Below, piece after piece: positions 1 through 64,000 of a DNA stretch of 64,000 nt. Source of the stretch: Stigmatella ashevillena. Its GTDB lineage: Bacteria > Myxococcota > Myxococcia > Myxococcales > Myxococcaceae. Where the stretch lies: contig NZ_JAQNDM010000002.1 of the NCBI RefSeq assembly GCF_028368975.1, positions 5,698,425 to 5,762,424 of the forward strand. Direction: 5' to 3'. A program made the position numbers and the translations under genes. The notes under the pieces were generated by a model. That model saw only the letters and a list, made by a program, of their open reading frames with translations. It did no database searches and had not been told where the DNA came from. Every line of letters begins with the position of its first letter. Positions within the stretch are counted from its first letter, which is position 1.

Positions 1-10
1 GAATCGGCAT
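1..10 (-). CDS. Start of an overlapping downstream gene, probably HTH regulator (partial)
   Basis: On the minus strand the DUF2975 gene ends TGATG, so an ATG overlaps its stop codon and reads M-P-I before the window ends. DUF2975 membrane proteins are commonly followed by a short Xre-type helix-turn-helix regulator, and several of those begin with the same three residues. Only three codons are visible, so the identity rests on family context and not on sequence. Confidence 0.35.
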
Positions 11-513
11 CAGAAGATCTCTTCGAGCTCGCTCTGCAGAGCGAAGGCATGCGTCAGGACGTTGGCGAGGAGCGTCAGCGCGAGACCGACCGCGCCCAGC
101 ACGAGTCCTCCCACGTCATAGGCGATGACATAGCCCGGCTCGAAGCCGAGCACTCGCATCACGCTCGGGACGATGAACACGCCGAGCAACGCGCCGGTCG
201 CCAGCATGACCCCGACTCGACTCAAGGCCCGGGTGAGCGTCGGCGTGTAGAACTCCCCGCGCGCGAACGCCGCCAACGCCTGTCGAATCCACCACAGCGC
301 CAGCAGATAGAAGACCTCGGGAATGGCCGCCACGCCCTGCTGGGCCAGCCGGCGCGCCGGTTCCGCGCCGCCGTCCCGGTAGAGCGCGAGCGTGACGGCG
401 GAGAACCGCTCCAGCACCAGCAACACCGACAGCAGCGCCACCAGCAGCGTCATCGCGCGGCACAGTCGCCCGCTGCGGGTCCGGATTCGCGCCGTCATCG
501 TTTTCGAGGTCAT
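10..513 (-). CDS. DUF2975 family membrane protein
   Basis: A 167-residue integral membrane protein with four hydrophobic segments at about residues 20-40, 65-82, 98-118 and 127-157. The size and spacing are typical of DUF2975 proteins, whose biochemical role is unknown. They usually travel with an HTH regulator, and a coupled ATG overlaps the stop codon here. The gene diverges from the ABC transporter pair, and the AT-rich region between them could serve both directions. No clear ribosome binding site precedes the ATG used; a second in-frame ATG lies five codons later. Confidence 0.75.
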   Translation of the reverse strand: MTSKTMTARIRTRSGRLCRAMTLLVALLSVLLVLERFSAVTLALYRDGGAEPARRLAQQGVAAIPEVFYLLALWWIRQALAAFARGEFYTPTLTRALSRVGVMLATGALLGVFIVPSVMRVLGFEPGYVIAYDVGGLVLGAVGLALTLLANVLTHAFALQSELEEIF

Positions 514-532
514 GGCAAGTCGGAATTTAACC

Positions 533-576
533 TTGACTTAAATAAACCGGCCACTAATTTAATTAAGAGTTAAATT
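533..576 (+). promoter_or_regulatory. Candidate promoter and operator in AT-rich divergent region
   Basis: In an otherwise GC-rich window this stretch is strikingly AT-rich. TTGACT at 533-538 and TAATTT at 555-560 are separated by 16 nt, a plausible -35/-10 pair for the ABC genes. ATTTAA at 557-562 and TTAAAT at 570-575 form an inverted repeat with a 7-nt spacer and could bind the regulator encoded beyond the DUF2975 gene. Position and composition support this; function is inferred. Confidence 0.4.
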
Positions 577-599
577 TCTTCGGCTTGAGGACAGGCTCC

Positions 600-1508
600 A
601 TGCACTGCATCGAAGTGGGTGGGCTGGTCCATCGCTACGCGGGGGACACCGTCCTGCGCGGCATCGACCTCCAGGTGCCTCGCGGGAGCATCTATGGATT
701 CCTGGGCCCGAATGGCGCCGGGAAGACCACGACGCTGCGGCTGATGCTGGGCCTGTTGCGCAAGCAGCAGGGCACCCTCCGCGTCTTCGGGCGAAGCTTC
801 GACGAACATCGCATCGAGATTCTGCGCAAGGTCGGCGCGCTCATCGAGAGCCCGTCGCTCTACGACCATCTCACGGCGGTCGAGAACCTGGAGCTGCTGC
901 GGCGAGTCCACCAATGTCCCCGACGACGCATCCAGGAGGTTCTGGCGCTCGTGGACCTGGCCGGCACGGGAGGAAAAGCCACCCGCCAGTTCTCGCTGGG
1001 CATGAAGCAGCGGTTGAGCATCGCCATGGCGCTGCTGCACAGCCCCGAGCTGCTCATCCTGGATGAGCCCACCAACGGGCTGGATCCGAACGGAATCATC
1101 GAGATGCGCGAGTTCCTCAAGCGGCTGAACCGGGAGCACGGCATCACCCTCCTGATATCGAGCCACCTCCTCGCGGAGATCGAACGGCTGGTGACCGATG
1201 TCGGAATCATCAGCCAGGGAACGATGCGGTTCCAGGGCACGATGGGCGAGCTGAAGCAGCAGCGGCACCGTGCGCTCGCCGTCACCCTGCGCACCCGTGA
1301 TGACGGCAAGGCCCTGCGGCTCCTCACGGAGCAAGGCCTCGCCGTCCGAGCGGAGGAGGGGCAGCTCGTCCTGCCTCGGTCCTCCGATGGAGAGGTGGCC
1401 GCGGTGAACCGGTGCCTCGTGAGCCATGGTCTGGATGTCTACGAACTCAACGTGGCCCGGAATGACCTCGAGTCCATCTTCATGGAGCTGATTGAAGGTG
1501 TCGCGTGA
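600..1508 (+). CDS. ABC transporter ATP-binding protein (BcrA/NatA type)
   Basis: The nucleotide-binding subunit of a two-component ABC-2 exporter, about 302 residues. Walker A (GPNGAGKTT), the signature region (FSLGMKQRLSIA) and Walker B with D-loop (LLILDEPTNGLD) are all intact. The C-terminal third is the variable extension of the bacitracin/lantibiotic-immunity and Na+-export subfamily. An ATG at 600 with GAGG nine bases upstream is the likely start; a TTG at 585 is in frame but lacks such a site. Its stop overlaps the permease start by 4 nt (GTGA), so the two are translationally coupled. The substrate cannot be read from sequence; peptide antibiotic or lipid export is usual. Confidence 0.85.
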   Translation: MHCIEVGGLVHRYAGDTVLRGIDLQVPRGSIYGFLGPNGAGKTTTLRLMLGLLRKQQGTLRVFGRSFDEHRIEILRKVGALIESPSLYDHLTAVENLELLRRVHQCPRRRIQEVLALVDLAGTGGKATRQFSLGMKQRLSIAMALLHSPELLILDEPTNGLDPNGIIEMREFLKRLNREHGITLLISSHLLAEIERLVTDVGIISQGTMRFQGTMGELKQQRHRALAVTLRTRDDGKALRLLTEQGLAVRAEEGQLVLPRSSDGEVAAVNRCLVSHGLDVYELNVARNDLESIFMELIEGVA

Positions 1509-2290
1509 ACCTAAGCTTCGTCCACGGCCTTCAGAGTGAGTGGCTCAAGCAGCGCAAGAGCTTCGCCTCCTGGATGGTGGTCTTGGGGGCGTTCTTCACG
1601 CCGGTGGTCATCATCGTGGCCCGGCTGCTTCATCGCGAAGCGCTGCCGACCCTCTACTCCCAGGAGGACTTCTGGTCCCTGCTCTGGAGGAACTCGTGGG
1701 AGTCGGCGGCCATCTTCTTCCTGCCGATGGGGGGAATCCTGGCGACGACGCTGATGGCGCAGATTGAATACAAGAACAACACCTGGAAGCTGGTCCACGT
1801 GTTGCCGCTCAGCCTCGCGACCCTCTACTTCTCCAAGCTCGCCATCGTCCTGGTGACGCTCGTGCGGTTCTTCCTGCTGTTCAATCTCGGCATCTATCTG
1901 TCGGCCATCCTCCCGCCCCTGCTCGTGTCGGGCGTCCCGTATCCGAAGGGCCCCATTCCCTTCATGCGGTTCCTCGGGGAGAACCTGCTGTTCTTCGTGG
2001 ACTGCCTGCCCATCGTGGCGCTGCAGTACCTCATCAGCGTGCGCTCTCGGAACTTTCTCGCGCCGATTGGCTTTGGGTTCCTGCTCTGGGTCGGGACGCT
2101 GGCCGCGTTGTCCTGGCGGTGGAACTTCCTGAGTCCCTACGCCTACACGATGATTGACTACCTGCGGGCGGGGAACAGCGGCAAGGTCTCCCTCCCCGCC
2201 GTCGACATCCACCTGATGGCCAGCGGGTATTTTCTCCTCTTCACCGTCGCCGGCTACTGGCTCTTCGCGACCCGGAAGGAGAAGGGCTGA
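1505..2290 (+). CDS. ABC-2 type transporter permease
   Basis: A 261-residue membrane partner of the preceding ATPase, starting at a GTG that overlaps the ATPase stop. It has about six hydrophobic segments, an ABC-2 arrangement like that of LanE/BcrB-type permeases: an N-terminal cytoplasmic piece, a first helix near residues 22-42, then paired helices to the C-terminus. It ends with a short basic tail. The pair forms a minimal exporter; no accessory or resistance gene follows on this strand. Confidence 0.8.
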   Translation: MNLSFVHGLQSEWLKQRKSFASWMVVLGAFFTPVVIIVARLLHREALPTLYSQEDFWSLLWRNSWESAAIFFLPMGGILATTLMAQIEYKNNTWKLVHVLPLSLATLYFSKLAIVLVTLVRFFLLFNLGIYLSAILPPLLVSGVPYPKGPIPFMRFLGENLLFFVDCLPIVALQYLISVRSRNFLAPIGFGFLLWVGTLAALSWRWNFLSPYAYTMIDYLRAGNSGKVSLPAVDIHLMASGYFLLFTVAGYWLFATRKEKG

Positions 2291-2628
2291 ACGCCGACTG
2301 TTCGGGGCACTGCGAAGACGAGGGCGGTTCCACCGGGGCATCCAGAATCGCGAGCGCGAGCGGCTTCGCTTCGCGGTTCAGATTGATGCCGGGCGCCGCC
2401 CGAATCCTCGGGATGGACGCGCGGTCTCCGAGCAGGGCGAGGCTCAAGGAGGCCAGCGCGTTCTCATTCAGGGAGTTCGTCTGACCGCGACCGCGAGTTG
2501 CTGGTAACCGCTATGCGGTGGCCGCCGTGGCCCTGTAGAGCAGAAGATCTCGAAGAGGTGGGGCAGGTGGATGGATTGCGCTCGAGGCTTCTCTCTGTGA
2601 AGTTTCCGGGCTCTCTTGGAGCGTGAAC
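2291..2628. other. Intergenic stretch with a possible coding relic
   Basis: This 338-nt gap has no complete gene. On the minus strand, roughly 2300-2485, one open frame reads like real protein (it includes the run SLNENALASLSLALLGD) but has no start signal or recognised family. It is probably a relic, or chance coding-like sequence in high-GC DNA. A GGA-containing ribosome binding site for the downstream hydrolase lies at about 2616-2620. Confidence 0.2.
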
Positions 2629-4056
2629 ATGAAACATCCCACTTTCGCGGCCGTGGCCGCCGTCTGGTGCGCCCTCGTCTTGGGCGGTCCTTCGCACGCG
2701 TCCGAGCAGGGCACGGCGACCCGTGAAGATGAGTTCATCGGTTGCCCGGACGCGAAGGTGGATGCCGCCCTTGCCGGTTCCCTCTGCGCTCGCTTCAGCG
2801 CTCCGTTGGACTACGCGGATCCGAGCCGTGAGCGGATCGAGCTTTTCGTCCGCAAGTTCCCGGCTCCGGGGCGATCGGCCGGGCAGGTCTGGCTCGTGGC
2901 GGGTGGGCCCGGCGAGTCAGGGGCCTCGTTCTACCCCCTCCTGAAGACCCTGCGGGCCGCCTTCCCAGGATATGACTTGCTGGTGCCCGATCATCGCGGA
3001 ACCGGGTTCTCGAGCCGACTCTGCCAGAAGGAGGAGGCCGCCGACAGTGCTGGTGGCGCCGCGCTTCAAGACGCAGAGTGGGTGACATGCTTCGAGGCGC
3101 TGGAGTCTGATTCCAAGCGCACCCGCGCCTTCTCCATCTCCCATGCCGCCCACGACCTGCGCGCGCTGATGAATCGCTACTCGGCCGGCCGGGCGACCTG
3201 GCTCTATGGGGTCTCCTACGGCACGCAACTGGTCTTGCGCACGATGACGGTCGCCCCGCCGCGGCGCCTCGATGGGATCGTGCTCGATTCCCTTGTTCCT
3301 CCGGAAACGACCGAGCAATGGGACCTCAGCCATCGATCGGCCATCGTCGACGAGGTCGGCCGCAGGGTTCTCGCGCATTGCGACGCGGACCCGAGCTGCC
3401 GCGCTCGTCTCGAGGGCTCGGCGGTCGCCGCCATGCAGGGGCTCATCGACGATCCCAAGTTGTCTGCTTTGGTCCCCGGGGGACGGCCGAAACTCTTCTT
3501 CGGCTCGCTGCTGGATAGCCCGGAGCTGCGGGCGCGGATTCCCCTCGTCCTCTCGGGCCTCAAGGGCGGTGACCTCGAGCCGTTGCGGCAGGTCCAACAT
3601 GACTTGGAGGCACTGAGCGCCCAGTTCGGCGGCCTCCCGCAGTCGTCGATTTCCATCCCGCTCGTCAGCGTGATCAGCGCATCCGAGAACAATGCCCGGC
3701 CAGGCCTCACCAAGGCCCAGGTGGAAGCCGAAGCCGCCCAGTTCCTGTTCGTCAGCAGCCTACCGGGCCAGCTCGTGGGTCGAACGTCACTGGCCTATCC
3801 GCGCGACGAGTGGTTCGGCCGACTGCCCGCCGCTCTTCCGCCGGTTCTGGTTCTTCAGGGAGACATGGACCCCAAGACGCCCCATGCTGGCGCCCTGGCC
3901 CATCTCCGCCTCCTGCCTAAAGCCGCTGGCGTCAACCTGTTCACCGTCAAGGGTGGGCCGCACTTCCTGCTCTTCACGGCGCCTGATTGCTTCTCGGCCG
4001 CGGTGAGCGCCTTCATCCAGAAGCGGCGAGCGCCTCGTACGGCTTGCTCGATTTGA
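2629..4056 (+). CDS. Secreted alpha/beta hydrolase, TAP-type peptidase family
   Basis: A 475-residue exported hydrolase with an N-terminal signal peptide ending near A-S-E. GGPGESG forms the oxyanion region. The nucleophile elbow GVSYG puts the catalytic Ser near residue 196. The segment QGDMDPKTP supplies the acid near residue 414, and GGPH the base near 445. This order, and the C-terminal TAP-like section, match tripeptidyl/prolyl aminopeptidase-like hydrolases. The ATG at 2629 is preferred over GTG at 2623 because GGA sits eight bases upstream. It stands alone, and a hairpin element begins five bases after its stop. Exact substrate is unknown. Confidence 0.75.
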   Translation: MKHPTFAAVAAVWCALVLGGPSHASEQGTATREDEFIGCPDAKVDAALAGSLCARFSAPLDYADPSRERIELFVRKFPAPGRSAGQVWLVAGGPGESGASFYPLLKTLRAAFPGYDLLVPDHRGTGFSSRLCQKEEAADSAGGAALQDAEWVTCFEALESDSKRTRAFSISHAAHDLRALMNRYSAGRATWLYGVSYGTQLVLRTMTVAPPRRLDGIVLDSLVPPETTEQWDLSHRSAIVDEVGRRVLAHCDADPSCRARLEGSAVAAMQGLIDDPKLSALVPGGRPKLFFGSLLDSPELRARIPLVLSGLKGGDLEPLRQVQHDLEALSAQFGGLPQSSISIPLVSVISASENNARPGLTKAQVEAEAAQFLFVSSLPGQLVGRTSLAYPRDEWFGRLPAALPPVLVLQGDMDPKTPHAGALAHLRLLPKAAGVNLFTVKGGPHFLLFTAPDCFSAAVSAFIQKRRAPRTACSI

Positions 4057-4061
4057 CCCCC

Positions 4062-4133
4062 GGGAAGGTGTCAGACGATTCGCAGGAGACGATTCGTAGG
4101 AGGTACTCGGAACGAATCCTTTGACACCTTCCC
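4062..4133. repeat. 72-bp hairpin element with 21-nt inverted arms
   Basis: The arms 4062-4082 and 4113-4133 are inverted repeats matching at 18 of 21 positions; the outer 12 bases (GGGAAGGTGTCA and its complement) and an inner GATTCG are perfect. Inside the element the 14-mer ACGATTCGCAGGAG is repeated in tandem with one change (4075-4088 and 4089-4102). It may terminate the hydrolase transcript, but there is no T-run. The GTGTCA ends resemble REP/MITE-like elements, so a mobile or REP-type origin is equally plausible. Confidence 0.6.
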
Positions 4134-4137
4134 TGTA

Positions 4138-4317
4138 TCACGCGCGTAGCGCGGGGGCGCCGCTTCCGTCTCCGACCACCTGGTAGATGGCGCCGAAGAT
4201 CGTACCGGCTTCATCCCGCATCTTGATACGCACCCGGTCGCCACGCTTGAGGAACGGCGTCTTGGGAGCGCCGCCCCGGAGGGTCTCGACCGTGCGCAGC
4301 TCCGCGATGCACGAAGA
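4138..4317 (-). pseudogene. C-terminal remnant of a fumarylacetoacetate hydrolase family gene
   Basis: The minus strand encodes SCIAELRTVETLRGGAPK followed by TPFLKRGDRVRIKMRDEAG, then IFGAIYQVV, and stops at 4138. Both segments are characteristic of the C-terminal core of FAH-fold proteins (the TPF-x-GD-V-I-M pattern). Upstream, this frame soon meets a stop and no start or N-terminal domain is present. Only about 55 codons remain of a gene that is normally near 280-330 codons. It sits directly beside the 72-bp hairpin element, which may mark the breakpoint. Confidence 0.6.
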
Positions 4318-4447
4318 GCACAGTGAGGCCTCTCACATCCAAGGTGTGAAGCAAGCAACAGCACAGGAAGGGTCCGGAGGGCAGCATCACGCTCCACCAG
4401 GGGTCCGAGGCCACCCCTGGATGAACAGTCACCGTCAGAACACCCGA

Positions 4448-4666
4448 CTACCCACCGATGTTGCGGATGACGCTCATCGACATCTCGTGCATCGCCTTCA
4501 TCATCTGCGTAATCATCTGCACGAGCTCCTGCATCTTCTGCATCTCCAGTTGCGCCTGCATCTGCGGGCGCATCTCGGGCGGAGCCTGGGCAATCCAGTC
4601 ATTCTGCTGTTTCGTGTTCTTCAGAATTCCGCCGGTCAACTGCGACGAAACGCCACCGATCGACAT
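4448..4666 (-). CDS. Small Met/Gln-rich helical protein, unknown function
   Basis: A 72-residue protein. The ATG at 4666 is chosen because AAGGAG lies six bases upstream; an in-frame start 14 codons earlier has none. It begins MSIGGVSSQLTGGI and then becomes a long amphipathic helix rich in Met, Gln and Glu (about residues 25-65). There is no signal peptide, cysteine or transmembrane segment. I do not recognise the family; secreted effector-like small proteins and export-chaperone-like helices have similar composition. Just upstream, an ATG at 4752 with a good CAGGAG site opens a 50-codon frame overlapping this one (start MANTDINGLSSF), which could be a separate peptide. Confidence 0.5.
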   Translation of the reverse strand: MSIGGVSSQLTGGILKNTKQQNDWIAQAPPEMRPQMQAQLEMQKMQELVQMITQMMKAMHEMSMSVIRNIGG

Positions 4667-4752
4667 GGTCATCTCCTTGGAATCGAGGAACTTCCGCGGA
4701 CAGCTCACCCCGCCGGAAGGAGCTCAGCCCATTGATGTCGGTGTTGGCCATG
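4599..4752 (-). CDS. Possible 50-residue overlapping peptide
   Basis: An ATG at 4752 on the minus strand is preceded by CAGGAG at good spacing. It opens a 50-codon frame beginning MANTDINGLSSF and ending at 4599, overlapping the 72-residue gene in another frame. It may be a genuine short gene or the intact 5' end of a gene that has since shifted frame. It matches no family I recognise. Confidence 0.25.
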
Positions 4753-4929
4753 GCATGGCTCCTGGAAATCCGTGAAGTGAAGTCGCTTAGCGCAAACAAA
4801 GGTGATGCGCGTCTTCAATTCAGCAACGAGGGATTGTCTCCTCCTGTCTTCAGCAGACAGCCAAGCGGCCCGGGCCATTCCAGCGGACCCGACTCTACGG
4901 GGACAGCGGCACCGGAAGGACTGACCTGG

Positions 4930-4980
4930 ATCCGTTGCTCCGGTTATCAGAATCACTTTGCCTTCGAGGTCGTGCGCCAT
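4930..4980 (-). pseudogene. N-terminal fragment of a short-chain dehydrogenase
   Basis: The minus-strand ATG at 4980 begins MAHDLEGKVILITGATD. This is the typical first beta strand and start of the glycine-rich NAD(P)-binding turn of SDR enzymes. After about 17 codons the resemblance ends: the second and third glycines of the TGxxxGxG motif are missing, and the frame runs into unrelated sequence. It is too short to function and is read as a relic. Only the N-terminal motif supports the call. Confidence 0.4.
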
Positions 4981-5109
4981 GAGTTGCTCGATGTGTTGAG
5001 GTGAAGAGAAGCGCCTAGACATCGCGCCGTGCGTCGCGGAGCCCTCCAGAGGGACGACGGCGCTCGTAGGCTCGGACGAGCGCGGCGCTGAACAGTGAAG
5101 CGATGAGCA

Positions 5110-5335
5110 ATAAGCTTGGAGCAGCACTCCCATGCACAGCTGCGCGGGCGGCTGCGGCTCATCTCCTTGTCCCGAGTCGAGATACATTGCTTCCAACTCC
5201 GCTTGGAACGCCTCAAAGAACAGCTCGTGACGATGCTCTCGCAGGAACACGAACAACTTTCGGCTCCGACCCGCCAGCTTCAGCAGCCGCTCTTTCCGCT
5301 CGTTGCACTTTCACCTCCGGTTTCCATCGCTCCAT
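5110..5335 (-). pseudogene. N-terminal remnant of an IS1182-family transposase
   Basis: The segment FVFLREHRHELFFEAFQAEL, and the following LEAMYLDSGQ to LLQAY, closely parallels the N-terminus of the transposase at 13293-14819 (FAFLRQHRHELLDEAFQEEL and so on). The first 20 codons are in a different frame, so at least one indel lies near 5316, and similarity stops near 5110. The catalytic domain is absent. The copy is diverged from the one at 13.3 kb, so it belongs to an older insertion. Confidence 0.7.
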
Positions 5336-5523
5336 GCCGCTCCTCCTCGCACCGGCAGCAGTCGTGTGCATGGACGCGCTCGGGTTGCGATGGGTTTCCG
5401 TATCAAACGACCAAATCTTCAAGCGGAACGCCCTGCTTTCGTTGTGAGGGAAGCCGGCTCGTTTCGTGAGCTACTCGCCAACGGCTCACGCCGTCGGCTG
5501 CCTTGGTGGGCTGACTAAAATCA

Positions 5524-5549
5524 CCGTGCCAACAGTCGGGTTGGCACGG
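5524..5549. terminator. Perfect 10-bp hairpin
   Basis: CCGTGCCAAC at 5524-5533 pairs perfectly with GTTGGCACGG at 5540-5549 around a 6-nt loop. On the minus strand the stem is followed by TGATTTTAG, a weak T-tract, so it could terminate minus-strand transcription entering the decayed transposase. No intact minus-strand gene lies upstream of it here, so the role is uncertain. Confidence 0.35.
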
Positions 5550-5691
5550 CCCGAAATGGTCGCGCCCTATCCCCATCCCTGTCGGAGCGCAATGTGTCCA
5601 GGCAGCGGCAGAATAACCTGAATTGCGAAAATTCTCCCTATTACGCAACTGGAGCGTCTAATCTTCGAGATTCCTCCGAAGGAGATTCACT

Positions 5692-5994
5692 ATGCGTAAT
5701 CCTACACTCGTATCGATCGTTGTTGCCGCCACACTGCTGTTTCCTCTGGCTGGGCGGGCCGCGTCGTGGCCAGCCGAAAAGAAGAAGGCATACATGGATC
5801 AGTGTGTTCAAGTCGCTACAGGACAAGGTGTCGACGCGAAAACGGCTGATAAGCACTGCAAGTGTGGCGCGGACGCCATCGAGAAAAACTTCACGGCCGC
5901 AGAGATCGAGGACCTCGACAGCAAGGACGGCGTGGATCCGAAACTGATGCAACGCGCTCAGTCTGCGGTTCAAAAAGCCTGTACCCCGAAGTGA
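5692..5994 (+). CDS. Small exported four-cysteine protein
   Basis: A 100-residue protein with a clear signal peptide (cleavage expected after G-R-A-A) and AAGGAG seven bases before the ATG. The mature part is helical with cysteines in CVQ, HCKCG and ACT contexts, the layout of a widespread family of small periplasmic proteins built from a disulfide-stapled helical hairpin. Their function is unknown. No operon partner is visible; the surrounding DNA consists of decayed fragments. Confidence 0.6.
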   Translation: MRNPTLVSIVVAATLLFPLAGRAASWPAEKKKAYMDQCVQVATGQGVDAKTADKHCKCGADAIEKNFTAAEIEDLDSKDGVDPKLMQRAQSAVQKACTPK

Positions 5995-5999
5995 TCAGT

Positions 6000-6123
6000 T
6001 GAACGAGGCTGACGGGCCTGAAGCAACAACTGCGCAGGCTCATTCCTAGCGTCATCGAAGTGCTGGATCGGGTGGTGCGGCGGGTATATGCCGCAACGCC
6101 CTTCTTCAAACTGGCCTGGTCCT
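6000..6123 (+). other. Short coding-like relic
   Basis: Plus-strand codons ending at TGA 6121-6123 read TGLKQQLRRLIPSVIEVLDR and then VVRRVYAATPFFKLAWS. That is a regular amphipathic pattern unlike random high-GC translation. There is a stop just upstream, no start signal and no recognised family. It is probably the C-terminal end of a lost gene. Confidence 0.2.
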
Positions 6124-6142
6124 GACGCTGACTCATTTTCCC

Positions 6143-6505
6143 TCAAGAGAGGGCGTCAGTCAGCGTCGGGAGCTTCTTCTCCTTGCGCGCCTGCTCGCCC
6201 TGGGCGAACTGCTCGTCGTTCAGCTCGACGTGCGTCCAGCGGTAGCCACTGATCACCTTGTCCGGCTGGCCGTCCTTCAGAGGGAGCTGCCTCGGGAAGA
6301 CCTCAGCGCCGTCGGCGGGCGGATTCACGAAGAGCACGCGGGAAAACAGCGTGAGGTTCTTCCCGGTCCCGTGTGCCCGGAGCGACGCCACGATTGAGCG
6401 CTTGCCGGTCTCGCGATTGATGGTCGCCGACGCTTCCTTGCCGCCCCCGAAAAACGGCACGCCTGCCGCCTTCGCGATGCGCTCGCCCAGTTCCGGGAAC
6501 TCCAC
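6143..6505 (-). pseudogene. Fragment resembling the C-terminal part of a phage-type SNF2 helicase
   Basis: The 120-codon frame begins right after an in-frame stop. It contains GVPFFGGGKEAS and then RSIVASLRAHGTGKNL followed by FSRVLFVNPPADGAE. The last two match the motif V region of SNF2-like helicases found in phages and plasmids. The expected arginine-finger segment (WEQ-GR-HR-GQ) should follow, but the sequence diverges instead, which suggests an internal deletion. No intact helicase is present. The call rests on motif memory alone. Confidence 0.4.
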
Positions 6506-6959
6506 CTAGACGATTCCCGGCTGTCCCTTGCGCGTTGCTCACTTCTCGGCATCGCCAGCAAGTCGCGAAGCAGCTTCCCAAGCACCACGCTGCGAGGGCC
6601 ACTGACGAATGGGGAGGCCGCAGGCTTACGGTCGCCTTTGGGCGCTCTCACCGGCCGGGTATGCACGTCAGGGCCGGGCGTGAGGGGAACTGCCGTGCGA
6701 TTGCGGCGGGAGCCGGGCGCACACTCGCTCCTGACTGGATGCAGGGGTGCCCGGGTGGCTGGGAGAACGAGCTACTCGTTGCGCACCTCCTGCCCACCGG
6801 CCCCGCTGCCGCGTACAGCTTGCCGCTTGTCGGAGGCGCCTTCCTGTGGGGCGGCAAGGTGTACCACTCGGCTCCGGCGCGGCTCCCGGACTGTGGGATT
6901 TGGCCCCACTGCGCGAGTGCCCGCGATGGTAGCGTGGCAATCCAGGAGGTCACGCACCT
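6506..6959. other. Intergenic region without a supported gene
   Basis: In this 454-nt stretch several overlapping open frames exist on both strands, but none has a convincing start, domain or coding signature. The only functional signal I see is AGGAGG at 6944-6949, the ribosome binding site of the DUF2381 gene. Confidence 0.5.
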
Positions 6960-7829
6960 TTGTTCCAACCGCTTAGATTGTCCCTGGCGCTCGCGCTACT
7001 ATGGGGGGCTGCGGCACGGGCCGAGCCCGCGCCTGGAGGGCGCATCGAGCGCACGCGGACTGTCACCGTCGCGAGCGGCCCCGCCGAGCCGCTTCCCGAG
7101 GTTCACGTCGCGGGGGATCAGCCGACGCTGCTCTTCTTCCCAGCGCCTATCCAGACGAAGACCCTCACCTTCGATGAGTCCCGGATCCGCGTGCTGGACA
7201 CGGGAGCACTCTCGGTGATCGTCCAAGCCGTGACGGACCTGAAGGAAGGCGAGCGCCACGAGCTCGGGGTCTTCTTCGCCGATGGAAGGGCGCCGTATCG
7301 GGCCGCCTTCGTTCTCGTGACAGACCCCACCGAAGTGGACACCCGGATCGACATGAAGCGCCCTGATCCGCCCGCCGCGCCTTGTTCGAGCGAAGCTCAG
7401 CCCCGGGTGCCGCTCCCGGAGGATTTCGTGTTGCTTGGGTACGTGGGAGATAAGGGCGTATCGGTCGTGCGCATCAAGGATGTCAAAGATGAGGCGCAGG
7501 GCCTTACAGCAACCAAGGGTAAATTGTATCTCGGAAATGGCTGGGCTTTGGTTTCGGTGCTGATCGGCAATCACACCAAGCAGCCCAAGTGGACACCGCG
7601 AGCGGCAACGTTTACGAGGCCCATGGGGCCGCCGCTTCGAGCGCGTCTGGTGATGGAAGGTGACGGCTTGACCGAGCCGAGAGGAGTTGTGCAAGCGCTT
7701 GCCGTGGTGGACATGCCAAAGTTGAACGCGGACACCCCCTTCACGCTGGAGTTACGCGGCGAAGATGGCCGTAGCCTCAAGATTCCAGACGTGCGGTTTC
7801 CGAAAGCTGTGATGAAGAGGATTCAATGA
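6960..7829 (+). CDS. DUF2381 family protein (myxobacterial, secreted)
   Basis: A 289-residue protein with an N-terminal signal peptide (LRLSLALALLWGAAARA). The mature part is beta-rich and typical of DUF2381 proteins, a family known almost only from myxobacteria and often encoded beside a Ser/Thr protein kinase. The start is a TTG, placed by AGGAGG ten bases upstream. The stop overlaps the kinase ATG by 4 nt (ATGA), so the pair is translationally coupled. A role as extracytoplasmic partner or ligand-sensing protein of the kinase is inferred from this pairing; no activity is established. Confidence 0.8.
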   Translation: MFQPLRLSLALALLWGAAARAEPAPGGRIERTRTVTVASGPAEPLPEVHVAGDQPTLLFFPAPIQTKTLTFDESRIRVLDTGALSVIVQAVTDLKEGERHELGVFFADGRAPYRAAFVLVTDPTEVDTRIDMKRPDPPAAPCSSEAQPRVPLPEDFVLLGYVGDKGVSVVRIKDVKDEAQGLTATKGKLYLGNGWALVSVLIGNHTKQPKWTPRAATFTRPMGPPLRARLVMEGDGLTEPRGVVQALAVVDMPKLNADTPFTLELRGEDGRSLKIPDVRFPKAVMKRIQ

Positions 7830-9571
7830 CAGCAAATCTGCTACGGCTGCCATCTGGCGCCATTGTTGACGGCTGGCACGTTTCAAGAGAACTCGGCAAT
7901 GGCGGCTTCGCCGTCGTCTACTTGGTGGAGAAAAACGGCAAGCCCTACGCGCTCAAGGTGGCGCGGCACCGCGAAGCCAGCGGGGACGACAAGCAGACGC
8001 ATGCCCGGATGGTGCGTGAGACCACAACACTTCTCATGCTTAACCATCCCAACATCATCCGGCCGCAGGGGCATGGATACGCAGAAACGGGTAATATGTA
8101 TGTTGCACTTGAATACGTGGATGGCTGGACGCTGGCGGAGTGGAAGGAACGCAAGCACCCTACCATCCACGAGATCCTGCGGGTGTTCGTCACGCTCGCT
8201 TCCGCGCTGTCGTATATGCATGAGCGGGGCGTGCTTCATCGGGATTTGAAGTTGGTCAACGTCCTGATCCGGAAGAGCGACGGGGAGCCCGTGATCATCG
8301 ACTTTGGCTGCGCGACCTACTCACTGGCCGAAGACCTCACGGAAGAAGGGTTGCCACCGGGAACAGAGCGCTTCCGAGCACCTGAGCAGTTCAGTTTTCT
8401 GCGCGAGCACAAGAACGAGCACCGGGCGCGGTATGCCTTCAAGGTGGCCGACGAAATCTTCGCGTTGGGAGTCATGCTCTATGACTTGCTGACGGACCCG
8501 CGACCGACTGAGAACAACCGGCGCAAGATCTTGAATGATCCGCTTCTGCCGCATCCATCAGCATTCAGGGTGAACCCTCGGATCCCTGAGCCGCTCAGCG
8601 ACTTGGTAGAGACGATGATTTCCCGGGACCCCTCCAAGCGCCCGGTTGATACCGAAGCCCTCAGCCGCGAGCTGAAAGAGCACCTTGAAAGTTCGGGGGC
8701 CGAGTACATGCTGCCCGCCCATGCTCCGTCGGAACAGTGGCCGTCTGGGGCACTTGCAGCCGGGGTGGCTCCTGCGGCAGCCCTGAGCGACCCCCCACTG
8801 CGCAAGAGGGTCTCAAGGGCGCTCGCCGCAGGCGCTGCCGTGGCCGTTGCCCTGGCTTCCACTGTGGCCTTCTGGCGCGTTTCTGGAGACCTTCCCGCCC
8901 CGCTTCCGGACCATTCCCCACCGCCGATGACATCTCCCCCTGATATGTCCCTCCCGAGCCCCGCGCCGATGGTTATCCCCCCGGCGACGGACGCTGTTCA
9001 GAAGGAAGGTTCAACCGTGAAGATGGATACACCTGAAGTCTCGGCCCAAGGACGACCCCAGCGCGTACAGAAGAGGCTGAGTGCTGGCGAATGCGCCGCG
9101 ATGTCGCTCGTCGTAGCCCTGGCGGCTGGCTGCCCCGGCTCCCAGATTCGGCCCGAGTCCTTCACCTGTCCGGCCGGTGCCGTAGGTGCCATGGAAGACG
9201 ACCTTCATTGGAAGGATGACGACGGTTTCTTGCTCGTTCTCGACGACCGGCACGACGGCGAGGAAACGATCTGGTTTACCCCCGGCTCCGATGTTGTGGG
9301 GGTTGTCCCGAAGGTGAAGGGCCTCCCTCGGAGGCAGCTCGAAGTGGCCCCCCCCGGGACACGATTCTACGGCAAGGCTTACTACCTCTCCGACAAGATG
9401 GGCCGAGCGGACGGGCCGGCGCTGGTCATTCGGTATGACCGCGTGAAGCTCCCTGGACAGGATGAAAGACCTGTCTGCTTCGTGGTGGAGACCCCCTCCT
9501 ACGGATTCAAGGACGGCCGCGTGCAGGCTGCCAATGAAAGCGCGGGTGATGTCGTGGACCGCTGGCCCTGA
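7826..9571 (+). CDS. Membrane-anchored Ser/Thr protein kinase
   Basis: A 581-residue Hanks-type kinase. The glycine loop LGNGGFAVVY (about residues 23-32), Lys44, HRDLKLVN (138-145) and DFG (159-161) are all intact, so it should be active. One transmembrane helix (about 331-350) follows a Pro-rich linker and separates the cytoplasmic kinase from an extracytoplasmic domain of about 200 residues with a few cysteines. It is coupled to the DUF2381 gene and followed, 159 nt later, by a kinase-like protein lacking the catalytic Asp. The extracytoplasmic domain is not recognised. Confidence 0.85.
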   Translation: MTANLLRLPSGAIVDGWHVSRELGNGGFAVVYLVEKNGKPYALKVARHREASGDDKQTHARMVRETTTLLMLNHPNIIRPQGHGYAETGNMYVALEYVDGWTLAEWKERKHPTIHEILRVFVTLASALSYMHERGVLHRDLKLVNVLIRKSDGEPVIIDFGCATYSLAEDLTEEGLPPGTERFRAPEQFSFLREHKNEHRARYAFKVADEIFALGVMLYDLLTDPRPTENNRRKILNDPLLPHPSAFRVNPRIPEPLSDLVETMISRDPSKRPVDTEALSRELKEHLESSGAEYMLPAHAPSEQWPSGALAAGVAPAAALSDPPLRKRVSRALAAGAAVAVALASTVAFWRVSGDLPAPLPDHSPPPMTSPPDMSLPSPAPMVIPPATDAVQKEGSTVKMDTPEVSAQGRPQRVQKRLSAGECAAMSLVVALAAGCPGSQIRPESFTCPAGAVGAMEDDLHWKDDDGFLLVLDDRHDGEETIWFTPGSDVVGVVPKVKGLPRRQLEVAPPGTRFYGKAYYLSDKMGRADGPALVIRYDRVKLPGQDERPVCFVVETPSYGFKDGRVQAANESAGDVVDRWP

Positions 9572-9730
9572 GCCCCCACGCGTCAGGACGTGATGGGTAG
9601 CCGCTTACTCGTCACGCGCTCGCACGTGCGCTAGCTTCTGACCTGGGGGGTAGTTCCATTTCGTCCAATCCTGCGGGTAATATTCCTCTGCGTCGCAGCG
9701 GCTTGGTGCCGGGCGACAGGAGGGAAGAAC

Positions 9731-10876
9731 ATGTCGACAGGCAAATTCGGAATTCCGAGGGGGACGATTCTCTTCGAGATGGACGGCATTCAGTATGAGT
9801 TCCGCGAAGACTTGGGGGAGGTCCGGCGCGGGATTAGTCATCTGGTGGCAAGGCAACGCATCGACGGGCGCCCTAGCCGGAAGGTGCTGCTAAAGGCGGT
9901 GGGCCCTTCAAGCGGCCCTCTGCTCACGAGGATCCTGCGCGCAAGGGCGAAGCTGGAAGAGCAGGTGCGCTTGGCCAAGTATCTCGACCACCCTGGGATC
10001 CTTCGGGTCCACGGACTGAAAAAGACCGAAGAGGCATGGTACGTGCTCACCGAGTTTCCGGACGGAAACAGCTTGAGCACCTTGATCAACATCGTAATTG
10101 AGTGCCGCCGTTGGTACACGCCGCTATTCGCTATGTATGTCGGCGCCCGGTTAGCGGATGTGCTTGAGTACGCGCACACCATGAAGGACGAGCAGGAGAA
10201 CCCCTTGAACATCGTTCACCGGGCCATCAATGTGGATCATGTCTTTCTGGACTGGAACGGCATTGTCCGGATTTCTGACTTCGGACTGTCCCTTTCAGAT
10301 TTGCCGGGCCGCGTACCTTCCACCGCTCAACGCTTGCTTGGGGATGGCTTCTACTCCTCGCCGGAAATGCTCCTAGGCAAGCGTATTGACGCGCGAGCTG
10401 ATCTCTTCTCGATCGGTGTGATCATGCTCGAACTGGCAACCGGGAAGAACCTGCTCTATGCGCCGGATGAGCTGACGGCAACGGTGAAGGCGTCCCTCTC
10501 CTCGAGACAGCTCCGCCGTGTCACGCGCGCCGTTGAACGGGCTCAGCTTTCAAGAGGCAACCGCATGGCGGGGGATGCGGTCTGGCGCGCGGCGACCTAC
10601 ACGGAAGCGGACGTCGAGCGGTACACGGCCAGTCTCCCTCAGGGCCTGCGCGTGACGCTCCGCAAGCTCCTCCATCCCGAGCTGGAGAAGCGCTATCAGA
10701 CAGCGGGGGAGCTGGTGGTCGACCTGCTCCATTGGCTCGGAGAGCTGGTCTTTAGCCCTGCCGATGCGGTCGAGGAAATGACACGCACCATGGATGAGGC
10801 TTCGAAGCGCTGGGCCTGCGAGGGAGTGGAGGGGTCGATCTCCGCGAGGCGCCGGGAGCACATTACTACGGCCTAG
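9731..10876 (+). CDS. Probable Ser/Thr pseudokinase
   Basis: A 381-residue cytoplasmic protein with a Hanks-kinase fold but degraded motifs. The glycine loop is not recognisable. The beta-3 Lys is present (VLLKAVG, residue 55) and DFG is kept at 183-185. The catalytic loop, however, reads HRAINVDHVF instead of HRDLKxxNVL, losing the catalytic Asp (position 165 is Ala) and the metal-binding Asn. No transmembrane segment is present. It directly follows the DUF2381-kinase pair and is a good candidate for an allosteric or scaffold partner of that active kinase. Confidence 0.75.
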   Translation: MSTGKFGIPRGTILFEMDGIQYEFREDLGEVRRGISHLVARQRIDGRPSRKVLLKAVGPSSGPLLTRILRARAKLEEQVRLAKYLDHPGILRVHGLKKTEEAWYVLTEFPDGNSLSTLINIVIECRRWYTPLFAMYVGARLADVLEYAHTMKDEQENPLNIVHRAINVDHVFLDWNGIVRISDFGLSLSDLPGRVPSTAQRLLGDGFYSSPEMLLGKRIDARADLFSIGVIMLELATGKNLLYAPDELTATVKASLSSRQLRRVTRAVERAQLSRGNRMAGDAVWRAATYTEADVERYTASLPQGLRVTLRKLLHPELEKRYQTAGELVVDLLHWLGELVFSPADAVEEMTRTMDEASKRWACEGVEGSISARRREHITTA

Positions 10877-11262
10877 GGCGGGCCGCCCCTGCTGGGCCTC
10901 GAAGCTCCAACGGGGCCCGGCAACTTGGGGGGAGACCCCGCCGCACGGTTCTCTCTGTGGCGAAACCGCCCCGCCATGTTGCACGGATGTTGTAGGGGCC
11001 TGCGGCACTGAGACGGAGCCCGCGCAGCTCGGATGCCCCTGTACGCTCAAGCTCTGAGAGTCAGCCGAAGCCCGCGCTGTTGCCCTGGGAAACGTCTTCT
11101 TTCCAAGATAGGCCGAAGGCAAGAAGTGAGCATCGTCATTGACGCACGGTCACTTATTAGCCCGCCCGCGCAGGCTTCAACAATAGTGGGGGCCCAGCAC
11201 CGCGCCTACTATCGTCGTGCCCCGCAGTGACGTGGACTCGATACCCGGGCATGAAGCACGAG
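10877..11262. other. Intergenic region, no gene seen
   Basis: This 386-nt region separates the pseudokinase from the convergent lectin gene. A small GC-rich palindrome (GGGCGGGCCGCCC) immediately follows the pseudokinase stop and may act in termination. Nothing else convincing is visible. Confidence 0.4.
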
Positions 11263-11658
11263 TTAATCCTTGGGTGTGTACCAACTGAACTCAAGGATGC
11301 TGTCGTTGTAATCGGAGTCATCCCCATTCTCGGCGACGACGATCATTAGGTTGTACTGCCCAATCTCATAAGGACCACCGGTGTTCAGTTTGGCGGGCTT
11401 GAAAACCCCCGAGCCCTCGGAATATTCGAACGTTGCATTGAGGACTGAATTTGAATCGCCGGTAAATGTCGCGTCACCAATTATGCTGTTGCCTTCACCG
11501 GTGCCACTGAACAAGAGATCGACATCCCCGCTTTTGTCCTTGAGGGCGATCCTCTGTGTGTTCTTTGAGTTGGTTTTCGCCTTGACGTGCACTTTCGCAC
11601 TGGTTGGCAGGACGATCTCGGCGACATTGGTTCTGGTGAGAGCATAGGCCTTGGACAT
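11263..11658 (-). CDS. LecB/PA-IIL-like calcium-dependent lectin
   Basis: A 131-residue protein without a signal peptide. The ATG at 11658 is chosen because AAGGAG lies six bases upstream. Residues near the C-terminus read VAENGDDSDYNDSILEFSW. This matches the acidic calcium-binding loop and final strand of PA-IIL (LecB)-type sugar-binding lectins, whose loop reads EDGTDNDYNDAVV. The preceding all-beta segment also has the expected length and ends with a GxYN-like strand. Unlike LecB, which ends at a Gly that completes the partner's metal site, this protein has a YTPKD tail, so the dimer or metal geometry may differ. Codon use is less GC-rich than that of its neighbours. Confidence 0.65.
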   Translation of the reverse strand: MSKAYALTRTNVAEIVLPTSAKVHVKAKTNSKNTQRIALKDKSGDVDLLFSGTGEGNSIIGDATFTGDSNSVLNATFEYSEGSGVFKPAKLNTGGPYEIGQYNLMIVVAENGDDSDYNDSILEFSWYTPKD

Positions 11659-11959
11659 GCACGACTCCTTGTTGCCAGCGGATACTACGTAAGACATGAG
11701 TGGCAGGCGTTGTCAAGGTAGAGGTCAGGTTCATGCCCCAAATGTGTCCATTTTTTGGAAAACAGATAGATCTGGGTCACGATAGTGCGTGGCATTAATG
11801 CATACTGGGCACGCGTCGTCCCAACACATACTCAGTTAAGCATTCCGGGCGGTTACGAGATAAGGGCGCGATTCCGCTGGGAGTTTCGCACCGCCGGAGC
11901 GAGTTCGAAACCCGCCGCCTCCATGAAAAGCCTCTTTCGGCTGTGGAAGTTCGGTCCTA
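11659..11959. other. Intergenic region carrying a tRNA T-arm-like fragment
   Basis: This 301-nt gap between the lectin and the IS630 element has no gene. At 11903-11922 the sequence GTTCGAAACCCGCCGCCTCC resembles the T-loop and acceptor 3' end of a tRNA. It differs at one base from the stretch at 20355-20374. No matching 5' acceptor half lies upstream, so it is a fragment and not a tRNA gene. Confidence 0.4.
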
Positions 11960-13165
11960 GTGGAGTGTCTTACAAGTTTTTGGACATAGTCAGGACCGGT
12001 AACGATCCACCCACCGGTGCATCTGGGTCCGAGTCCAGGACCAAGTGAACGGGTGGGCATAGAGACGGTTGTACTCGGGCCAGCTTGCGTTGAGGTGCTC
12101 GATGAGTTCGGAGCGGCTGGCCCAGTCGCCCCGCTGAAGGTAGCGCGCCCCGCAGGCGCGCAGCAGCAACTCGGCTTGGTCGAGCCAGGAGGCATGGGCC
12201 GGAGTGAAGAGCACTCGAACCTGAGGGTAGTAGCTGCTGAGGAACGAACGCGTCGGGTGGGCAATGTGGCTGGAGCCCGCATCCCAGATGAGGTGAATGC
12301 GACGGGCCTGGCGGTGCTCCCACAACAGTTGGGGCAGAACCGCCCGCAGGCCGGCGCTGTCGTTGTGCTCCAGACACCAGCCGCGCATCTTGCCGGTATG
12401 CACCACCAGTTTAGCCAAGAAGTTCACCGTGCCGTGGCGCACGTACTCGAACTCCTGGTGCTGGATGAGGCCCGGCTTCATCGAGCGTGAGAGGCAGCGC
12501 CGCTCCAGAGCTTGGATGTTGGGCTTTTCGTCCACGCACAACACAACCTCGCCTCGCTCAGCCAGGGAGTGAGCATTCTCGTAGCACCAGAGGACCTTGG
12601 CGGCCTTGGCGCGAAAGGTGCCGTCTGGAGTCGGTGTCTTCCAGTAGCGCCAGCGGTGGGGTTGCAGTTCGGCATCGCGAAGGATGAGCGCGACGGTGGA
12701 GTGGGAGAGGGTGGAGGCAATCCCCCGGAGCTGGGCAGCACGCGCCAGACTACGAGTGGACCAGTGGGTCATGTGCAGCCCGACGCCGGCTGGTTCGCAG
12801 CATGCCAGGCGCTCCACCTCCACTCGCTGCAGGGGGGGAAAGCTCCCGCGGACGACCGGAACGGGGAGCATCTTCTACAGCCTCCACCCCTTGGGCCTCG
12901 AAGCGACGACACAGGGTCCAGAGGGTCCTGCGATTTTGCTCGAGGTGGTCGGCCAACTCCGAGACGATGGTGTCCGGGTCGGCCATCGCCAGTAGGATAC
13001 GCGCACGACGAGCGACACGCTGCTTGGTGCGCCCATCTCGCACCAAGTCCTCAAGATACTCGGTCTCTTCGGGCGACAGGTGGATGAGTCGCGGGGGACG
13101 TCTCCTCATCCACCAGAGCTATTCATCCCTCGCGACTATGTCCACGAACTTGTAAGACACTCCAC
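11960..13165 (-). mobile_element. IS630-family insertion sequence, complete ends
   Basis: The terminal inverted repeats begin GTGGAGTGTCTTACAAG at both ends and match at 30 of 32 positions. They are flanked by TA dinucleotides (11958-11959 and 13166-13167), the classic IS630 target duplication. Removing the element would leave TTCGGTCC-TA-GGACACGG. The 1,206-bp length is normal for the family. The single transposase reading region is interrupted by a one-base shift in a C7 run. Confidence 0.9.
11990..13109 (-). pseudogene. IS630 transposase, frameshifted at a C7 tract
   Basis: The first frame (start 13109) encodes the helix-turn-helix part and ends RSGRPRELSPPAAS. The second frame carries the DDE catalytic domain with VDEKPNIQALER, IWDAGSSHIAHP and SWLDQAELLL. 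The frames meet at seven consecutive C (plus-strand G at 12832-12838). Removing one C gives a single 372-residue protein reading RPRELSPLQRVEVE across the join. The shift needed is +1, not the -1 typical of programmed IS frameshifting. This is therefore either a slippage mutation or expression through transcriptional slippage. Confidence 0.85.
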
Positions 13166-13292
13166 TAGGACACGGATCGGTTTCCAGTTCCAGTAAATTC
13201 AAGCATTTAACCAGGACAGGGGATCGACAAGAGCCTCAAGATTTGATCAGGTGGCCGTCCTACTTGGCAAGTAACATCCCAGAGAGGTGACC

Positions 13293-14819
13293 ATGGGGAT
13301 CATGCGGTGGAGGCCGCCCGAGCCATTGTCCGAGCAGGAAGAGCAGTTCGTGAAGAGGATGGGGAGAAAGGGAAAGCTGTTTGCGTTCCTGCGCCAACAT
13401 CGTCACGAGCTGTTGGATGAAGCCTTTCAGGAAGAACTGGAAGGGATGTACCGAGACACAGGAGCGGGAAAGACTCCTGTGCCGCCGGGACTGATGGCGA
13501 TGGCGACGCTGTTGCAGGGCTACCTGGGCGCCTCGGATGCGACGATGGTGGAACTGACAGTGTTCGACCTGCGAGTGCAAATGGTGCTGGATTGCCTGGG
13601 ACAAACAGAGTCGGCCTTCAGCCAGGGAGCCTTCTACGACTTTCGGCACCGCCTTATCCGAGAACACATGGACCAGAGGCTGTTGGAAAGGACAGTAGAG
13701 GTGGCGCGTCAGCAGATGAACTGGGAGGCACGCCAGACCAAGAGCCTGCTGAAGGTGGCCATCGACTCGAAGCCGCTGGAGGGAGCGGGGCGAGTGGAGG
13801 ACACGATCAATCTGTTGGGCCATGCGGCACGCAAGGTAGTGATGTGTGTGGCCAAGCACTTGGAAATTCCAATGAGTTTGGTGTGCCAAGAGGCAGGCAT
13901 CCCCGTGTTGCTGGAGTCGAGCGTGAAGAAGGCGCTGGATGTGGACTGGAACGAGCGCGAGCAAAAAGCCCGAGCGCTCCAGAAGTTGTACAAGCAGGTG
14001 GAGTCCTTGAAGAAGTGGCTGAGAAAGAGCCTGCCGGAGCAGGTGAAGCAGGCCCCGTTATCCGAGCATCTGAAGACGCTGGAGCAGGTGAGCCGCCAGA
14101 ATCTGGAGCCAGACCCAAACGGAGGAGGAGTGAGAATCCGCCGGGGAGTGGCCGAAGACAGGCGTGTGTCCATTGAAGATGGGCAAATGCGCCACGGCCG
14201 CAAGAGTCAGAGCAAGCGTTTCAACGGCTACAAGCAACACATCGCCACGGAGTTGGAGGGGGCTCTCATCCTTGCGTGTGAAGTGACACCCGCGAATCGT
14301 CCCGAGCAGGAGGCAGCGCAAGTGCTCCAGAAGGACATCGAGCGGCAGGGCTTACAGATTGCAGAATTGTATATAGACAGAGGGTATATCAATAGCCCAG
14401 TGGTGGAGGAGGTACAGCAGAAAGGCGGCGAGGTCATCTGCAAGCCCTGGGTCAGCCAGAACGGAGAGCTGTTCGCCAAGTCAGCTTTCCATCTGAACAT
14501 GAGCCGCCGGACGGTGACGTGTCCTGCTGGGCAGAGCCAGCCCTTCACATTGGGCAGCGTGGTGGAGTTTGAGGCACAGAAGTGCGCGGGCTGTCCGCTT
14601 CGAGAGAGATGCACGAGCGCTGCACCCGGCCAAGGCAGGACGGTGTCCATCGCTGAGAACGAGCCTCTTCAGCACCAGTTGCGCAAGCTAACGAAGAGCC
14701 CCGCGGGGCGAGCGCGCTTGCGCCAGCGCGTCAGAGTCGAACACCGATTGGCTCATCAGATCCGAGCCATCTCTGCACCTGAATGCGTCGGAGTGAATGC
14801 CATCCGCTCCCAATTCTAG
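13293..14819 (+). CDS. IS1182-family transposase, C-terminally truncated
   Basis: A 508-residue DDE transposase with an N-terminal domain (FLRQHRHELLDEAF), catalytic core (KVAIDSKPLEGAGRVEDT, GYKQHIATE, YIDRGYI) and the zinc-ribbon-like Cys cluster CAGCPLRERC. The ATG at 13293 follows AGAGAGG. The family normally ends with a conserved RVRVEHRLAH plus a further 40-60 residues. Here homology stops right after RVRVEHRLAHQ, and the frame ends 19 codons later. The 3' end and right terminal repeat are therefore missing, and the element is probably immobile. It lies 120 nt from the IS630 copy. Confidence 0.8.
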   Translation: MGIMRWRPPEPLSEQEEQFVKRMGRKGKLFAFLRQHRHELLDEAFQEELEGMYRDTGAGKTPVPPGLMAMATLLQGYLGASDATMVELTVFDLRVQMVLDCLGQTESAFSQGAFYDFRHRLIREHMDQRLLERTVEVARQQMNWEARQTKSLLKVAIDSKPLEGAGRVEDTINLLGHAARKVVMCVAKHLEIPMSLVCQEAGIPVLLESSVKKALDVDWNEREQKARALQKLYKQVESLKKWLRKSLPEQVKQAPLSEHLKTLEQVSRQNLEPDPNGGGVRIRRGVAEDRRVSIEDGQMRHGRKSQSKRFNGYKQHIATELEGALILACEVTPANRPEQEAAQVLQKDIERQGLQIAELYIDRGYINSPVVEEVQQKGGEVICKPWVSQNGELFAKSAFHLNMSRRTVTCPAGQSQPFTLGSVVEFEAQKCAGCPLRERCTSAAPGQGRTVSIAENEPLQHQLRKLTKSPAGRARLRQRVRVEHRLAHQIRAISAPECVGVNAIRSQF

Positions 14820-14825
14820 CCTATC

Positions 14826-15715
14826 TTGACGGACAATCATTTCTATTTGAACGTTCGCCACATGGGAGACCCGGGCTCGGCAGAGCTGTCCGGTGAGGTA
14901 GCCAATCTCGTGACCTGGGACGCAGGGCAGTACACCGGGTTCACCCCTCCGTTCCCGTATGAGAACTGGCAGCGCGGCTACTACAACTACGGTCCGCCCA
15001 CGGGCTCAAACGCCTTCCAGGCGTCTTGCTACAACATCGGCAGCATGATCAACACCTGGTGGTTCTCTCACACGGTACCGATCACCGGTGGAGGCCCCCA
15101 AAGTGTGTACGAGGTGAGATACAGCAATCCCGTGACGCCCTGGCGCACGGCCTCGTCGGAACTGACGCTACAAGCCAATATCAAGATTCCGTGGGTAGCG
15201 ACGTGGTCCGGCGGAATCGGCCAGCTCAGCTTCATCTTCTACCTGCGGGATACCGTGAGCAACAAGGTGTTCGCCTACGTCATGGAGGTGTTCGACACCC
15301 GTCCCTTCGGAGAGGGCAATGGGACGGAGGGCGTCAGCAGTGACACGTTGACGCCCTTCGTATCGGTCCCCTTCACGTCCAACCTCCAATACGCCACGGT
15401 GTCGCCGTTCTCAGCCACGATGCGCAACGTGTATCCTTGGTCGACGGGTGTGCGTTCACTGCGTGCAACTACGAGTTGCTCGAAGCCGGCGTTCTGCATG
15501 AGGTGTTCGTCGGGACGAACGCCTCTACGAACATCTCGATGGGCTCCGCTGCCGATAAGACACGTGGGGAGGCCGCGCCCCACCTCGCGGTCCCCCCGCC
15601 AGCAGCGTAGCGAGGTGGTCCCTCACCGGATGTGCCCCCAGAGTGATCCTCCAGCATTGTTTGCCTGCTCTTGACAGTCCCATACAGGCACGTTGCCCAA
15701 TAGGCCCCCGGACAT
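14826..15715 (+). pseudogene. Decayed hypothetical protein fused to the IS1182 scar
   Basis: An Asp/Trp/Tyr-rich, probably extracellular, beta-type protein (for example FPYENWQRGYYNYGPPTGSN, VMEVFDTRPFGEGNG) opens two codons after the transposase stop and in the same frame. It has no ribosome binding site or signal peptide, so its 5' end was probably lost when the IS was truncated. Near 15440 it shifts frame: coding continues in another frame as AFTACNYELLEAGVLHEVFV, then VGTNASTNISMGSAAD. The family is not recognised. Confidence 0.5.
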
Positions 15716-15848
15716 AGATGTTGATCACCTACGCCACAGCCCTTGATGGATGCGGCGCAGGACGAATTGCAGCTGCGCCGCACCGCAGGTGTACAGCATT
15801 CATGTCCGGGGGCTTAGACTCCTGCCTCCTCCTCACTCTGGAGCTGGC

Positions 15849-16256
15849 ATGTCCCTGCCGCGAAACGTCCTGTCCCTTCTGGCTTCCGGTGCCTTCCTGC
15901 TGGTCACCTCTTGCGGTGGCACCGCCCCGGAGGAAGCAGTTCCCTCCCAGCACGCCAAGGCCCTGGCCGCATGTACCGCCCGGTGCTCCGGGGCTCCGTC
16001 CATCAGCTGCTCGGGGGCCACGTGCCAGTCGGTGGACAACGCCTATGTCAGCTGTGACGGGCAGCGCACGGACTGCCCGGCGGCCCCTACCCCCTGCACG
16101 GTGACGCTCGACTGTGAAGCCGGCGGTTCGCTGAGCTGCTCAGGCACCTCGTGCCAGCAGTTGGGGCCCCAGAGCATCAAGGTGTGTGGGGGCGTGCAGT
16201 GCGATGGCATGGCCCAGTGGTGCCCGCCGTTGCCGGGCAACCTGGAGTGCTACTGA
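15849..16256 (+). CDS. Cysteine-rich lipoprotein with two short repeats
   Basis: A 135-residue lipoprotein: the signal sequence ends LLVTSC-GG, a lipobox. The mature part holds many cysteines in two related units, SISCSGATCQSVDN and SLSCSGTSCQQLG, each followed by a C-G motif. The protein is likely disulfide-rich and envelope-attached. Its start is the ATG that opens the signal peptide; the frame is open further upstream but without signal features. No function can be assigned. Confidence 0.6.
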   Translation: MSLPRNVLSLLASGAFLLVTSCGGTAPEEAVPSQHAKALAACTARCSGAPSISCSGATCQSVDNAYVSCDGQRTDCPAAPTPCTVTLDCEAGGSLSCSGTSCQQLGPQSIKVCGGVQCDGMAQWCPPLPGNLECY

Positions 16257-16694
16257 GCCCGCTCCCCCGGCCGTGCACGCACGGGTCCTGAGCATTGCCG
16301 CTCACAGTCCGGTTCGGAGTGCTGAGCAACACCGAGCGGTGGCTCTGGCCTGCTGCCCACACCTGACGCATAGGAGGGACAGGGGCACTGATGCGTGCGA
16401 AGGAGAGGACTGGAGCGGCAGCGGAGGATGGCTGACAGGGTCCCAGGGCCGGGCGCCGGGCGGGTTGAGAGGCCGTGCAGCAGCGTGGGGCACACGCCCG
16501 CCCCGCCCGCCGTCTACTCAGGGAAAGGCGGGCTCCTGGGGGTTTTGACACTCTCTGCGGCGGGCTCAGCACCACCGGCTCTGAGCAGGTCCCCGTTCCT
16601 CCACCCTCTCTGCCAAAGGGGACGGGCTCACTTCATTCCCCCCGGCTCCACAAGCGCCTCAGGGAGCAGCCGGTTCCTGGTATTATCCGGAGCC
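16257..16694. other. Intergenic region with a possible promoter
   Basis: This 438-nt stretch has no supported gene. TTGACA occurs at 16543-16548 without a good -10 at the right distance. TATTAT at 16681-16686 lies eight bases before the next ATG, which would fit a leaderless or near-leaderless transcript, but its -35 is poor. Confidence 0.3.
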
Positions 16695-17393
16695 ATGTAC
16701 GGACCCTTGCCTGCTTGGATGCGCCAGTTGTTGGCCCTCTGCGTGATGGCCCTGGGCGCCACCGTTCCCCGGGTGGCCCAAGCGCAGGATGACTTTCAGC
16801 GGCAGCTCCTGGCCGCGGAGCGGCTTTACGAAAGTAGGGAGCAGGAGGTGGCCGTGGCCCTGCGGGAAGGCATCTTCCTGGCGGGCATGGGGCAGTGGAA
16901 GAAGGCGCAGACGGCTTTCCGGCAAGGCTTGTTGCTGGAGCCGGAGGCCACGCTTCCCCTTCGAGTCTCGCCCAAGCTGGAGCGGGACTTCGAAGAGGTG
17001 CGGACGCGGGTCCGCAAGGAACTGGGCTTGAGTGAGCGTCCCGCCCCTTCCCGGGTGAAGCCCCAGGAGTCCCGGCCGGCTCCTGTGGCTCAAACGGACC
17101 GGCCCGAGCAGCCTCGACTGAAGGCGCCGGAGGGCCAGGCGGCTCCCGCCTATGTGCCGTCGGCAGCCACAGAGAAGCCCGCCCGTGTCTCCAGGGTGCC
17201 GCCCATCGTGCTGGAGGGAGCGAAGGTGGCGGCCAGTGTGGCCGCAGTGGTGTTTCAGGGTTCGACGTGTCCCGACTGGGGCGATGCCTCCCCCGCCGAG
17301 AGAGCCAGCATGAGAGGCCCTCAGTCCTGTCACACCGGGAGCATGACGGAGCCCGGGTTCTCGATGGCGGAGAGCGCAGCGCGCCGCAGGTAG
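16695..17393 (+). CDS. Exported TPR-like protein with altered C-terminus
   Basis: A 232-residue protein with a signal peptide (LALCVMALGATVPRVAQAQ). Residues 35-110 form a helical repeat resembling a TPR pair: an AERLYES motif, then ALREGIFLAGMGQWKKAQTA and FRQGLLLEPEATLP. This is a layout common in myxobacterial periplasmic proteins that then have a Pro-rich linker and a hydrophobic C-terminal helix. Here the hydrophobic segment (VLEGAKVAASVAAVVF) starts, but the sequence turns into a hydrophilic tail, so a rearrangement or frameshift near 17250 probably replaced the original end. Confidence 0.55.
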   Translation: MYGPLPAWMRQLLALCVMALGATVPRVAQAQDDFQRQLLAAERLYESREQEVAVALREGIFLAGMGQWKKAQTAFRQGLLLEPEATLPLRVSPKLERDFEEVRTRVRKELGLSERPAPSRVKPQESRPAPVAQTDRPEQPRLKAPEGQAAPAYVPSAATEKPARVSRVPPIVLEGAKVAASVAAVVFQGSTCPDWGDASPAERASMRGPQSCHTGSMTEPGFSMAESAARRR

Positions 17394-17517
17394 GGGTCGT
17401 CTCTTGCACTCCAATTACTTGGCGGCGTCCCGCTCCACATACCGCGGCAGTCCGCGCCCCACTCGCCTGCCTCCGCCAGCAGCGTGGATTGATCCTCCGC
17501 CTCGGGCTTGAGTGACA

Positions 17518-18735
17518 ATGGCGGACATGACGGCTCGCATCGCTTCCTTCTTCTGCCTCCTCGCTGCCATGCCCGCCGCCGCCAACGTGGCCGCATCCAC
17601 ACGCACGCCGGCGGCTTTCACCCTGTCTCCGGGGAACGCGCGCACGCGCTCGGAGGTGCTCGGCGAGGAATTGTCCTTCGACTGTTCGGAGGCGGAGCGC
17701 GAGGAGGCCTGCCGCTTCGAGGCGCGCTACCGGCTGCGCAACGGCACCTCTGAGACAGAGGTCATCGACGCAGCCTTTCTGGGTATCCGTGTGCGCGAGG
17801 TGAGCGTGGAGTTCGACGGGGAGCCGCTCCCGGTGGCGCAGGGACAGATGGACCCACCCAAGTCCACCCCAGGCACCGGCGATGCCGCACAGGCCCCACC
17901 CTCACCCGAGGAGGCGCTCGGGCGGCTCGCGCGCACCTCGGTGGAGCGTTTCGGTTTCACCCTCACGCTGCCGCCGGAGAAGGGAGGGGAGTTGGTGGTG
18001 CGCGGCGTGGTGCGGCTCGAGCGGCGCTTCCTGCCCTCGGGGTATGAGTGGCCTGCGGTGCAGGCGCGCCACGTGCTGCTGTCCTCCGAAACGCGGCGGG
18101 CCACGTACTGGGACATTGACTACCTGCTGGGGCCCATCCGCACGTGGGCGGGCAACCCCGAGCTCCACGTCACGGTGCGCATCCCCTCGGAGTGGGAGGT
18201 GGGTAGCAGCCCGGACGCATCCGCGCGCACGCTGCCGGAGGCGACGGGTTGGCAGGTCCGGCGCAAGGGCGCGCACGCGGTGGCGGAGCGGCGCTTCGAG
18301 GGGGCGAGCGCACCGGAGTGGTTCAACATCGCGCTCACGCAACGCAAGCCGTGGTGGACTCCGGGCGGCGTACAGCTGGGCGTGGGTGCTCGGCTCGGGG
18401 ACGCTTCCCGCTTCATGGCGCGGCTCGGCTACCAGTTCGCCGCGCCCGAGTTCTTCCTGCACTCTTTCTCAGTGGAGACGGACTTTCGCGAGCAGCTCGC
18501 CCTCACGCCGCTCACACAATACGCAACGCCGCAGCTCTTCATCATCCCGAGTCTTGGCCTCGGGGTAGGTGTGCCGGTGCAGGTGCTTCCCGAAGTCAGG
18601 CCGGGTTTGCGATTGCTCGTAGACCTGCACTTTGGCCCGGTGGGAACCGCGCTCAGCTGGGACCACTATCCCCGGCTGCGGGAAGGCTCGGACACCTTCT
18701 CGCGGCTCGCCCTCCTGCTCCAGGTAGGGCTGTAG
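17518..18735 (+). CDS. Secreted hypothetical protein, beta-rich
   Basis: A 405-residue exported protein; the signal peptide is IASFFCLLAAMPAAANVAAS. An N-terminal part with paired cysteines (FDCSEAEREEACRFEARYRL) is followed by a Pro-rich spacer near residues 105-130 and long beta-strand-like segments. The final 100 residues alternate hydrophobic and polar, as in outer membrane beta strands. A GTG six bases upstream is also in frame. I recognise no family; similar proteins are common in myxobacterial genomes. It stands alone. Confidence 0.6.
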   Translation: MADMTARIASFFCLLAAMPAAANVAASTRTPAAFTLSPGNARTRSEVLGEELSFDCSEAEREEACRFEARYRLRNGTSETEVIDAAFLGIRVREVSVEFDGEPLPVAQGQMDPPKSTPGTGDAAQAPPSPEEALGRLARTSVERFGFTLTLPPEKGGELVVRGVVRLERRFLPSGYEWPAVQARHVLLSSETRRATYWDIDYLLGPIRTWAGNPELHVTVRIPSEWEVGSSPDASARTLPEATGWQVRRKGAHAVAERRFEGASAPEWFNIALTQRKPWWTPGGVQLGVGARLGDASRFMARLGYQFAAPEFFLHSFSVETDFREQLALTPLTQYATPQLFIIPSLGLGVGVPVQVLPEVRPGLRLLVDLHFGPVGTALSWDHYPRLREGSDTFSRLALLLQVGL

Positions 18736-18757
18736 GCAACACCTCGCGTCCAAGCAG

Positions 18758-18821
18758 AACAGCGCGACCTGCTGAGGGTTTTGCTTCCCCCTTGTTGCGG
18801 GTTCGATTGCCGCCGTTTCCA
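18758..18821 (+). repeat. tRNA-like 64-bp dispersed repeat, copy 1
   Basis: The 64 bases match those at 34133-34196 at 52 positions without gaps. The first 15 (AACAGCGCGACCTGC) are identical, and the copy ends GGGTTCGATTGCCGCCGTTTCCA-like, resembling a T-arm and acceptor end. No 5' acceptor half is present, so it is not a tRNA gene. Read on the other strand it yields the spurious peptide motif IEPATR seen in many misannotated proteins. Confidence 0.55.
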
Positions 18822-18962
18822 AGCAGAGCAACCCGCCGCTCTCAAGCGTCCTCCCTCTGAGAAAGGGGGCGGGGCTTACATTTTGGGACCCAATCGGTTC
18901 TTGGCGGACCCAATCCGGCGTGGCGCATAAGCGCATAGGAAGGCGCAGGACATTCGCGCTCG

Positions 18963-20168
18963 CTAGTGGCACTCCATCGCAGCGGGGCTGCGCATCCAGT
19001 CGAAGATCTCCTTGTAGGAGCGGACCCGGACTTCTGGCTTGCTGAGTGCGTAGTCGAGGAACTCCTCGATCGCGGCCCGGCGCTCAGCGCTGGTGATGTT
19101 GGGCGCATACGTAAACTCGGGCGAGTAGTAGTCAGAGTGCAAGGTGATGAGGAAGGGCGCGCGGTTGCCCCGGAGCCGCTGATCCAGCGTGTATTTGAGC
19201 GTCGCCAGGAACTCTGCCTTGTTCATCTGGAACATGGAGTGGGTGAGCAGGTTGAAGTCGAAGCCCGTGATCTTTCCGCTCTTGTCGTCGAACCAGCTCA
19301 CGCGGTATTTGAGCGCCGCCCGGATCTCTGGCGGGGTGATGAAGGTGTAGACCGGCAGCTCCCAGAGGCCCGCATGCCGGGTGATGGGGGCCTTCGTGTC
19401 TTGGACGCCCTGCGCCGCCAGGAACGCGTCCCCCGGAGAGCCGCTGTCCAGCGTGTAGGGCCAGAGGAAGTCGGTCCCATCCTGGTCGTCCTGGAAGCCT
19501 TCCTCCAGGCTGGAGTCGTACCAGACCCCGTGGGCCTTCAGGACGGGCATGAGCAGATCGTTCGTCGCGAGCAACGGCGTGCGCCAGCCGACCAGCGGCT
19601 CTCTCGGGAGCCCTGGACCGCTCTTCAGCGACGTGTCCCAAGGCTCCTCGTTCGCGTCGTAGTCCTTCGTGAGCGCGTCAATAGTGCCGGTGAGCTCTTC
19701 GGTCCAGCGGTTCGTGTCCGCGCTCTTGCTCGTCTCGTGGGTCACGCTGTGGAGCGCCACCTCGTGGCCCGCGGCCAGGGCCTCGCGCCAGATCTTCTTG
19801 AGCGCCTTCGGATCGGTGATGGCGTCCCGCGCGATGAACTTCGTGGTCATGAAGAACGTCATGTTCACGGGAGTCCCATCCAGGTTCTTCCGCGCCGCGG
19901 CCAGCGCGAGCGCCCACGCCATGCCATCCTCGCGGCTGTTGTCGTCCCAGCTGATGCTCACGAACTGTGGCACCTGGCTGGGCTGGAGCCCTCGCGGCGG
20001 GTGGGCGGAAGGTGCCACGTTGTCGGTGAAGGCATAGGCCGTGGTGGGAGGGGCGAGCGTGTTCCCGCACGGGGTGCCGCCTTGGGAGCCGCTGCCGCAC
20101 GCCAGGAGCAGGGCGGGAGCCAGGAGGAACAGGGCAAGCGAGGACGGCGCTCCAGGGGTGGAGGTCAT
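18963..20168 (-). CDS. Polysaccharide deacetylase lipoprotein (CE4, chitin-deacetylase-like)
   Basis: A 401-residue lipoprotein whose signal ends LLLAC-GSG. The NodB-type barrel begins with VSISWDDN (metal-binding Asp pair) and continues with ALHSVTHETS, the HxxxH metal ligands of carbohydrate esterase family 4. The later segment (GTDFLWPYTLDSGSP) resembles extracellular chitin deacetylase-like proteins more than the short cytosolic-facing type. It should remove N-acetyl groups from an extracellular amino-sugar polymer. AAGGA lies nine bases before the ATG. An open frame extends 86 codons upstream but has no signal features. Confidence 0.8.
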   Translation of the reverse strand: MTSTPGAPSSLALFLLAPALLLACGSGSQGGTPCGNTLAPPTTAYAFTDNVAPSAHPPRGLQPSQVPQFVSISWDDNSREDGMAWALALAAARKNLDGTPVNMTFFMTTKFIARDAITDPKALKKIWREALAAGHEVALHSVTHETSKSADTNRWTEELTGTIDALTKDYDANEEPWDTSLKSGPGLPREPLVGWRTPLLATNDLLMPVLKAHGVWYDSSLEEGFQDDQDGTDFLWPYTLDSGSPGDAFLAAQGVQDTKAPITRHAGLWELPVYTFITPPEIRAALKYRVSWFDDKSGKITGFDFNLLTHSMFQMNKAEFLATLKYTLDQRLRGNRAPFLITLHSDYYSPEFTYAPNITSAERRAAIEEFLDYALSKPEVRVRSYKEIFDWMRSPAAMECH

Positions 20169-20505
20169 GGGACAGGGTCCTTGGGGTAGGCTGCGGGCCC
20201 ATGCTGTTCGCGGGCGCAGCGGCAGGTGTGCGTCATCAATGCATCCAGTGTATGTGATGCTACCCGAGAGGACGGCGATCCAGGTTGGACGGGGAACGAA
20301 ACCGCCGTCCGGCACTGGAGTGGGAGCGCTCTCGCCAGAAGCTCCGAGCGGCGGGTTCGAAATCCGCCGCCTCCCGCTGGGCCCGTTCAAGCGGCTTGGT
20401 AGGGTTGCCCACGTTCCAAGCCACACCCCCGCTTCAGGACTCCGCCTGCTCGGGGCAAGACGAATGCTGAGCAGGCGTTCCGCTGGTCTTCCTCCACGGA
20501 GGAGA
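20169..20505. other. Intergenic region with a tRNA T-arm-like fragment
   Basis: This 337-nt region has no gene. GTTCGAAATCCGCCGCCTCC at 20355-20374 differs by one base from 11903-11922. Here it is flanked by GGCGG and CCGCC, which pair as a T-stem would. No complete cloverleaf can be drawn. Confidence 0.4.
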
Positions 20506-21822
20506 TCAGGGACGCGCCGCCTCCGGATGAGGACTCAACGCCGCGAGGGTCCTCGCGAGCCGCTCGACCGCAGGGGGCTCCAGCCCGCTGGCCCCGAGCC
20601 AGTCCCGCGCCTGCTCCAGCACGGTGGCCTGCTCCAGGCCGGGAGGCAGGCGCACCACGAGCGTGGACATCTTCGCGCTGATGCGCGCCACCGCTGGCCG
20701 CAGTTCCGTCTCCAGGGAGTAGGCGCGGGCGTCTGACGCGGGCGGAGTGTGCTGCTGCACGAGCTTGGCGGCGTCGATCTGCGCCTGGCAGAACGCGTCG
20801 AGCGCCTCATCCGGCGGGGGCGCAACGCCCGCGGCCCGCGCCGCCTGGGCCACATCGGCCCGGAAGGACGCGCGCACCCGGGCCTCTTGCGAGGTGTCCT
20901 CCACGGGCTGGCCGACGCGCTGCTTGGCCGCGGCGACCAGCGGCATGAGCGCCAATCGCTCGGCCGTGGCCGCCAGGAGCGCCGGCAAGGGGAGGGCGGT
21001 CCTTTCCCCGGCACCGGGCCCCAGGTAGCGGGCACGCAGCGTCCCGAGCGCGCCGCTCGCCTCTTGCGCCATCAGCCACGCATCGAGCTGGGTGGCCAGC
21101 TCCTCCCGGTCAGGACGGACGTAGACCGCCACCACATCCCGGGTCAGCGGGCCCAGCAGCTCGATTCCCGCGAGGCCTTCGGCCCAGCGGGGCGCCTCGA
21201 CGGTGTTGCTGAGCGCCGCATCGGCTTCCCCCGCGGCCAGCGTCTCACGCACCGCATTGTCCGGAACGGTCTGGATCTGAGCATGGCGGAAAAGGCTCCG
21301 GGCCACGCGCTCAAGATGCCCGCCCCGGTTGACGGCAACGCGCAGCTCGGGCCGATCCAGGGCGCGCACCTCGGCCAGCGCCGTCTCCACCGTCAGCGGC
21401 GGAGCCTGAACGGCAGGCGGGGCCCAGACCGGGCGGCGCAGCAGGAGCACGGCGCCATTGCGAAGCAACGGAACCGTGTAGCGCCCGGCCACGGAGCGCT
21501 CGGGGCGCACGGTGATGCCGCCGTCGGCCAGATCAAACTTCCCAGCCGAGAGGTCCGTCACCAAGCCGGACCACGGGAAGCGCACCCAGGAGGGCTCGAG
21601 CCCTTGATCCGCGGCAAAAGCCTCCACCAACGCCACGGAGAAGCCGCTGGGGTGCTCCTGCTTCCAGTCGCTGAACGGGGGATAGTCGCCGCTGATTCCA
21701 GCCAGAAGCGCGGGCCTCGCCGGGGAAGGGACTGGCCCCCGGATGCACCCCGCCACGAGACCCAACACCCCCACCCACAGGAAGAGCCCCCTCGACACTG
21801 CTCGCCGCTTCGTCTGACCCAT
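20506..21822 (-). CDS. Exported cyclohexadienyl dehydratase-chorismate mutase fusion lipoprotein
   Basis: A 438-residue lipoprotein (signal ending LGLVAGC). Residues about 38-265 form a periplasmic-binding-protein type 2 fold like PheC/cyclohexadienyl dehydratase (GISGDYPPFSD, GKFDLADGGITV, GEADAALSNT). Residues about 280-435 match the exported AroQ-gamma chorismate mutase (RLALMPLVAAAKQ, PVEDTSQEARV, FCQAQIDAAKLVQQ). The fusion would turn chorismate into prephenate and then phenylpyruvate outside the cytoplasm. The alternative is a solute-binding protein with a degenerate mutase-like tail. The gene starts 56 nt after the CotH gene on the same strand. Confidence 0.7.
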   Translation of the reverse strand: MGQTKRRAVSRGLFLWVGVLGLVAGCIRGPVPSPARPALLAGISGDYPPFSDWKQEHPSGFSVALVEAFAADQGLEPSWVRFPWSGLVTDLSAGKFDLADGGITVRPERSVAGRYTVPLLRNGAVLLLRRPVWAPPAVQAPPLTVETALAEVRALDRPELRVAVNRGGHLERVARSLFRHAQIQTVPDNAVRETLAAGEADAALSNTVEAPRWAEGLAGIELLGPLTRDVVAVYVRPDREELATQLDAWLMAQEASGALGTLRARYLGPGAGERTALPLPALLAATAERLALMPLVAAAKQRVGQPVEDTSQEARVRASFRADVAQAARAAGVAPPPDEALDAFCQAQIDAAKLVQQHTPPASDARAYSLETELRPAVARISAKMSTLVVRLPPGLEQATVLEQARDWLGASGLEPPAVERLARTLAALSPHPEAARP

Positions 21823-21878
21823 GCAGGGAGGATACGACGAAGCGCCGCCGTTGCCTCCCCACGTACCGGGTGGCCCTT

Positions 21879-23726
21879 CTACGGGCCCTGCAGGGGACCG
21901 AAGGTCTCCGCTCCTCGCGGCAGCCGCCCGTATGCCTCACCCGGCTTCAGCGGCGCCAACCACAGCAGATCCAGAGCCGTCAGCCCGTCCGCCGAGTAGA
22001 GCGAGACTTCGGGAGCCTTGGGGTCGAACGTCGCGCCCAGGGCCATTGTTCCCACTTCGCCCTGGCGGAAGGTGATGACCTGTCCGGGCGGCAGGGAGGA
22101 CTCCGGCAGCCTCCACTGCTCGGGCACCCGGGTGAGGCCCGAGAGCTGGAGTCCTCCGAGGAACACGGGCACCGAGCCCCGGTTGTAGAGCTGCACCCAG
22201 AAGGCCCCCGAGGCGTCGCGGCCCACCCGATCGATGACGAGCGCGTCATCCCCGTGGGACGCGATGTCCTTCAGGTGCTCGAGCAGCCAAGCGCGGCGCT
22301 CGCGCACGAACCGGTGGAGGTACTCGGCGCTGCGCGCGGCGTGCGCGGTGCTGACATAGGGATCCTGCGCCTTGCCGTCCGGGCCCGGCAGGATGTAGGG
22401 CGCGAGCAGCGAGTGCATGGCGTCGATGCGCGGCCCGATGTTCTCCTCGGTGAACCACGTGTCGAGCAGCTTGCGCAGGCGGGCGGCGTAGCGGGCGCGC
22501 AGGCCCGGGTCATCGTAGATGCGCGTGGAGAGCGTGCTCCACCCCAGCTTCAAATCCTCCATGCCCTCGAAGACGCGGCGCTCCGCGAAGAGCTCGTAGA
22601 CCTTCGGATCATAGGGGGTGAAGCTGAAGAGCGGGTGCGCCTTCTTCACGCCCTGGATGACGGCGTTGGTGCGGTTGTAGAGCGACAGCGCGTTGTTGAG
22701 GTCCCACGGAACGTGAGTCCACTTCTGCGTCTCCCGGTCGTAGACGAAGTAGCTGCGCGCGTCGCCCTGCATGGTGTGGGCGATGAGCGCCTCCATGGCC
22801 AGCCAGGAGAGGGCGTCCTCCAACTCCAGGTTCTTCTCCAGGAAGGCCGGGAAGGCGTGCGGCGGCGTGCGGTTGAGGCCCTCCAGGAAGCTCCACAGCT
22901 CATTCCAGGGCGCCGCCTCGTTCGTCTTCTTGTCCCAGGGCTCCTGGTAGTTCTCCCGGGGCGGCGGGCGCATCTCGCCATCATGCATGCCGGCGCGGTA
23001 GAGGTCGCTGTCGCCGTCGAAGCCGTGAGCCTTGAGGAAGTCCTTGTTGACGGACTCCAGTTCGGTGAAGACCCCCTCGTAGCGCGTGATGACGGAGCCG
23101 TCCGGCTGCTTCAAGTGCAGCTTCACGTGCGCATAGCGGGCGTTCGGTACGCGCAGCCCGATGCTCGCCGCCAGGTCATACCAGAGCTTCTCGGTGAGGT
23201 AGCCGCTGTCCTTCCACGCCGCCAGCAGCTCCAAATTCTTCTTGCCCTCGAAGCGATCCTGCTTGTCGAAGCGCACGTCCCAGGACTTCTTCACGATGCG
23301 CGGATCCGTCTTGGTGGAGCGCCCGCGGAAGCTCAGCTCCACCGCGTACGCGCGGCCCTGGAGCGTGAACTGCCCCAGGACGCTGAAATCCTTCGAGGGC
23401 GGATCCAGGATGTGATCATGGAGCGCCTGGTAGTCCGCCTGGCTCAAGGTCAGCTCGTAGACGGGCAGAGACGTCTGCAGCGCCGGCCAGCGGGGCTGGT
23501 CGGGCGAGGGGCTCGGCGTCTGGGAGCCCGGGTCCGGGGGCGGCTCCCCCGGCGAGTTCGGCTCGGGCGGGGGGATCTCCGGCGGCTTGGAGGCCGGTGG
23601 CGTTGTGTCCTCGCCATCCCCCGGGCCGACGTGAACGGGAGGAGGATCGAGCGTGATGCCGCGCTCGGTCGGCCCACCACATGCCATCACCAACAGAGGA
23701 AGTCCCAGGAGGATCGCGAGTCTCAT
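21879..23726 (-). CDS. CotH kinase family lipoprotein
   Basis: A 615-residue lipoprotein (MRLAILLGLPLLVMAC lipobox) with a long Pro-rich linker (about residues 25-80). Then comes a CotH domain: VYELTLSQADYQAL, LSFRGRSTK, GVFTELESVNKDFL and HVPWDLNNAL, the last being the conserved Asp-containing motif of this atypical kinase family. The final 100 residues form a small beta domain (VQLYNRGSVPVFLGGLQLSG) like the lamin-tail domain often attached to CotH in myxobacteria and planctomycetes. The ATG at 23726 is used because it opens the signal peptide. The protein target is unknown. Confidence 0.8.
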   Translation of the reverse strand: MRLAILLGLPLLVMACGGPTERGITLDPPPVHVGPGDGEDTTPPASKPPEIPPPEPNSPGEPPPDPGSQTPSPSPDQPRWPALQTSLPVYELTLSQADYQALHDHILDPPSKDFSVLGQFTLQGRAYAVELSFRGRSTKTDPRIVKKSWDVRFDKQDRFEGKKNLELLAAWKDSGYLTEKLWYDLAASIGLRVPNARYAHVKLHLKQPDGSVITRYEGVFTELESVNKDFLKAHGFDGDSDLYRAGMHDGEMRPPPRENYQEPWDKKTNEAAPWNELWSFLEGLNRTPPHAFPAFLEKNLELEDALSWLAMEALIAHTMQGDARSYFVYDRETQKWTHVPWDLNNALSLYNRTNAVIQGVKKAHPLFSFTPYDPKVYELFAERRVFEGMEDLKLGWSTLSTRIYDDPGLRARYAARLRKLLDTWFTEENIGPRIDAMHSLLAPYILPGPDGKAQDPYVSTAHAARSAEYLHRFVRERRAWLLEHLKDIASHGDDALVIDRVGRDASGAFWVQLYNRGSVPVFLGGLQLSGLTRVPEQWRLPESSLPPGQVITFRQGEVGTMALGATFDPKAPEVSLYSADGLTALDLLWLAPLKPGEAYGRLPRGAETFGPLQGP

Positions 23727-24013
23727 GATCCCCCACCCTGAGCAAACCCCGCGCCAGGACGGAACCACTGTTCGACGGAGTGAGCGGGGCAGCCCTCGGG
23801 GACGGGCTGGGAAATGAATTACCTAAACAGGGCGCACGCCGCCCCAATCCGCTCCTCACCTGGGGATCCTGTCGATCCGCCACCGCCTACCGCGAGTTCC
23901 GCGGCAAGGACCCGAGGATGTCAAAGAAGCTTTGCTTGAAATTCGTGCCAAACCCGGTTGGTCTCCCGGGTAGCCGCTCCGCCTGTGGGGTGGCCATCTC
24001 TTGGAGGTCTTCC

Positions 24014-24499
24014 GTGAAGAACATCCGTTCGTGGCTGGTGCTGTCCTCGCTGGGGCTGTCTTTCTCCGCGCCGGTGGTGGTGGCGCAGACGCGGTCCTTC
24101 TACACCGACGCCACGTCCTACCTGTCGTCCCGGCCGCAGTACCCGGCCTGGCTGGAACTGCGCTCCAACCTGAGGCAGAACTTCGACGACATCTGTGGGG
24201 ACACATTCTGCGAGGGCGAGTACAGCAACATCCAGTCGCTGCGCTTCCAATGTTCCATTCACAGCAGCACGGGCGTCGTGGGCCAATGCGTCTGGGTGTT
24301 CGCCGCCAGCAATGAGGAGATCACCCCGTCCACGGGCGCCATCGACGTGCAGACGCAGACGTGGTCCTGCGTCAGCCCGCTGGCCAGCGGCACCACCATC
24401 ACCGCCCTGCTGACCGCGCTCTCCGGGCCGCAGCCGCTCTACGCGACACTGCCCGGCACGACCACGTCGCTCTACGACGGCCTGATGGACTGCCTGTAA
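24014..24499 (+). CDS. Secreted hypothetical protein with conserved cysteines
   Basis: A 161-residue exported protein starting at a GTG with TTGGAGG six bases upstream. The signal peptide ends near VVVAQT. The mature part contains DDICGDTFCEGEYSNI, then RFQCS, QCVWVFA and TWSC, suggesting two or three disulfides; the first motif recurs in related myxobacterial secreted proteins. No catalytic residues can be named. It is a single gene with no operon partner. Confidence 0.6.
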   Translation: MKNIRSWLVLSSLGLSFSAPVVVAQTRSFYTDATSYLSSRPQYPAWLELRSNLRQNFDDICGDTFCEGEYSNIQSLRFQCSIHSSTGVVGQCVWVFAASNEEITPSTGAIDVQTQTWSCVSPLASGTTITALLTALSGPQPLYATLPGTTTSLYDGLMDCL

Positions 24500-24754
24500 T
24501 CCAAAGGACAATCCCAGACAGGCCAAAGCCCCGGGGGGGTTGGATTCCCATCCCCGCGCCAGCCTACCTCTCCCCCGGCGGCCCAACCGTAGGAGCGGAA
24601 GTTCAAGATTATCCAGGTACGATAATGGGCTCGACCGCTGCATCCGGGCGGTCATGCACCCGATATGCGCGGTCCGGGCCTTCAGGTCGGAGCGGATGGG
24701 CATCCTCGCCACGATTCGCGATCGAAGCACGAAGCTATACTCCTGCCACCCCCC

Positions 24755-25555
24755 ATGGCCTCCAGACACAAACACCTGCCCCGCATCACCTATGTTCTGC
24801 TGGTCGTTTTCCTGGCCGTCCTGCTGACCCGCGGCCTGGGCGACACCACCCGCCTACTGATCGCAAGCTCGCTGCTGATGTTCGCCTGCTGCTGGTCGAG
24901 CGCCATCCACCTGCTGGGCGGGCGCGCAGCGCTGCATTTCGTGTTGATCAGCGTGGTGCTGGGCTGGTTCTCCGAGCAGATGGGCTCCTCCCACGGTTGG
25001 TTCTTCGGCCACTACACCTATACCGACGTGCTCGGGCCGACCCTCGGCGACGTGCCCTTCGTGATCCCCCTGATGTGGTTCGCGCTGACCTACATCGGCT
25101 ATGTGATCGCCAACCTGATGGTGTGGCAGACCCCCTCCGACGGCCTGGTGCCGCTGGGCCAGACCCTGGTCATGTCACTGCTGGCGGCGATGATCGTCAC
25201 CGCCTATGATCTCGGTGCCGATCCCTACATGGTGTTCGTGCTGAAGGCCTGGATCATGGAGAAGAAGGACGGTGGGTGGTTCGGCGAGACCCTTCAGGGT
25301 TTTGTCGGCTGGATGCTGGTCTCGTTCACCATCATCGTGCTGTTCCGCCTCAGCCTGCGCAAACGGGCATCGGTGGCCGCCCTGCCGGTGGCGCGCCGCC
25401 ACGCGCTGGTGCCGCTGTTCATCTACGGCGGCAACATGGTGTTCCAGATGGTGCTCGGCATGCCGGTAGAAACCCGCACCATCGCCTTCTTCGCGATGGG
25501 CTTGCCGCTGCTGGCGGCGCTGTGCGGCTTCAGCCGCTGGAAGGCCACGACATGA
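24755..25555 (+). CDS. CruF-like carotenoid biosynthesis membrane protein
   Basis: A 266-residue, seven- to eight-helix membrane protein of the DUF422/CruF carotenoid family. The most conserved part is VVLGWFSEQMGSSHGWFFG, followed by HYTYTDVLGPTLGDVP and VIPLMWFALTYIGY. CruF enzymes hydrate the 1',2' double bond of acyclic carotenoid ends. It starts at ATG 24755; an upstream in-frame GTG lacks support. Its stop overlaps the next ATG (ATGA), so it is coupled to an MpaB-type oxygenase. No other carotenoid gene is nearby. Confidence 0.75.
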   Translation: MASRHKHLPRITYVLLVVFLAVLLTRGLGDTTRLLIASSLLMFACCWSSAIHLLGGRAALHFVLISVVLGWFSEQMGSSHGWFFGHYTYTDVLGPTLGDVPFVIPLMWFALTYIGYVIANLMVWQTPSDGLVPLGQTLVMSLLAAMIVTAYDLGADPYMVFVLKAWIMEKKDGGWFGETLQGFVGWMLVSFTIIVLFRLSLRKRASVAALPVARRHALVPLFIYGGNMVFQMVLGMPVETRTIAFFAMGLPLLAALCGFSRWKATT

Positions 25556-26979
25556 GCGGCTCCAACACCCTCGAATTGCCGCGCGACGCGGCCGCGGCAC
25601 TGGCCGAACCGGGCACGCGCCGCGCCGACCCGCTGGCAGACGACACCATCACCCGCATCCTCGGCCGCTGGGACGGCTGCATCAACCCAACCGGCCAATG
25701 GGCCACCATCGACCTGGTCAACCGCGAGCTGGCCACCTGGCAGAACAACGGCATGCTGGCCGGTTGGTCCGCCGCGCCGGACGTGCCGCCGGACGTCGCG
25801 GCTGCCCTCGAGGACTATGTGCGCAGCGCGCTGCATCTGCCCGACTGGGCCGAGCCGGCCCAGATCGCCCGCGCCGAGACCCTGTTCTTCGATATCAGCA
25901 TGATGTCCTGCACCCTGCTGTTTTGCGCCAGCCTGCCCGAATGTTACGTGCTGCCCGACCTGGCCGGCGTGCTGCACGCCGCCGGCCAGTTGGAAAAACA
26001 CACCGACTACCGGGTGCGCGCCACCGCCGCGATGATCTTCCCGGTGATGATGAAGAACGGCCTGACCGGGACCGACGGCGGCGGCGTGGCGCAAATCCTG
26101 AAGGTGCGTCTGATCCACGCCACCATCCGCCACCTGCTCCTGCGCGGCGATCCGCGCCAGACCCTGCTCAGCGGCGCAGCCTACATCGAAGCCCTGCCGA
26201 CCGCAGGCCGCAGCATGCAGCAAACCCTGTACGCGCGCGGCTGGGACATCGCCCAGTACGGCCTGCCCTGCAACCAGCAGGAACTGGCCTACACCCTGCT
26301 GACCTTCAGCTACGTCTACCTGCGCGGCCTGCGCAAGCTCGGCATCGGCCTCTCGCGCGCCGACGAAGAGGCCTACCTGCACGCATGGAACGTGACGGGC
26401 CACGTGCTGGGCATTGAACGCACGCTGATGGCCGACACCATGGAGCAGGCGGAGAAAATGTTCCTGCAGATGCAGGCCGACGGCCGCGCCATCTCCTTCC
26501 TGCCGGACCCGCGCCCGGATCTGGGCCAGGCCCTGATGCGGGCCATGGAAAATGAGATTCCCTTCCGCCTGCTGAAATCATTCCCGGTGCTGCTCACGCG
26601 CCACCTGTGCGGCAAGAGCGCTACCCAGGATCTGGCCCTGAACGACCGCGTGTCGCTGATTTCGCGCGCCGTGTTCATCGTCACGCTGCTCACCGCGCGC
26701 GCCATCGACGCCACCGTGCGCCTGCTGCTGCCCGAATTTTCCCTGTGCCGACTGGCCGCCCGCGTGCTCGGCTACCAGTTCACCGTCAAACTGCTGATGG
26801 ATCAGACCCGCCCGCTCAAGCTGCCGACCGCCCTGCTTCACGAGCTCAACAGCGTGGTCGCCACCTGGCATGAGGATCCGAAGGCTCCCAAGTGGGTCAA
26901 CACGCTCGAGGCGCGCATGACCGGCCGCCAGCAACGGACGGGGCGCGATCATACCGGCCCTGGCGACGCTGGGCCGTAG
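25552..26979 (+). CDS. Oxygenase of the MpaB/rubber oxygenase (DUF2236) family
   Basis: A 475-residue protein of the family that includes latex-clearing protein Lcp and fungal MpaB. Typical features are the helical core with DYRVRATAAMIFPVMMKNGL, then AQILKVRLIHATIRHLLLRG, whose His aligns with the axial haem ligand region of Lcp, and the later FSYVYLRGLRKLGIGLS. There is no signal peptide. It is coupled to the CruF-like gene, which suggests both act on the same isoprenoid chain, for example hydration plus oxidative cleavage of a carotenoid. Substrate is inferred. Confidence 0.75.
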   Translation: MSGSNTLELPRDAAAALAEPGTRRADPLADDTITRILGRWDGCINPTGQWATIDLVNRELATWQNNGMLAGWSAAPDVPPDVAAALEDYVRSALHLPDWAEPAQIARAETLFFDISMMSCTLLFCASLPECYVLPDLAGVLHAAGQLEKHTDYRVRATAAMIFPVMMKNGLTGTDGGGVAQILKVRLIHATIRHLLLRGDPRQTLLSGAAYIEALPTAGRSMQQTLYARGWDIAQYGLPCNQQELAYTLLTFSYVYLRGLRKLGIGLSRADEEAYLHAWNVTGHVLGIERTLMADTMEQAEKMFLQMQADGRAISFLPDPRPDLGQALMRAMENEIPFRLLKSFPVLLTRHLCGKSATQDLALNDRVSLISRAVFIVTLLTARAIDATVRLLLPEFSLCRLAARVLGYQFTVKLLMDQTRPLKLPTALLHELNSVVATWHEDPKAPKWVNTLEARMTGRQQRTGRDHTGPGDAGP

Positions 26980-27332
26980 CGCGCGGGACGACGCCGCGCG
27001 CTCGCAGCGCCCAGCTCGGCCTATGCCACCCTGGGCGTGCGCACGTTGAGCATCTCGTGCACGCCCTCGATGGGCTTCACGTTCTCCAGTTGACGGGCCA
27101 AGCCGGTGAAGCGGGCAATGACTGGAGGTGGAGGCTTCTGGCCGACAGCACCTTTCTGCCGCGAGTGACTCGGAGCGTCAGGCTCCCTTGATGGGCGGCG
27201 AGCTTGGTTCACATGCACACCCATCGGGTGCTGAGGACAGCGGCTCGGGCGCAGGAGTTGGTGCTGTATGACTTTCTGCACCAGCTCTATGCGTCCCAAG
27301 CGGCGTGCATGCGCAAGGGGACCTGCTCGGCG
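26980..27332. other. Intergenic region with a possible C-terminal gene relic
   Basis: In these 353 nt there is no complete gene. On the minus strand, about 27021-27140, a frame ends FTGLARQLENVKPIEGVHEM and then LNVRTPRVA before a stop. It looks like the C-terminus of a lost protein, but nothing upstream in that frame is convincing. Confidence 0.25.
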
Positions 27333-28499
27333 TTACGGATTGCTGGCCGTCTTGAGGGTGAGCCCGTAGGCGCCCAGAATGGGGAGCACGGGTTGGAAGA
27401 ACGACTCCCCGCCGCTCGTACAGTTTCCCGTGGAGCCAGACGTCAGGCCTTGGGCCTGGCTTCCAGCGAGCCAGGGGCCACCGGAATCCCCTGGCTCGCT
27501 GCAGACGTTGGTCCGGGTCAGGCCGTGGACCGCGCCTTGGGCGTAATTCACCGTCACATTTTTGGCCAAGATGGTTCCGCACCGCCACCCCGTGGTGAAA
27601 CCGGACCGGCAGACGGAGGCGCCCACCGCGGCGGACTGGGCGCCGGTGACGATGATGTTTTCGCCATTGGGACCTCGGACCCAGGGCCGTGGCGTCCAGG
27701 AGGCGTTGGTGGCCACCCAGGAATGGTCCCTGCCCGGGAAGCCCGAGGCGCGAACGGTTCCCATGGCCACGCCGTTGTGACCGATGACAGCCGCTCCCGC
27801 AAGGCCACAGTGGCCCGCCGTGACGAAGCCGCCATCGACGGAGAAGCCCACCGTGCAGCGGCCGCCACCGATGATGCACAGGTCCCCGCCGCGCACGTCA
27901 TACACGGTGTGCGGCGCCTCGCGAGAGGCCACCACGTGGATCGTCCCGTCCGTAGCCCCCCTGCTTCTGGCGATGAAGGCGTGGGCTTGAGCGCGCGGCA
28001 GGTAGGCGTCCTCGGCCTGGACGACGACGCTGTTGGTGGGCAGATCCACGTACCAGGCGTGGACGGAGGCAGGCGCGGCCTGCGCGTGCGCATCCAACTC
28101 CGCCATGACGCGCTCCAGTTGCGCCTTGCTCCGGGCCACGCGCCGAGGCTCGGCGCCGAAGCGGCGGATGAGGGCGGCCCCCGCTTCGGAGGTGACGCCG
28201 ACGAGGAGCTGGGTGCCCTCCTCGTTCAACCACGCGCCTGCGAAGTCCTCGCCCAATTCCTCGCTCAGCGTGCTCTCCAGGCGCTGCGCCTGGGCCTCGA
28301 ACGTCAGGCGGCGGCGGATGTGCTCCTCGGCGAGGCCCTGTGTGTCGCTCAGGAGTGTGAGCATTGCCGGGGAGACATCCTGCGCCGACGCGGTCTCCTG
28401 CGCGGGGAGGGGTTCGGCGAGGACCGGGAGCCCCTGGAGGGTGGCCCAGCCGGTCAGCAGGGCGGTGGCGAGGGAATGGGACGTGGGCTTCCAATTCAT
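27333..28499 (-). CDS. Alpha-lytic-type serine endopeptidase precursor (S1 family)
   Basis: A 388-residue precursor with a signal peptide (about residues 1-28), a pro-region of about 165 residues ([32 protein letters not shown]) that serves as a folding catalyst in this group, and the protease. Catalytic residues are His230 (VTAGHCG), Asp258 (GRDHSWV) and Ser339 ([11 protein letters not shown]). Cysteines pair around the His (215/231) and near the active Ser, as in alpha-lytic protease and streptogrisins. It is an extracellular lytic enzyme, fitting a predatory bacterium. Confidence 0.85.
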
Positions 28500-28676
28500 G
28501 GAATGCGCTCCTGGGCAGAGGAGAGGCCACAGTGCCTCTCGATTTCATGATTATGGCAAACTGAAGGCGCCCTCGGGCCACATCTCACCCTGAGAGCGAA
28601 ATAAGCTTGGTCATTTCTCTCTGGCGGACTCCGAAGGCATAGGTGTCTTGGCACTGCGTGGTCAAAGGGAGTAAAG

Positions 28677-28866
28677 ATGTTGTTGGGTGTCTTGCTGGCG
28701 GCGTGCGTGCCGAGCCCGCCGGAGCCTGACCTACGAACCGCAAGGAATGGACAGCGGCGGTAACCCGACGACTGACTGGTTCGGCCCGGTCGCAGATCTC
28801 CTCCACGTCAACAAGCCGACGACGAGTCTCGTCGGTCAGGTGGACGCCTGGTTCGTCTGCACCTGA
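28677..28866 (+). pseudogene. Frameshifted small lipoprotein gene
   Basis: GGGAG precedes an ATG that opens MLLGVLLAACVPSPPEP, a lipoprotein signal with lipobox LAAC. After about 17 codons that frame fails. The neighbouring frame continues as LTYEPQGMDSGGNPTTDWFG, then PVADLLHVNKPTTSLVG and QVDAWFVCT, with a stop at 28864-28866. A one-base indel near 28725 therefore splits a protein of about 62 residues. The last 24 bases before the stop recur at 36907-36930. Confidence 0.6.
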
Positions 28867-29071
28867 CGGAAGGGCTGAAGTCGTCCGACATGGGTTGAAT
28901 CGGTTGGCGTGAGCGCGGGGCGTGAAGGAGGCAGTGAATCCCTTCGCGACCTGCAAAGATAATGGCAATTGCGCCGCGACGAGAGTTAGCGACTCGGCGG
29001 GTTGCTGGGTTTTCCTTTTGCGCGCCCTTGTGCTTTCAGCAGAGATGCACCCCCACCCGAGACAGCGCCAT

Positions 29072-29434
29072 TTATCGCGGTGCCACCAGGACGGTCCGGC
29101 TGACCCAACCGGTTCCGGACCCCGCGCCGGCGCCCTTGGCGTATTCCACCTGGAAGCGTTCGTTCGTGGGGCATGCCTTGAGCAGCGTCACGGACCAGTA
29201 GGCGCCGCCGCAAGGAATCGTGTCGATGGGCGTGCCCCCCCCGGCCGTGCCGTAGACGTTCACCGTGGCACACGTGAACGTGTAGCTCGCGGCGGTGCTG
29301 TGACAGGTGTTGGTGAGCGCTTGTTCCACCGTGCCCTCGGGCGCTGCTTCCCCCGGTGCCTCCAGAGGACCACACCCCAGCAAGAAGATCACGGCACCGG
29401 CCGCGAACCACGGGTTGCAGGAAACGCACGTCAT
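29072..29434 (-). CDS. Small lipoprotein with an SH3-like domain
   Basis: A 120-residue lipoprotein (signal ending IFLLGC-G). The mature domain reads FTCATVNVYGTAGGGTPIDT, then ACPTNERFQVEY and TGWVSRTVLVAP. The pattern (strand, Gly-rich loop, aromatic strand, GWV, final strand) is that of bacterial SH3 domains, here with four cysteines. Such domains bind peptides or cell-wall material. Its end is convergent with the frameshifted lipoprotein at 28677. The 26 bases coding for WVSRTVLV recur at 36961-36986. Confidence 0.6.
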   Translation of the reverse strand: MTCVSCNPWFAAGAVIFLLGCGPLEAPGEAAPEGTVEQALTNTCHSTAASYTFTCATVNVYGTAGGGTPIDTIPCGGAYWSVTLLKACPTNERFQVEYAKGAGAGSGTGWVSRTVLVAPR

Positions 29435-29705
29435 CGGAAGCTCCAGAGGAAAGGATTTTCCGATATTACCACGATTCCGGGCTTAAGAAGAGCTCCCTGT
29501 GCCACGGGGGTTTCGTGGCGGGTGAGAGCACAGGAGCCGATGAGCTGAACACGTGCGACCCGGTTGCCGACCGACCCGAGCCCCTCCCGCTGGCCCAGGC
29601 CCATGTGGGGTTTAAACCAATCATCGGGAGCGCCTGGCAGGCAGTGAACTGGGCGTCCAGGAGGGGGGCTCGACCGCCCAGGTAGAGCGTGCGACACGCC
29701 CAGCC

Positions 29706-31079
29706 ATGGACGTACCGAACCCCTCCCTGGGGCTGTTCCGGCTGACCTGGCCCATCTTCTTGGAACTGTTGTTGTTCATGCTAATGGGCACCTCGGACGT
29801 GCTCATGCTCAGCGGTGTGTCCGACGACGCCGTCTCGGCCGCGGGCGTGGTCAATCAGTACATTTCCCTGTGCATTCTCATCATGAATGTCATCAGCCAC
29901 GGCGCCTCCATCGTCGTGGCGCAATATCTGGGCGCGCGTCGGAATGCGGAAGCCTCCCGCATCTCGGCTGTGGCCATCATGATGAACCTGATGCTCGGGC
30001 TCGTGGTGAGCGCGGTGCTGCTGTCGTTCGGCAGGTTCATCCTCAGCCGGATGAACCTGGAAGGCACGGTGCTGGTGCTTGCCCATGCGTACATGCGGAT
30101 CGCGGGCGGCTTCATCTTCCTGCAAGCCCTCATCAATGTGCTCGCCGGTCTCATCCGCACCTACGGCTTCACTCGGCAATCCATGTTCGTGTCGATGGGG
30201 ATGAACCTGCTGCACGTGCTGTGCAACTACGCCCTCATCTTCGGACACTTCGGAATGCCCGAGATGGGGGTGACCGGTGCGGCGGTGTCCACGGGAATCA
30301 GCCGGGCCGCGGCGCTCGGAGTCTTCGCATGGCTGCTCTACCGGGTAATGGACGTGCGGATGGTGCCTCGGGATTTCGTGGCGTTTCCCGGGGAGTACAT
30401 CCGGAAGATCCTCAAGGTGGGCGTCCCCTCGGCCATCGAGCAGATCACCTACCACTCCTGCCAGACGGTGTTCCTGTACTTCGTCACGTTCCTGGGGTCC
30501 GCGGCGCTGGCATCCCGGCAGTACGCGATGGCCATCTCCCAGTACTTCTTCCTGTGCAGCCTGGCGATCGGGATGGGGACGGCCATCCTGGTGGGCCGGA
30601 GGGTGGGCGCGCGTCAGTCGGACGAGGCCTACCGGCGGGCCCTGGAGAGCCTGAAGTGGGCTGTGGTCATCACCGTCCTGGTGGATGTGCTCATCATCCT
30701 GATGCGCCAGCCGCTGGTGAGCCTGTTCACGGACAACGGGGACATCGTGCTGTTGACCGCGCAGATCATCCTGCTGAGCTTGGTGATGGAGTCCGGACGC
30801 TCCCTCAACCGCGTCCTGGTGAATGCCTTGCGCGCCGCCGGGGACGCGCAGTTCACCGTCTACATGGCGCTGATCTCCATGGTCTGCATGAGCCTGCCGC
30901 TGGGCTATACGCTCGTGTTCACGTTCCAACTCGGGCTTCCCGGCGTCTGGCTCGCGCTCGCGGCGGACGAGTGGATCCGCGGCCTGGTCTCCTGGTACCG
31001 CTGGAAGAGCCGGGTCTGGGAGCGGAAGTCGCTCGTCGAGCCCCTGGAGGAGGCAGTCCCGGTGGCGGTCGGCGGATGA
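29706..31079 (+). CDS. MATE family efflux transporter
   Basis: A 457-residue protein with twelve hydrophobic segments in two halves and an N-terminus (LFRLTWPIFLELLLFMLMGT) typical of MATE/DinF-like exporters. Conserved family features include ASIVVAQYLGAR after helix 3 and the equivalent ATAILVGRRVGAR-type segment in the second half. It exports organic cations, drugs or metabolites by Na+ or H+ antiport; substrate unknown. It is monocistronic. Confidence 0.85.
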   Translation: MDVPNPSLGLFRLTWPIFLELLLFMLMGTSDVLMLSGVSDDAVSAAGVVNQYISLCILIMNVISHGASIVVAQYLGARRNAEASRISAVAIMMNLMLGLVVSAVLLSFGRFILSRMNLEGTVLVLAHAYMRIAGGFIFLQALINVLAGLIRTYGFTRQSMFVSMGMNLLHVLCNYALIFGHFGMPEMGVTGAAVSTGISRAAALGVFAWLLYRVMDVRMVPRDFVAFPGEYIRKILKVGVPSAIEQITYHSCQTVFLYFVTFLGSAALASRQYAMAISQYFFLCSLAIGMGTAILVGRRVGARQSDEAYRRALESLKWAVVITVLVDVLIILMRQPLVSLFTDNGDIVLLTAQIILLSLVMESGRSLNRVLVNALRAAGDAQFTVYMALISMVCMSLPLGYTLVFTFQLGLPGVWLALAADEWIRGLVSWYRWKSRVWERKSLVEPLEEAVPVAVGG

Positions 31080-31330
31080 GTCCCGCCAGAGTCTCCTACG
31101 GGGGGTGAGCCCTGGGAAACCGGGGAACATTGGCCGCTCGCGTCCGAGCATGCAGGCGCCAAGCGGGCCGACCGAGGATCCGACCCAGGGGTTCACGTTC
31201 GGCGGCTGGGTTGGGTATCGACTCCGCGAGAGGATGGGCCCCCAACACGACGAAGTCCGCATTGAACGCGTCACGTAGTCGCTGAAGTCCGTTGCACAGA
31301 GGCCCGGGCTGAGCCAGAAGGCCTGCCGCG
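31080..31330. other. Intergenic region with a possible reverse-strand relic
   Basis: No gene is supported in these 251 nt. On the minus strand, about 31200-31310, codons read LCNGLQRLRDAFNADFVVLG and continue AHPLAESIPNPAAER, which looks like real protein but has neither start nor recognised family. Confidence 0.2.
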
Positions 31331-32215
31331 ATGATTGACTACGATCCGCATCAGTGGGGGCATCACTTCTTCGACCTGAAGGGGTCGATGGTCCGCGAAA
31401 TCGTCGGACGGCTGCTGGTCGTTGCCCTGTGGGCCACAGCGGTCGTGGCCTTCCATAACTACGTCCAGCCTGTCGGCATCCCCAACACCATGCATGCCCT
31501 GGTGGGCGTGGCGCTCGGCCTGCTGCTCGTGTTCCGGACCAACTCCTCCTATGACCGCTTCTGGGAGGGCCGGAAGCTCTGGGGCGGCATCGTCAACGAG
31601 ACGCGCAACCTGGCGCGCGCCTCGGGCGTTTTCCTCCGCGAGCGCGACCCGGCGCTCTACCGGACGCTCGTGCAGTGGACCGCGGTGTTCCCTTATGCCG
31701 CAGCCTCGGGTCTGCGAGGTGACAAGGACCTCGGTCCCATCACCGCCCAGCTCCCACCGGAAGAGGTGCGGCAGGTGGGCACGGCCCAGCACGTCGCGCT
31801 CGCGGTGTCCCAACGGATGAGCGAGGCCCTGGCCGAGGGCCGCCGCTGGGGCCACTACACCGAGTACACGCAGATGGTGCTGGATCAGAACGTCCAGCAG
31901 CTCATCGACTACCTGGGCGGGTGCGAGCGCATCCACAAGACGCCCATGCCCTTCGCGTACATGGTGCACCTGCGCCGCGCGCTCGTCATCTACTGCAGCT
32001 CGCTGCCGTTCGCGCTGGTGGAGACCTTCGGCTGGGGCGCGGCGGTGGCCACCGTCCTCCTCTCTTTCGTCTTCTTCGGCATCGAGGAGATCGGCGTGGA
32101 GATCGAAGATCCCTTCGGCACCGACGAGAACGATCTGCCGCTTGATCGCATCTGCGGCGTCATCCAGAACAACCTCTTGGCGATGCTGCCTTCCGAGACC
32201 GCTAAGCCCGATTGA
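31331..32215 (+). CDS. Bestrophin family ion channel (YneE-like)
   Basis: A 294-residue membrane protein of the bacterial bestrophin family. The diagnostic segments are LLLVFRTNSSYDRFWEGRKL, then WGGIVNETRNLAR and the later VSFVFFGIEEIGVEIEDPFG, followed by DENDLPLD near the C-terminus. Bacterial members form pentameric channels. It begins with the family's usual short N-terminal segment before helix 1. It is monocistronic. Confidence 0.85.
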   Translation: MIDYDPHQWGHHFFDLKGSMVREIVGRLLVVALWATAVVAFHNYVQPVGIPNTMHALVGVALGLLLVFRTNSSYDRFWEGRKLWGGIVNETRNLARASGVFLRERDPALYRTLVQWTAVFPYAAASGLRGDKDLGPITAQLPPEEVRQVGTAQHVALAVSQRMSEALAEGRRWGHYTEYTQMVLDQNVQQLIDYLGGCERIHKTPMPFAYMVHLRRALVIYCSSLPFALVETFGWGAAVATVLLSFVFFGIEEIGVEIEDPFGTDENDLPLDRICGVIQNNLLAMLPSETAKPD

Positions 32216-32258
32216 TCAATACAGGCGCATGTTCAGGGGGTTCTATCGCCTTATTCGC

Positions 32259-32282
32259 GGGTTCGAATCCCCCCCCGCTTCC
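32259..32282 (+). repeat. tRNA T-arm-like fragment
   Basis: GGGTTCGAATCC followed by a C-run and GCTTCC resembles a T-arm plus acceptor end. No upstream half pairs with it. It is one of five such pieces in the window. Confidence 0.3.
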
Positions 32283-32356
32283 TCTGGACAGCCTCACCAC
32301 GCTGCGGCGGTAGAGGATCCGGCACACGTCTCGCGGGAGCGTCCCGCACGCGCTCA

Positions 32357-32902
32357 TCACGGACTGTCTCCACTCGCCCCACCGGGTTCGCCGTTGGCGA
32401 GGACTGCCGCTCTGTGGACGCCGAAGCCGTAGGGCTCCGCCTCGCCTTGGGCTCTTTCGAGGTAGGCGAGCGCCAGCGGCCGCGCTTCCGGGAATGGCCG
32501 CCCGGCCATCACGGCGCAGTCGGCAAGCTGTACGACATAGGTACCGGCGTCGCGCGAGCTTGCCCCGGCGCGGAGGGCCGCTTCCCCACCCTCGATGAGC
32601 GCGCGGACGATCTCAGGCCCCGCAGTATCAGGCTCGTAGCGGAAGAGTTCGACCATTGCCTCGGTGAGCCCGTATTTCCCGGGCCGTGTGGGGCGCGCGA
32701 CAAGCTTTGCCGCGATCGGCGCAATGATCTCCGCTCCACGATGGGTCAACTCGTAGGTGATGTGAAGGAGCGCCCATTCGCCCAGCGGCTCAAGGTCGAG
32801 CGCGTCGAGGAGCTCGTCGAGCGACGCCTGCGCCACGCTCCGGCGCGCGGCAGCCCCCTGATCATCGGCGCTGAGGCCCACCAGTCGCTCTGTCAGTCTC
32901 AT
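32357..32902 (-). CDS. Hypothetical helical protein
   Basis: A 181-residue soluble protein starting MRLTERLVGLSADDQGAAAR, with GAGGAG eleven bases upstream. It is predicted to be nearly all helical, with HEAT-like spacing of hydrophobic residues. There is no signal, cysteine cluster or catalytic motif. I do not recognise the family. It lies near the DUF6968-like gene on the same strand but 231 nt away, so co-transcription is uncertain. Confidence 0.5.
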   Translation of the reverse strand: MRLTERLVGLSADDQGAAARRSVAQASLDELLDALDLEPLGEWALLHITYELTHRGAEIIAPIAAKLVARPTRPGKYGLTEAMVELFRYEPDTAGPEIVRALIEGGEAALRAGASSRDAGTYVVQLADCAVMAGRPFPEARPLALAYLERAQGEAEPYGFGVHRAAVLANGEPGGASGDSP

Positions 32903-33133
32903 GTCGGCCGGGACTCCTCGCTCGAAGCTTCCAGGACACGACTAAGCTTACCGTCAGGGACGCCCGGTTGCACGCCCATGGACGTCACCGGGCGGATTTT
33001 CGTTCTCAAGCTCGCTGGCCGCCAAGGGCGAAAGGCCGGGGGAGGGATTGCGATATTCCATCTCGAAGAGCAGCGCGTACCCCAGTGCCCCTCCAGGGGG
33101 AATTGAACGGAACGAGTGGGAGAGAGTGATTCA

Positions 33134-33562
33134 TTAGGCCTGTCGTCTCTTGCGCGATGGACGTTGCTCCCTCTCGACCTCCCTATCAATCTGCCGCTCG
33201 ATTCTGGATTGAGCCGTTGGGGACAAGAAGGAGGGATAAGCCTTAGGGAACCCGAGAGCCGAATCTCCACACCACGTCAATCCGCGCCCCTCTTCCCGGA
33301 GGAGCTCTCCTGCAGCACGTATTGCGAGTTGCAGCGCCTGGAGCGAGTCGACCCCCCAGACCTTGAACCCCCGCGCCTCTCCCAACCCGGATACTTCGAA
33401 AGAACACCAGTGGTCCCGCGTCTTCGGGTCGCGCCGAGGCCTCCTGATCCTCACCCGAACCGCTTTCGCTCTCCCGTCGGATTCGAAGAACCGCTCGGCC
33501 ACGATGGGCCCGGAAACTTTGGTGCTGCGCTCCAGTCGGTCCGCAAATGACTCGCTGGCCAT
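33134..33562 (-). CDS. DUF6968-like small protein
   Basis: A 142-residue soluble protein with a perfect AGGAGGT six bases before its ATG. That site overlaps the stop codon of the upstream lipoprotein gene, so the two are tightly linked. It contains VRVRIRRPRRDPKTRDHWC, then CSFEVSG and GVDSLQALQLAIRAAGELL. The last motif is what I associate with DUF6968, a family of unknown function. Its position directly downstream of a Cys-rich lipoprotein would suit an immunity or partner protein, but this is inference. Confidence 0.5.
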   Translation of the reverse strand: MASESFADRLERSTKVSGPIVAERFFESDGRAKAVRVRIRRPRRDPKTRDHWCSFEVSGLGEARGFKVWGVDSLQALQLAIRAAGELLREEGRGLTWCGDSALGFPKAYPSFLSPTAQSRIERQIDREVEREQRPSRKRRQA

Positions 33563-33573
33563 ATGTTCACCTC

Positions 33574-33936
33574 CTAGAAGAAGTTGTTACAGAACCCACT
33601 CCGCCGCTGCTCGCTCTCCAAACCAACCTCGAAACATCTCTTGCGTACACCTGCATCCTTGATGTCTCTACAGAAGGCTGTCCACACCACACCTCCAGCA
33701 GCAGCCGAATCCAGGCATCGCCCCTTGCTGACGGGCCGACTTCGCTGCTCATGAGGCTTCTTCGGATTGCCTCCCCTACGAGGTCCTCGAGAGCCAGCCT
33801 TCTCGTCAACAGTGCCGGAGTCGGCTGACGGCACAGCCCCATCCAGCCCCCAAGCATTGCGTTCTCGCAGGCCGGAGGCTTCCGAGACACAAGCACAGAG
33901 AAGGATGAGGAAGAGGCACTTCAGCCATGAGCGCAT
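33574..33936 (-). CDS. Cysteine-containing lipoprotein of unknown function
   Basis: A 120-residue lipoprotein: MRSWLKCLFLILLCACVSEA carries a lipobox at LLCAC. A basic, disordered linker follows, then a compact C-terminal unit with three cysteines, GRCLDSAAAGG, TAFCRDIKDAGVRKRCFEV and SGFCNNFF. I have the impression that similar terminal units occur in other myxobacterial secreted proteins, but no function is established. An alternative ATG lies six codons upstream. The stop codon overlaps the ribosome binding site of the next gene. Confidence 0.55.
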   Translation of the reverse strand: MRSWLKCLFLILLCACVSEASGLRERNAWGLDGAVPSADSGTVDEKAGSRGPRRGGNPKKPHEQRSRPVSKGRCLDSAAAGGVVWTAFCRDIKDAGVRKRCFEVGLESEQRRSGFCNNFF

Positions 33937-34132
33937 GTTCACGAAGGCTCGCATGCCAGGGGTCGTGTGCCAACCTACTACGGGGCCGGATGCAGCCGGG
34001 ATGGGACACGAGGGGGGCATTCGAGAGGGGACGGGGGCGTATCCCCAGTGTGCCCCTCTTGCGAGGATAAGAACGGGATGAGACGGGACGGAGCAGGGAA
34101 CGATCCGGTGTGAGAGCACGGCGTTATCCGGT

Positions 34133-34196
34133 AACAGCGCGACCTGCTTGAGGCTTTGCTCCCGCCTTGCCGTGGGTTCGATTCCCGGCGCTTCCA
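34133..34196 (+). repeat. tRNA-like 64-bp dispersed repeat, copy 2
   Basis: This copy matches 18758-18821 at 52 of 64 positions. It ends GTGGGTTCGATTCCCGG then CGCTTCCA, a convincing T-arm and acceptor 3' end, but nothing upstream supplies the complementary 5' acceptor strand or a D-arm. It lies in a 388-nt gene-free stretch (33937-34324) in which I see nothing else. Confidence 0.55.
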
Positions 34197-34310
34197 CTAC
34201 CCAGATATTTTCTGCATCACTTTTCGCCTCGTAGGCTCATGGCATCGGGGGGCGATAGACCGCTCCCGGTGAACGCGTTCTAGTCCTTCTCGTCGGAGGA
34301 GACTTGCTCC

Positions 34311-34328
34311 ATGAGGACGAATCCTTGA
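34311..34328 (+). other. Five-codon upstream ORF overlapping the kelch gene start
   Basis: GGAGGA precedes an ATG at 34311 that encodes M-R-T-N-P and stops at TGA 34326-34328. The TTG start of the kelch gene overlaps that stop (TTGA). Ribosomes finishing the mini-ORF could reinitiate at the TTG. It may equally be a chance ATG or the trace of a one-base indel. Confidence 0.3.
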
Positions 34329-36685
34329 ATCCCATACGTCAAACCCGTAGCTCTCTCGCATGGCTGTCCCTGACTGCTGCGCTCCTCGCCCTCGCCGCTG
34401 GATGTGGCGCTCCTCCCCAGCCAGAGGAGGACAGCACAGGCTCCGCGCAGTTGTTTGGCACCCTGGCGCAGGCAGTCTCCTCCACCGACGTCACCTCCGT
34501 GCTCGTCACCGTGTCCGCGCCCGACATGCAGGCGCGCACTGCGAACCTCGTCAAGACGAACAACCAGTGGAGCGGCACCCTCGGCAAGCTGCCAGCGGGC
34601 ACCGACCGCACCTTCACCGCAGAGGCTTTCAACAGCGGTGGCTCCAAGCTGTATGCCGGGGCGGCTACCGGCATCACCCTTCTTGCCAGTCAGACGACAG
34701 CGGTTTCCATCACCCTGCAGGAGGTCAGCCCGGCGGCGCCCTTCGAGAATGCCGCGCCTGTCATTACCTCGCTGTCCGCTGCGCCCAGCACCGTCGAGCC
34801 CGCGGGCACGGTGGTGCTCAACGCCTCCGCCTCGGACGCCAACGCGGGTGACACCCTCACTTACGCCTGGAGCGCGCCCTCGGGCAGCTTCGCTCAGCCC
34901 AGCAGCCTGTCCACCACCTGGACGGCCCCATTGTCCGCCGCCACCGTGCCCCTCACGTTGACGGTGACCGACTCCAAGGGAGTCAATGCCCGCGTGACTT
35001 TCAACGTCAACGTCACCTCCGGCAAGGGAGATGCCGTGGTCAACACCTCCCTCAACACCTGGCCGCAGGTGAGCAATATCTCCGCCAGCGCCACCGCCCT
35101 TGAAGTCAATGAGTCCACGACTGTCTCCACCACCGCCTCGGACAACGATGGCGACACACTGGCCTACAGTTGGACGGCCTCTTGCGCTGGCACGTGGACC
35201 AACGCCCATTCCCCCACCGCCCAATTCACCGCCACCGCGCTGCCTGGCAGCAGCGTGTGCAACAACTGCAACCTCACCGTCACCGTCACCGACTCCCGCG
35301 GCGGCCAGCCCACTGGAGGGCAGACGACGGGCACGCTCTCCATCTGCGTAGGCCCTCGGAGGACGGCCCTCTTCCCGCCCGATATCAGCGAGACGTTCCA
35401 GTCCGCGGCCTCCACCTCCGCGGGTGGCACCGTCACCTTCCGGGTGAAGGCGGTGGACCCCCAGGGCAGCGCCATGAGTTTCTCCTGGGCCTCCAGCACG
35501 GGCACCCCGGGCACGCCCACCACCCGCGCCGACTCCAGCGAGGTGGTGTGGACGGCGCCCTCCTGCAGTCAGACGGGTGTCACCGTCACCGCCACCGTCA
35601 CCAATGCCCACGGCCTCGCGGCCTCCCAAGCGTTCTCCGTCTCCGGCCTGACGGCGTGTACAATCAACGAGTGGACAGCCGCAGGCTCCATGGCCACGGC
35701 GCGCCTCCTCAAACATGGCGCCACCCTACTTTCCTCCGGCAAGGTGCTCATCACGGGGGGATACGCCGATGGGAATGGGCACATCCCATTCGCGTCGGCG
35801 GAGGTGTACGACCCGGCCTCCGGCACCTGGAGCGCTGCCGCCTCCATGGCCGCGCCTCGGGGTGAGCACACGGCGACGCTGCTGCCCAACGGCAAGGTCC
35901 TCGTCGCAGGAGGATTCATCTGGCCCAACAGCATCGATGCGGCGGAGGTGTATGACCCGGCTTCGGGCACCTGGAACGCTGCCGCCTCCATGGCCGCGCC
36001 TCGCTCCGTGCACACGGCGACGCTGCTGCCCAACGGCAAGGTCCTCGTCTCGGGGGGATGGACTCGCAGCGCCGTCGCGTCGGCAGAGGTGTACGACCCC
36101 GCCTCGGGCACCTGGAGCGCCACCGCCTCCATGGTCTCGGCTCGCTATGGGCACACGACGACGCTCCTGCCCAACGGCAAGGTCCTCGTCTCGGGAGGGA
36201 CCGTTAGTGGGAATGGAAATTCCTCCATCGCGGCGGCGGAGGTGTACGACCCGGCTTCGGGCACCTGGAGCGCCACGGCCTCCTTGGCCTCGGCCCGCCA
36301 CAGCCACACGGCGACGCTGCTGCCCAATGGCAAGGTCCTCGTTTCGGGGGGATACACCGGGAGCAGCCGTCTCGCGTCGGCGGAGGTGTACGACCCCGCC
36401 TCGGGCACCTGGAGCGCTGCCGCCTCCATGGCCTCGGCTCGCCACGGGCACACGGCGACGCTGCTGCCCAACGGCAAGGTCCTCGTCTCGGGGACTGGTT
36501 ACGGCCCCACCCCCACCTTGTCCGCGGAGGTGTATGACCCCGCCTCGGGCACCTGGAGCGTGGCCGCGTCCATGATCACCACTCGCGATGGCCCCACGGC
36601 GACGTCGCTGCCCAACGGCCAAGTGCTCGTCACGGGGGGAGGCAACGGGGGCCCCTTGGCGTCGGCGGAGTTGTACACGCCCTGA
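34325..36685 (+). CDS. Lipoprotein with PKD/Ig-like domains and a seven-repeat kelch propeller
   Basis: A 786-residue lipoprotein (signal ending LLALAAGC-G). Residues about 30-440 hold three PKD/Ig-like beta domains (LTYAWSAPSG, LAYSWTASCAG, MSFSWASSTG). Residues about 445-786 hold seven kelch-type units of about 48 residues, each with AEVYDPASGTWS and HTATLLPNGKVLVSGG, closing with SAELYTP. A seven-bladed propeller is expected. The start is a TTG at 34325 with GAGGA seven bases upstream. Another TTG at 34304 is in frame, and the nearby ATG at 34311 is out of frame. The role is probably adhesion or surface binding. Confidence 0.8.
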   Translation: MNPIRQTRSSLAWLSLTAALLALAAGCGAPPQPEEDSTGSAQLFGTLAQAVSSTDVTSVLVTVSAPDMQARTANLVKTNNQWSGTLGKLPAGTDRTFTAEAFNSGGSKLYAGAATGITLLASQTTAVSITLQEVSPAAPFENAAPVITSLSAAPSTVEPAGTVVLNASASDANAGDTLTYAWSAPSGSFAQPSSLSTTWTAPLSAATVPLTLTVTDSKGVNARVTFNVNVTSGKGDAVVNTSLNTWPQVSNISASATALEVNESTTVSTTASDNDGDTLAYSWTASCAGTWTNAHSPTAQFTATALPGSSVCNNCNLTVTVTDSRGGQPTGGQTTGTLSICVGPRRTALFPPDISETFQSAASTSAGGTVTFRVKAVDPQGSAMSFSWASSTGTPGTPTTRADSSEVVWTAPSCSQTGVTVTATVTNAHGLAASQAFSVSGLTACTINEWTAAGSMATARLLKHGATLLSSGKVLITGGYADGNGHIPFASAEVYDPASGTWSAAASMAAPRGEHTATLLPNGKVLVAGGFIWPNSIDAAEVYDPASGTWNAAASMAAPRSVHTATLLPNGKVLVSGGWTRSAVASAEVYDPASGTWSATASMVSARYGHTTTLLPNGKVLVSGGTVSGNGNSSIAAAEVYDPASGTWSATASLASARHSHTATLLPNGKVLVSGGYTGSSRLASAEVYDPASGTWSAAASMASARHGHTATLLPNGKVLVSGTGYGPTPTLSAEVYDPASGTWSVAASMITTRDGPTATSLPNGQVLVTGGGNGGPLASAELYTP

Positions 36686-36724
36686 GAGCAGCGCCCCCTC
36701 TCTTGTAGACTCGCCGTCTGAAAT

Positions 36725-36763
36725 GCCCTCCCCTCCCGCCCACGGCACCGCGGCGGGGAGGGC
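36725..36763 (+). terminator. GC-rich hairpin after the kelch gene
   Basis: GCCCTCCCC near 36725 can pair with GGGGAGGGC ending at 36763, with further pairing of flanking GCC/GGC, 40 nt after the kelch stop. No T-tract follows, so intrinsic termination would be weak. Confidence 0.4.
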
Positions 36764-36906
36764 GTTGCTGTCCCTGGTTGAATTCTGAAGTGGACCCCGT
36801 TGTTTGGCGACAGGCAGCGTGCTGGAAGCGGGACGGCGTCACCCACTCGTGCATCTTGGGCGGGGCGGACAGGGCGGAAGGTGACACCGCCCACCGTCCG
36901 GCCAGA

Positions 36907-36986
36907 TGGACGCCTGGTTCGTCTGCACCTTCCAGTTGTCGCTCACTTCGAATTCACCGAGCCACCAGGACGGTCCGGCTGACCCA
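36907..36986. repeat. Compacted duplicate of the 28.8-29.1 kb convergent gene junction
   Basis: Bases 36907-36930 are identical to 28841-28864 (end of the small lipoprotein pseudogene), and 36961-36986 are identical to 29082-29107 (end of the SH3-like lipoprotein gene, opposite strand). In the first locus the two pieces are 217 nt apart; here they are 30 nt apart. The order and orientation are the same. This is a deleted relic of a paralogous gene pair. The rest of 36764-37126 shows nothing I can support. Confidence 0.65.
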
Positions 36987-37126
36987 GACAAAGGAACTTC
37001 CGAGGGTGTCGAGCGGTTGGAGAAACCGGGCAGCCCGCTTGGCCTGTGCTGGATCTCGGACGTACTGGCTGGGCCACAGCCTTCCAAGGGGCGCTCCTTC
37101 CTGGGAGTGTCTATCCTGCGCGGCGG

Positions 37127-40100
37127 ATGCTTTCCCTTCCCGGCTATACGCTCCTCGGAGCCCATAAAGCGACCCCCAGCCACCTGCTGTTGCGCGCGGT
37201 CAGGGACCTGGATGGCCTGCGGCTCATCCTGAAGACGCCTGTGGCTGCGGTCATCGGCCCGCGGGAGCGGGAACGGTACCGCCGCGAGTTCAGCATCCTT
37301 CAGCGGATCCGGGACATGCCGGGCGTGCCGCATGTCTACGGCTGCGAGCAACTCCCCGATCGTCCGGTGCTGCTCCTGGAGGATGTCGAGGGCCAGCGCC
37401 TGTCCGAGTTCACGGCGGCGCCCTTGGAGGTGGGACGCGTCCTGGAGCTGGGCATCTCCCTGTCCTCCACGCTCGCGGAGCTTCACCGCCGCAGCATCAT
37501 CCACAAGGACGTCAAGCCCGCCAACATCTACCTTGCCGCCTCGGGAGAGACGCGCCTCATCGACTTCGGCAGCGCCAGCTTCCAGCGCGTCGAGCACGTG
37601 GATGCGCTCCTCTGGCCGCACATCGAAGGGTCCCTGGAGTACATGTCTCCCGAGCTGACCGGACGCATGAACCGCCCGGTGGACTACCGCACGGATCTCT
37701 ACTCGCTGGGCATCACCCTCTACGAGCTGCTCACGGGCAGCCTTCCGTTCCAAGGGAGGGACGCGCTTGAGTGGTTCCACGCGCACATGGCTCAGGCCCC
37801 GGTGCCGCCCCGGGAGCGGGTGCCGAACCTGCCGCCAGTGCCGTCCGCCATCATCCTGAAGCTTCTGGCCAAGGTGGCCGAGGAGCGTTACCAGAGCGCC
37901 GAGGGGCTGAGGGCGGATCTCGCGCGGTGCCGGGAGAACCTGAGCCGGGGCATCAACGAGGCGTTCCTGCCGGGCCTGCAGGACTACTCGCCGCGCTTCC
38001 AGCTTCCCCAGCGGCTCTATGGGCGTGACTCGCATGCCGCCGCATTGCGGCAGGCGCTCGAGCGGGTCTCCCACGAGGGCCGACCGGAGCTCGTCCTGGT
38101 GCGAGGCTACTCCGGCATCGGCAAGTCCGCGGTGGTGCACGAGTTGCACAAGCCGGTGGTCCGCCAGCGCGGCTTCTTCCTCCACGGCAAGTTCGATCAG
38201 TTCCAGCGGGACATTCCGTACGCTCCCATGGCCCAGGCCATTCGCGGGCTGACGCAGCAACAACTGTCCAGCACGGACGCGGAGCTGGCGCGCTGGCGCG
38301 AGCACCTGCTGAAGGCGTGGGAAGGCGAGGGCCAGGTTCTCGCCGACGTGGTGCCCCAGCTGGAGCTCGTCGTCGGCAAGCAGCCGCCTGTCCCCGAGCT
38401 GTCGGCCGCCGAGGCGCTGCACCGCTTCAATCGCGTGTTCCGCAGGTTCCTCGGCATCTTCGCCACCTCCGAGCACCCGCTCGTCCTCTTCCTGGATGAT
38501 CTGCAGTGGGCGGATCTGGCCAGCCTTCAGCTGCTCCAGCACCTGCTCACCCACCCGGAGACGCCGCCGGTGCTGCTGATCGGTACCTACCGGGACAACG
38601 AGGTGAGCCCCATCCACCCGCTGGCGCTCATGCTCGGAGAGCTGCGCAAGACGGGCGCGAGGATGACGGATCTGCAGCTCGACCCCCTGAGCCTCGACGA
38701 CATCCAGCGGCTGGTGGCCGATACGCTGCCCGGCGCGGGCGCGGAGATTCGCGAACCGCTCTCGGTGCTGGCCCTGCAGAAGACGGGCGGCAACCCCTTC
38801 TTCCTGCTCCAGTTCCTGCGCACGCTCAACCAGGACGGGCTCCTGGTGCGCACGCCCGAGGGCTCGTGGCGTTGGGATGCCGAGGGCGTCCGGGCCCGGG
38901 GCTACTCCGACAACGCCGTCGACTTCATGGTGGGCAACCTGCGCCAGCTCCCCGCCGCCACGCAGCACCTGCTGCGGCTGGCGGCCTGCGTGGGCAACGC
39001 GTTCTCCTTGCGGCTCCTGCTCCTGCTCTCGCACCGGGAGGATGCCTCGGAGGTGGAGCAGGAGCTAGAGCCCGCGCTCCAGGAAGGCCTGGTGGCGAGC
39101 ACCGGCCCGGAGCAGTACCGCTTCCTCCATGATCGCATCCAGCAGGCGGCGTACACCCTCATCCCCGAGGAGGAGCGCCAGGCTGTCCACCTGCGCATCG
39201 GCCAACTGCTGCTGGCGAGCCTGTCTCCCGAAGAGCTGCAGGAGAACCTCTTCGATGTGGTCAGCCAACTCAACGCCGGGACCGGGTTGATCTCCAACCC
39301 CACCGAGCGCTACCAAGCCGCGCGTCTCAACCGCGAGGCGGGCACCCGGGCCCGGGCCGCGACCGCGTTCCGCTCGGCCGCCCACTACTTCGCCATGGCC
39401 TTCCAACTGCTCCCCGGAGATCCCTGGGAGACAGACCCCGAGCTGTCCTTCCAGCTCCTGCTGGACCAAGCACGCTGTGAGTTCATGAGCGGCAACCCCG
39501 AGCAGACGCGTCAGCTGCTGGAGAGGCTCCAGCCACGGGCCCACGGCCGCGCGAACCTGGCGACGATCTACCGGCTCAAGAGCGATCTCCTCCTGGCCCG
39601 GGGCGATTTCCACGGCTCTTTTTCCATCCTGCTGGAGGGCCTGTCCCTCGTGGGCATGCCGCTGCCGCCGGATCCCTCTTGGGAGGAGGTGCTCGCGGCC
39701 CAGCAGGAGGTACAGGAGCTTCTGGGAGAGCGTCCCATCGCGAGCCTCGCTGGACTGCCGCGCATGGCCGAGCCGGACATGGAGGCGGTGCTCCTACTGC
39801 TCAGTGAGTTGTACGGATCCACGCTCGTGGTGAGCCCCCACCTGCTCATCCTGCACCTGTGCAAGCTCGTCTCCCTGAGCCTGCGCCATGGCAACTCGCT
39901 CGCCTCCGTCCAGGGTTACGGCAACTATGGGGTGATTCTGGGCGGAGCCTTCCATCGCTACCGCGAGGGCTACGCCTTCGGGCAGCTCGCCCGCGAGCTC
40001 TCGGAGCGCTACGGGTCTCCCGCCCTCAAGGGCCGGGCGCTCTACTGCCTGGGCCTGCTCAGCGGCTGGACCCAACCCCTCGTCTCCGCGCTGGAGTTCA

Positions 40101-42406
40101 TGCGCCTGGCCTTCCAGCACGCGCTCCAGGCCGGAGACATCCCCATCGCGGGGTTCTGCTGCACCTTCCTCGTCATGAATCGCCTGAGCCTGGGACACTC
40201 GCTGGAGGAGGTCGAGCAGGAAGCAGGGGTGCGCATGGAGTTCGTGCGCAAGGCCGGCGTCGTGGTGGTGAAAGACATCCTGCTCTTCCTCCAGGGCTAT
40301 GTGCATCAGCTGCGCGGCCTGACCCCCGTGTTCGGCTCTCTGAGCGGCGACGGCTTCAACGAGGAGTCCTTCGAGGCCGGGATGGCCCCCAAACGCAGCA
40401 GCTTCATCCAGTGTTGGTACTGGCTCATGCGGATGAAGGCGCGCTACCTGAGCGGCCGCTTCGAACAGGCGCGCGAATCCGGAGAGCGGTGTGCCGAGCT
40501 GAGCTGGAGCCTGATGGGCCGCTCCCTGTTCGCGGAGTTCACCTTCTTCCGCGCCTTGAGCCTGGCCGCCTGCTTCGAGCAGATGCCCCCTGGAGCGCGG
40601 GCCTCGGCACTCGAGGCCCTCCGGGACGCCCAGCGACAGTTCGCGGAGTGGGAGGGGAACTGCCCGGAGAACTTCCGCGCCCAGGAGCGGCTCCTCTCCG
40701 CGGAGCTGGCCCGGCTCACGGGCCGTGAGTGGGAGGCCCTCCAGGCCTGTGAGGAGGCGATCCCGTGGGCTCGCAAGCAAGGCTTTTCCCAGCTCGTGGG
40801 CCTCGCGTGCGAGCTCGCCGCCCGCTTGGGACGCGCACGGCAACTGCCCCTGCTCGCGGACGCCTATGCGCGCAAGGCCCGCGAGGCGTACCTGGGCTGG
40901 GGGGCGCTGGGGAAAGTGAGGCACCTGGAGGCACAGTGGCCCGAGCTGGCCTCCACCCCGGCGGCCCTGGGGTCCGGCTCCAGCACGGACTCGGCGCAGC
41001 TCGACGTGCTTTCCGTGGTGAAGGCCCAGCACGCCATCTCCGGGGAGATCGTCCTCGACCGGCTGGCGGACACGCTGCTCAAGGTGGCCATCGAGAATGC
41101 CGGGGCTCAGCGGGGAGCCTTGGTGCTCCTCCAGGGCGGCAAGCTGGCGGTGGTGGCGGACTCAGCGGCCCCACCGGGGCCCTCGGGGTCTGACGTGGAC
41201 GAGGCAAGCCTGCCCTGGACGCTCATTGCCTATGTCCGGCGCACCCTGGAGCACGTGCTCCTCGATGATGCCTCTCAACCCCATGCGTTCTTGGAGAAGG
41301 GGGGGCTCGTGCGCACGCGGGCCCGCTCGGTGCTCTGCCTCCCGCTGGTGCAGCAGGAGGAGTTCCGCGGGGTGCTCTACCTGGAGAACAGCCTCGCCAC
41401 CCATGCCTTCACGCCCGCGCGGCTCGCGCTGCTGGGGTACCTGGCCTCCCAGGCCGCCATCTCCCTCGAGAACGCGCGGCTGTACGAGGAGGTGCAGCGG
41501 GCCGAGACGGCCCTGCGCCACGCCAACGACGAGTTGGAGAAGCGGGTGGAGGAGCGCACGGGGGAGCTGAGAAAGACCCAGGCGCAGTTGGTGGAGACGG
41601 CGCGCTCCGCGGGAATGGCCGAGGTGGCCACCAGTGTGCTCCACAACGTGGGCAACGTGCTGACCAGCGCCATCATCAACGTCGAGGTGCTCCAACAGAC
41701 GTTGAGCACTTCCCGTGTGAGACGCGTGATGCAGATCTCCACGATGCTCCAGGGGCATCAGAGCGCCCTGGCGGACTTCCTCACCCGGGATCCGCGTGGC
41801 ACCCTGCTGCCTGGGTACCTCGCGGGCCTGGCGAACGAGCTGCTTCGGGAGCAGGCCACGCTGCAGGAGGGCCTGACGGCGATGAGCCAGCACATCGAAC
41901 ACGTGCGGACCGTTGTCCAGGTTCAGCAGACCTACGCCGGGAGCACGCTCCTCATCGAAGAGTGGGACCTCGCGCAGCTCGTCGAGGACGCCTTGAGCAT
42001 CCAGATGCCCGCGCTCAGGAGCCACGGCATCTCCGTGACCCGGCAGCTCGCGTCACTGCCCAAGGTCCGGGTGGACAAGCACAAGGTGCTGCAGATCCTG
42101 ATCAACCTCATCACCAACGCCAAGGAGGCCATGGCCGCGTTGCCCGGTGACAGCCGGCTCCTCCACGTGCGGCTCGAGGCGGAGAACCACACGGCGCGCA
42201 TCCAGGTGGTGGACTCGGGCGTGGGCATCGCGCCGGAGATCCACGCGCAGCTCTTCTCCCAGGGCTTTACCACGCGCAAGGGGGGCCATGGCCTGGGCCT
42301 GCACTCCAGCGCGCTGGCGGCGCGAATGCTGGGCGGGCGCCTGCTGCTGGAGAGCGACGGACCGGGCAAGGGCGCCACGGCCACGCTGGAGCTGCCCAGG
42401 GTCTAA
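37127..42406 (+). CDS. Trifunctional Ser/Thr kinase / AAA ATPase / sensor histidine kinase
   Basis: A 1759-residue sensor. The N-terminal kinase domain (1-280) has HKDVKPANIYL and DFGSA but no normal glycine loop. The ATPase region has GYSGIGKSAVVHEL (Walker A) near 325-340 and LVLFLDDLQWAD (Walker B). A long helical TPR-like region fills about 700-1290. Next is a GAF domain (about 1320-1475), then a coiled coil. The histidine kinase has an unusual H-box, SVLHNVGNVLTS (near 1502), and ATPase motifs NLITNAKEAM, DSGVGIAP and GGHGLGLHSS. The ATG at 37127 opens the kinase domain. This architecture is frequent in myxobacteria and cyanobacteria. The response regulator and signal are unknown. Confidence 0.85.
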   Translation: MLSLPGYTLLGAHKATPSHLLLRAVRDLDGLRLILKTPVAAVIGPRERERYRREFSILQRIRDMPGVPHVYGCEQLPDRPVLLLEDVEGQRLSEFTAAPLEVGRVLELGISLSSTLAELHRRSIIHKDVKPANIYLAASGETRLIDFGSASFQRVEHVDALLWPHIEGSLEYMSPELTGRMNRPVDYRTDLYSLGITLYELLTGSLPFQGRDALEWFHAHMAQAPVPPRERVPNLPPVPSAIILKLLAKVAEERYQSAEGLRADLARCRENLSRGINEAFLPGLQDYSPRFQLPQRLYGRDSHAAALRQALERVSHEGRPELVLVRGYSGIGKSAVVHELHKPVVRQRGFFLHGKFDQFQRDIPYAPMAQAIRGLTQQQLSSTDAELARWREHLLKAWEGEGQVLADVVPQLELVVGKQPPVPELSAAEALHRFNRVFRRFLGIFATSEHPLVLFLDDLQWADLASLQLLQHLLTHPETPPVLLIGTYRDNEVSPIHPLALMLGELRKTGARMTDLQLDPLSLDDIQRLVADTLPGAGAEIREPLSVLALQKTGGNPFFLLQFLRTLNQDGLLVRTPEGSWRWDAEGVRARGYSDNAVDFMVGNLRQLPAATQHLLRLAACVGNAFSLRLLLLLSHREDASEVEQELEPALQEGLVASTGPEQYRFLHDRIQQAAYTLIPEEERQAVHLRIGQLLLASLSPEELQENLFDVVSQLNAGTGLISNPTERYQAARLNREAGTRARAATAFRSAAHYFAMAFQLLPGDPWETDPELSFQLLLDQARCEFMSGNPEQTRQLLERLQPRAHGRANLATIYRLKSDLLLARGDFHGSFSILLEGLSLVGMPLPPDPSWEEVLAAQQEVQELLGERPIASLAGLPRMAEPDMEAVLLLLSELYGSTLVVSPHLLILHLCKLVSLSLRHGNSLASVQGYGNYGVILGGAFHRYREGYAFGQLARELSERYGSPALKGRALYCLGLLSGWTQPLVSALEFMRLAFQHALQAGDIPIAGFCCTFLVMNRLSLGHSLEEVEQEAGVRMEFVRKAGVVVVKDILLFLQGYVHQLRGLTPVFGSLSGDGFNEESFEAGMAPKRSSFIQCWYWLMRMKARYLSGRFEQARESGERCAELSWSLMGRSLFAEFTFFRALSLAACFEQMPPGARASALEALRDAQRQFAEWEGNCPENFRAQERLLSAELARLTGREWEALQACEEAIPWARKQGFSQLVGLACELAARLGRARQLPLLADAYARKAREAYLGWGALGKVRHLEAQWPELASTPAALGSGSSTDSAQLDVLSVVKAQHAISGEIVLDRLADTLLKVAIENAGAQRGALVLLQGGKLAVVADSAAPPGPSGSDVDEASLPWTLIAYVRRTLEHVLLDDASQPHAFLEKGGLVRTRARSVLCLPLVQQEEFRGVLYLENSLATHAFTPARLALLGYLASQAAISLENARLYEEVQRAETALRHANDELEKRVEERTGELRKTQAQLVETARSAGMAEVATSVLHNVGNVLTSAIINVEVLQQTLSTSRVRRVMQISTMLQGHQSALADFLTRDPRGTLLPGYLAGLANELLREQATLQEGLTAMSQHIEHVRTVVQVQQTYAGSTLLIEEWDLAQLVEDALSIQMPALRSHGISVTRQLASLPKVRVDKHKVLQILINLITNAKEAMAALPGDSRLLHVRLEAENHTARIQVVDSGVGIAPEIHAQLFSQGFTTRKGGHGLGLHSSALAARMLGGRLLLESDGPGKGATATLELPRV

Positions 42407-42467
42407 AGAGAGCCCCGAGGCACCCGGGCGCCTCCTCCCGTGGAAGAGGCGTCCGTGAAGCAGTGGC

Positions 42468-44036
42468 TCAGTTGCAGGATTCCAGGAAGCCCAGGTCCGC
42501 GGCGCCTTCACACACCGAGCCGCCCAGCACCGGCGCCGGGATGGACAACGGCATGGCCACGTTGCGTGCCGGAGAGCCCGCCATCGTGAAGAAGTCGTTG
42601 GTGCGCGGATCCGCCACGAAGAGCGGATCCGTCACGCTGCTCGTCGCGTCCAGCCCGCTCGACGAGCGCCAGCTTGCCAGCGTCGAGTCCTTGCCATTCA
42701 GGCGCAGCGGCGTGCTGTTGCCCGACTGGTAGACCATGTTCCGGTCCGACTTGAGCCCCGTCGTCCCGGTCAGGGCCACGTCCAGTGCCCGCGGCGTGGC
42801 GTAGACGACGTTGTTGTAGATCTCCATGGACTCGGCCGGGCCGTCCGAGCCGTCTCCCACTTTGATTCCGCCCACCGGCAGGAAGGCCAGCGTGTTGTGG
42901 TGCATGCGCACGCGCCGGCTGGTGCCCACGCGCAGGCCATCCCCGCTGCCGCCGCCGGAGGTGCTGCCGTCGAACACCAGGTTGCGGCGGATGATGACGT
43001 CCGTCACCGGCTCGCGCAGGATCATGTTCCCGCCCAGGGACAGGCCTCGCCCGTTGTTCCACAGGCGGTTGCCCTCCATGAGGATGCGGCGCGCCGAGTA
43101 GTGCATGACGACGGCGGCCCCCTGCGGCGCGGTGGACGTCGGGCGGTACCCGTAGAATTTGTTGCCCCTCAGGGTGACCCGGTCACACGTCTTGATGTCC
43201 ACCGCGTTCTCTCGGTCCTCGTGGAAGCGGTTGTTCTCCAGGGTGATGTCGATGGGCAGCGCGGTGCCCGTGGTGGTGTCCGTGCCCTGGCACTGGAACG
43301 AGTCTCCGCCGTTCCCCCAGGACTCGGTGCCCTGGATGAGGATGCGCGCCGTGTCGGGCAGCACCAGCATGCCGTGGCTGTCCTTGCCGCTCCACGTGTA
43401 GTCATGCACCTTGTTGTTCAGGAAGCCGATGTCGCTCGCCCCCGCGTAGAACACCACGCCCGAGGGGCCCGTGCCGCCCGACACCTCGGTGTCGCGCACC
43501 ACCGTGTTGCGCGCCCCCTCGAAACGCACGCCGTGCGTCTGCGAGCCCGCCGCCTGGATGTTGAAGCCCGACACCACCCAGTACCGTCGCTGGAGCCGCA
43601 GCATGGCGCCCGTCTTGGAGTCGCCGCCACGGATCACCGGCTTCGCCTCGCCCGGCGCCCCCAACAACTGGATGGGGGCCGTGGCGGTGCCATCCGCGGA
43701 GTTGGCGCCGATGGCCACGCGCTCCGAATAGGTGCCCGCGTGGACATACGCCGCTTCACCGGCCCGCAGCCGCGTGGCCGCGTAGTTCAGGGTCCGCCAC
43801 GGCTGGGTGGCCGTGCCCGCGTTTCCATCGTTGCCGCTGGTCGACACATGGAAGATGCGCTGGGGCGCAAGGCTGGCGAACGCGAGATCAGGGCGGCTTT
43901 GCGCCCCAATCCCATCATCCGCCGCCAGGGCTCCGCTTCCTGAGAGAGCAAGCGCCAGGCCCATGCACGGCAGCCAGGAGATGAAGGAACGGGTGCGGCG
44001 GGAGGAGGACGAGGAGAGAAATCCGGAATAGGTCAT
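42468..44036 (-). CDS. Secreted right-handed beta-helix protein
   Basis: A 522-residue exported protein (signal ending SGSGALAADD). It starts with the DUF1565-like motif RIFHVSTSGNDGNAG, then GTATQPWRTLNYAATRL, followed by many parallel beta-helix rungs with Asn ladders (HGVRFEGARNTVVRDTEVSG, ITLENNRFHEDRENAVDI, MHHNTLAFLPVGGIKVGDG). This is the pectate-lyase-like fold of PL-9/PL-1-type lyases and surface polysaccharide-binding proteins. Catalytic residues cannot be fixed by eye, so polysaccharide lyase activity is only possible. It is separate from the biosynthetic operon. Confidence 0.75.
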   Translation of the reverse strand: MTYSGFLSSSSSRRTRSFISWLPCMGLALALSGSGALAADDGIGAQSRPDLAFASLAPQRIFHVSTSGNDGNAGTATQPWRTLNYAATRLRAGEAAYVHAGTYSERVAIGANSADGTATAPIQLLGAPGEAKPVIRGGDSKTGAMLRLQRRYWVVSGFNIQAAGSQTHGVRFEGARNTVVRDTEVSGGTGPSGVVFYAGASDIGFLNNKVHDYTWSGKDSHGMLVLPDTARILIQGTESWGNGGDSFQCQGTDTTTGTALPIDITLENNRFHEDRENAVDIKTCDRVTLRGNKFYGYRPTSTAPQGAAVVMHYSARRILMEGNRLWNNGRGLSLGGNMILREPVTDVIIRRNLVFDGSTSGGGSGDGLRVGTSRRVRMHHNTLAFLPVGGIKVGDGSDGPAESMEIYNNVVYATPRALDVALTGTTGLKSDRNMVYQSGNSTPLRLNGKDSTLASWRSSSGLDATSSVTDPLFVADPRTNDFFTMAGSPARNVAMPLSIPAPVLGGSVCEGAADLGFLESCN

Positions 44037-44130
44037 CGATAGTCACGATCCCAACAAATCGATGCCTACTCCACCCCACCCGCCGGGGTTGATTTACGCC
44101 TGACAACCCACCAGGCAGGAGAGAGAGGGC

Positions 44131-45336
44131 TCACCCCATGGGCGGAGGGGCTCCCATCCAATAACTTTCCGCCCAGCTGATGAGGTTGCTCCAGGGCTGG
44201 CGCTGCTCGGGCGGCATCCGCTGTTGCAGGTGATACGCCTCGAGGGATTCCTTCCAACACACCCTCGCCACGTCTCGTGTCTGCTCAATGAGCGCATCGG
44301 GATCGCCCAGCAGGTTCATGACGAAATCAATGGAGTTGAGTGGGGGCCGGAAGCGGAAGAACCGGGTGGGCCCCAGCAGCTCCGAGGCATACCGGGCATC
44401 CGACTGGGCACCACCTTCGATGTAGGCCATCGCCGCCCGGAAGTTGTGCAAGAGCAGCCAGATCCAGCCGTAATTCATCTCGCGCATGGGCCGGCGATGG
44501 GGCTTCTTCCACAAGGATTCCAGGAACGTGCCCAGGGAGGAGTTCATCTCCGCGCATCTCTCGAACCACTTGGGAGACTGCGGCGTACAGCCCAGCGACA
44601 GGATGGAGATCCGGGAGAGGTACCGGGCCTCGGACAGGCCATCCGCCTCGGCGTCATGGCCGTCTTGATAGGCAAAATAGCCCAGCGCATCCGACAGGGC
44701 CGTCATGGCGGTGCTGTTGTTGGAGAGCGCTCCGTCCATCATCAGGTCATTCTTGTGCCCCCCCAGGTTGTTGCCAGAGCGGTAGATGGGCATGAGCACG
44801 GGGAACGCGGAGCTGGCCAGGGCCGCGTCGACAATCGTGGTGACGTAGTCCGCGTGCGGCGGAAACTGGTGGTAGGTGGCCTTGCGCCAGACCGTCGAGT
44901 CGAACGCCTCGATGACCACCATCCGCTCCAGCTCGCAGAGCTTCGCATCCCCGAAGGTCTCCTCCAGAACTTCCCGGATCGCCTCGCCGTCGTACATGGG
45001 GTAGAGCCCTGAAATCAGGCGGGCGATGTTGATGGCCTTCACCTTGAACTGACGGGTCATCCGCTCGTTGAACGCGATGCAGCCGTCGATGATGTCCAGG
45101 CAACCGGGCTGCTTGTTTCCCTCGCGATGCCGGGCCGACAGGGCATGCGCCAGGTACAGGCTGACGAAGGCGCCCGTGGAGGTGCCGGAGAACATCTGTG
45201 CGCGATCCACGAAGCCGGGATACCGGGCTTCGAGTTCACGGAGGACCCGGAGGGTGATGAGGGCGCTGGGACCGCCGTCGAATGAGATGACTCTCATCCG
45301 TTCCGGCGCACGTTTGTCATGATTGGACTCAGGCAT
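44131..45336 (-). CDS. Patatin-like phospholipase coupled to the PKS
   Basis: A 401-residue patatin-family acyl hydrolase. The nucleophile is in SGTSTGAF (Ser near residue 53) and the dyad Asp in MMDGALSNNS (near 201). The oxyanion segment reads FDGGPSAL, where patatins usually have DGGGxRG, so the loop Arg is missing. The ATG at 45336 overlaps the PKS end by 8 nt, so it is translated from the biosynthetic mRNA. In that context it may release, deacylate or transesterify the product, or be a membrane-active partner; none of this is shown. Confidence 0.8.
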   Translation of the reverse strand: MPESNHDKRAPERMRVISFDGGPSALITLRVLRELEARYPGFVDRAQMFSGTSTGAFVSLYLAHALSARHREGNKQPGCLDIIDGCIAFNERMTRQFKVKAINIARLISGLYPMYDGEAIREVLEETFGDAKLCELERMVVIEAFDSTVWRKATYHQFPPHADYVTTIVDAALASSAFPVLMPIYRSGNNLGGHKNDLMMDGALSNNSTAMTALSDALGYFAYQDGHDAEADGLSEARYLSRISILSLGCTPQSPKWFERCAEMNSSLGTFLESLWKKPHRRPMREMNYGWIWLLLHNFRAAMAYIEGGAQSDARYASELLGPTRFFRFRPPLNSIDFVMNLLGDPDALIEQTRDVARVCWKESLEAYHLQQRMPPEQRQPWSNLISWAESYWMGAPPPMG

Positions 45337-48300
45337 GGGACTCTCGAGCAATAGGGTGGGGACGCTTCGCCTGCGGGGACGACTGGGTTTGCGCCAGACA
45401 CGCGGAGAGCTTTCTGGCGAATATCTGGACATGCGGTGCTTTCAACAAGGAGAGGTGGTTGCCAGGAACCTCGTGGACGTCCACCCCGCCCGCCGCCAGC
45501 TTGTCCCAGCCCATCAGGGGATCCTTCCGCCCACGGGTGCTGCGCACCTCGTCGGTCGAGAAGAGCGTCACCCGGTGGGGATAGGCCTTGGGCTCGTACG
45601 CAAATGTCTCCCGCACGTGGATGAGGAAGAGCTGGAACATGGGAAGAATGGCCGCCTGGCGCAGGGCCAGCACCCGGGAGTCCGGCGGGACGAAGTTGGC
45701 CAGCGCCGAGCGGGCCAGGAACGTCTCCAGCATCCGGGGAGGAATCTTGAAGTTCCGGGGGAGGCCCTTGCCCTGGCGCTTGCGCGCGGCGTTCACCAGA
45801 TAGAAGTAGTCGTGCAGGTGCGGCCAGATGGAGCGGGCCACGCCCGTCGTCAGGAAGCGGGTCATCTCCAGGGGCGTGGGCCGGTGGCCCTTCAGCGGGG
45901 CCGGCTCGTCCACCATGACCAGCAGGCCAATCTGCTCATCCGCCGCCGTGAGCTGCTGGGCGATCTCGTAGGCGACCAGACACCCGAACGAGAAGCCTCC
46001 AATGAAGTAGGGGCCTCGCGGCTGGATGCTCCGCATCGCCTCGATGTAGTGCCGGGCCATGTCCTCGATGCACTCGTCGGGCGGAGACTCCCCGTCCAGG
46101 CCCATCGCCTGGAGCCCGTAGAAGGGCTGGTCCGGTCCGAGCTGGCGCGCCAGTTCGAAGTAGGGGAAGGCCACGCCCGCGGCCGGATGCACAAAGAACA
46201 GCGGCGGCTTCGTGCCCGCGGTCTGGAGGGGCACCAGCAGGGAGGATTCCTCGGGCCGGGCGGTTCCTTCCACCGCGCGGGCCAGCCGCTCCACCGTCAG
46301 GCCACTGAAGGCCGCGCCCGTGGGCATCGCCTGTCCCAGCTCCTGCTCCAGCCGGTCCACCAGCCGCAGGACGATGAGCGAGTCCCCGCCCAGCGCCACG
46401 AAGTCATCGTGAACGCCTACTGGCGCGACGCCGAGCAGCTCCTCGCAGATTCCGGCGATGCGCTGCTCCAGCCCTGTCCTCGGGGCCACGTACGCCACGG
46501 CCATGGGTGGCCGGGGGTGCGGTGCGCTCGAGGATGCCTCGACGGGCGCGGGCCGTGGGGGGGCCGGCGTCTCTTGCGTGAATGTCCGGGCCTCCCGGCG
46601 CCGGGCGAGCACGAGCCCATGGTCCACCTGCTCGCGCACCGCTTCGCTCCGAGGGAAGAGCTCCAGGGCTTCGAAGTCCAGGGGCTTCAGCGCCTCTTCC
46701 CAGCCCGACAACGGCAGCAGGGGCGAGTCCGTCCGCAGGCCGTCGTCGAAATACCACCACCCCTCGGCCAACCCCCAGGAGAGGACTTCCCAGCGCGACA
46801 GGCGCACCGCCTCCACCAATCCCAGCAACCCTCCGGGGCGCAAGAGCCTCCCAGCGTTCTGGAGGGATTGCCGCACGTCCCGCGTGGCGTGGACCACGTT
46901 GTAGGCGATGACGGCGTCGAACGTTCCCTCCTCGTAGCCTTGCTCCTGGGGCGCGCGGGAGATGTCGAGCACGCCAAACCGCATGACGCCGCCCAGCCCC
47001 CGCCGCGCCGCCTCTTGCCGCGCATCCTCGACGAACACCCGGCCGAGATCCGTGAAGTGGTACTCGATGCCGAAGTCCCGCAGCGCGGCCAACGCGGGCC
47101 AGGTCAGCAGCCCCTGTCCGCCGCCCAGCTCCAAGATCCGAAGCCGGCGGCCCTGCGTGGAGAGCGCGAGCCGTCGCAGGGCCTCCTGCAACACCTGAAG
47201 GTAGATGCGCTCGTGGCTGTGCTCTGCTGTCCGGGCCTTGCATTGCTGGAGGAACTGGGCGCTGCCCCCCGGGTAGAGCACGCTGATGGCCTCGACCTTG
47301 CCGCGCAGCGCCGGGTCATAGCTGCCCAGGCAATGCTCCACGAAGTCGAACAGGCCCTGGAAGCGGGGATGCGCGGCATCCAGGCGCTGGCGGAGCAGGA
47401 CGGGGGACTCCAACGCAGCGCCGTCCCGCAGGAACCGGAGTTCCTCGCCCTGGAGCTGGAGGATCCCATCCTCGGCCAGCCCCGCCACCATCGCGTCGAA
47501 GAGCCGGTGGAACCGGGGCTGGATGCCGAGCCGCTCCCTCAGGGCCCTCCGGTCGTGCGCCGCCCCCGGGTGCGTGGCGATGCCATTGGCCTGGAGGTAC
47601 GCGCACAAGTGGCTGGAGCAGAGCGCCTTGAGCCCTTCCACCAAACCCGGATGGCTCTCCAGGGACGGGATGCCCAGCTCCTGGCGCAGGGTCTCTTCCA
47701 GGGTGTCCAGCGAGGGCGCTTCCACGGCACGCCCCAGCCAGTGGCGCCTTCGCTCGAAGGGATAGGTGGGCAACGGCACGCGGTAGCGCCGCTGCCCGGC
47801 ATGGAGGGCGCTCCATTGAATCGGCACGCCCGCGGTCCAGAGCTGTCCCATCGCGCTCCAGACACCTTCCAGCGCGGACGCTCCCCGCTCCGGGGAGAAC
47901 GGCAGGCGGAGCAGCAGGTGGCCCTCGCGCTCCAGGGTGGCCAGCCCCTCCGTCAGGCTCACCGGCGGGCGCGGCGGCGAACTCCAGTGCTCCGGCTGGG
48001 TGGCCTGGGCCTCCGTCACCCGGGCGCCTGTTCTCGGGGACAGCAAAGGCAGACGCGGCGGCTTCGGATGCAGCCGTCTGACGTTCTGGGCGAGGGCCTC
48101 GTCCCGGGAGCCCTCCGGCACGCCCTGCATCCATCGGCCCCGCGCCACCACGAGGGCGAGGGCCTCTTCCAACGTGAACACCTCCGCCAGACAGGCCGCC
48201 ACGGCCTCGCCAGGGCCTTGGCCCAAGAGGGCCGCGGGTCTCACGCCCAACGCCATCCACCACCGGGCGAGCGCATGGCCCACCGTGAAGAGGGCCGCCT

Positions 48301-50098
48301 GCGCCAGAACGGGCTCCCACGTCTTCACATCCCCGGAGAACAACCCGGGCAGACGGAGTCCATGCTGGGACTGGAGCAGACGCGTGCACCGGTCCACCTC
48401 CTCGCGGAACACCGCCTCCGTGCGATAGAGCGCTTCGGCTTCCCCCAGATGCTCCAGGCCCTCGTCCGGAAAGAGGAAGGCCACGCTTCGCTCTGTCTCG
48501 GGCACGGCCTGGGTCGTTGTCCCCAGGGAGGCTTGAAGCGCCTGGAGGGCGGCCCCGGCATCGCGGCACGCCACGGCGAACCGGTGCGGGAAAGCCCGGC
48601 GCCCCACCTGGAGCGTGTAGGCCACGTCCGCGAGCTCTGCTTCGGGGTGGGCGTTCAGGTGCGCATGCAGCCGCTGCTTCATGGCGTCGAGCGCGGCATC
48701 CGTGCGCGCCGAGAGCACCAGGAGCTGGCAGGGCTTCGCGGGAGAGCCCGGCGTCCGGAGCGGCGCCTCTTCCAGCACGGCGTGGGCGTTGGTTCCGCCC
48801 ATGGCGAACGCGCTGACCCCCGCACGCCGGCGCGAGGCCCCCGCGCGCCACTCGGTGGCGGTGCTGTTGACGGTGAAGGGGCTGTCCTCCAGGCCGGTCT
48901 TCGGATCATTGCCCTGGAAGTGCAGGCTCGGAGGAAGGATCCGGTTCTCCAGCGCCAGGGTGGTCTTGATGAGGCTCGCCACCCCGGCGGCGGTGTTCAG
49001 GTGTCCGAAGTTGCTCTTCACCGACCCGATGGCGCAGAAGCCCTTCCCGCGCGGCGCGCGGCGAAAGGCCTGCTTCAGCGCGGCGATCTCGATGGCGTCT
49101 CCCAGGGCCGTGCCCGTCCCATGCGCCTCGATATAGGAGATGCTCCCGGGCTCCACGCCCGCGAGCGCCTGGGCCATCTGGATGACTTCCGCCTGCCCGT
49201 CGATGCTGGGGGCCGTGTAGCCCACCTTGGAGGAGCCGTCGTTGTTGACGGCCGCGCCGAGGATGACCGCTCGAATGGTGTCTCCATCGGCGAGCGCGTC
49301 CTCCAGCCGCTTGAGCACCACCAGGCCCACGCCATCCGCCGGGACGGTGCCCTGGGCCCGCGCATCGAAGGACCGGCAGTGTCCGTCCGGCGAGAGGATG
49401 TGGCCCTCTTGTGGCAAGTAGCCCGTGCCCAGCGGGAAGGCGATGGAGACGCCTCCGGCCAGGGCCATGTCACACTGGAAGTCGAGCAGCGCCTGGCAAG
49501 CGAGCTGCACCGTGACCAGCGAGGTGGAGCACGCCGTCTGCACGGTGATGACGGGACCCCGGAAGTTCAGCTTGTAGGCCACGCGCGTGGTCAGGTGATC
49601 CTTGTCGTTGCCCAGCACCGAGCCCAGGCTCTCCAGCAGCTCGCTTGTGTCCGACTGGGGCGCCACGTGGTGCAGCAGGTAGCCCGCGCCCCCCGCCCCC
49701 GCGAAGAGGCCGATGGGCCCGGGGAAGCGCCCCGCTTCGTACCCCGCATTCTCCAGCGCCTCCCAAGCGCACTCGAGGAAGAGGCGCTGCTGAGGATCAA
49801 TCAGCTCGGCTTCCCGGGGGCTGTACTGGAAGAAGCCGGCATCGAAGAGGTCCACGCCCTCCAGCAGTCCTCGGGCGGCCACGTACCGCGGGTTGCGCCG
49901 CTGGGACTCGCTGACCCCGGCGGCCTGGAGTTGGGCGTCCGTCAGGCGGGCAATGGACTCCACGCCCTCCCGCAGGTTCCGCCAGAAGGCGTCCACGTCC
50001 CGCGCGCCCGGGAAGCGGCCCGCCATGCCGATGATGGCGATTCCCGTCGGGACTTCCGCCTCCGAGACAGTGTCCGTCTCCACATCCGCCTTACTCAT
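45329..50098 (-). CDS. PKS terminal module KS-AT(degenerate)-MT-PCP-TE
   Basis: A 1589-residue protein. KS (about 18-445) is intact: TACSTS Cys190, EAHGTGT His326, NFGHL His366. The AT-like region (about 538-790) is shortened, and its GHSxGE elbow reads GQGPGE, so the nucleophile Ser is Gly and it should be inactive. The methyltransferase domain (about 800-1165) has LELGGGQG as SAM motif. A carrier domain follows (LGGDSL, Ser1240), and the thioesterase (1298-1575) has GGFSFG with Ser1370. There is no KR or DH. It starts at ATG 50098, overlapping the NRPS by 8 nt. An extender unit would need an AT acting in trans. Confidence 0.9.
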   Translation of the reverse strand: MSKADVETDTVSEAEVPTGIAIIGMAGRFPGARDVDAFWRNLREGVESIARLTDAQLQAAGVSESQRRNPRYVAARGLLEGVDLFDAGFFQYSPREAELIDPQQRLFLECAWEALENAGYEAGRFPGPIGLFAGAGGAGYLLHHVAPQSDTSELLESLGSVLGNDKDHLTTRVAYKLNFRGPVITVQTACSTSLVTVQLACQALLDFQCDMALAGGVSIAFPLGTGYLPQEGHILSPDGHCRSFDARAQGTVPADGVGLVVLKRLEDALADGDTIRAVILGAAVNNDGSSKVGYTAPSIDGQAEVIQMAQALAGVEPGSISYIEAHGTGTALGDAIEIAALKQAFRRAPRGKGFCAIGSVKSNFGHLNTAAGVASLIKTTLALENRILPPSLHFQGNDPKTGLEDSPFTVNSTATEWRAGASRRRAGVSAFAMGGTNAHAVLEEAPLRTPGSPAKPCQLLVLSARTDAALDAMKQRLHAHLNAHPEAELADVAYTLQVGRRAFPHRFAVACRDAGAALQALQASLGTTTQAVPETERSVAFLFPDEGLEHLGEAEALYRTEAVFREEVDRCTRLLQSQHGLRLPGLFSGDVKTWEPVLAQAALFTVGHALARWWMALGVRPAALLGQGPGEAVAACLAEVFTLEEALALVVARGRWMQGVPEGSRDEALAQNVRRLHPKPPRLPLLSPRTGARVTEAQATQPEHWSSPPRPPVSLTEGLATLEREGHLLLRLPFSPERGASALEGVWSAMGQLWTAGVPIQWSALHAGQRRYRVPLPTYPFERRRHWLGRAVEAPSLDTLEETLRQELGIPSLESHPGLVEGLKALCSSHLCAYLQANGIATHPGAAHDRRALRERLGIQPRFHRLFDAMVAGLAEDGILQLQGEELRFLRDGAALESPVLLRQRLDAAHPRFQGLFDFVEHCLGSYDPALRGKVEAISVLYPGGSAQFLQQCKARTAEHSHERIYLQVLQEALRRLALSTQGRRLRILELGGGQGLLTWPALAALRDFGIEYHFTDLGRVFVEDARQEAARRGLGGVMRFGVLDISRAPQEQGYEEGTFDAVIAYNVVHATRDVRQSLQNAGRLLRPGGLLGLVEAVRLSRWEVLSWGLAEGWWYFDDGLRTDSPLLPLSGWEEALKPLDFEALELFPRSEAVREQVDHGLVLARRREARTFTQETPAPPRPAPVEASSSAPHPRPPMAVAYVAPRTGLEQRIAGICEELLGVAPVGVHDDFVALGGDSLIVLRLVDRLEQELGQAMPTGAAFSGLTVERLARAVEGTARPEESSLLVPLQTAGTKPPLFFVHPAAGVAFPYFELARQLGPDQPFYGLQAMGLDGESPPDECIEDMARHYIEAMRSIQPRGPYFIGGFSFGCLVAYEIAQQLTAADEQIGLLVMVDEPAPLKGHRPTPLEMTRFLTTGVARSIWPHLHDYFYLVNAARKRQGKGLPRNFKIPPRMLETFLARSALANFVPPDSRVLALRQAAILPMFQLFLIHVRETFAYEPKAYPHRVTLFSTDEVRSTRGRKDPLMGWDKLAAGGVDVHEVPGNHLSLLKAPHVQIFARKLSACLAQTQSSPQAKRPHPIARESHA

Positions 50099-53000
50099 CC
50101 TGTTCGATCCTGCCCTTCACGGTGTGGCGCAGCCGGTGACGGCCCTGCGCTGAACGTTGCTTGCGAGCCCGCTCTTCGATCTGCTCGCTCCCAGAGGGAT
50201 GAGCCTCCTGCCCGGAGAGATATGCAGCCAGGGCCCTCACCGTGGGGTAGCGGAACAGCTCCAGCACGGGCAGCGGCCTTCCAAAGTCCTGCTCCAACCG
50301 GCTGCGCACCTGGGAGAGCAGCAACGAGTGTCCGCCCAGCTCGAAGAAGTTGTCGAGGGCGCCCACCTCCTCCACCCCGAGCGCCTCCTTCCAAATGGTG
50401 GCGATCTTCCGCTCCGCCTCGCCCCGGAGTGCCAGCCGCTCCTGGGCCGCCCGGGGCGCTCCGCCCTCCAGCGCCCGCAGCGCGCCCGTATCCACCGCTC
50501 CCGACGCGGTCCGGGGAATCCGTTCGAGCCGCTGGAGGACAGGAACGGGCGTGCGCACGCCCAGCACATCCCGGATCTCGGGCCCGGACGCTCCGGCGCT
50601 GGTGTCCTTCGCTGGCGAACCGGTGACGAAGGCACGCAGTTGGACTGCTGGCAGAGGCACCCCGTCCATGCGCACGCGGATGGGGAGGCTTCGGGCATCC
50701 AGGCCCACCAGCAGGTTCTCGGGCGGCTGTCCCAGTGCCACCCGGAGTGAATTCCATCCTCGACTCTGGGAGAGCGTCTGGTAGCCCCGGGCGTGGGCCA
50801 GGCGCTCCTCCGTCTCCGACAAGACGAGGCCCGTGCCCTCCCAGCGGCTCCAGGAGAAGCAGAAGTGACGGGAGCCCTCCACCCCTCGCCGCGCCTGGAC
50901 GAAGTGCTCCAGGAAGCGATTGGCGGCGGAATAGGCGGCCACGGAGAACCCTCCGAAGACACCATTCACCGAGGAGAACCCCACGAAGAAGGCCTCGGGC
51001 CTCGGGCCGAGGAGCTGCTCCAGCGCCCGCGTTCCTTCCACCTTGGGCCGCAGCACCGAGAGGAAGTGCTCCACCGTCTCCTCGGCCAGGACCCGCTCCT
51101 CGAGGACGCCGGCCAGATGGAGGACGCCCTCGAGCGGACGGCCCCACCGCCCCTCGGCGCGAGAGACCGCGTCCCCCACCGCCTCGGCATCACAGACATC
51201 CACCGCTTCGTAATGCACCTCGCCGCCGTGCTTCGCGGCCAGCACTCCCAGCTCCTTCCAGGCCTCGAGACGCGCCTCGGCCTGAGGGGCTTCCAGTGGC
51301 GTCCGGCCCAGGAGCAGCAACCGGGCTTGATACTGTTTGAGCAACCGGCGGGACAGCTCGATGCCCAGCGAGCCCAGTCCTCCGCTGAGCAGATACACGC
51401 CTCCAGAAACAAAGGGCGGTTTCCTCGAGCCCAGGGACGTGGGGTGAACTTGCTCCAGGCGCGGCACGAACCGCTTTCCCTGACGCCACGCCACCTCGCG
51501 ATCCCGGGGCAGGGTCTCCAGCTCGCGCAAAACCCAGCCCACCGCCTGCTCGGGAGGAACGGGGGGCAGGTCCACGTGCCGGGCATCCAGCCAGGGCACC
51601 TCCTGCGGAATCGTCTGAATCAACCCCAGCATCAGCGCCTTGTCCGCCTCCATCTCCTCACCGGGAGCGAGGGATTGCGCGTGATGGGAGACCACCTGGA
51701 GCCGGAGCGGTGTCGTGTCCGCCCACTGCCGGGAGAGCGCTTGTGACAAGAGCAACAGGCTGAGCACCCCCTCGCGCGGGGCTTCCTCCGGCGGAGCCGT
51801 CTGCCCACCGAAGGTCCACAGGTGCAGCACCTGCGCGAGCCGCACCCCTTCTTCCGCCAGAGCGGCCAGCAACCGTGGGTAGGCCTCCGCGTCCTCCGGC
51901 CTCAGGCAGAAGGCATCGGGCCCTGTCCTGACAAAGGCCGCTCCCGGCTCCACCGTGATGCACCGCCGACCCTCCTGGAGGAGCGCCTCACGCAACCGCG
52001 TGCCGAGCCCCTCGCCCTTCAGGAAGAGGAGACAGGCGCCCTCGGGCGCGGGCGCACGCGGGGAGGCCGCCTTCGGCCGCCACACCCTTCGAAAGAACCA
52101 CGCGGGCAGGGTGTTGGCATTGCCCTGGTGCAGATCCAGCGCCCGGAGCGTCTGGGCAAACCGCCCTTCCTCCAGGGCTTTCTTGAGCACCCCTCGCTGA
52201 ATCTTCCCGCTGGTCGTCCGGGGAAACGCTTCACGGGCAACGGGGATGATGAACGTGGGCGCGGCCCCCAGCCTCGCGGTGACCCGCATCCGCATCTCGG
52301 TGGCAATCCGAGCCCACCCGGCCAGCTCCGCCTCCTGGGGCACGAAGAAGATGGCGAACCCTTCGGTGCCCAGCGCCGAGACATCCACGCTGCACGCCCC
52401 GACATAGGTCGGCTCCACGCCGTCGATGTCGCGCACCATGTCTTCAATCTCATGGCAATACAGGTGCGAGCCCCGGACGATGATCATCTCCTTCTCGCGT
52501 CCGGTCAGCGTCAGCCGCCCCCGCAACAGGAAGCCGGAGTCCCCGGTGTTGAACCAGCCCCCGTCCACGAAGGCCTCCCGGTTCGCCGCCTCATTGTGGA
52601 GATAGCCCGGCGTCACGACGGCGCCCCGGGCCTGAACCCGCCCAATCACGCCCTCGGGCAAGAGCCGGTGGTCCGCGTCCACGATGCGCAATTGCACCCC
52701 CGGATTGGGGGGACCCACCTCCACGAACGTCACCGTGGAGGCATCCTCGGTGTCCTTCAACACCAGCGGCCCATTCAGTGAGGACTTGGCGACCCGGTGA
52801 ACCCCTCGCTCGGGATGAAAGTCGTTCTGGTAGGTGATGGCCGTGCACAGCTCCGCCATGCCGTACCCAGGTTGCATCACCTGTGTCCGGAGCCCGAAGG
52901 GCGCCAAGGCCTGGATGAACTCTCGAATAACGGGGGCTGTCACCTGCTCCCCCGCGTTCATCAGCCGCTTGAGCCTGTCGAGCCGCCAGGAGCGATGCGG

Positions 53001-56000
53001 CGCTTGCCGCACGGCATCACTGACCAGTTTGAAACCAAAGTTGGGAGACCAGCTGTAGCTGACACGGTGCTTCTCCATCAAATCCAGCCAGCGCAGTGGA
53101 TCACCCAAGACCCACTCGGTGCTGGAATGAACTTGGGCGTGCCCCAGATACGTCACGCCGAGGTGGTAGATCAGCGTCGGTGCCACATGATCGAACGGAA
53201 GCCAGTTAAATGAGACGTCGTCTGGGATATAGCCGTTGACCCGTGCCTCGGCATGGAAATGGTGAATGAGCCCCCAGTGGGTCTCTTGGATGCATTTGGG
53301 CACCCCCGTGCTGCCCGAGCTGAGCTGGAGAAAAGCCACCTCTTCCGGCTTTGCCGGGTGAAGCGCCTCGGCGGGAGGATGGCCTTGGAGTTCCTCCACA
53401 CAGAGCAGACGCACGTCTTCCATGGGAAACCGCGTGCGCACGCCTTCCAACGCTTGCACCAATCGGGCACTGGTCAGCACGGGCGGGTGGCCGAGCAATT
53501 CCCAGATATTGTGAAGTTTCACGGCCACGGCATTGTCGGGTTCGTACGCTGGTGCAATCGCCACCGTGACCGGCGTCATCCCTCCCAGCAGACACGCCCA
53601 GAGGCTGGTGCAGTGCTCGCGCAGAGAGCCGAGTTGCAGGATGACCCGCGCGCCCGGCCCCAGGCCGCTGGCGCGCAAGCCGGTCAGCACACACCGGGCC
53701 TCGTGCAACAATTCGGGATAGCGCTGGTATTGCTCCACCCCCTCCGCGCCGACGTACGTGATTCCCCTCTCTGGGGCCTCCACCGCCGTGCGCACCAGCG
53801 CCTCGACGAGCGTCCGCGGCGCACCGGGGGGGAACTCCAGCGGCCCGCCATCGCTGAAGGCCAGGAGGGCCAGGGCCCCGGGCTCCCAGCGCGGCGCCTC
53901 CTCGGCCTCCACCGGGGACAACGCCTCACTTCCAGAAACGTCTGTCTGGAATCCAGGCAAAACATCCGAAAGGTGCAGAAAAGAGGCAGGCTCCTGCCAG
54001 GGAAGGAGGGTCACCGCGACCTCGCCGGTGTCCGGCTGCCGGTGCAGTTGCTCCTCCCACTGCCGGGAAATCTCCTCATCGAGGAGCGGCAGTTGCCGCA
54101 ATGCCTCTTCATCCACCTGGCCGGTGGAGGTCCGCGGCAGGGCATGGAGCGCGACGAGGCCGTCCGGTGTCAAAGAGGGCGGAAGCTCCAGCTGCGCGGG
54201 TGACACGGGCGTGCGGCTACTGGAAACCACGTAGGCCACGCGCAACGTCTGGGACTGCGGAGAGCGCCGCAGCCGCACCGCTCCCTCCTCCACCCACGGG
54301 AGCGCCACCAGGGCCGCTTCCATTTCGGACGCGCTCGCGCCCTCGGACGCGCTCCAGCGGCTGGGCCGCTCGTACTGGGAAAGGCGAAGCTCCGGTGCGC
54401 GGGAGGCCTCCTCCAGGATGGCCTTGAAATCTCGGAGCAGCCGGTCCGCGGTGTCGGCCTCGAACAGCTCGGTGCTGTAGAGGAGTGTCCCCTCCCACCG
54501 CCCGTCCCGCTCCCACACATTCCAGGTGAGCTCGAACGGCGCCGTCTGGATATCGGCTTCCGAGAGGCGCAGCGTCAGCCCGCCGCGCGCCACCGCCTCG
54601 GGGGGAGGGCGCTGGGGCGCGAACATCACCTGGAACAAGGGCTGATGGCCTCCGGTCCGGTCCGGCCGGAGCGTCTCCACCAGCTTCTCGAAGGGAATGT
54701 CCTGGTGGGCATACGCCGCCAAGCTTCGCTCGCGCACGCGGGAGAGCAGCTCGCGGAAGGAGGGATTGCCGTGGAGCTGAACGCGCAGCACCAGGGTGTT
54801 GACGAAGAAGCCAATCATCCCCTCCAGCTCGCTGCGGTCACGCCCCGCGACAGGGCTCCCCACCAGCACCTCCTCGCTGCCCGTGCAGCGCTTGAGCAGG
54901 ATGCCGAGCCCCGCGAGCAAAGCCATGACGGGGGTGGCGCCTTCGGCCCGGGCGAACGCCTCCAGGGCCTGGGATGTCTCGGTGGGGATCTGGAACGCCA
55001 CGGCCGCGCCCCGGAACGACGGTGTCACCGGTCTCGGCTTGTCCGCCGGAAGGTCCAAGGAGCGCGGGGCGCCTTCGAGCTGCTCCCGCCAGAAGGCCAG
55101 CCCGCGCTCCAGCACCGGCCCCCGCATCCACTGCTGCTGCCAGAGCGTGTAGTCCGCGTACTGGACGGGCAGTCCCGGCAAGGGCGCAGGCTCACCGTGC
55201 AGGAAGGCCTCGTAGAGGGCCGTCAGGTCCCGGAGCAGCACCTCCATGGACGCGCCATCACAGACGGCGTGGTGGATGGCCAGCAGCAGCGCATGCTCGG
55301 TCTCGCTCCACGTGACGAGGTGGGCCCGGAGCAAGGGCCCCTCGCCCAGGGCGAAGGGCCGCGCCAGCTCTGTCCGGACACGCTCCGCCAGCCGGGCCTC
55401 CCGCTCGCCCTCCGAGAGCGTGCGCCCATCGAACACCGTCCAGGGCACGGGGGCAGGAGGTGCAATGCGTTGCACCGGCTCGCTTCCCTCAAAGGGGAAG
55501 GTGGTCCGCAAGGTTTCATGGCGGAGGACCAGCGCCTCCAAGCCCTGCTTCAGCGCGGAGACCTCCAGCGGGCCGCTGAGCCGGAGAATGAAGGGCAGGT
55601 TGTAGACGGCTGTCCCGGGGGTGAGCTGCTCCAGGAACCACAACCGCTGCTGGGCGAAGGAGAGCGGCAGCCGCTCCGGGCGCGCCGCCGACACGAGGGG
55701 AGGCACTCCCCGGGGGGCCTGCCTCAAGGCCTCGGTGCGCTCGGCCAGATGGGCGAGGGTGCAGCCCTGGAGGAGCTCATGCGGGGACAAGTCCACCTCC
55801 AGGACTTCCCTCACACGCGCGGCCATCGCCGCCGCCCTCAAGGAGTCTCCGCCCAGTTCCAGGAAGTCATCCTCGAGCCCCACGGGGGACACGCCAAGCA
55901 CCTGGCCCCACACGCTCTCCAGCGTGCACTGGAGCGGCGTGAGGGGAGGGCGGAAGGGGACCGCCAGCGCGGGGCGGGCCTTTCCCGGCGCGGGGAGGGC

Positions 56001-57485
56001 CTGCCGATCCACCTTGCCGTTGGGCGAGAGGGGCAGGGCGGGCAACTCCACGAACACCGCGGGCACCATGTACTCCGGCAGCGCTTCGCGGACGAGGCGG
56101 CGCCACCCCGAGGGGCCCGGCGTGCTTCCCGGCCGGACGGCGAGGTAGGCCACCAACCGGGGCGCGCCGGGCACCTCCTCGCGGCCCACCACCACCACGG
56201 CTCGCACCGCTGGGTGCTGGGCCAGCACGTGCTCCACCTCTCCCGGCTCCACCCGGTGGCCCCGGATCTTCACCTGATGGTCCCGCCGACCGAGGTAGTC
56301 CAGGTTCCCATCCGGCAACCACCGGGCCGAGTCTCCCGTCCGGTACAAGCGCTCTCCTGTCTCCGGGTGGGGAACGAAGCGCTCCGCCGTCAGCTCTGGC
56401 CGGTGGAGATACCCCCTGGCAACTCCCACACCGCCCAGGTACAGCTCTCCCACCGCTCCCTCGGCGACAGGCCGGAGCTGATCATCCAGCACGTGCGCGC
56501 TCATCCCCCGCATCGGACGGCCGATCGGGGGCGGACGCGCACCGCCGGTTCCCTCGAAGAGCGTGGCGTGAACGGTGGCCTCGGTCGGCCCATAGGCATT
56601 GAAGAAGCGCCGGCCGGGGCTCCACCGCGCGGCGACGCTCGCGGAGCACTCCTCTCCCGTGGAGACCAGCACCTGGAGCGCGGGCAGCTCCGCATCCGGC
56701 AGGACGGCGAGCACGGAGGGCGGCAGCGCCGCGTGGGTGATGGCGCGCTCGCGCAGCAGTGCCAGCAACGCGGGCCCGGGCAGCCGCGCCTCCGGCGGCA
56801 TCAGGTGAAGCGTTCCCCCTGCCCACCCGGCCGCCAGGATTTCCCAGAGCGAGACATCGAAGCAGAGCGAGGCGTATTGCAAGACATGGCTGTCCCCTCC
56901 CAGGCCAAATGTCTGCCCAAGGGATTCCGCCAGGTTGAGCAAGCTTCGGTGCTCCACCAGGACGCCCTTGGGCCGCCCCGTGGAGCCCGAGGTGTAGAGC
57001 ACATACGCCAGGTGCTCCGGGCCCGCGAGCGGCTCGGGGCGGGAGGAGGGCACCTCTGCCAGCCCCTCTTCCTCGTCGAGGCGAAGGACGCGCCGGGAGT
57101 CCAGGGGCAACACCCCCTCCACGGCCCGCCGGGTCAGCAGCACGGAGATGCGGGCGTCCTCCAGCATGAAGGCCAGACGCGGGCGGGGATAGACAGGGTC
57201 CAGCGGCACATAGGCCCCCCCTGCCTTGAGAATCCCAAGCAGGCCCACCATCATTTCCAGACATCGCCCGGTGCACAGCCCCACCCGGCTCTCCGGCCCC
57301 ACGCCCCACGCCCGCAGGGCATGGGCCACCCGGTTGGCACGCTCATCCAATTGGCGGTAGGTGAGCGAGCCCTGCTCCGAGTGAACGGCGATCGCCTCCG
57401 GGCGTGTGTCTGCCTGGAACTCGAACAACGCGTGGATGAACGAGGCGGAGGTCTGCCGTTGCCCGCCGCCGTGGGCCGATGTCAT
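50091..57485 (-). CDS. NRPS A-PCP-C-PsiAsub-AL-KR-PsiAsub-PCP
   Basis: A 2464-residue protein starting at ATG 57485 with CAGGAG six bases upstream. Adenylation 1 (about 15-510; LYTSGSTGRPKG, NAYGPTEAT, NGKVDR); PCP1 (LGGDSLR). Condensation (about 600-1030; HHAVCDG). An A-subdomain-like piece (about 1053-1133, PRTSTGQVDEEAL, catalytic Lys replaced by Gln). A PksJ-type acyl-AMP ligase (about 1225-1785; LQLSSGSTGVPK, MQPGYGMAEL, TTSGKIQRG). KR (about 1815-2270; SGGLGSLG, FSSVNG, YSAAN). A second A-subdomain piece (about 2275-2340, PRTASGAVDTGAL, no Lys) and PCP2 (LGGHSL). No leading C domain, so A1-PCP1 starts the chain. The 8-nt overlap couples it to the PKS. Confidence 0.9.
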   Translation of the reverse strand: MTSAHGGGQRQTSASFIHALFEFQADTRPEAIAVHSEQGSLTYRQLDERANRVAHALRAWGVGPESRVGLCTGRCLEMMVGLLGILKAGGAYVPLDPVYPRPRLAFMLEDARISVLLTRRAVEGVLPLDSRRVLRLDEEEGLAEVPSSRPEPLAGPEHLAYVLYTSGSTGRPKGVLVEHRSLLNLAESLGQTFGLGGDSHVLQYASLCFDVSLWEILAAGWAGGTLHLMPPEARLPGPALLALLRERAITHAALPPSVLAVLPDAELPALQVLVSTGEECSASVAARWSPGRRFFNAYGPTEATVHATLFEGTGGARPPPIGRPMRGMSAHVLDDQLRPVAEGAVGELYLGGVGVARGYLHRPELTAERFVPHPETGERLYRTGDSARWLPDGNLDYLGRRDHQVKIRGHRVEPGEVEHVLAQHPAVRAVVVVGREEVPGAPRLVAYLAVRPGSTPGPSGWRRLVREALPEYMVPAVFVELPALPLSPNGKVDRQALPAPGKARPALAVPFRPPLTPLQCTLESVWGQVLGVSPVGLEDDFLELGGDSLRAAAMAARVREVLEVDLSPHELLQGCTLAHLAERTEALRQAPRGVPPLVSAARPERLPLSFAQQRLWFLEQLTPGTAVYNLPFILRLSGPLEVSALKQGLEALVLRHETLRTTFPFEGSEPVQRIAPPAPVPWTVFDGRTLSEGEREARLAERVRTELARPFALGEGPLLRAHLVTWSETEHALLLAIHHAVCDGASMEVLLRDLTALYEAFLHGEPAPLPGLPVQYADYTLWQQQWMRGPVLERGLAFWREQLEGAPRSLDLPADKPRPVTPSFRGAAVAFQIPTETSQALEAFARAEGATPVMALLAGLGILLKRCTGSEEVLVGSPVAGRDRSELEGMIGFFVNTLVLRVQLHGNPSFRELLSRVRERSLAAYAHQDIPFEKLVETLRPDRTGGHQPLFQVMFAPQRPPPEAVARGGLTLRLSEADIQTAPFELTWNVWERDGRWEGTLLYSTELFEADTADRLLRDFKAILEEASRAPELRLSQYERPSRWSASEGASASEMEAALVALPWVEEGAVRLRRSPQSQTLRVAYVVSSSRTPVSPAQLELPPSLTPDGLVALHALPRTSTGQVDEEALRQLPLLDEEISRQWEEQLHRQPDTGEVAVTLLPWQEPASFLHLSDVLPGFQTDVSGSEALSPVEAEEAPRWEPGALALLAFSDGGPLEFPPGAPRTLVEALVRTAVEAPERGITYVGAEGVEQYQRYPELLHEARCVLTGLRASGLGPGARVILQLGSLREHCTSLWACLLGGMTPVTVAIAPAYEPDNAVAVKLHNIWELLGHPPVLTSARLVQALEGVRTRFPMEDVRLLCVEELQGHPPAEALHPAKPEEVAFLQLSSGSTGVPKCIQETHWGLIHHFHAEARVNGYIPDDVSFNWLPFDHVAPTLIYHLGVTYLGHAQVHSSTEWVLGDPLRWLDLMEKHRVSYSWSPNFGFKLVSDAVRQAPHRSWRLDRLKRLMNAGEQVTAPVIREFIQALAPFGLRTQVMQPGYGMAELCTAITYQNDFHPERGVHRVAKSSLNGPLVLKDTEDASTVTFVEVGPPNPGVQLRIVDADHRLLPEGVIGRVQARGAVVTPGYLHNEAANREAFVDGGWFNTGDSGFLLRGRLTLTGREKEMIIVRGSHLYCHEIEDMVRDIDGVEPTYVGACSVDVSALGTEGFAIFFVPQEAELAGWARIATEMRMRVTARLGAAPTFIIPVAREAFPRTTSGKIQRGVLKKALEEGRFAQTLRALDLHQGNANTLPAWFFRRVWRPKAASPRAPAPEGACLLFLKGEGLGTRLREALLQEGRRCITVEPGAAFVRTGPDAFCLRPEDAEAYPRLLAALAEEGVRLAQVLHLWTFGGQTAPPEEAPREGVLSLLLLSQALSRQWADTTPLRLQVVSHHAQSLAPGEEMEADKALMLGLIQTIPQEVPWLDARHVDLPPVPPEQAVGWVLRELETLPRDREVAWRQGKRFVPRLEQVHPTSLGSRKPPFVSGGVYLLSGGLGSLGIELSRRLLKQYQARLLLLGRTPLEAPQAEARLEAWKELGVLAAKHGGEVHYEAVDVCDAEAVGDAVSRAEGRWGRPLEGVLHLAGVLEERVLAEETVEHFLSVLRPKVEGTRALEQLLGPRPEAFFVGFSSVNGVFGGFSVAAYSAANRFLEHFVQARRGVEGSRHFCFSWSRWEGTGLVLSETEERLAHARGYQTLSQSRGWNSLRVALGQPPENLLVGLDARSLPIRVRMDGVPLPAVQLRAFVTGSPAKDTSAGASGPEIRDVLGVRTPVPVLQRLERIPRTASGAVDTGALRALEGGAPRAAQERLALRGEAERKIATIWKEALGVEEVGALDNFFELGGHSLLLSQVRSRLEQDFGRPLPVLELFRYPTVRALAAYLSGQEAHPSGSEQIEERARKQRSAQGRHRLRHTVKGRIEQDE

Positions 57486-57648
57486 CCGGAACTCCTGGTG
57501 AGGAAAAGACGATAACGGAGATTCTGACGCGCCCATCCTGGCCCTGGCCGGTCCACGAAGGGTGGCAAGGACTCCGCAGGGTCGCTGTGATGCGATTCAC
57601 TCAAAGTGCGTAAAGGCTTTCACAGCGATACCGGCCGACCGCTCCCGC

Positions 57649-58494
57649 TCAATGCCGCGAGTAAGAGAGAATCATGTACCGCAGCAGGCCCAGGCGGGTG
57701 ACGAGCTCGAGCGTCAGCAGGCCCGACAGGGACAGGGCCGCCTGCGTCCCGAACCTGCGGGTCATCAGCCGCCGCACCACCGTGTACGTGGGCAGCGTGT
57801 TGGCGGTGATGTCCTGCTCGGCCAGGGGGGCAAAGCCCGTCCGCCGTGCCAGGGCGCGGTAGCGCTCCAGCGGATAGCGGATGTCCACGTGGCCAGAGAT
57901 GCGGCGCTGATAGGCGCCAAAGAGCACGTCTTGCGCGGCCAGCACCGGAGCGAAGGCGCGCCTGGGAACGAAATCCGAGACGATCAGACGGCCCCCGGGC
58001 CGGAGCACGCGGCGGGCCTCCTCGAAGAAACGCTGGCGGTCCGGGAAATGAAAGATGCACTCAACGGCAAGCACGGCATCGAACGAGGCGTCTGGAAAGG
58101 GCATGGCACACGCGTCCCCTTCCACGAATGACACCGTATTGCCAGGACTTGCACGCACCTGTTCCCTGGCACGCTCCAATTGCCCTGCATCAATGTTCAA
58201 GCCTGTCAGTGAAACACCTTGGAAGCGGGCATCCAGCGCGGCGGTGGTTCCTCCAAAGCCACACCCGGCATCCAGCACGCTCATGCCATCGCGCAGGCCT
58301 CCCGCCTCGAACAATCGATGGCACATGCGGTCCGCGGCGGCTTCAAAGTCAGGCAACGTCCCATCTCCGTCTTGCGCGCGCTCCCACCAGCCCCAGTGAA
58401 TGTGGCGGCCGAAGAGACGGCTCAAGTCGAAATCACCTCCGCGCAGATGCTCCAGGATGACCCGGGCATAGGGGGGAGCATGCACTGGAGGCAT
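57649..58494 (-). CDS. SAM-dependent methyltransferase
   Basis: A 281-residue class I methyltransferase of the small-molecule O/N/C-methylating type. SAM motif VLDAGCGFGGTTAALD (about 73-88), acidic end of strand 2 in LNIDAGQLE, motif II around FDAVLAVECIFHFPD and motif III LRPGGRLIVSDF. It resembles RebM and sterol/polyketide methyltransferases. It is first in the minus-strand cluster, 163 nt before the NRPS start, and is probably in the same transcription unit. Its target is likely the assembly-line product. Confidence 0.8.
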   Translation of the reverse strand: MPPVHAPPYARVILEHLRGGDFDLSRLFGRHIHWGWWERAQDGDGTLPDFEAAADRMCHRLFEAGGLRDGMSVLDAGCGFGGTTAALDARFQGVSLTGLNIDAGQLERAREQVRASPGNTVSFVEGDACAMPFPDASFDAVLAVECIFHFPDRQRFFEEARRVLRPGGRLIVSDFVPRRAFAPVLAAQDVLFGAYQRRISGHVDIRYPLERYRALARRTGFAPLAEQDITANTLPTYTVVRRLMTRRFGTQAALSLSGLLTLELVTRLGLLRYMILSYSRH

Positions 58495-58626
58495 TGATGT
58501 TCCTGGCGCTGGGGGCGCGGCGCTGACAGCACGTTGCGAGCCACGGCAGTAACAGATTGAGACCGCTCACGTCAATTCACGTGAACAGGCCTTGACCCGA
58601 GTCATTCCAGCTTCTACGAGGGTTCA
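58495..58626. promoter_or_regulatory. Divergent promoter region with palindrome
   Basis: This region separates the methyltransferase (minus) from the P450 (plus). TTCACGTGAA at 58576-58585 is a perfect palindrome, and TCACGTCAA directly before it (58567-58575) is a near half-repeat, as in a dimeric regulator site. TTGACC at 58592-58597 and TACGAG at 58615-58620 with a 17-nt spacer could form a promoter for the P450. Regulation is inferred. Confidence 0.45.
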
Positions 58627-59967
58627 ATGCGTCTCCTTCCAGGGCCAGGCATACCGTCCGCTCTTCAGATTGCGCGGTACCGCTTCCAGCCCTTTGAGTT
58701 TCTCGACGACTGCGCGAGCCGCTATGGAGATCTCTTCACCGTCCGTTTCCCTATCCTGGGACCGCTTGTCTGTGCGAGCCGTCCGGAAAGCATTCGCCGC
58801 ATCTTCGCGGCCAGCGCCGAGGAATTGCGGCTGGGTGAGGCCAATGACATTTTCAGGCCCCTGTTTGGCGAGCGCTCCATTTCGGTGCTCGACGGCCCCA
58901 GCCACTTGAAATTGCGCCGTCTGTCCGTGCCCTTGTTCCAGGGTGAGCAGTCCTATGCCTGGACGGAGATGATCCTCGAGGTGGCCGCCCGGAGGACCCG
59001 CCGCTGGCGTCCCGGCCAGCACCTGCGGCTGCGTGAGGAGATGGAAGCGTTGACGCTGGAGGTCATCCTCCGGGCCCTGCTGGGGTTGGAGGATCCCGCC
59101 CAGTTGAGGCTCGTCAGCCGCCATGCTCGGACCATGGTCCAATGGTCGGCATCTCCTTTTGGCGCATTGCTCATGGTGCCCGCGCTCCGGCGTGACTTGG
59201 GCCCGCTCACGCCCTGGAAGGGCTACCACCGGGATCTCTCCACGCTGGCGGAGTGGGTCATGACCCAGGCCGCGCAGCGTCGGCGCGCGGGGGATGCCGC
59301 CGACCGGAGGGATCTGCTCTCACGCCTCATGGAGGGGGGCGCGGGCCTGAGCGACGAGGAGCTGAAGGATCTGCTCCTCATGCTGCTCTTCGCCGGGTAC
59401 GAGACGACGGCGACCTCCCTGTGCTGGGCATTCGAGGCGCTCCTGTCCCACCCCGGGGAGCGAACATGGGTGGAGCGGGAGTTGGAGGACGTCACCGGAG
59501 GCGGGCCGCTGGAGGCCGGGCACCTGGAGCACCTCGCGCGTCTGGACTCCGCCATCAAGGAGGTGCTGCGCCTGTACCCGGTGGTGCCCATCCTCGGCAT
59601 GGCCCGGCGCGCGGTGCGCCCCTTCGAGCTTCAGGGGGTGACGTTTCCGGCGGGCACCAAGCTCGTGCCCACCAGCTACCTGGCCCAGCGCCGGGCCGAC
59701 GTCTATCCAGAGCCCACGCTGTTTCGCGCGGGGCGGTTCCTGGACAGCAAGCCGGATCCCTCCGCGTGGTTGCCTTTCGGAGGGGGGCTGCGGCGCTGCG
59801 TGGGGCTGCCCTTCGCGCTGCACGAGCTGAAGGCAGTGCTGGCCCACGTGCTCAGCCAGACGCGGCTGCGCCTGACGCGCGGCTCCCCGGCCCGCGCCTC
59901 CCTGGACGGCATCACGGTGGGGCCGCAGGGAGGTACGCCGGTCGTCGTGGAGTCCGTCAGGGCCTAA
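58627..59967 (+). CDS. Cytochrome P450
   Basis: A 446-residue soluble P450. I-helix AGYETTATS (the acid-alcohol pair), K-helix EVLRLYP (ExxR), PERF-like FRAGRF, and haem loop FGGGLRRCVG with the Cys ligand near residue 393. The sequence style is close to class-IV-like bacterial P450s of the CYP4/CYP110 type that hydroxylate fatty or polyketide chains. No ferredoxin gene is nearby. It diverges from the methyltransferase-NRPS operon and probably decorates its product. Its stop codon overlaps that of the convergent sensor. Confidence 0.85.
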   Translation: MRLLPGPGIPSALQIARYRFQPFEFLDDCASRYGDLFTVRFPILGPLVCASRPESIRRIFAASAEELRLGEANDIFRPLFGERSISVLDGPSHLKLRRLSVPLFQGEQSYAWTEMILEVAARRTRRWRPGQHLRLREEMEALTLEVILRALLGLEDPAQLRLVSRHARTMVQWSASPFGALLMVPALRRDLGPLTPWKGYHRDLSTLAEWVMTQAAQRRRAGDAADRRDLLSRLMEGGAGLSDEELKDLLLMLLFAGYETTATSLCWAFEALLSHPGERTWVERELEDVTGGGPLEAGHLEHLARLDSAIKEVLRLYPVVPILGMARRAVRPFELQGVTFPAGTKLVPTSYLAQRRADVYPEPTLFRAGRFLDSKPDPSAWLPFGGGLRRCVGLPFALHELKAVLAHVLSQTRLRLTRGSPARASLDGITVGPQGGTPVVVESVRA

Positions 59968-62900
59968 TCGCTCTCACCCGGCGAAGGCGTGGACGAGGGC
60001 GAGCGCCGGGGCAGGGTGACCACGAACTCGGTGTACTTCCACTCCTCGGTCGTGAAGTCCAAGGTGCCGCCGTGGCCCTGGACGATGATGTCATGGCCGA
60101 TGGCCAGCCCCAGGCCGGTGCCCTGGCCGGTGGGCTTGCTGGTGAAGAAGGGATTGAAAATCTTTCCGCGGATGCTCTCCGGGATTCCCGTGCCGTTGTC
60201 CCGGATGCGGATCTCCACGCCGTTGCCGAGGTTGCGCGTGCGCACGGTGAGCTCGGGGATGAACCCCGCCTCGCCCTTCTTGCGCCGCGCCTCGATGGCA
60301 TAGCAGGCGTTGTTCACCAGGTTGAGCAGCGCGCGGCCCAGCGCCTGGGGCATGACCTCCACCGGCGGCAACTCGCCGTCGAACTGCGTCTGGACGGCCA
60401 CCTCGAAGGAGGGGTGCACCATGCGGAACTCCTGGCGCGCCAGCTCCACGGAGTGTTTCAGCAAGTCGTGCAGATCCACCTCCGCCATCGGCCCGCCCCG
60501 GCCGGTGCGAGACAGCTCCAGCATCGAGTGAACAATGGAGTCCGCGCGGCTGCTGTGCTCGCTGATGTGCGCCGCGTTCTCCTTCAGCGAGGTGGAGATC
60601 TCCGTCAGGACATCCACATCGCGCGGGTTCTTCAGCGTCTGGGGATCCGCCAGCTGCTCTTGCAGCTCCTGGGCGAGGTCCACGGAGAGCAGCGCGAAGT
60701 TCTTGATGAAGTTGAGGGGGTTCTTCAGCTCGTGGGCCACCCCCGAGGTGAGCGCGCCCAGCGAGGCGAGCTTCTCCTTCATGACGAGCTGCGCCTGCAT
60801 CTGCTTGAGCTGCTTGAGCGTATGGGACAGCTCCTCGTTGCTCGCGCGCAGCTCCCGCGTGCGCTCGCGCACCCGCTGATCCAGCGTGTCGTACAGCCGG
60901 GCGTTCTCCAGCGAGATGGCGGCCTGGGCCGACAGCACCTCGAGCAGCCGGCACCGCTTGGGGGTGAAGGCGCCGGCCACCAGCCGGTTCTCCAGGTAGA
61001 GCGTGCCCACGGGCTGCTTCTGCTTCATGACCTGAAGGCACAGCACCGAGCGGGGCCGTTGGCTCGCGATGTAGGAATCCGTCTGGAAGTGCCCCTCGCG
61101 CGTGGCCTCGCGCAGCACCACGCGCTCTCCGGTGCGCTCCACGTACCGGACGATGGTGGCGGGCATGTCCGCGGGCATCTCCTGGGCGGCGTTGCGGACC
61201 TTCACCTCCGTGGCGCCGTCCTCGCCCAGTTGGCCTTCGACGACCAGGGGCACATCCCCCTTGAGCAGCAGCAGCCCGCGCTGGGCGCCCGCGTTCTCCA
61301 GGCTGATGCGCATCAACTTCTCGAGCAGCTCCTGGAGGACGATCTCCCCGGAGATGGCCTGCGAGGCCTTGAGCACCGTGGACAAGTCCAGCGTCTCTCC
61401 GGCCGCGCTGGCGCTCTGCGCGGCGGCCATGTCCGCCCCCAGCAGCTCCGGGTACTGCCGCTCCAGGGCAGACACTTTGCCGCGGGCGCCCCAGCGGCCA
61501 TAGGCATGGTGGGCATCCTCCAGGTACGTGCGCGCCACGCGCTTGCGGCCCTGGGCCAGGTAGAACCGCGCCGCCAACTCGTTGGCCAGCGCCTCGTCCT
61601 GGGAATGTTCCGCCCGCGCCGCCGCCTCGATGGCCTCGTCATACAGCGCCATCGCCTGGCCCTCCGCGCCCGACAGGCGGGCCTGCTCGGCCAGGAGCAA
61701 CAGGTGCTTCTGCTGGAAGTTCTCGGCGCACAGCTTCCGGTAGCCGCGGAACTTCTCGATGTTGTCCGCGAGCACCTTTTCGTACGCGGCCTTCTCCTCG
61801 GCGGTGGCCTTCGCGTAGAGCGCCGCCAGCAACAGGCCCTGGTAGAACTGGAACTCCGCCTGGGTAATCCACCCGTATGCCAAGCCGAGCCGCGGCTCCG
61901 CCTTGCGCAGGTAGTCCTGGGCCCCCACCAGGTCGTCCATCAGGAAGGCCGCGCGCATCCACATGATGTACGCGGTGCTCAGCACGGTGGGGTTCTCCAA
62001 CTTCTCCACCAGCTCGTCCTCGCTCTGCCACGCCAAGCCGTCCGAGGGCGGGGACGCGTCCATCAGCCGCAGGATGCAGCGCTGCGACACGCGAATTTGG
62101 TGGATGGCCCAGAGGTACTGGGCCCCGCTGCGGCGGTAGAAGTCCACGTGCCGCTGCAGCCGCGCGTGCTGCGTCTCCAGGTCCTCCTTGCCGAGCTGTC
62201 CCAGCACCCCGAAGTGCAGCGAGCACTGTGAGGCCCAGACGAGCATGTTGTTGGCCAGGCAGCCCTGGAAGGCCTGATCCAGCAAGCGCATGGACGTCTC
62301 GATGGGACGGCACCACGGGTTGGGATAGGCGGCGAAGATGAACTGCACCAGGGGAGGCTCGCTCCGGCCGCCCACCTTCTCGGCCAGCGTCAGCGCCAGC
62401 CGCCCGTACTCGTGCGCCTGGGCATAGTCTCCCGTCGCGGGCCCATGCCCCAGGGCATACATGACGTAGGAGGTGGCCGAGCCCGGCGCATGGCCATGCA
62501 CGCGCGCGCGGTTGATCGCCATGGGCGACATCAAGGCGAACAGGTGCTGGTGGGTATAGGCGGCGTAGCTCAGCGCCTGGGAGAAGAGCAGGATGCGCGC
62601 CCGCTCCAGCGGATCCGTCGCCTCGGGCAGCTCGGCCAGACTGCCGATGGACCGCGCGGCCCGGTCCGCCTCCAGCTTCGCCTTCTCCTGGAGGGTGGCG
62701 GCGGCGATGGCCTCCTTGTCTTCCGGAATCTCGAGCCCCAGCACCTTCATCCCCTCCAGCGCGGGCTGGATGACCTGGATGTACTGGCCGCGGCTCACGA
62801 ACAGCTCGATCATCAGGTGGTAGATTTCGTGCTTCTGCTCCGGCGACCTCGCGCGCTCCAGCACCAGCCGGAAGCCCTTCTCCGCGTCCTCGAACTGCCC

Positions 62901-64000
62901 GACGAGGAAGTGGCTCTCGGAGAGGTTCTTGTGGAGCGCCAGCGCCAGCCCGTACTGGCGCTCCCAGATGCTGTCCGGGAGCAGCCGGGTGCTCACGCGC
63001 AGGTACTTGAGCGCCGCGACATAGGCGGTGGAGGCCTTGGCGCGGATGCCCGCCAGCAGGTTGAGGCGGGCCAGCTCCTCGCGCTCATCCAGCGCGTCGA
63101 TCAGCTCCTCGGCCTGGTTGAGCTGGTTGACGATGTCGAAGATGACCACCGGCCGCTGATCCTCCGGGGTGTTCTTGAGCAGCAGCCGGCCGATGCGCAG
63201 GTGGTGCCGCTGGCTCACGTCCTTCGTCATCAAGGAGTAGGCGGCCTCCTGCACGCGGTCGTGCAGGAACTCGTACCGGGCCTCGGCGGGCGTCGCCGAG
63301 GCGGGCCAGGAGCTGCTGTTCTGCACGTACTTGTAGGCATTGCCGATGGGCAGCAAGAGCCCCGACAGCACCGCGTCCCACAGCGCGAGCGCCGCCTCCT
63401 CCGGACCCTGGCCGCTGATGGCCGCCAGCACATCCAGGCTGAACTTGTTGCCGACACACGAGGCGTGCTTGAGCGCCTCCCGGGTCGCCTCCGGCAGGCT
63501 GGCGATGCGCTCGGCCATGAGGTCGGCCACGTTGTCCGTGATGGACTCGCCTTGAATCTGCTCCAGGTCCCACTGCCAGCGGCCCCGCTCGGGATCAAAA
63601 GTCAGCAGGCCGCGGGCGTTCAGCGAGCGGATGAACTGGGCCAGGAAGAAGGGATTGCCCTGCGTCTTCTTGAAGACAAGCTGGGCCAGGTCCGCCACCT
63701 CTTCCACCGGGCGGTCCACGGTGTCGGCGATCAGCTGCTGGGCGCTGTCCACGCCCAGCGGGCTCAGGGCAATCTCGTTGACGGCCGCTTCCTTGCGGAG
63801 CTCTCCGAGGATGGGCAGCAGCGCGTGTCCGGCGCGGACCTCGTTGTCCCGGTAGGCGCCAATCACCAACAGGGAGCGGATGCTCGGATCCGCGACGACG
63901 CGCTGGAGGAGGAAGAGCGAGGCAGCGTCCGCCCACTGAAGGTCATCCAGGAACAGCACGAGGGGGTGGTCCGCGCTGGCGCAGCAGGCCACGAGCTGCT
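59964..64000 (-). CDS. Giant AAA ATPase / GAF / sensor histidine kinase (5' partial)
   Basis: The 1345 visible codons lack the N-terminus, which lies beyond the window; by analogy with 37127-42406 a Ser/Thr kinase domain and Walker A would precede. Visible are LVLFLDDLQWADAAS (Walker B), a long TPR-like helical region, a GAF domain (ISGEIVLQELLEKLM to SLENARLYDTL), a coiled coil, and a classical histidine kinase: H-box VAHELKNPLNFIKN, N-box NLVNNACYAIE, DNGTGIP, FFTSKPTGQGTGLGLAIG. Unlike the 37-kb paralogue its H-box is canonical. It flanks the biosynthetic cluster and may sense and regulate; this is inference. Confidence 0.85.
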   Translation of the reverse strand, partial: QLVACCASADHPLVLFLDDLQWADAASLFLLQRVVADPSIRSLLVIGAYRDNEVRAGHALLPILGELRKEAAVNEIALSPLGVDSAQQLIADTVDRPVEEVADLAQLVFKKTQGNPFFLAQFIRSLNARGLLTFDPERGRWQWDLEQIQGESITDNVADLMAERIASLPEATREALKHASCVGNKFSLDVLAAISGQGPEEAALALWDAVLSGLLLPIGNAYKYVQNSSSWPASATPAEARYEFLHDRVQEAAYSLMTKDVSQRHHLRIGRLLLKNTPEDQRPVVIFDIVNQLNQAEELIDALDEREELARLNLLAGIRAKASTAYVAALKYLRVSTRLLPDSIWERQYGLALALHKNLSESHFLVGQFEDAEKGFRLVLERARSPEQKHEIYHLMIELFVSRGQYIQVIQPALEGMKVLGLEIPEDKEAIAAATLQEKAKLEADRAARSIGSLAELPEATDPLERARILLFSQALSYAAYTHQHLFALMSPMAINRARVHGHAPGSATSYVMYALGHGPATGDYAQAHEYGRLALTLAEKVGGRSEPPLVQFIFAAYPNPWCRPIETSMRLLDQAFQGCLANNMLVWASQCSLHFGVLGQLGKEDLETQHARLQRHVDFYRRSGAQYLWAIHQIRVSQRCILRLMDASPPSDGLAWQSEDELVEKLENPTVLSTAYIMWMRAAFLMDDLVGAQDYLRKAEPRLGLAYGWITQAEFQFYQGLLLAALYAKATAEEKAAYEKVLADNIEKFRGYRKLCAENFQQKHLLLLAEQARLSGAEGQAMALYDEAIEAAARAEHSQDEALANELAARFYLAQGRKRVARTYLEDAHHAYGRWGARGKVSALERQYPELLGADMAAAQSASAAGETLDLSTVLKASQAISGEIVLQELLEKLMRISLENAGAQRGLLLLKGDVPLVVEGQLGEDGATEVKVRNAAQEMPADMPATIVRYVERTGERVVLREATREGHFQTDSYIASQRPRSVLCLQVMKQKQPVGTLYLENRLVAGAFTPKRCRLLEVLSAQAAISLENARLYDTLDQRVRERTRELRASNEELSHTLKQLKQMQAQLVMKEKLASLGALTSGVAHELKNPLNFIKNFALLSVDLAQELQEQLADPQTLKNPRDVDVLTEISTSLKENAAHISEHSSRADSIVHSMLELSRTGRGGPMAEVDLHDLLKHSVELARQEFRMVHPSFEVAVQTQFDGELPPVEVMPQALGRALLNLVNNACYAIEARRKKGEAGFIPELTVRTRNLGNGVEIRIRDNGTGIPESIRGKIFNPFFTSKPTGQGTGLGLAIGHDIIVQGHGGTLDFTTEEWKYTEFVVTLPRRSPSSTPSPGESD

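Follow-up and report, generated by a model that had tools for sequence, protein, structure and literature searches.

In StsA, a cereulide-type system that uses alpha-ketoisocaproate, the A-KR unit is reportedly flanked by a split pseudo-Asub, an architecture that we trace here through alignments to 6ulw. StsA (PDB 6ULW/6ULX) has been described as an initiation module with the order A-KR-T, in which I306, replacing the amino-binding Asp, and G414-M415, where amino-acid domains have Pro, form the keto-acid contacts; the same source lists McyG as phenylalanine-activating (PMC11253843). Longer lines are described for antimycin, where AntC-AntD follow the order A-T-C-A-KR-T and then KS-AT-ACP-TE (PMC3869250), and for JBIR-06, whose SmlC line has the same order and where the MT of the JBIR-06/neoantimycin PKS is reported to give a dimethyl unit from malonyl-CoA (PMC6117356). 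The account of the didemnin pathway that we draw on reports it as being without any AT domain, a precedent for trans loading (PMC5577590), and Nostoc sp. ATCC 53789 is described as a cryptophycin producer (PMC6835634).

The window, by which we mean the whole stretch of 64,000 nucleotides analyzed here, comes from a genome of 10.95 Mb in two contigs and carries an NRPS gene followed by a PKS gene (Table 1). The antimycin-type domain order is found in the window, its PKS including an MT, like that of JBIR-06, and an AT remnant. Unlike the antimycin line, the window has no starter C domain, as the protein starts with A1, and its AT has decayed; no 3-formamidosalicylate genes were found among the neighbors scanned. 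The module of interest resembles StsA in its A-KR-T order, the class of its A domain, its contact residues, and the pieces before A and after KR. It differs from StsA in being preceded by a C domain and in having an additional Asub-like element, here called psiAsub1, which could not fit into the 6ulw chain, as only 18 residues lie ahead of the aligned part of that chain.

Two further relatives share this extra element. A module of Nostoc ATCC 53789 (L041), a presumed CrpD judging by its neighbors, as genes for a P450, a dioxygenase, and an aspartate decarboxylase lie downstream, has the same order, C-psiAsub1-psiAsub2N-A-KR-psiAsub2C-T, at 35% identity to the window, but its neighbor genes are different and no PKS follows the module in the stretch covered. 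An A-KR module with psiAsub1 on the Tistrella mobilis plasmid pTM3 (L045), a putative member of the didemnin line, is 43% identical across half of the query and is followed, in the stretch covered, by an NRPS, in contrast to the PKS of the window.

Domain organization of the NRPS

Pfam finds AMP-binding in two stretches of the NRPS, one Condensation domain, one KR preceded by its structural part, and two PP-binding stretches. The A1 specificity code, with positions placed by eye, reads DVWAVTAVHK in the window, a code shared by three orthologues and differing in the other three; to our knowledge it fits no described code with confidence, and we know of no threonine code that it matches. The KR lies between A and T with its motifs intact, including the GGLGSLG cofactor motif and the Lys, Ser, and Tyr positions.

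Table 1 Features of the NRPS-PKS locus, in window coordinates
Feature	Position	Strand	Basis
NRPS, A1-T1-C-psiAsub1-psiAsub2N-A(keto)-KR-psiAsub2C-T2, 2481 aa	50091..57536	-	Single ORF, Pfam, profile comparisons
A1, ordinary amino-acid adenylation domain, residues 37-507	56016..57428	-	Pfam, tree
Condensation domain, residues 622-1058, HHAVCDG motif intact	54363..55673	-	Pfam, motif
psiAsub1, residues 1068-1146, C-terminal TGQVDEEAL; additional Asub, almost complete, catalytic Lys lacking	54099..54335	-	Profile-profile, fold model
psiAsub2 N-half, residues 1153-1196; counterpart of N-terminal piece of StsA 6ulw	53949..54080	-	Profile alignment
Predicted keto-acid adenylation domain, residues 1225-1800, own Asub with Lys (TTSGKIQR)	52137..53864	-	PDB scores, alignment, tree
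KR, structural and catalytic parts, residues 1834-2232	50841..52037	-	Pfam, motifs
psiAsub2 C-half, residues 2292-2362, contains SGAVDTGAL	50451..50663	-	Profile-profile
Carrier domain T2, residues 2376-2439	50220..50411	-	Pfam
PKS, KS-AT remnant-MT-ACP-TE, 8 bp overlap with NRPS	45329..50098	-	Pfam, motifs
Decayed AT, about residues 538-774	47777..48487	-	Partial Pfam match, orthologue alignment
SAM methyltransferase, directly upstream of NRPS	57649..58494	-	Orthologue beside NRPS in 3/6 relatives
Cytochrome P450, divergent	58627..59967	+	Orthologue beside cluster in 2/6 relatives; L032 stretch ended short of it

The ligase groups with A-KR adenylation domains

The original prediction had set the central ligase apart from keto-acid A domains as being of the FAAL/PksJ type. 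A PDB search with residues 1055-2460 returned StsA 6ulw as the best match, at 724 bits over 1218 residues that take in ligase, KR, and carrier, with the McyG A-T protein at 452 bits and StsA_A at 448 bits. The next ligases were 7r7f ('Polyketide synthase', 127 bits) and 3pbk ('Fatty Acyl-Adenylate Ligase', 121 bits), the latter being the best FAAL-named entry. Of PksJ, the KR stretch alone was among the matches (4j1q, 112 bits). When aligned with StsA, the window has Val at the position of I306 and Gly-Met at G414-M415. Gly-Met is present in all 15 aligned A-KR modules, and the I306 position is held by Val in 13 of them and by Gly in two, with Asp in none.

A maximum-likelihood tree of 34 ligases unites the A-KR ligases supplied (20/20) in a single clade with support 100/100, to which neither the eight acyl ligases from the genome of the window nor the six amino-acid A domains belong. 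The A-KR rows comprise the window, 12 of the 15 loci from the phylum search, and seven of the eight fetched plasmid loci, while StsA was compared by score outside the tree; the CrpD-like row is the sole one with a product known to us. L012, L021, and L022 were left out (L009 and the window are one and the same). So were H7 and H10, which score near H8 and H9 and come from the same genera, and L047 (Planktothrix), which enters neither the tree nor any count. A scan of genome contigs with a single protein gave seven loci, none of which proved on inspection to be an A-KR module, and a scan of viral contigs gave two loci that match the ligase or carrier only. L017-L020 make up a clade of their own in the tree; together with L021, and spread over five genomes of the family, they represent a second and diverged A-KR-T group that has no upstream C domain and has degenerate Asub-like pieces.

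By these measures the ligase is not a FAAL, since it reaches 448 bits with StsA_A but 121 with 3pbk and lies outside the eight acyl-ligase rows, nor is it an ordinary amino-acid A domain, as it lacks both Asp at 235 and GPTE at A5 and falls outside the amino-acid clade. It groups instead with the A domains of A-KR modules and has a hydrophobic residue in place of Asp and Met in place of the A5 Pro. Grouping with standard amino-acid A domains, the outcome that the original prediction had named as counting against it, did not occur, since the ligase stands apart from these in the tree. Its contention that the ligase is unlike a keto-acid A domain is not borne out by the StsA scores, the signature residues, and the A-KR clade, and we rejected 'FAAL/PksJ type' as an alternative to a keto-acid A domain on the same grounds. 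Because the solved keto-acid A domain of StsA is itself of this ligase type, the contrast falls away, and the 'distinct route' to an alpha-hydroxy acid that had been built on it is left unsupported.

Three Asub-like elements in the NRPS

TGQVDEEAL (residues 1138-1146) and SGAVDTGAL (residues 2345-2353) had been proposed as marking two adenylation-subdomain-like pieces, lacking the A10 lysine, that flank the ligase and KR about 1,150 residues apart and complement each other as halves of one subdomain. The Pfam stretches and motif positions place them on either side of ligase and KR, and the lysine is indeed replaced, by Gln in TGQVDEEAL and by Ala in SGAVDTGAL. Their spacing is 1207 residues, against the value of about 1,150 given. 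Profile-profile comparison and shuffles bear out the likeness of both pieces to Asub beyond chance. Against a reference profile of 11 ordinary Asubs (A1 of the window and 10 segments of the same genome; 102 positions; hhalign), the TGQVDEEAL piece aligned to positions 15-96 with a probability of 98.1%, and the SGAVDTGAL piece to positions 42-102 with 78.7% from 14 modules and 92.9% from the eight modules that were chosen for keeping the motif. Other module sets gave 99.5% and 93.7%, respectively. In column-shuffle controls for these latter sets, none of 300 shuffles reached the score of the TGQVDEEAL piece, while three of 300 reached that of the SGAVDTGAL piece, all three scoring above 130 over 10-34 columns and, in our view, artefacts of shuffled gap columns; the next best shuffle scored 18.0 against 39.3. 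With single sequences, the PDB search gave weak Asub matches for the TGQVDEEAL piece (best E 0.00089, GrsA) and nothing useful for the SGAVDTGAL piece, and it was profiles that settled both; StsA 6ulw was absent among the best 60 of 152 matches in one profile search of the pieces.

On the Asub profile the two pieces share positions, one covering 15-96 and the other 42-102, so that they are not simple halves of a single subdomain. The first match of a profile built from seven N-terminal regions (A3) was StsA 6ulw (E 1.9e-21, chain 19-165), in an alignment that starts at profile position 103, right past TGQVDEEAL, and extends into the start of the ligase. The corresponding piece of the window is DEEISRQWEEQL...LHLSDVLPGF, which occupies residues 1153-1196. 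Because the StsA-type N-half maps just after it, the TGQVDEEAL element is an additional, nearly complete Asub, and thus belongs, as judged from these alignments, to a separate third Asub-like element, psiAsub1.

Built from 15 modules, the N-half profile matched Asub positions 16-43 locally (E 0.0025), a match that is weak alone at a probability of 11.9% and falls to 0.2% when forced end to end, while its local score was reached by none of 300 shuffles. The C-terminal piece from 14 modules matched positions 42-96 (93.7%). On the Asub, the N-half (16-43) runs to where the C-half (from 42) starts, as expected of a split subdomain, and the alignment with 6ulw from KR to carrier covers the C-terminal piece, weakly so within the piece itself. 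Sequence pieces of a split pseudo-Asub are thus present before A and after KR, and the two halves, which may fold jointly, presumably join A-KR to T2 as in StsA; a structure model of residues 1153-2352, which hold both halves, had a mean pLDDT of 45.9 (5-row alignment). In this respect the earlier suggestion of a split pseudo-Asub around A-KR, hinting at hydroxy-acid incorporation, stands at the level of sequence, but with residues 1153-1196 rather than the TGQVDEEAL piece as its N-terminal part. For modules of this kind, the parsing is corrected from two Asub-like elements to three.

Fold and distribution of psiAsub1

In a model of residues 1056-1200 (mean pLDDT 61.4), the first ~96 residues adopt an Asub fold, with Z scores of 13.2 to benzoate-CoA ligase and 12.1 to GrsA, although this fold is partly built in because the 3-row alignment included two true Asubs of the window. 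Among the best 50 matches in either fold search with this model, 6ulw was absent.

Using the Asub profile at E < 0.01, psiAsub1 was detected in every A-KR module whose ORF also encodes an upstream C domain (10/10: the window, L010-L016, L041, and L045), with carriers in the phylum of the window, a cyanobacterium, and an alphaproteobacterium. Among 11 A-KR modules without an upstream C domain, it was detected in four (L024, L040, L042, and, as a partial match, L023) and not found at this threshold in seven (L017-L020, L043, L044, and L046). These counts leave out L021, which has no clear N-terminal piece in frame, and L022, which is cut by a contig end.

Loss of the PKS acyltransferase

The AT of the window has GQGPGE in place of GHSxGE, has thereby lost its active-site serine, and is 100 residues shorter than the ATs of L035 and L036. 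Across seven orthologues (the window and L032-L037), the serine is lost and 98-143 residues are missing, relative to L035 and L036, in five; the motif is GQGPGE in the window and its near relatives L032-L034 and GRGVGE in L037. L035 and L036 have an intact AT that keeps GHSLGE and HAFH. The motifs of KS, MT, ACP, and TE are intact in all seven. Loading of the PKS in trans would be the simplest reading of the AT loss. Further AT matches exist elsewhere in the genome, seven of which lie in frames of fewer than 450 residues. The history of the AT may have involved two losses, or one loss and a regain. With loss in five of seven and the other PKS motifs kept, the locus provides a compact example of the passage from a cis-AT module to trans supply. 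A keyword search of the open-access literature on AT loss returned nothing.

Proposed working of the line and alternatives

As defined by its domain order, kinship, signature residues, three Asub-like elements, and lost AT, the line very probably contains an elongating StsA-type keto-acid (depsipeptide) module within an antimycin/JBIR-06-like NRPS-PKS line, in which a keto acid would be activated, reduced, and esterified. From sequence comparison we infer its substrates, ester formation, methylation, mode of release, and product as follows. A1 would load an amino acid onto T1, and the second A domain would adenylate an alpha-keto acid and load it onto T2, where the KR would reduce it to the alpha-hydroxy acid. 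The C domain would then join the aminoacyl group of T1 to the hydroxyl as an ester, the KS would add a two-carbon unit, the MT would methylate, and the TE would release the product. The split pseudo-Asub would link A-KR to T2, with psiAsub1, as an extra Lys-less Asub, lying between C and the A-KR unit.

The Gly-Met signature and the scores are not by themselves proof of a keto acid, because McyG has Gly-Met as well and matches at 452 bits. This likeness is what speaks for a McyG-like ligase that activates an alpha-hydroxy or aryl-propanoid acid directly, with the KR acting elsewhere or idle. We nevertheless consider such direct activation improbable, as the McyG construct 4r0m is an A-T protein without KR, whereas the match to StsA continues through KR, C-half, and carrier, and the intact KR motifs argue against an idle KR. 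The arrangement first proposed, with the TGQVDEEAL and SGAVDTGAL pieces as the halves of one split pseudo-Asub around a FAAL/PksJ-type ligase and a separate hydroxy-acid route, accounts for the Asub-like character of both pieces and for their positions around ligase and KR; it is nonetheless highly improbable given their overlap on the Asub profile, the match of the StsA N-terminal piece to a different stretch, and the place of the ligase in the A-KR clade with a far higher score to StsA_A than to any FAAL-named entry.

For psiAsub1, we tentatively propose, at somewhat less than even chances, that it is a third, Lys-less folded Asub of elongating keto-acid modules, placed between C and the split pseudo-Asub and conserved in no fewer than three phyla, where it would serve C or A-KR as a structural partner, here working with a PKS that shed its AT and is loaded in trans. 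If so, StsA and other initiation modules could do without psiAsub1. That it is instead a mere unfolded remnant or linker without a role seems unlikely to us: it does lack the Lys and a core domain, and it goes undetected in most A-KR modules lacking an upstream C (with L023 giving a partial match only), but its presence in all C-preceded modules of such distant bacteria and its modeling as an Asub, though from an alignment that held two true Asubs, argue for more than a remnant. Taken as a whole, the machine is of an established type; the parts that merit closer study are a supernumerary, leftover domain and a partner domain that is broken. With it, the keto-acid NRPS-PKS lines gain one of probable myxobacterial origin, on which keyword searches of the open-access literature, at the level of titles, found no obvious paper, and its third Asub-like element is a target for structural work that the solved StsA initiation module would miss.

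Genomic neighborhood

The NRPS and PKS genes are adjacent in six genomes of the same family. A patatin-like phospholipase ORF (44131-45432, minus strand) shares about 100 bp with the end of the PKS ORF; it adjoins the PKS in three of the six relatives, and a fourth has a distant copy (27% identity), inverted, nearby. The cluster is bordered on both sides by large sensor kinases, a Ser/Thr kinase-AAA-GAF-histidine kinase-type ATPase at 37046-42406 (plus strand) and an AAA-GAF-histidine kinase at 59964-64000 (minus strand) that extends beyond the window. A DDE transposase gene (13287-14819, plus strand) lies within the lower-GC part of the window.
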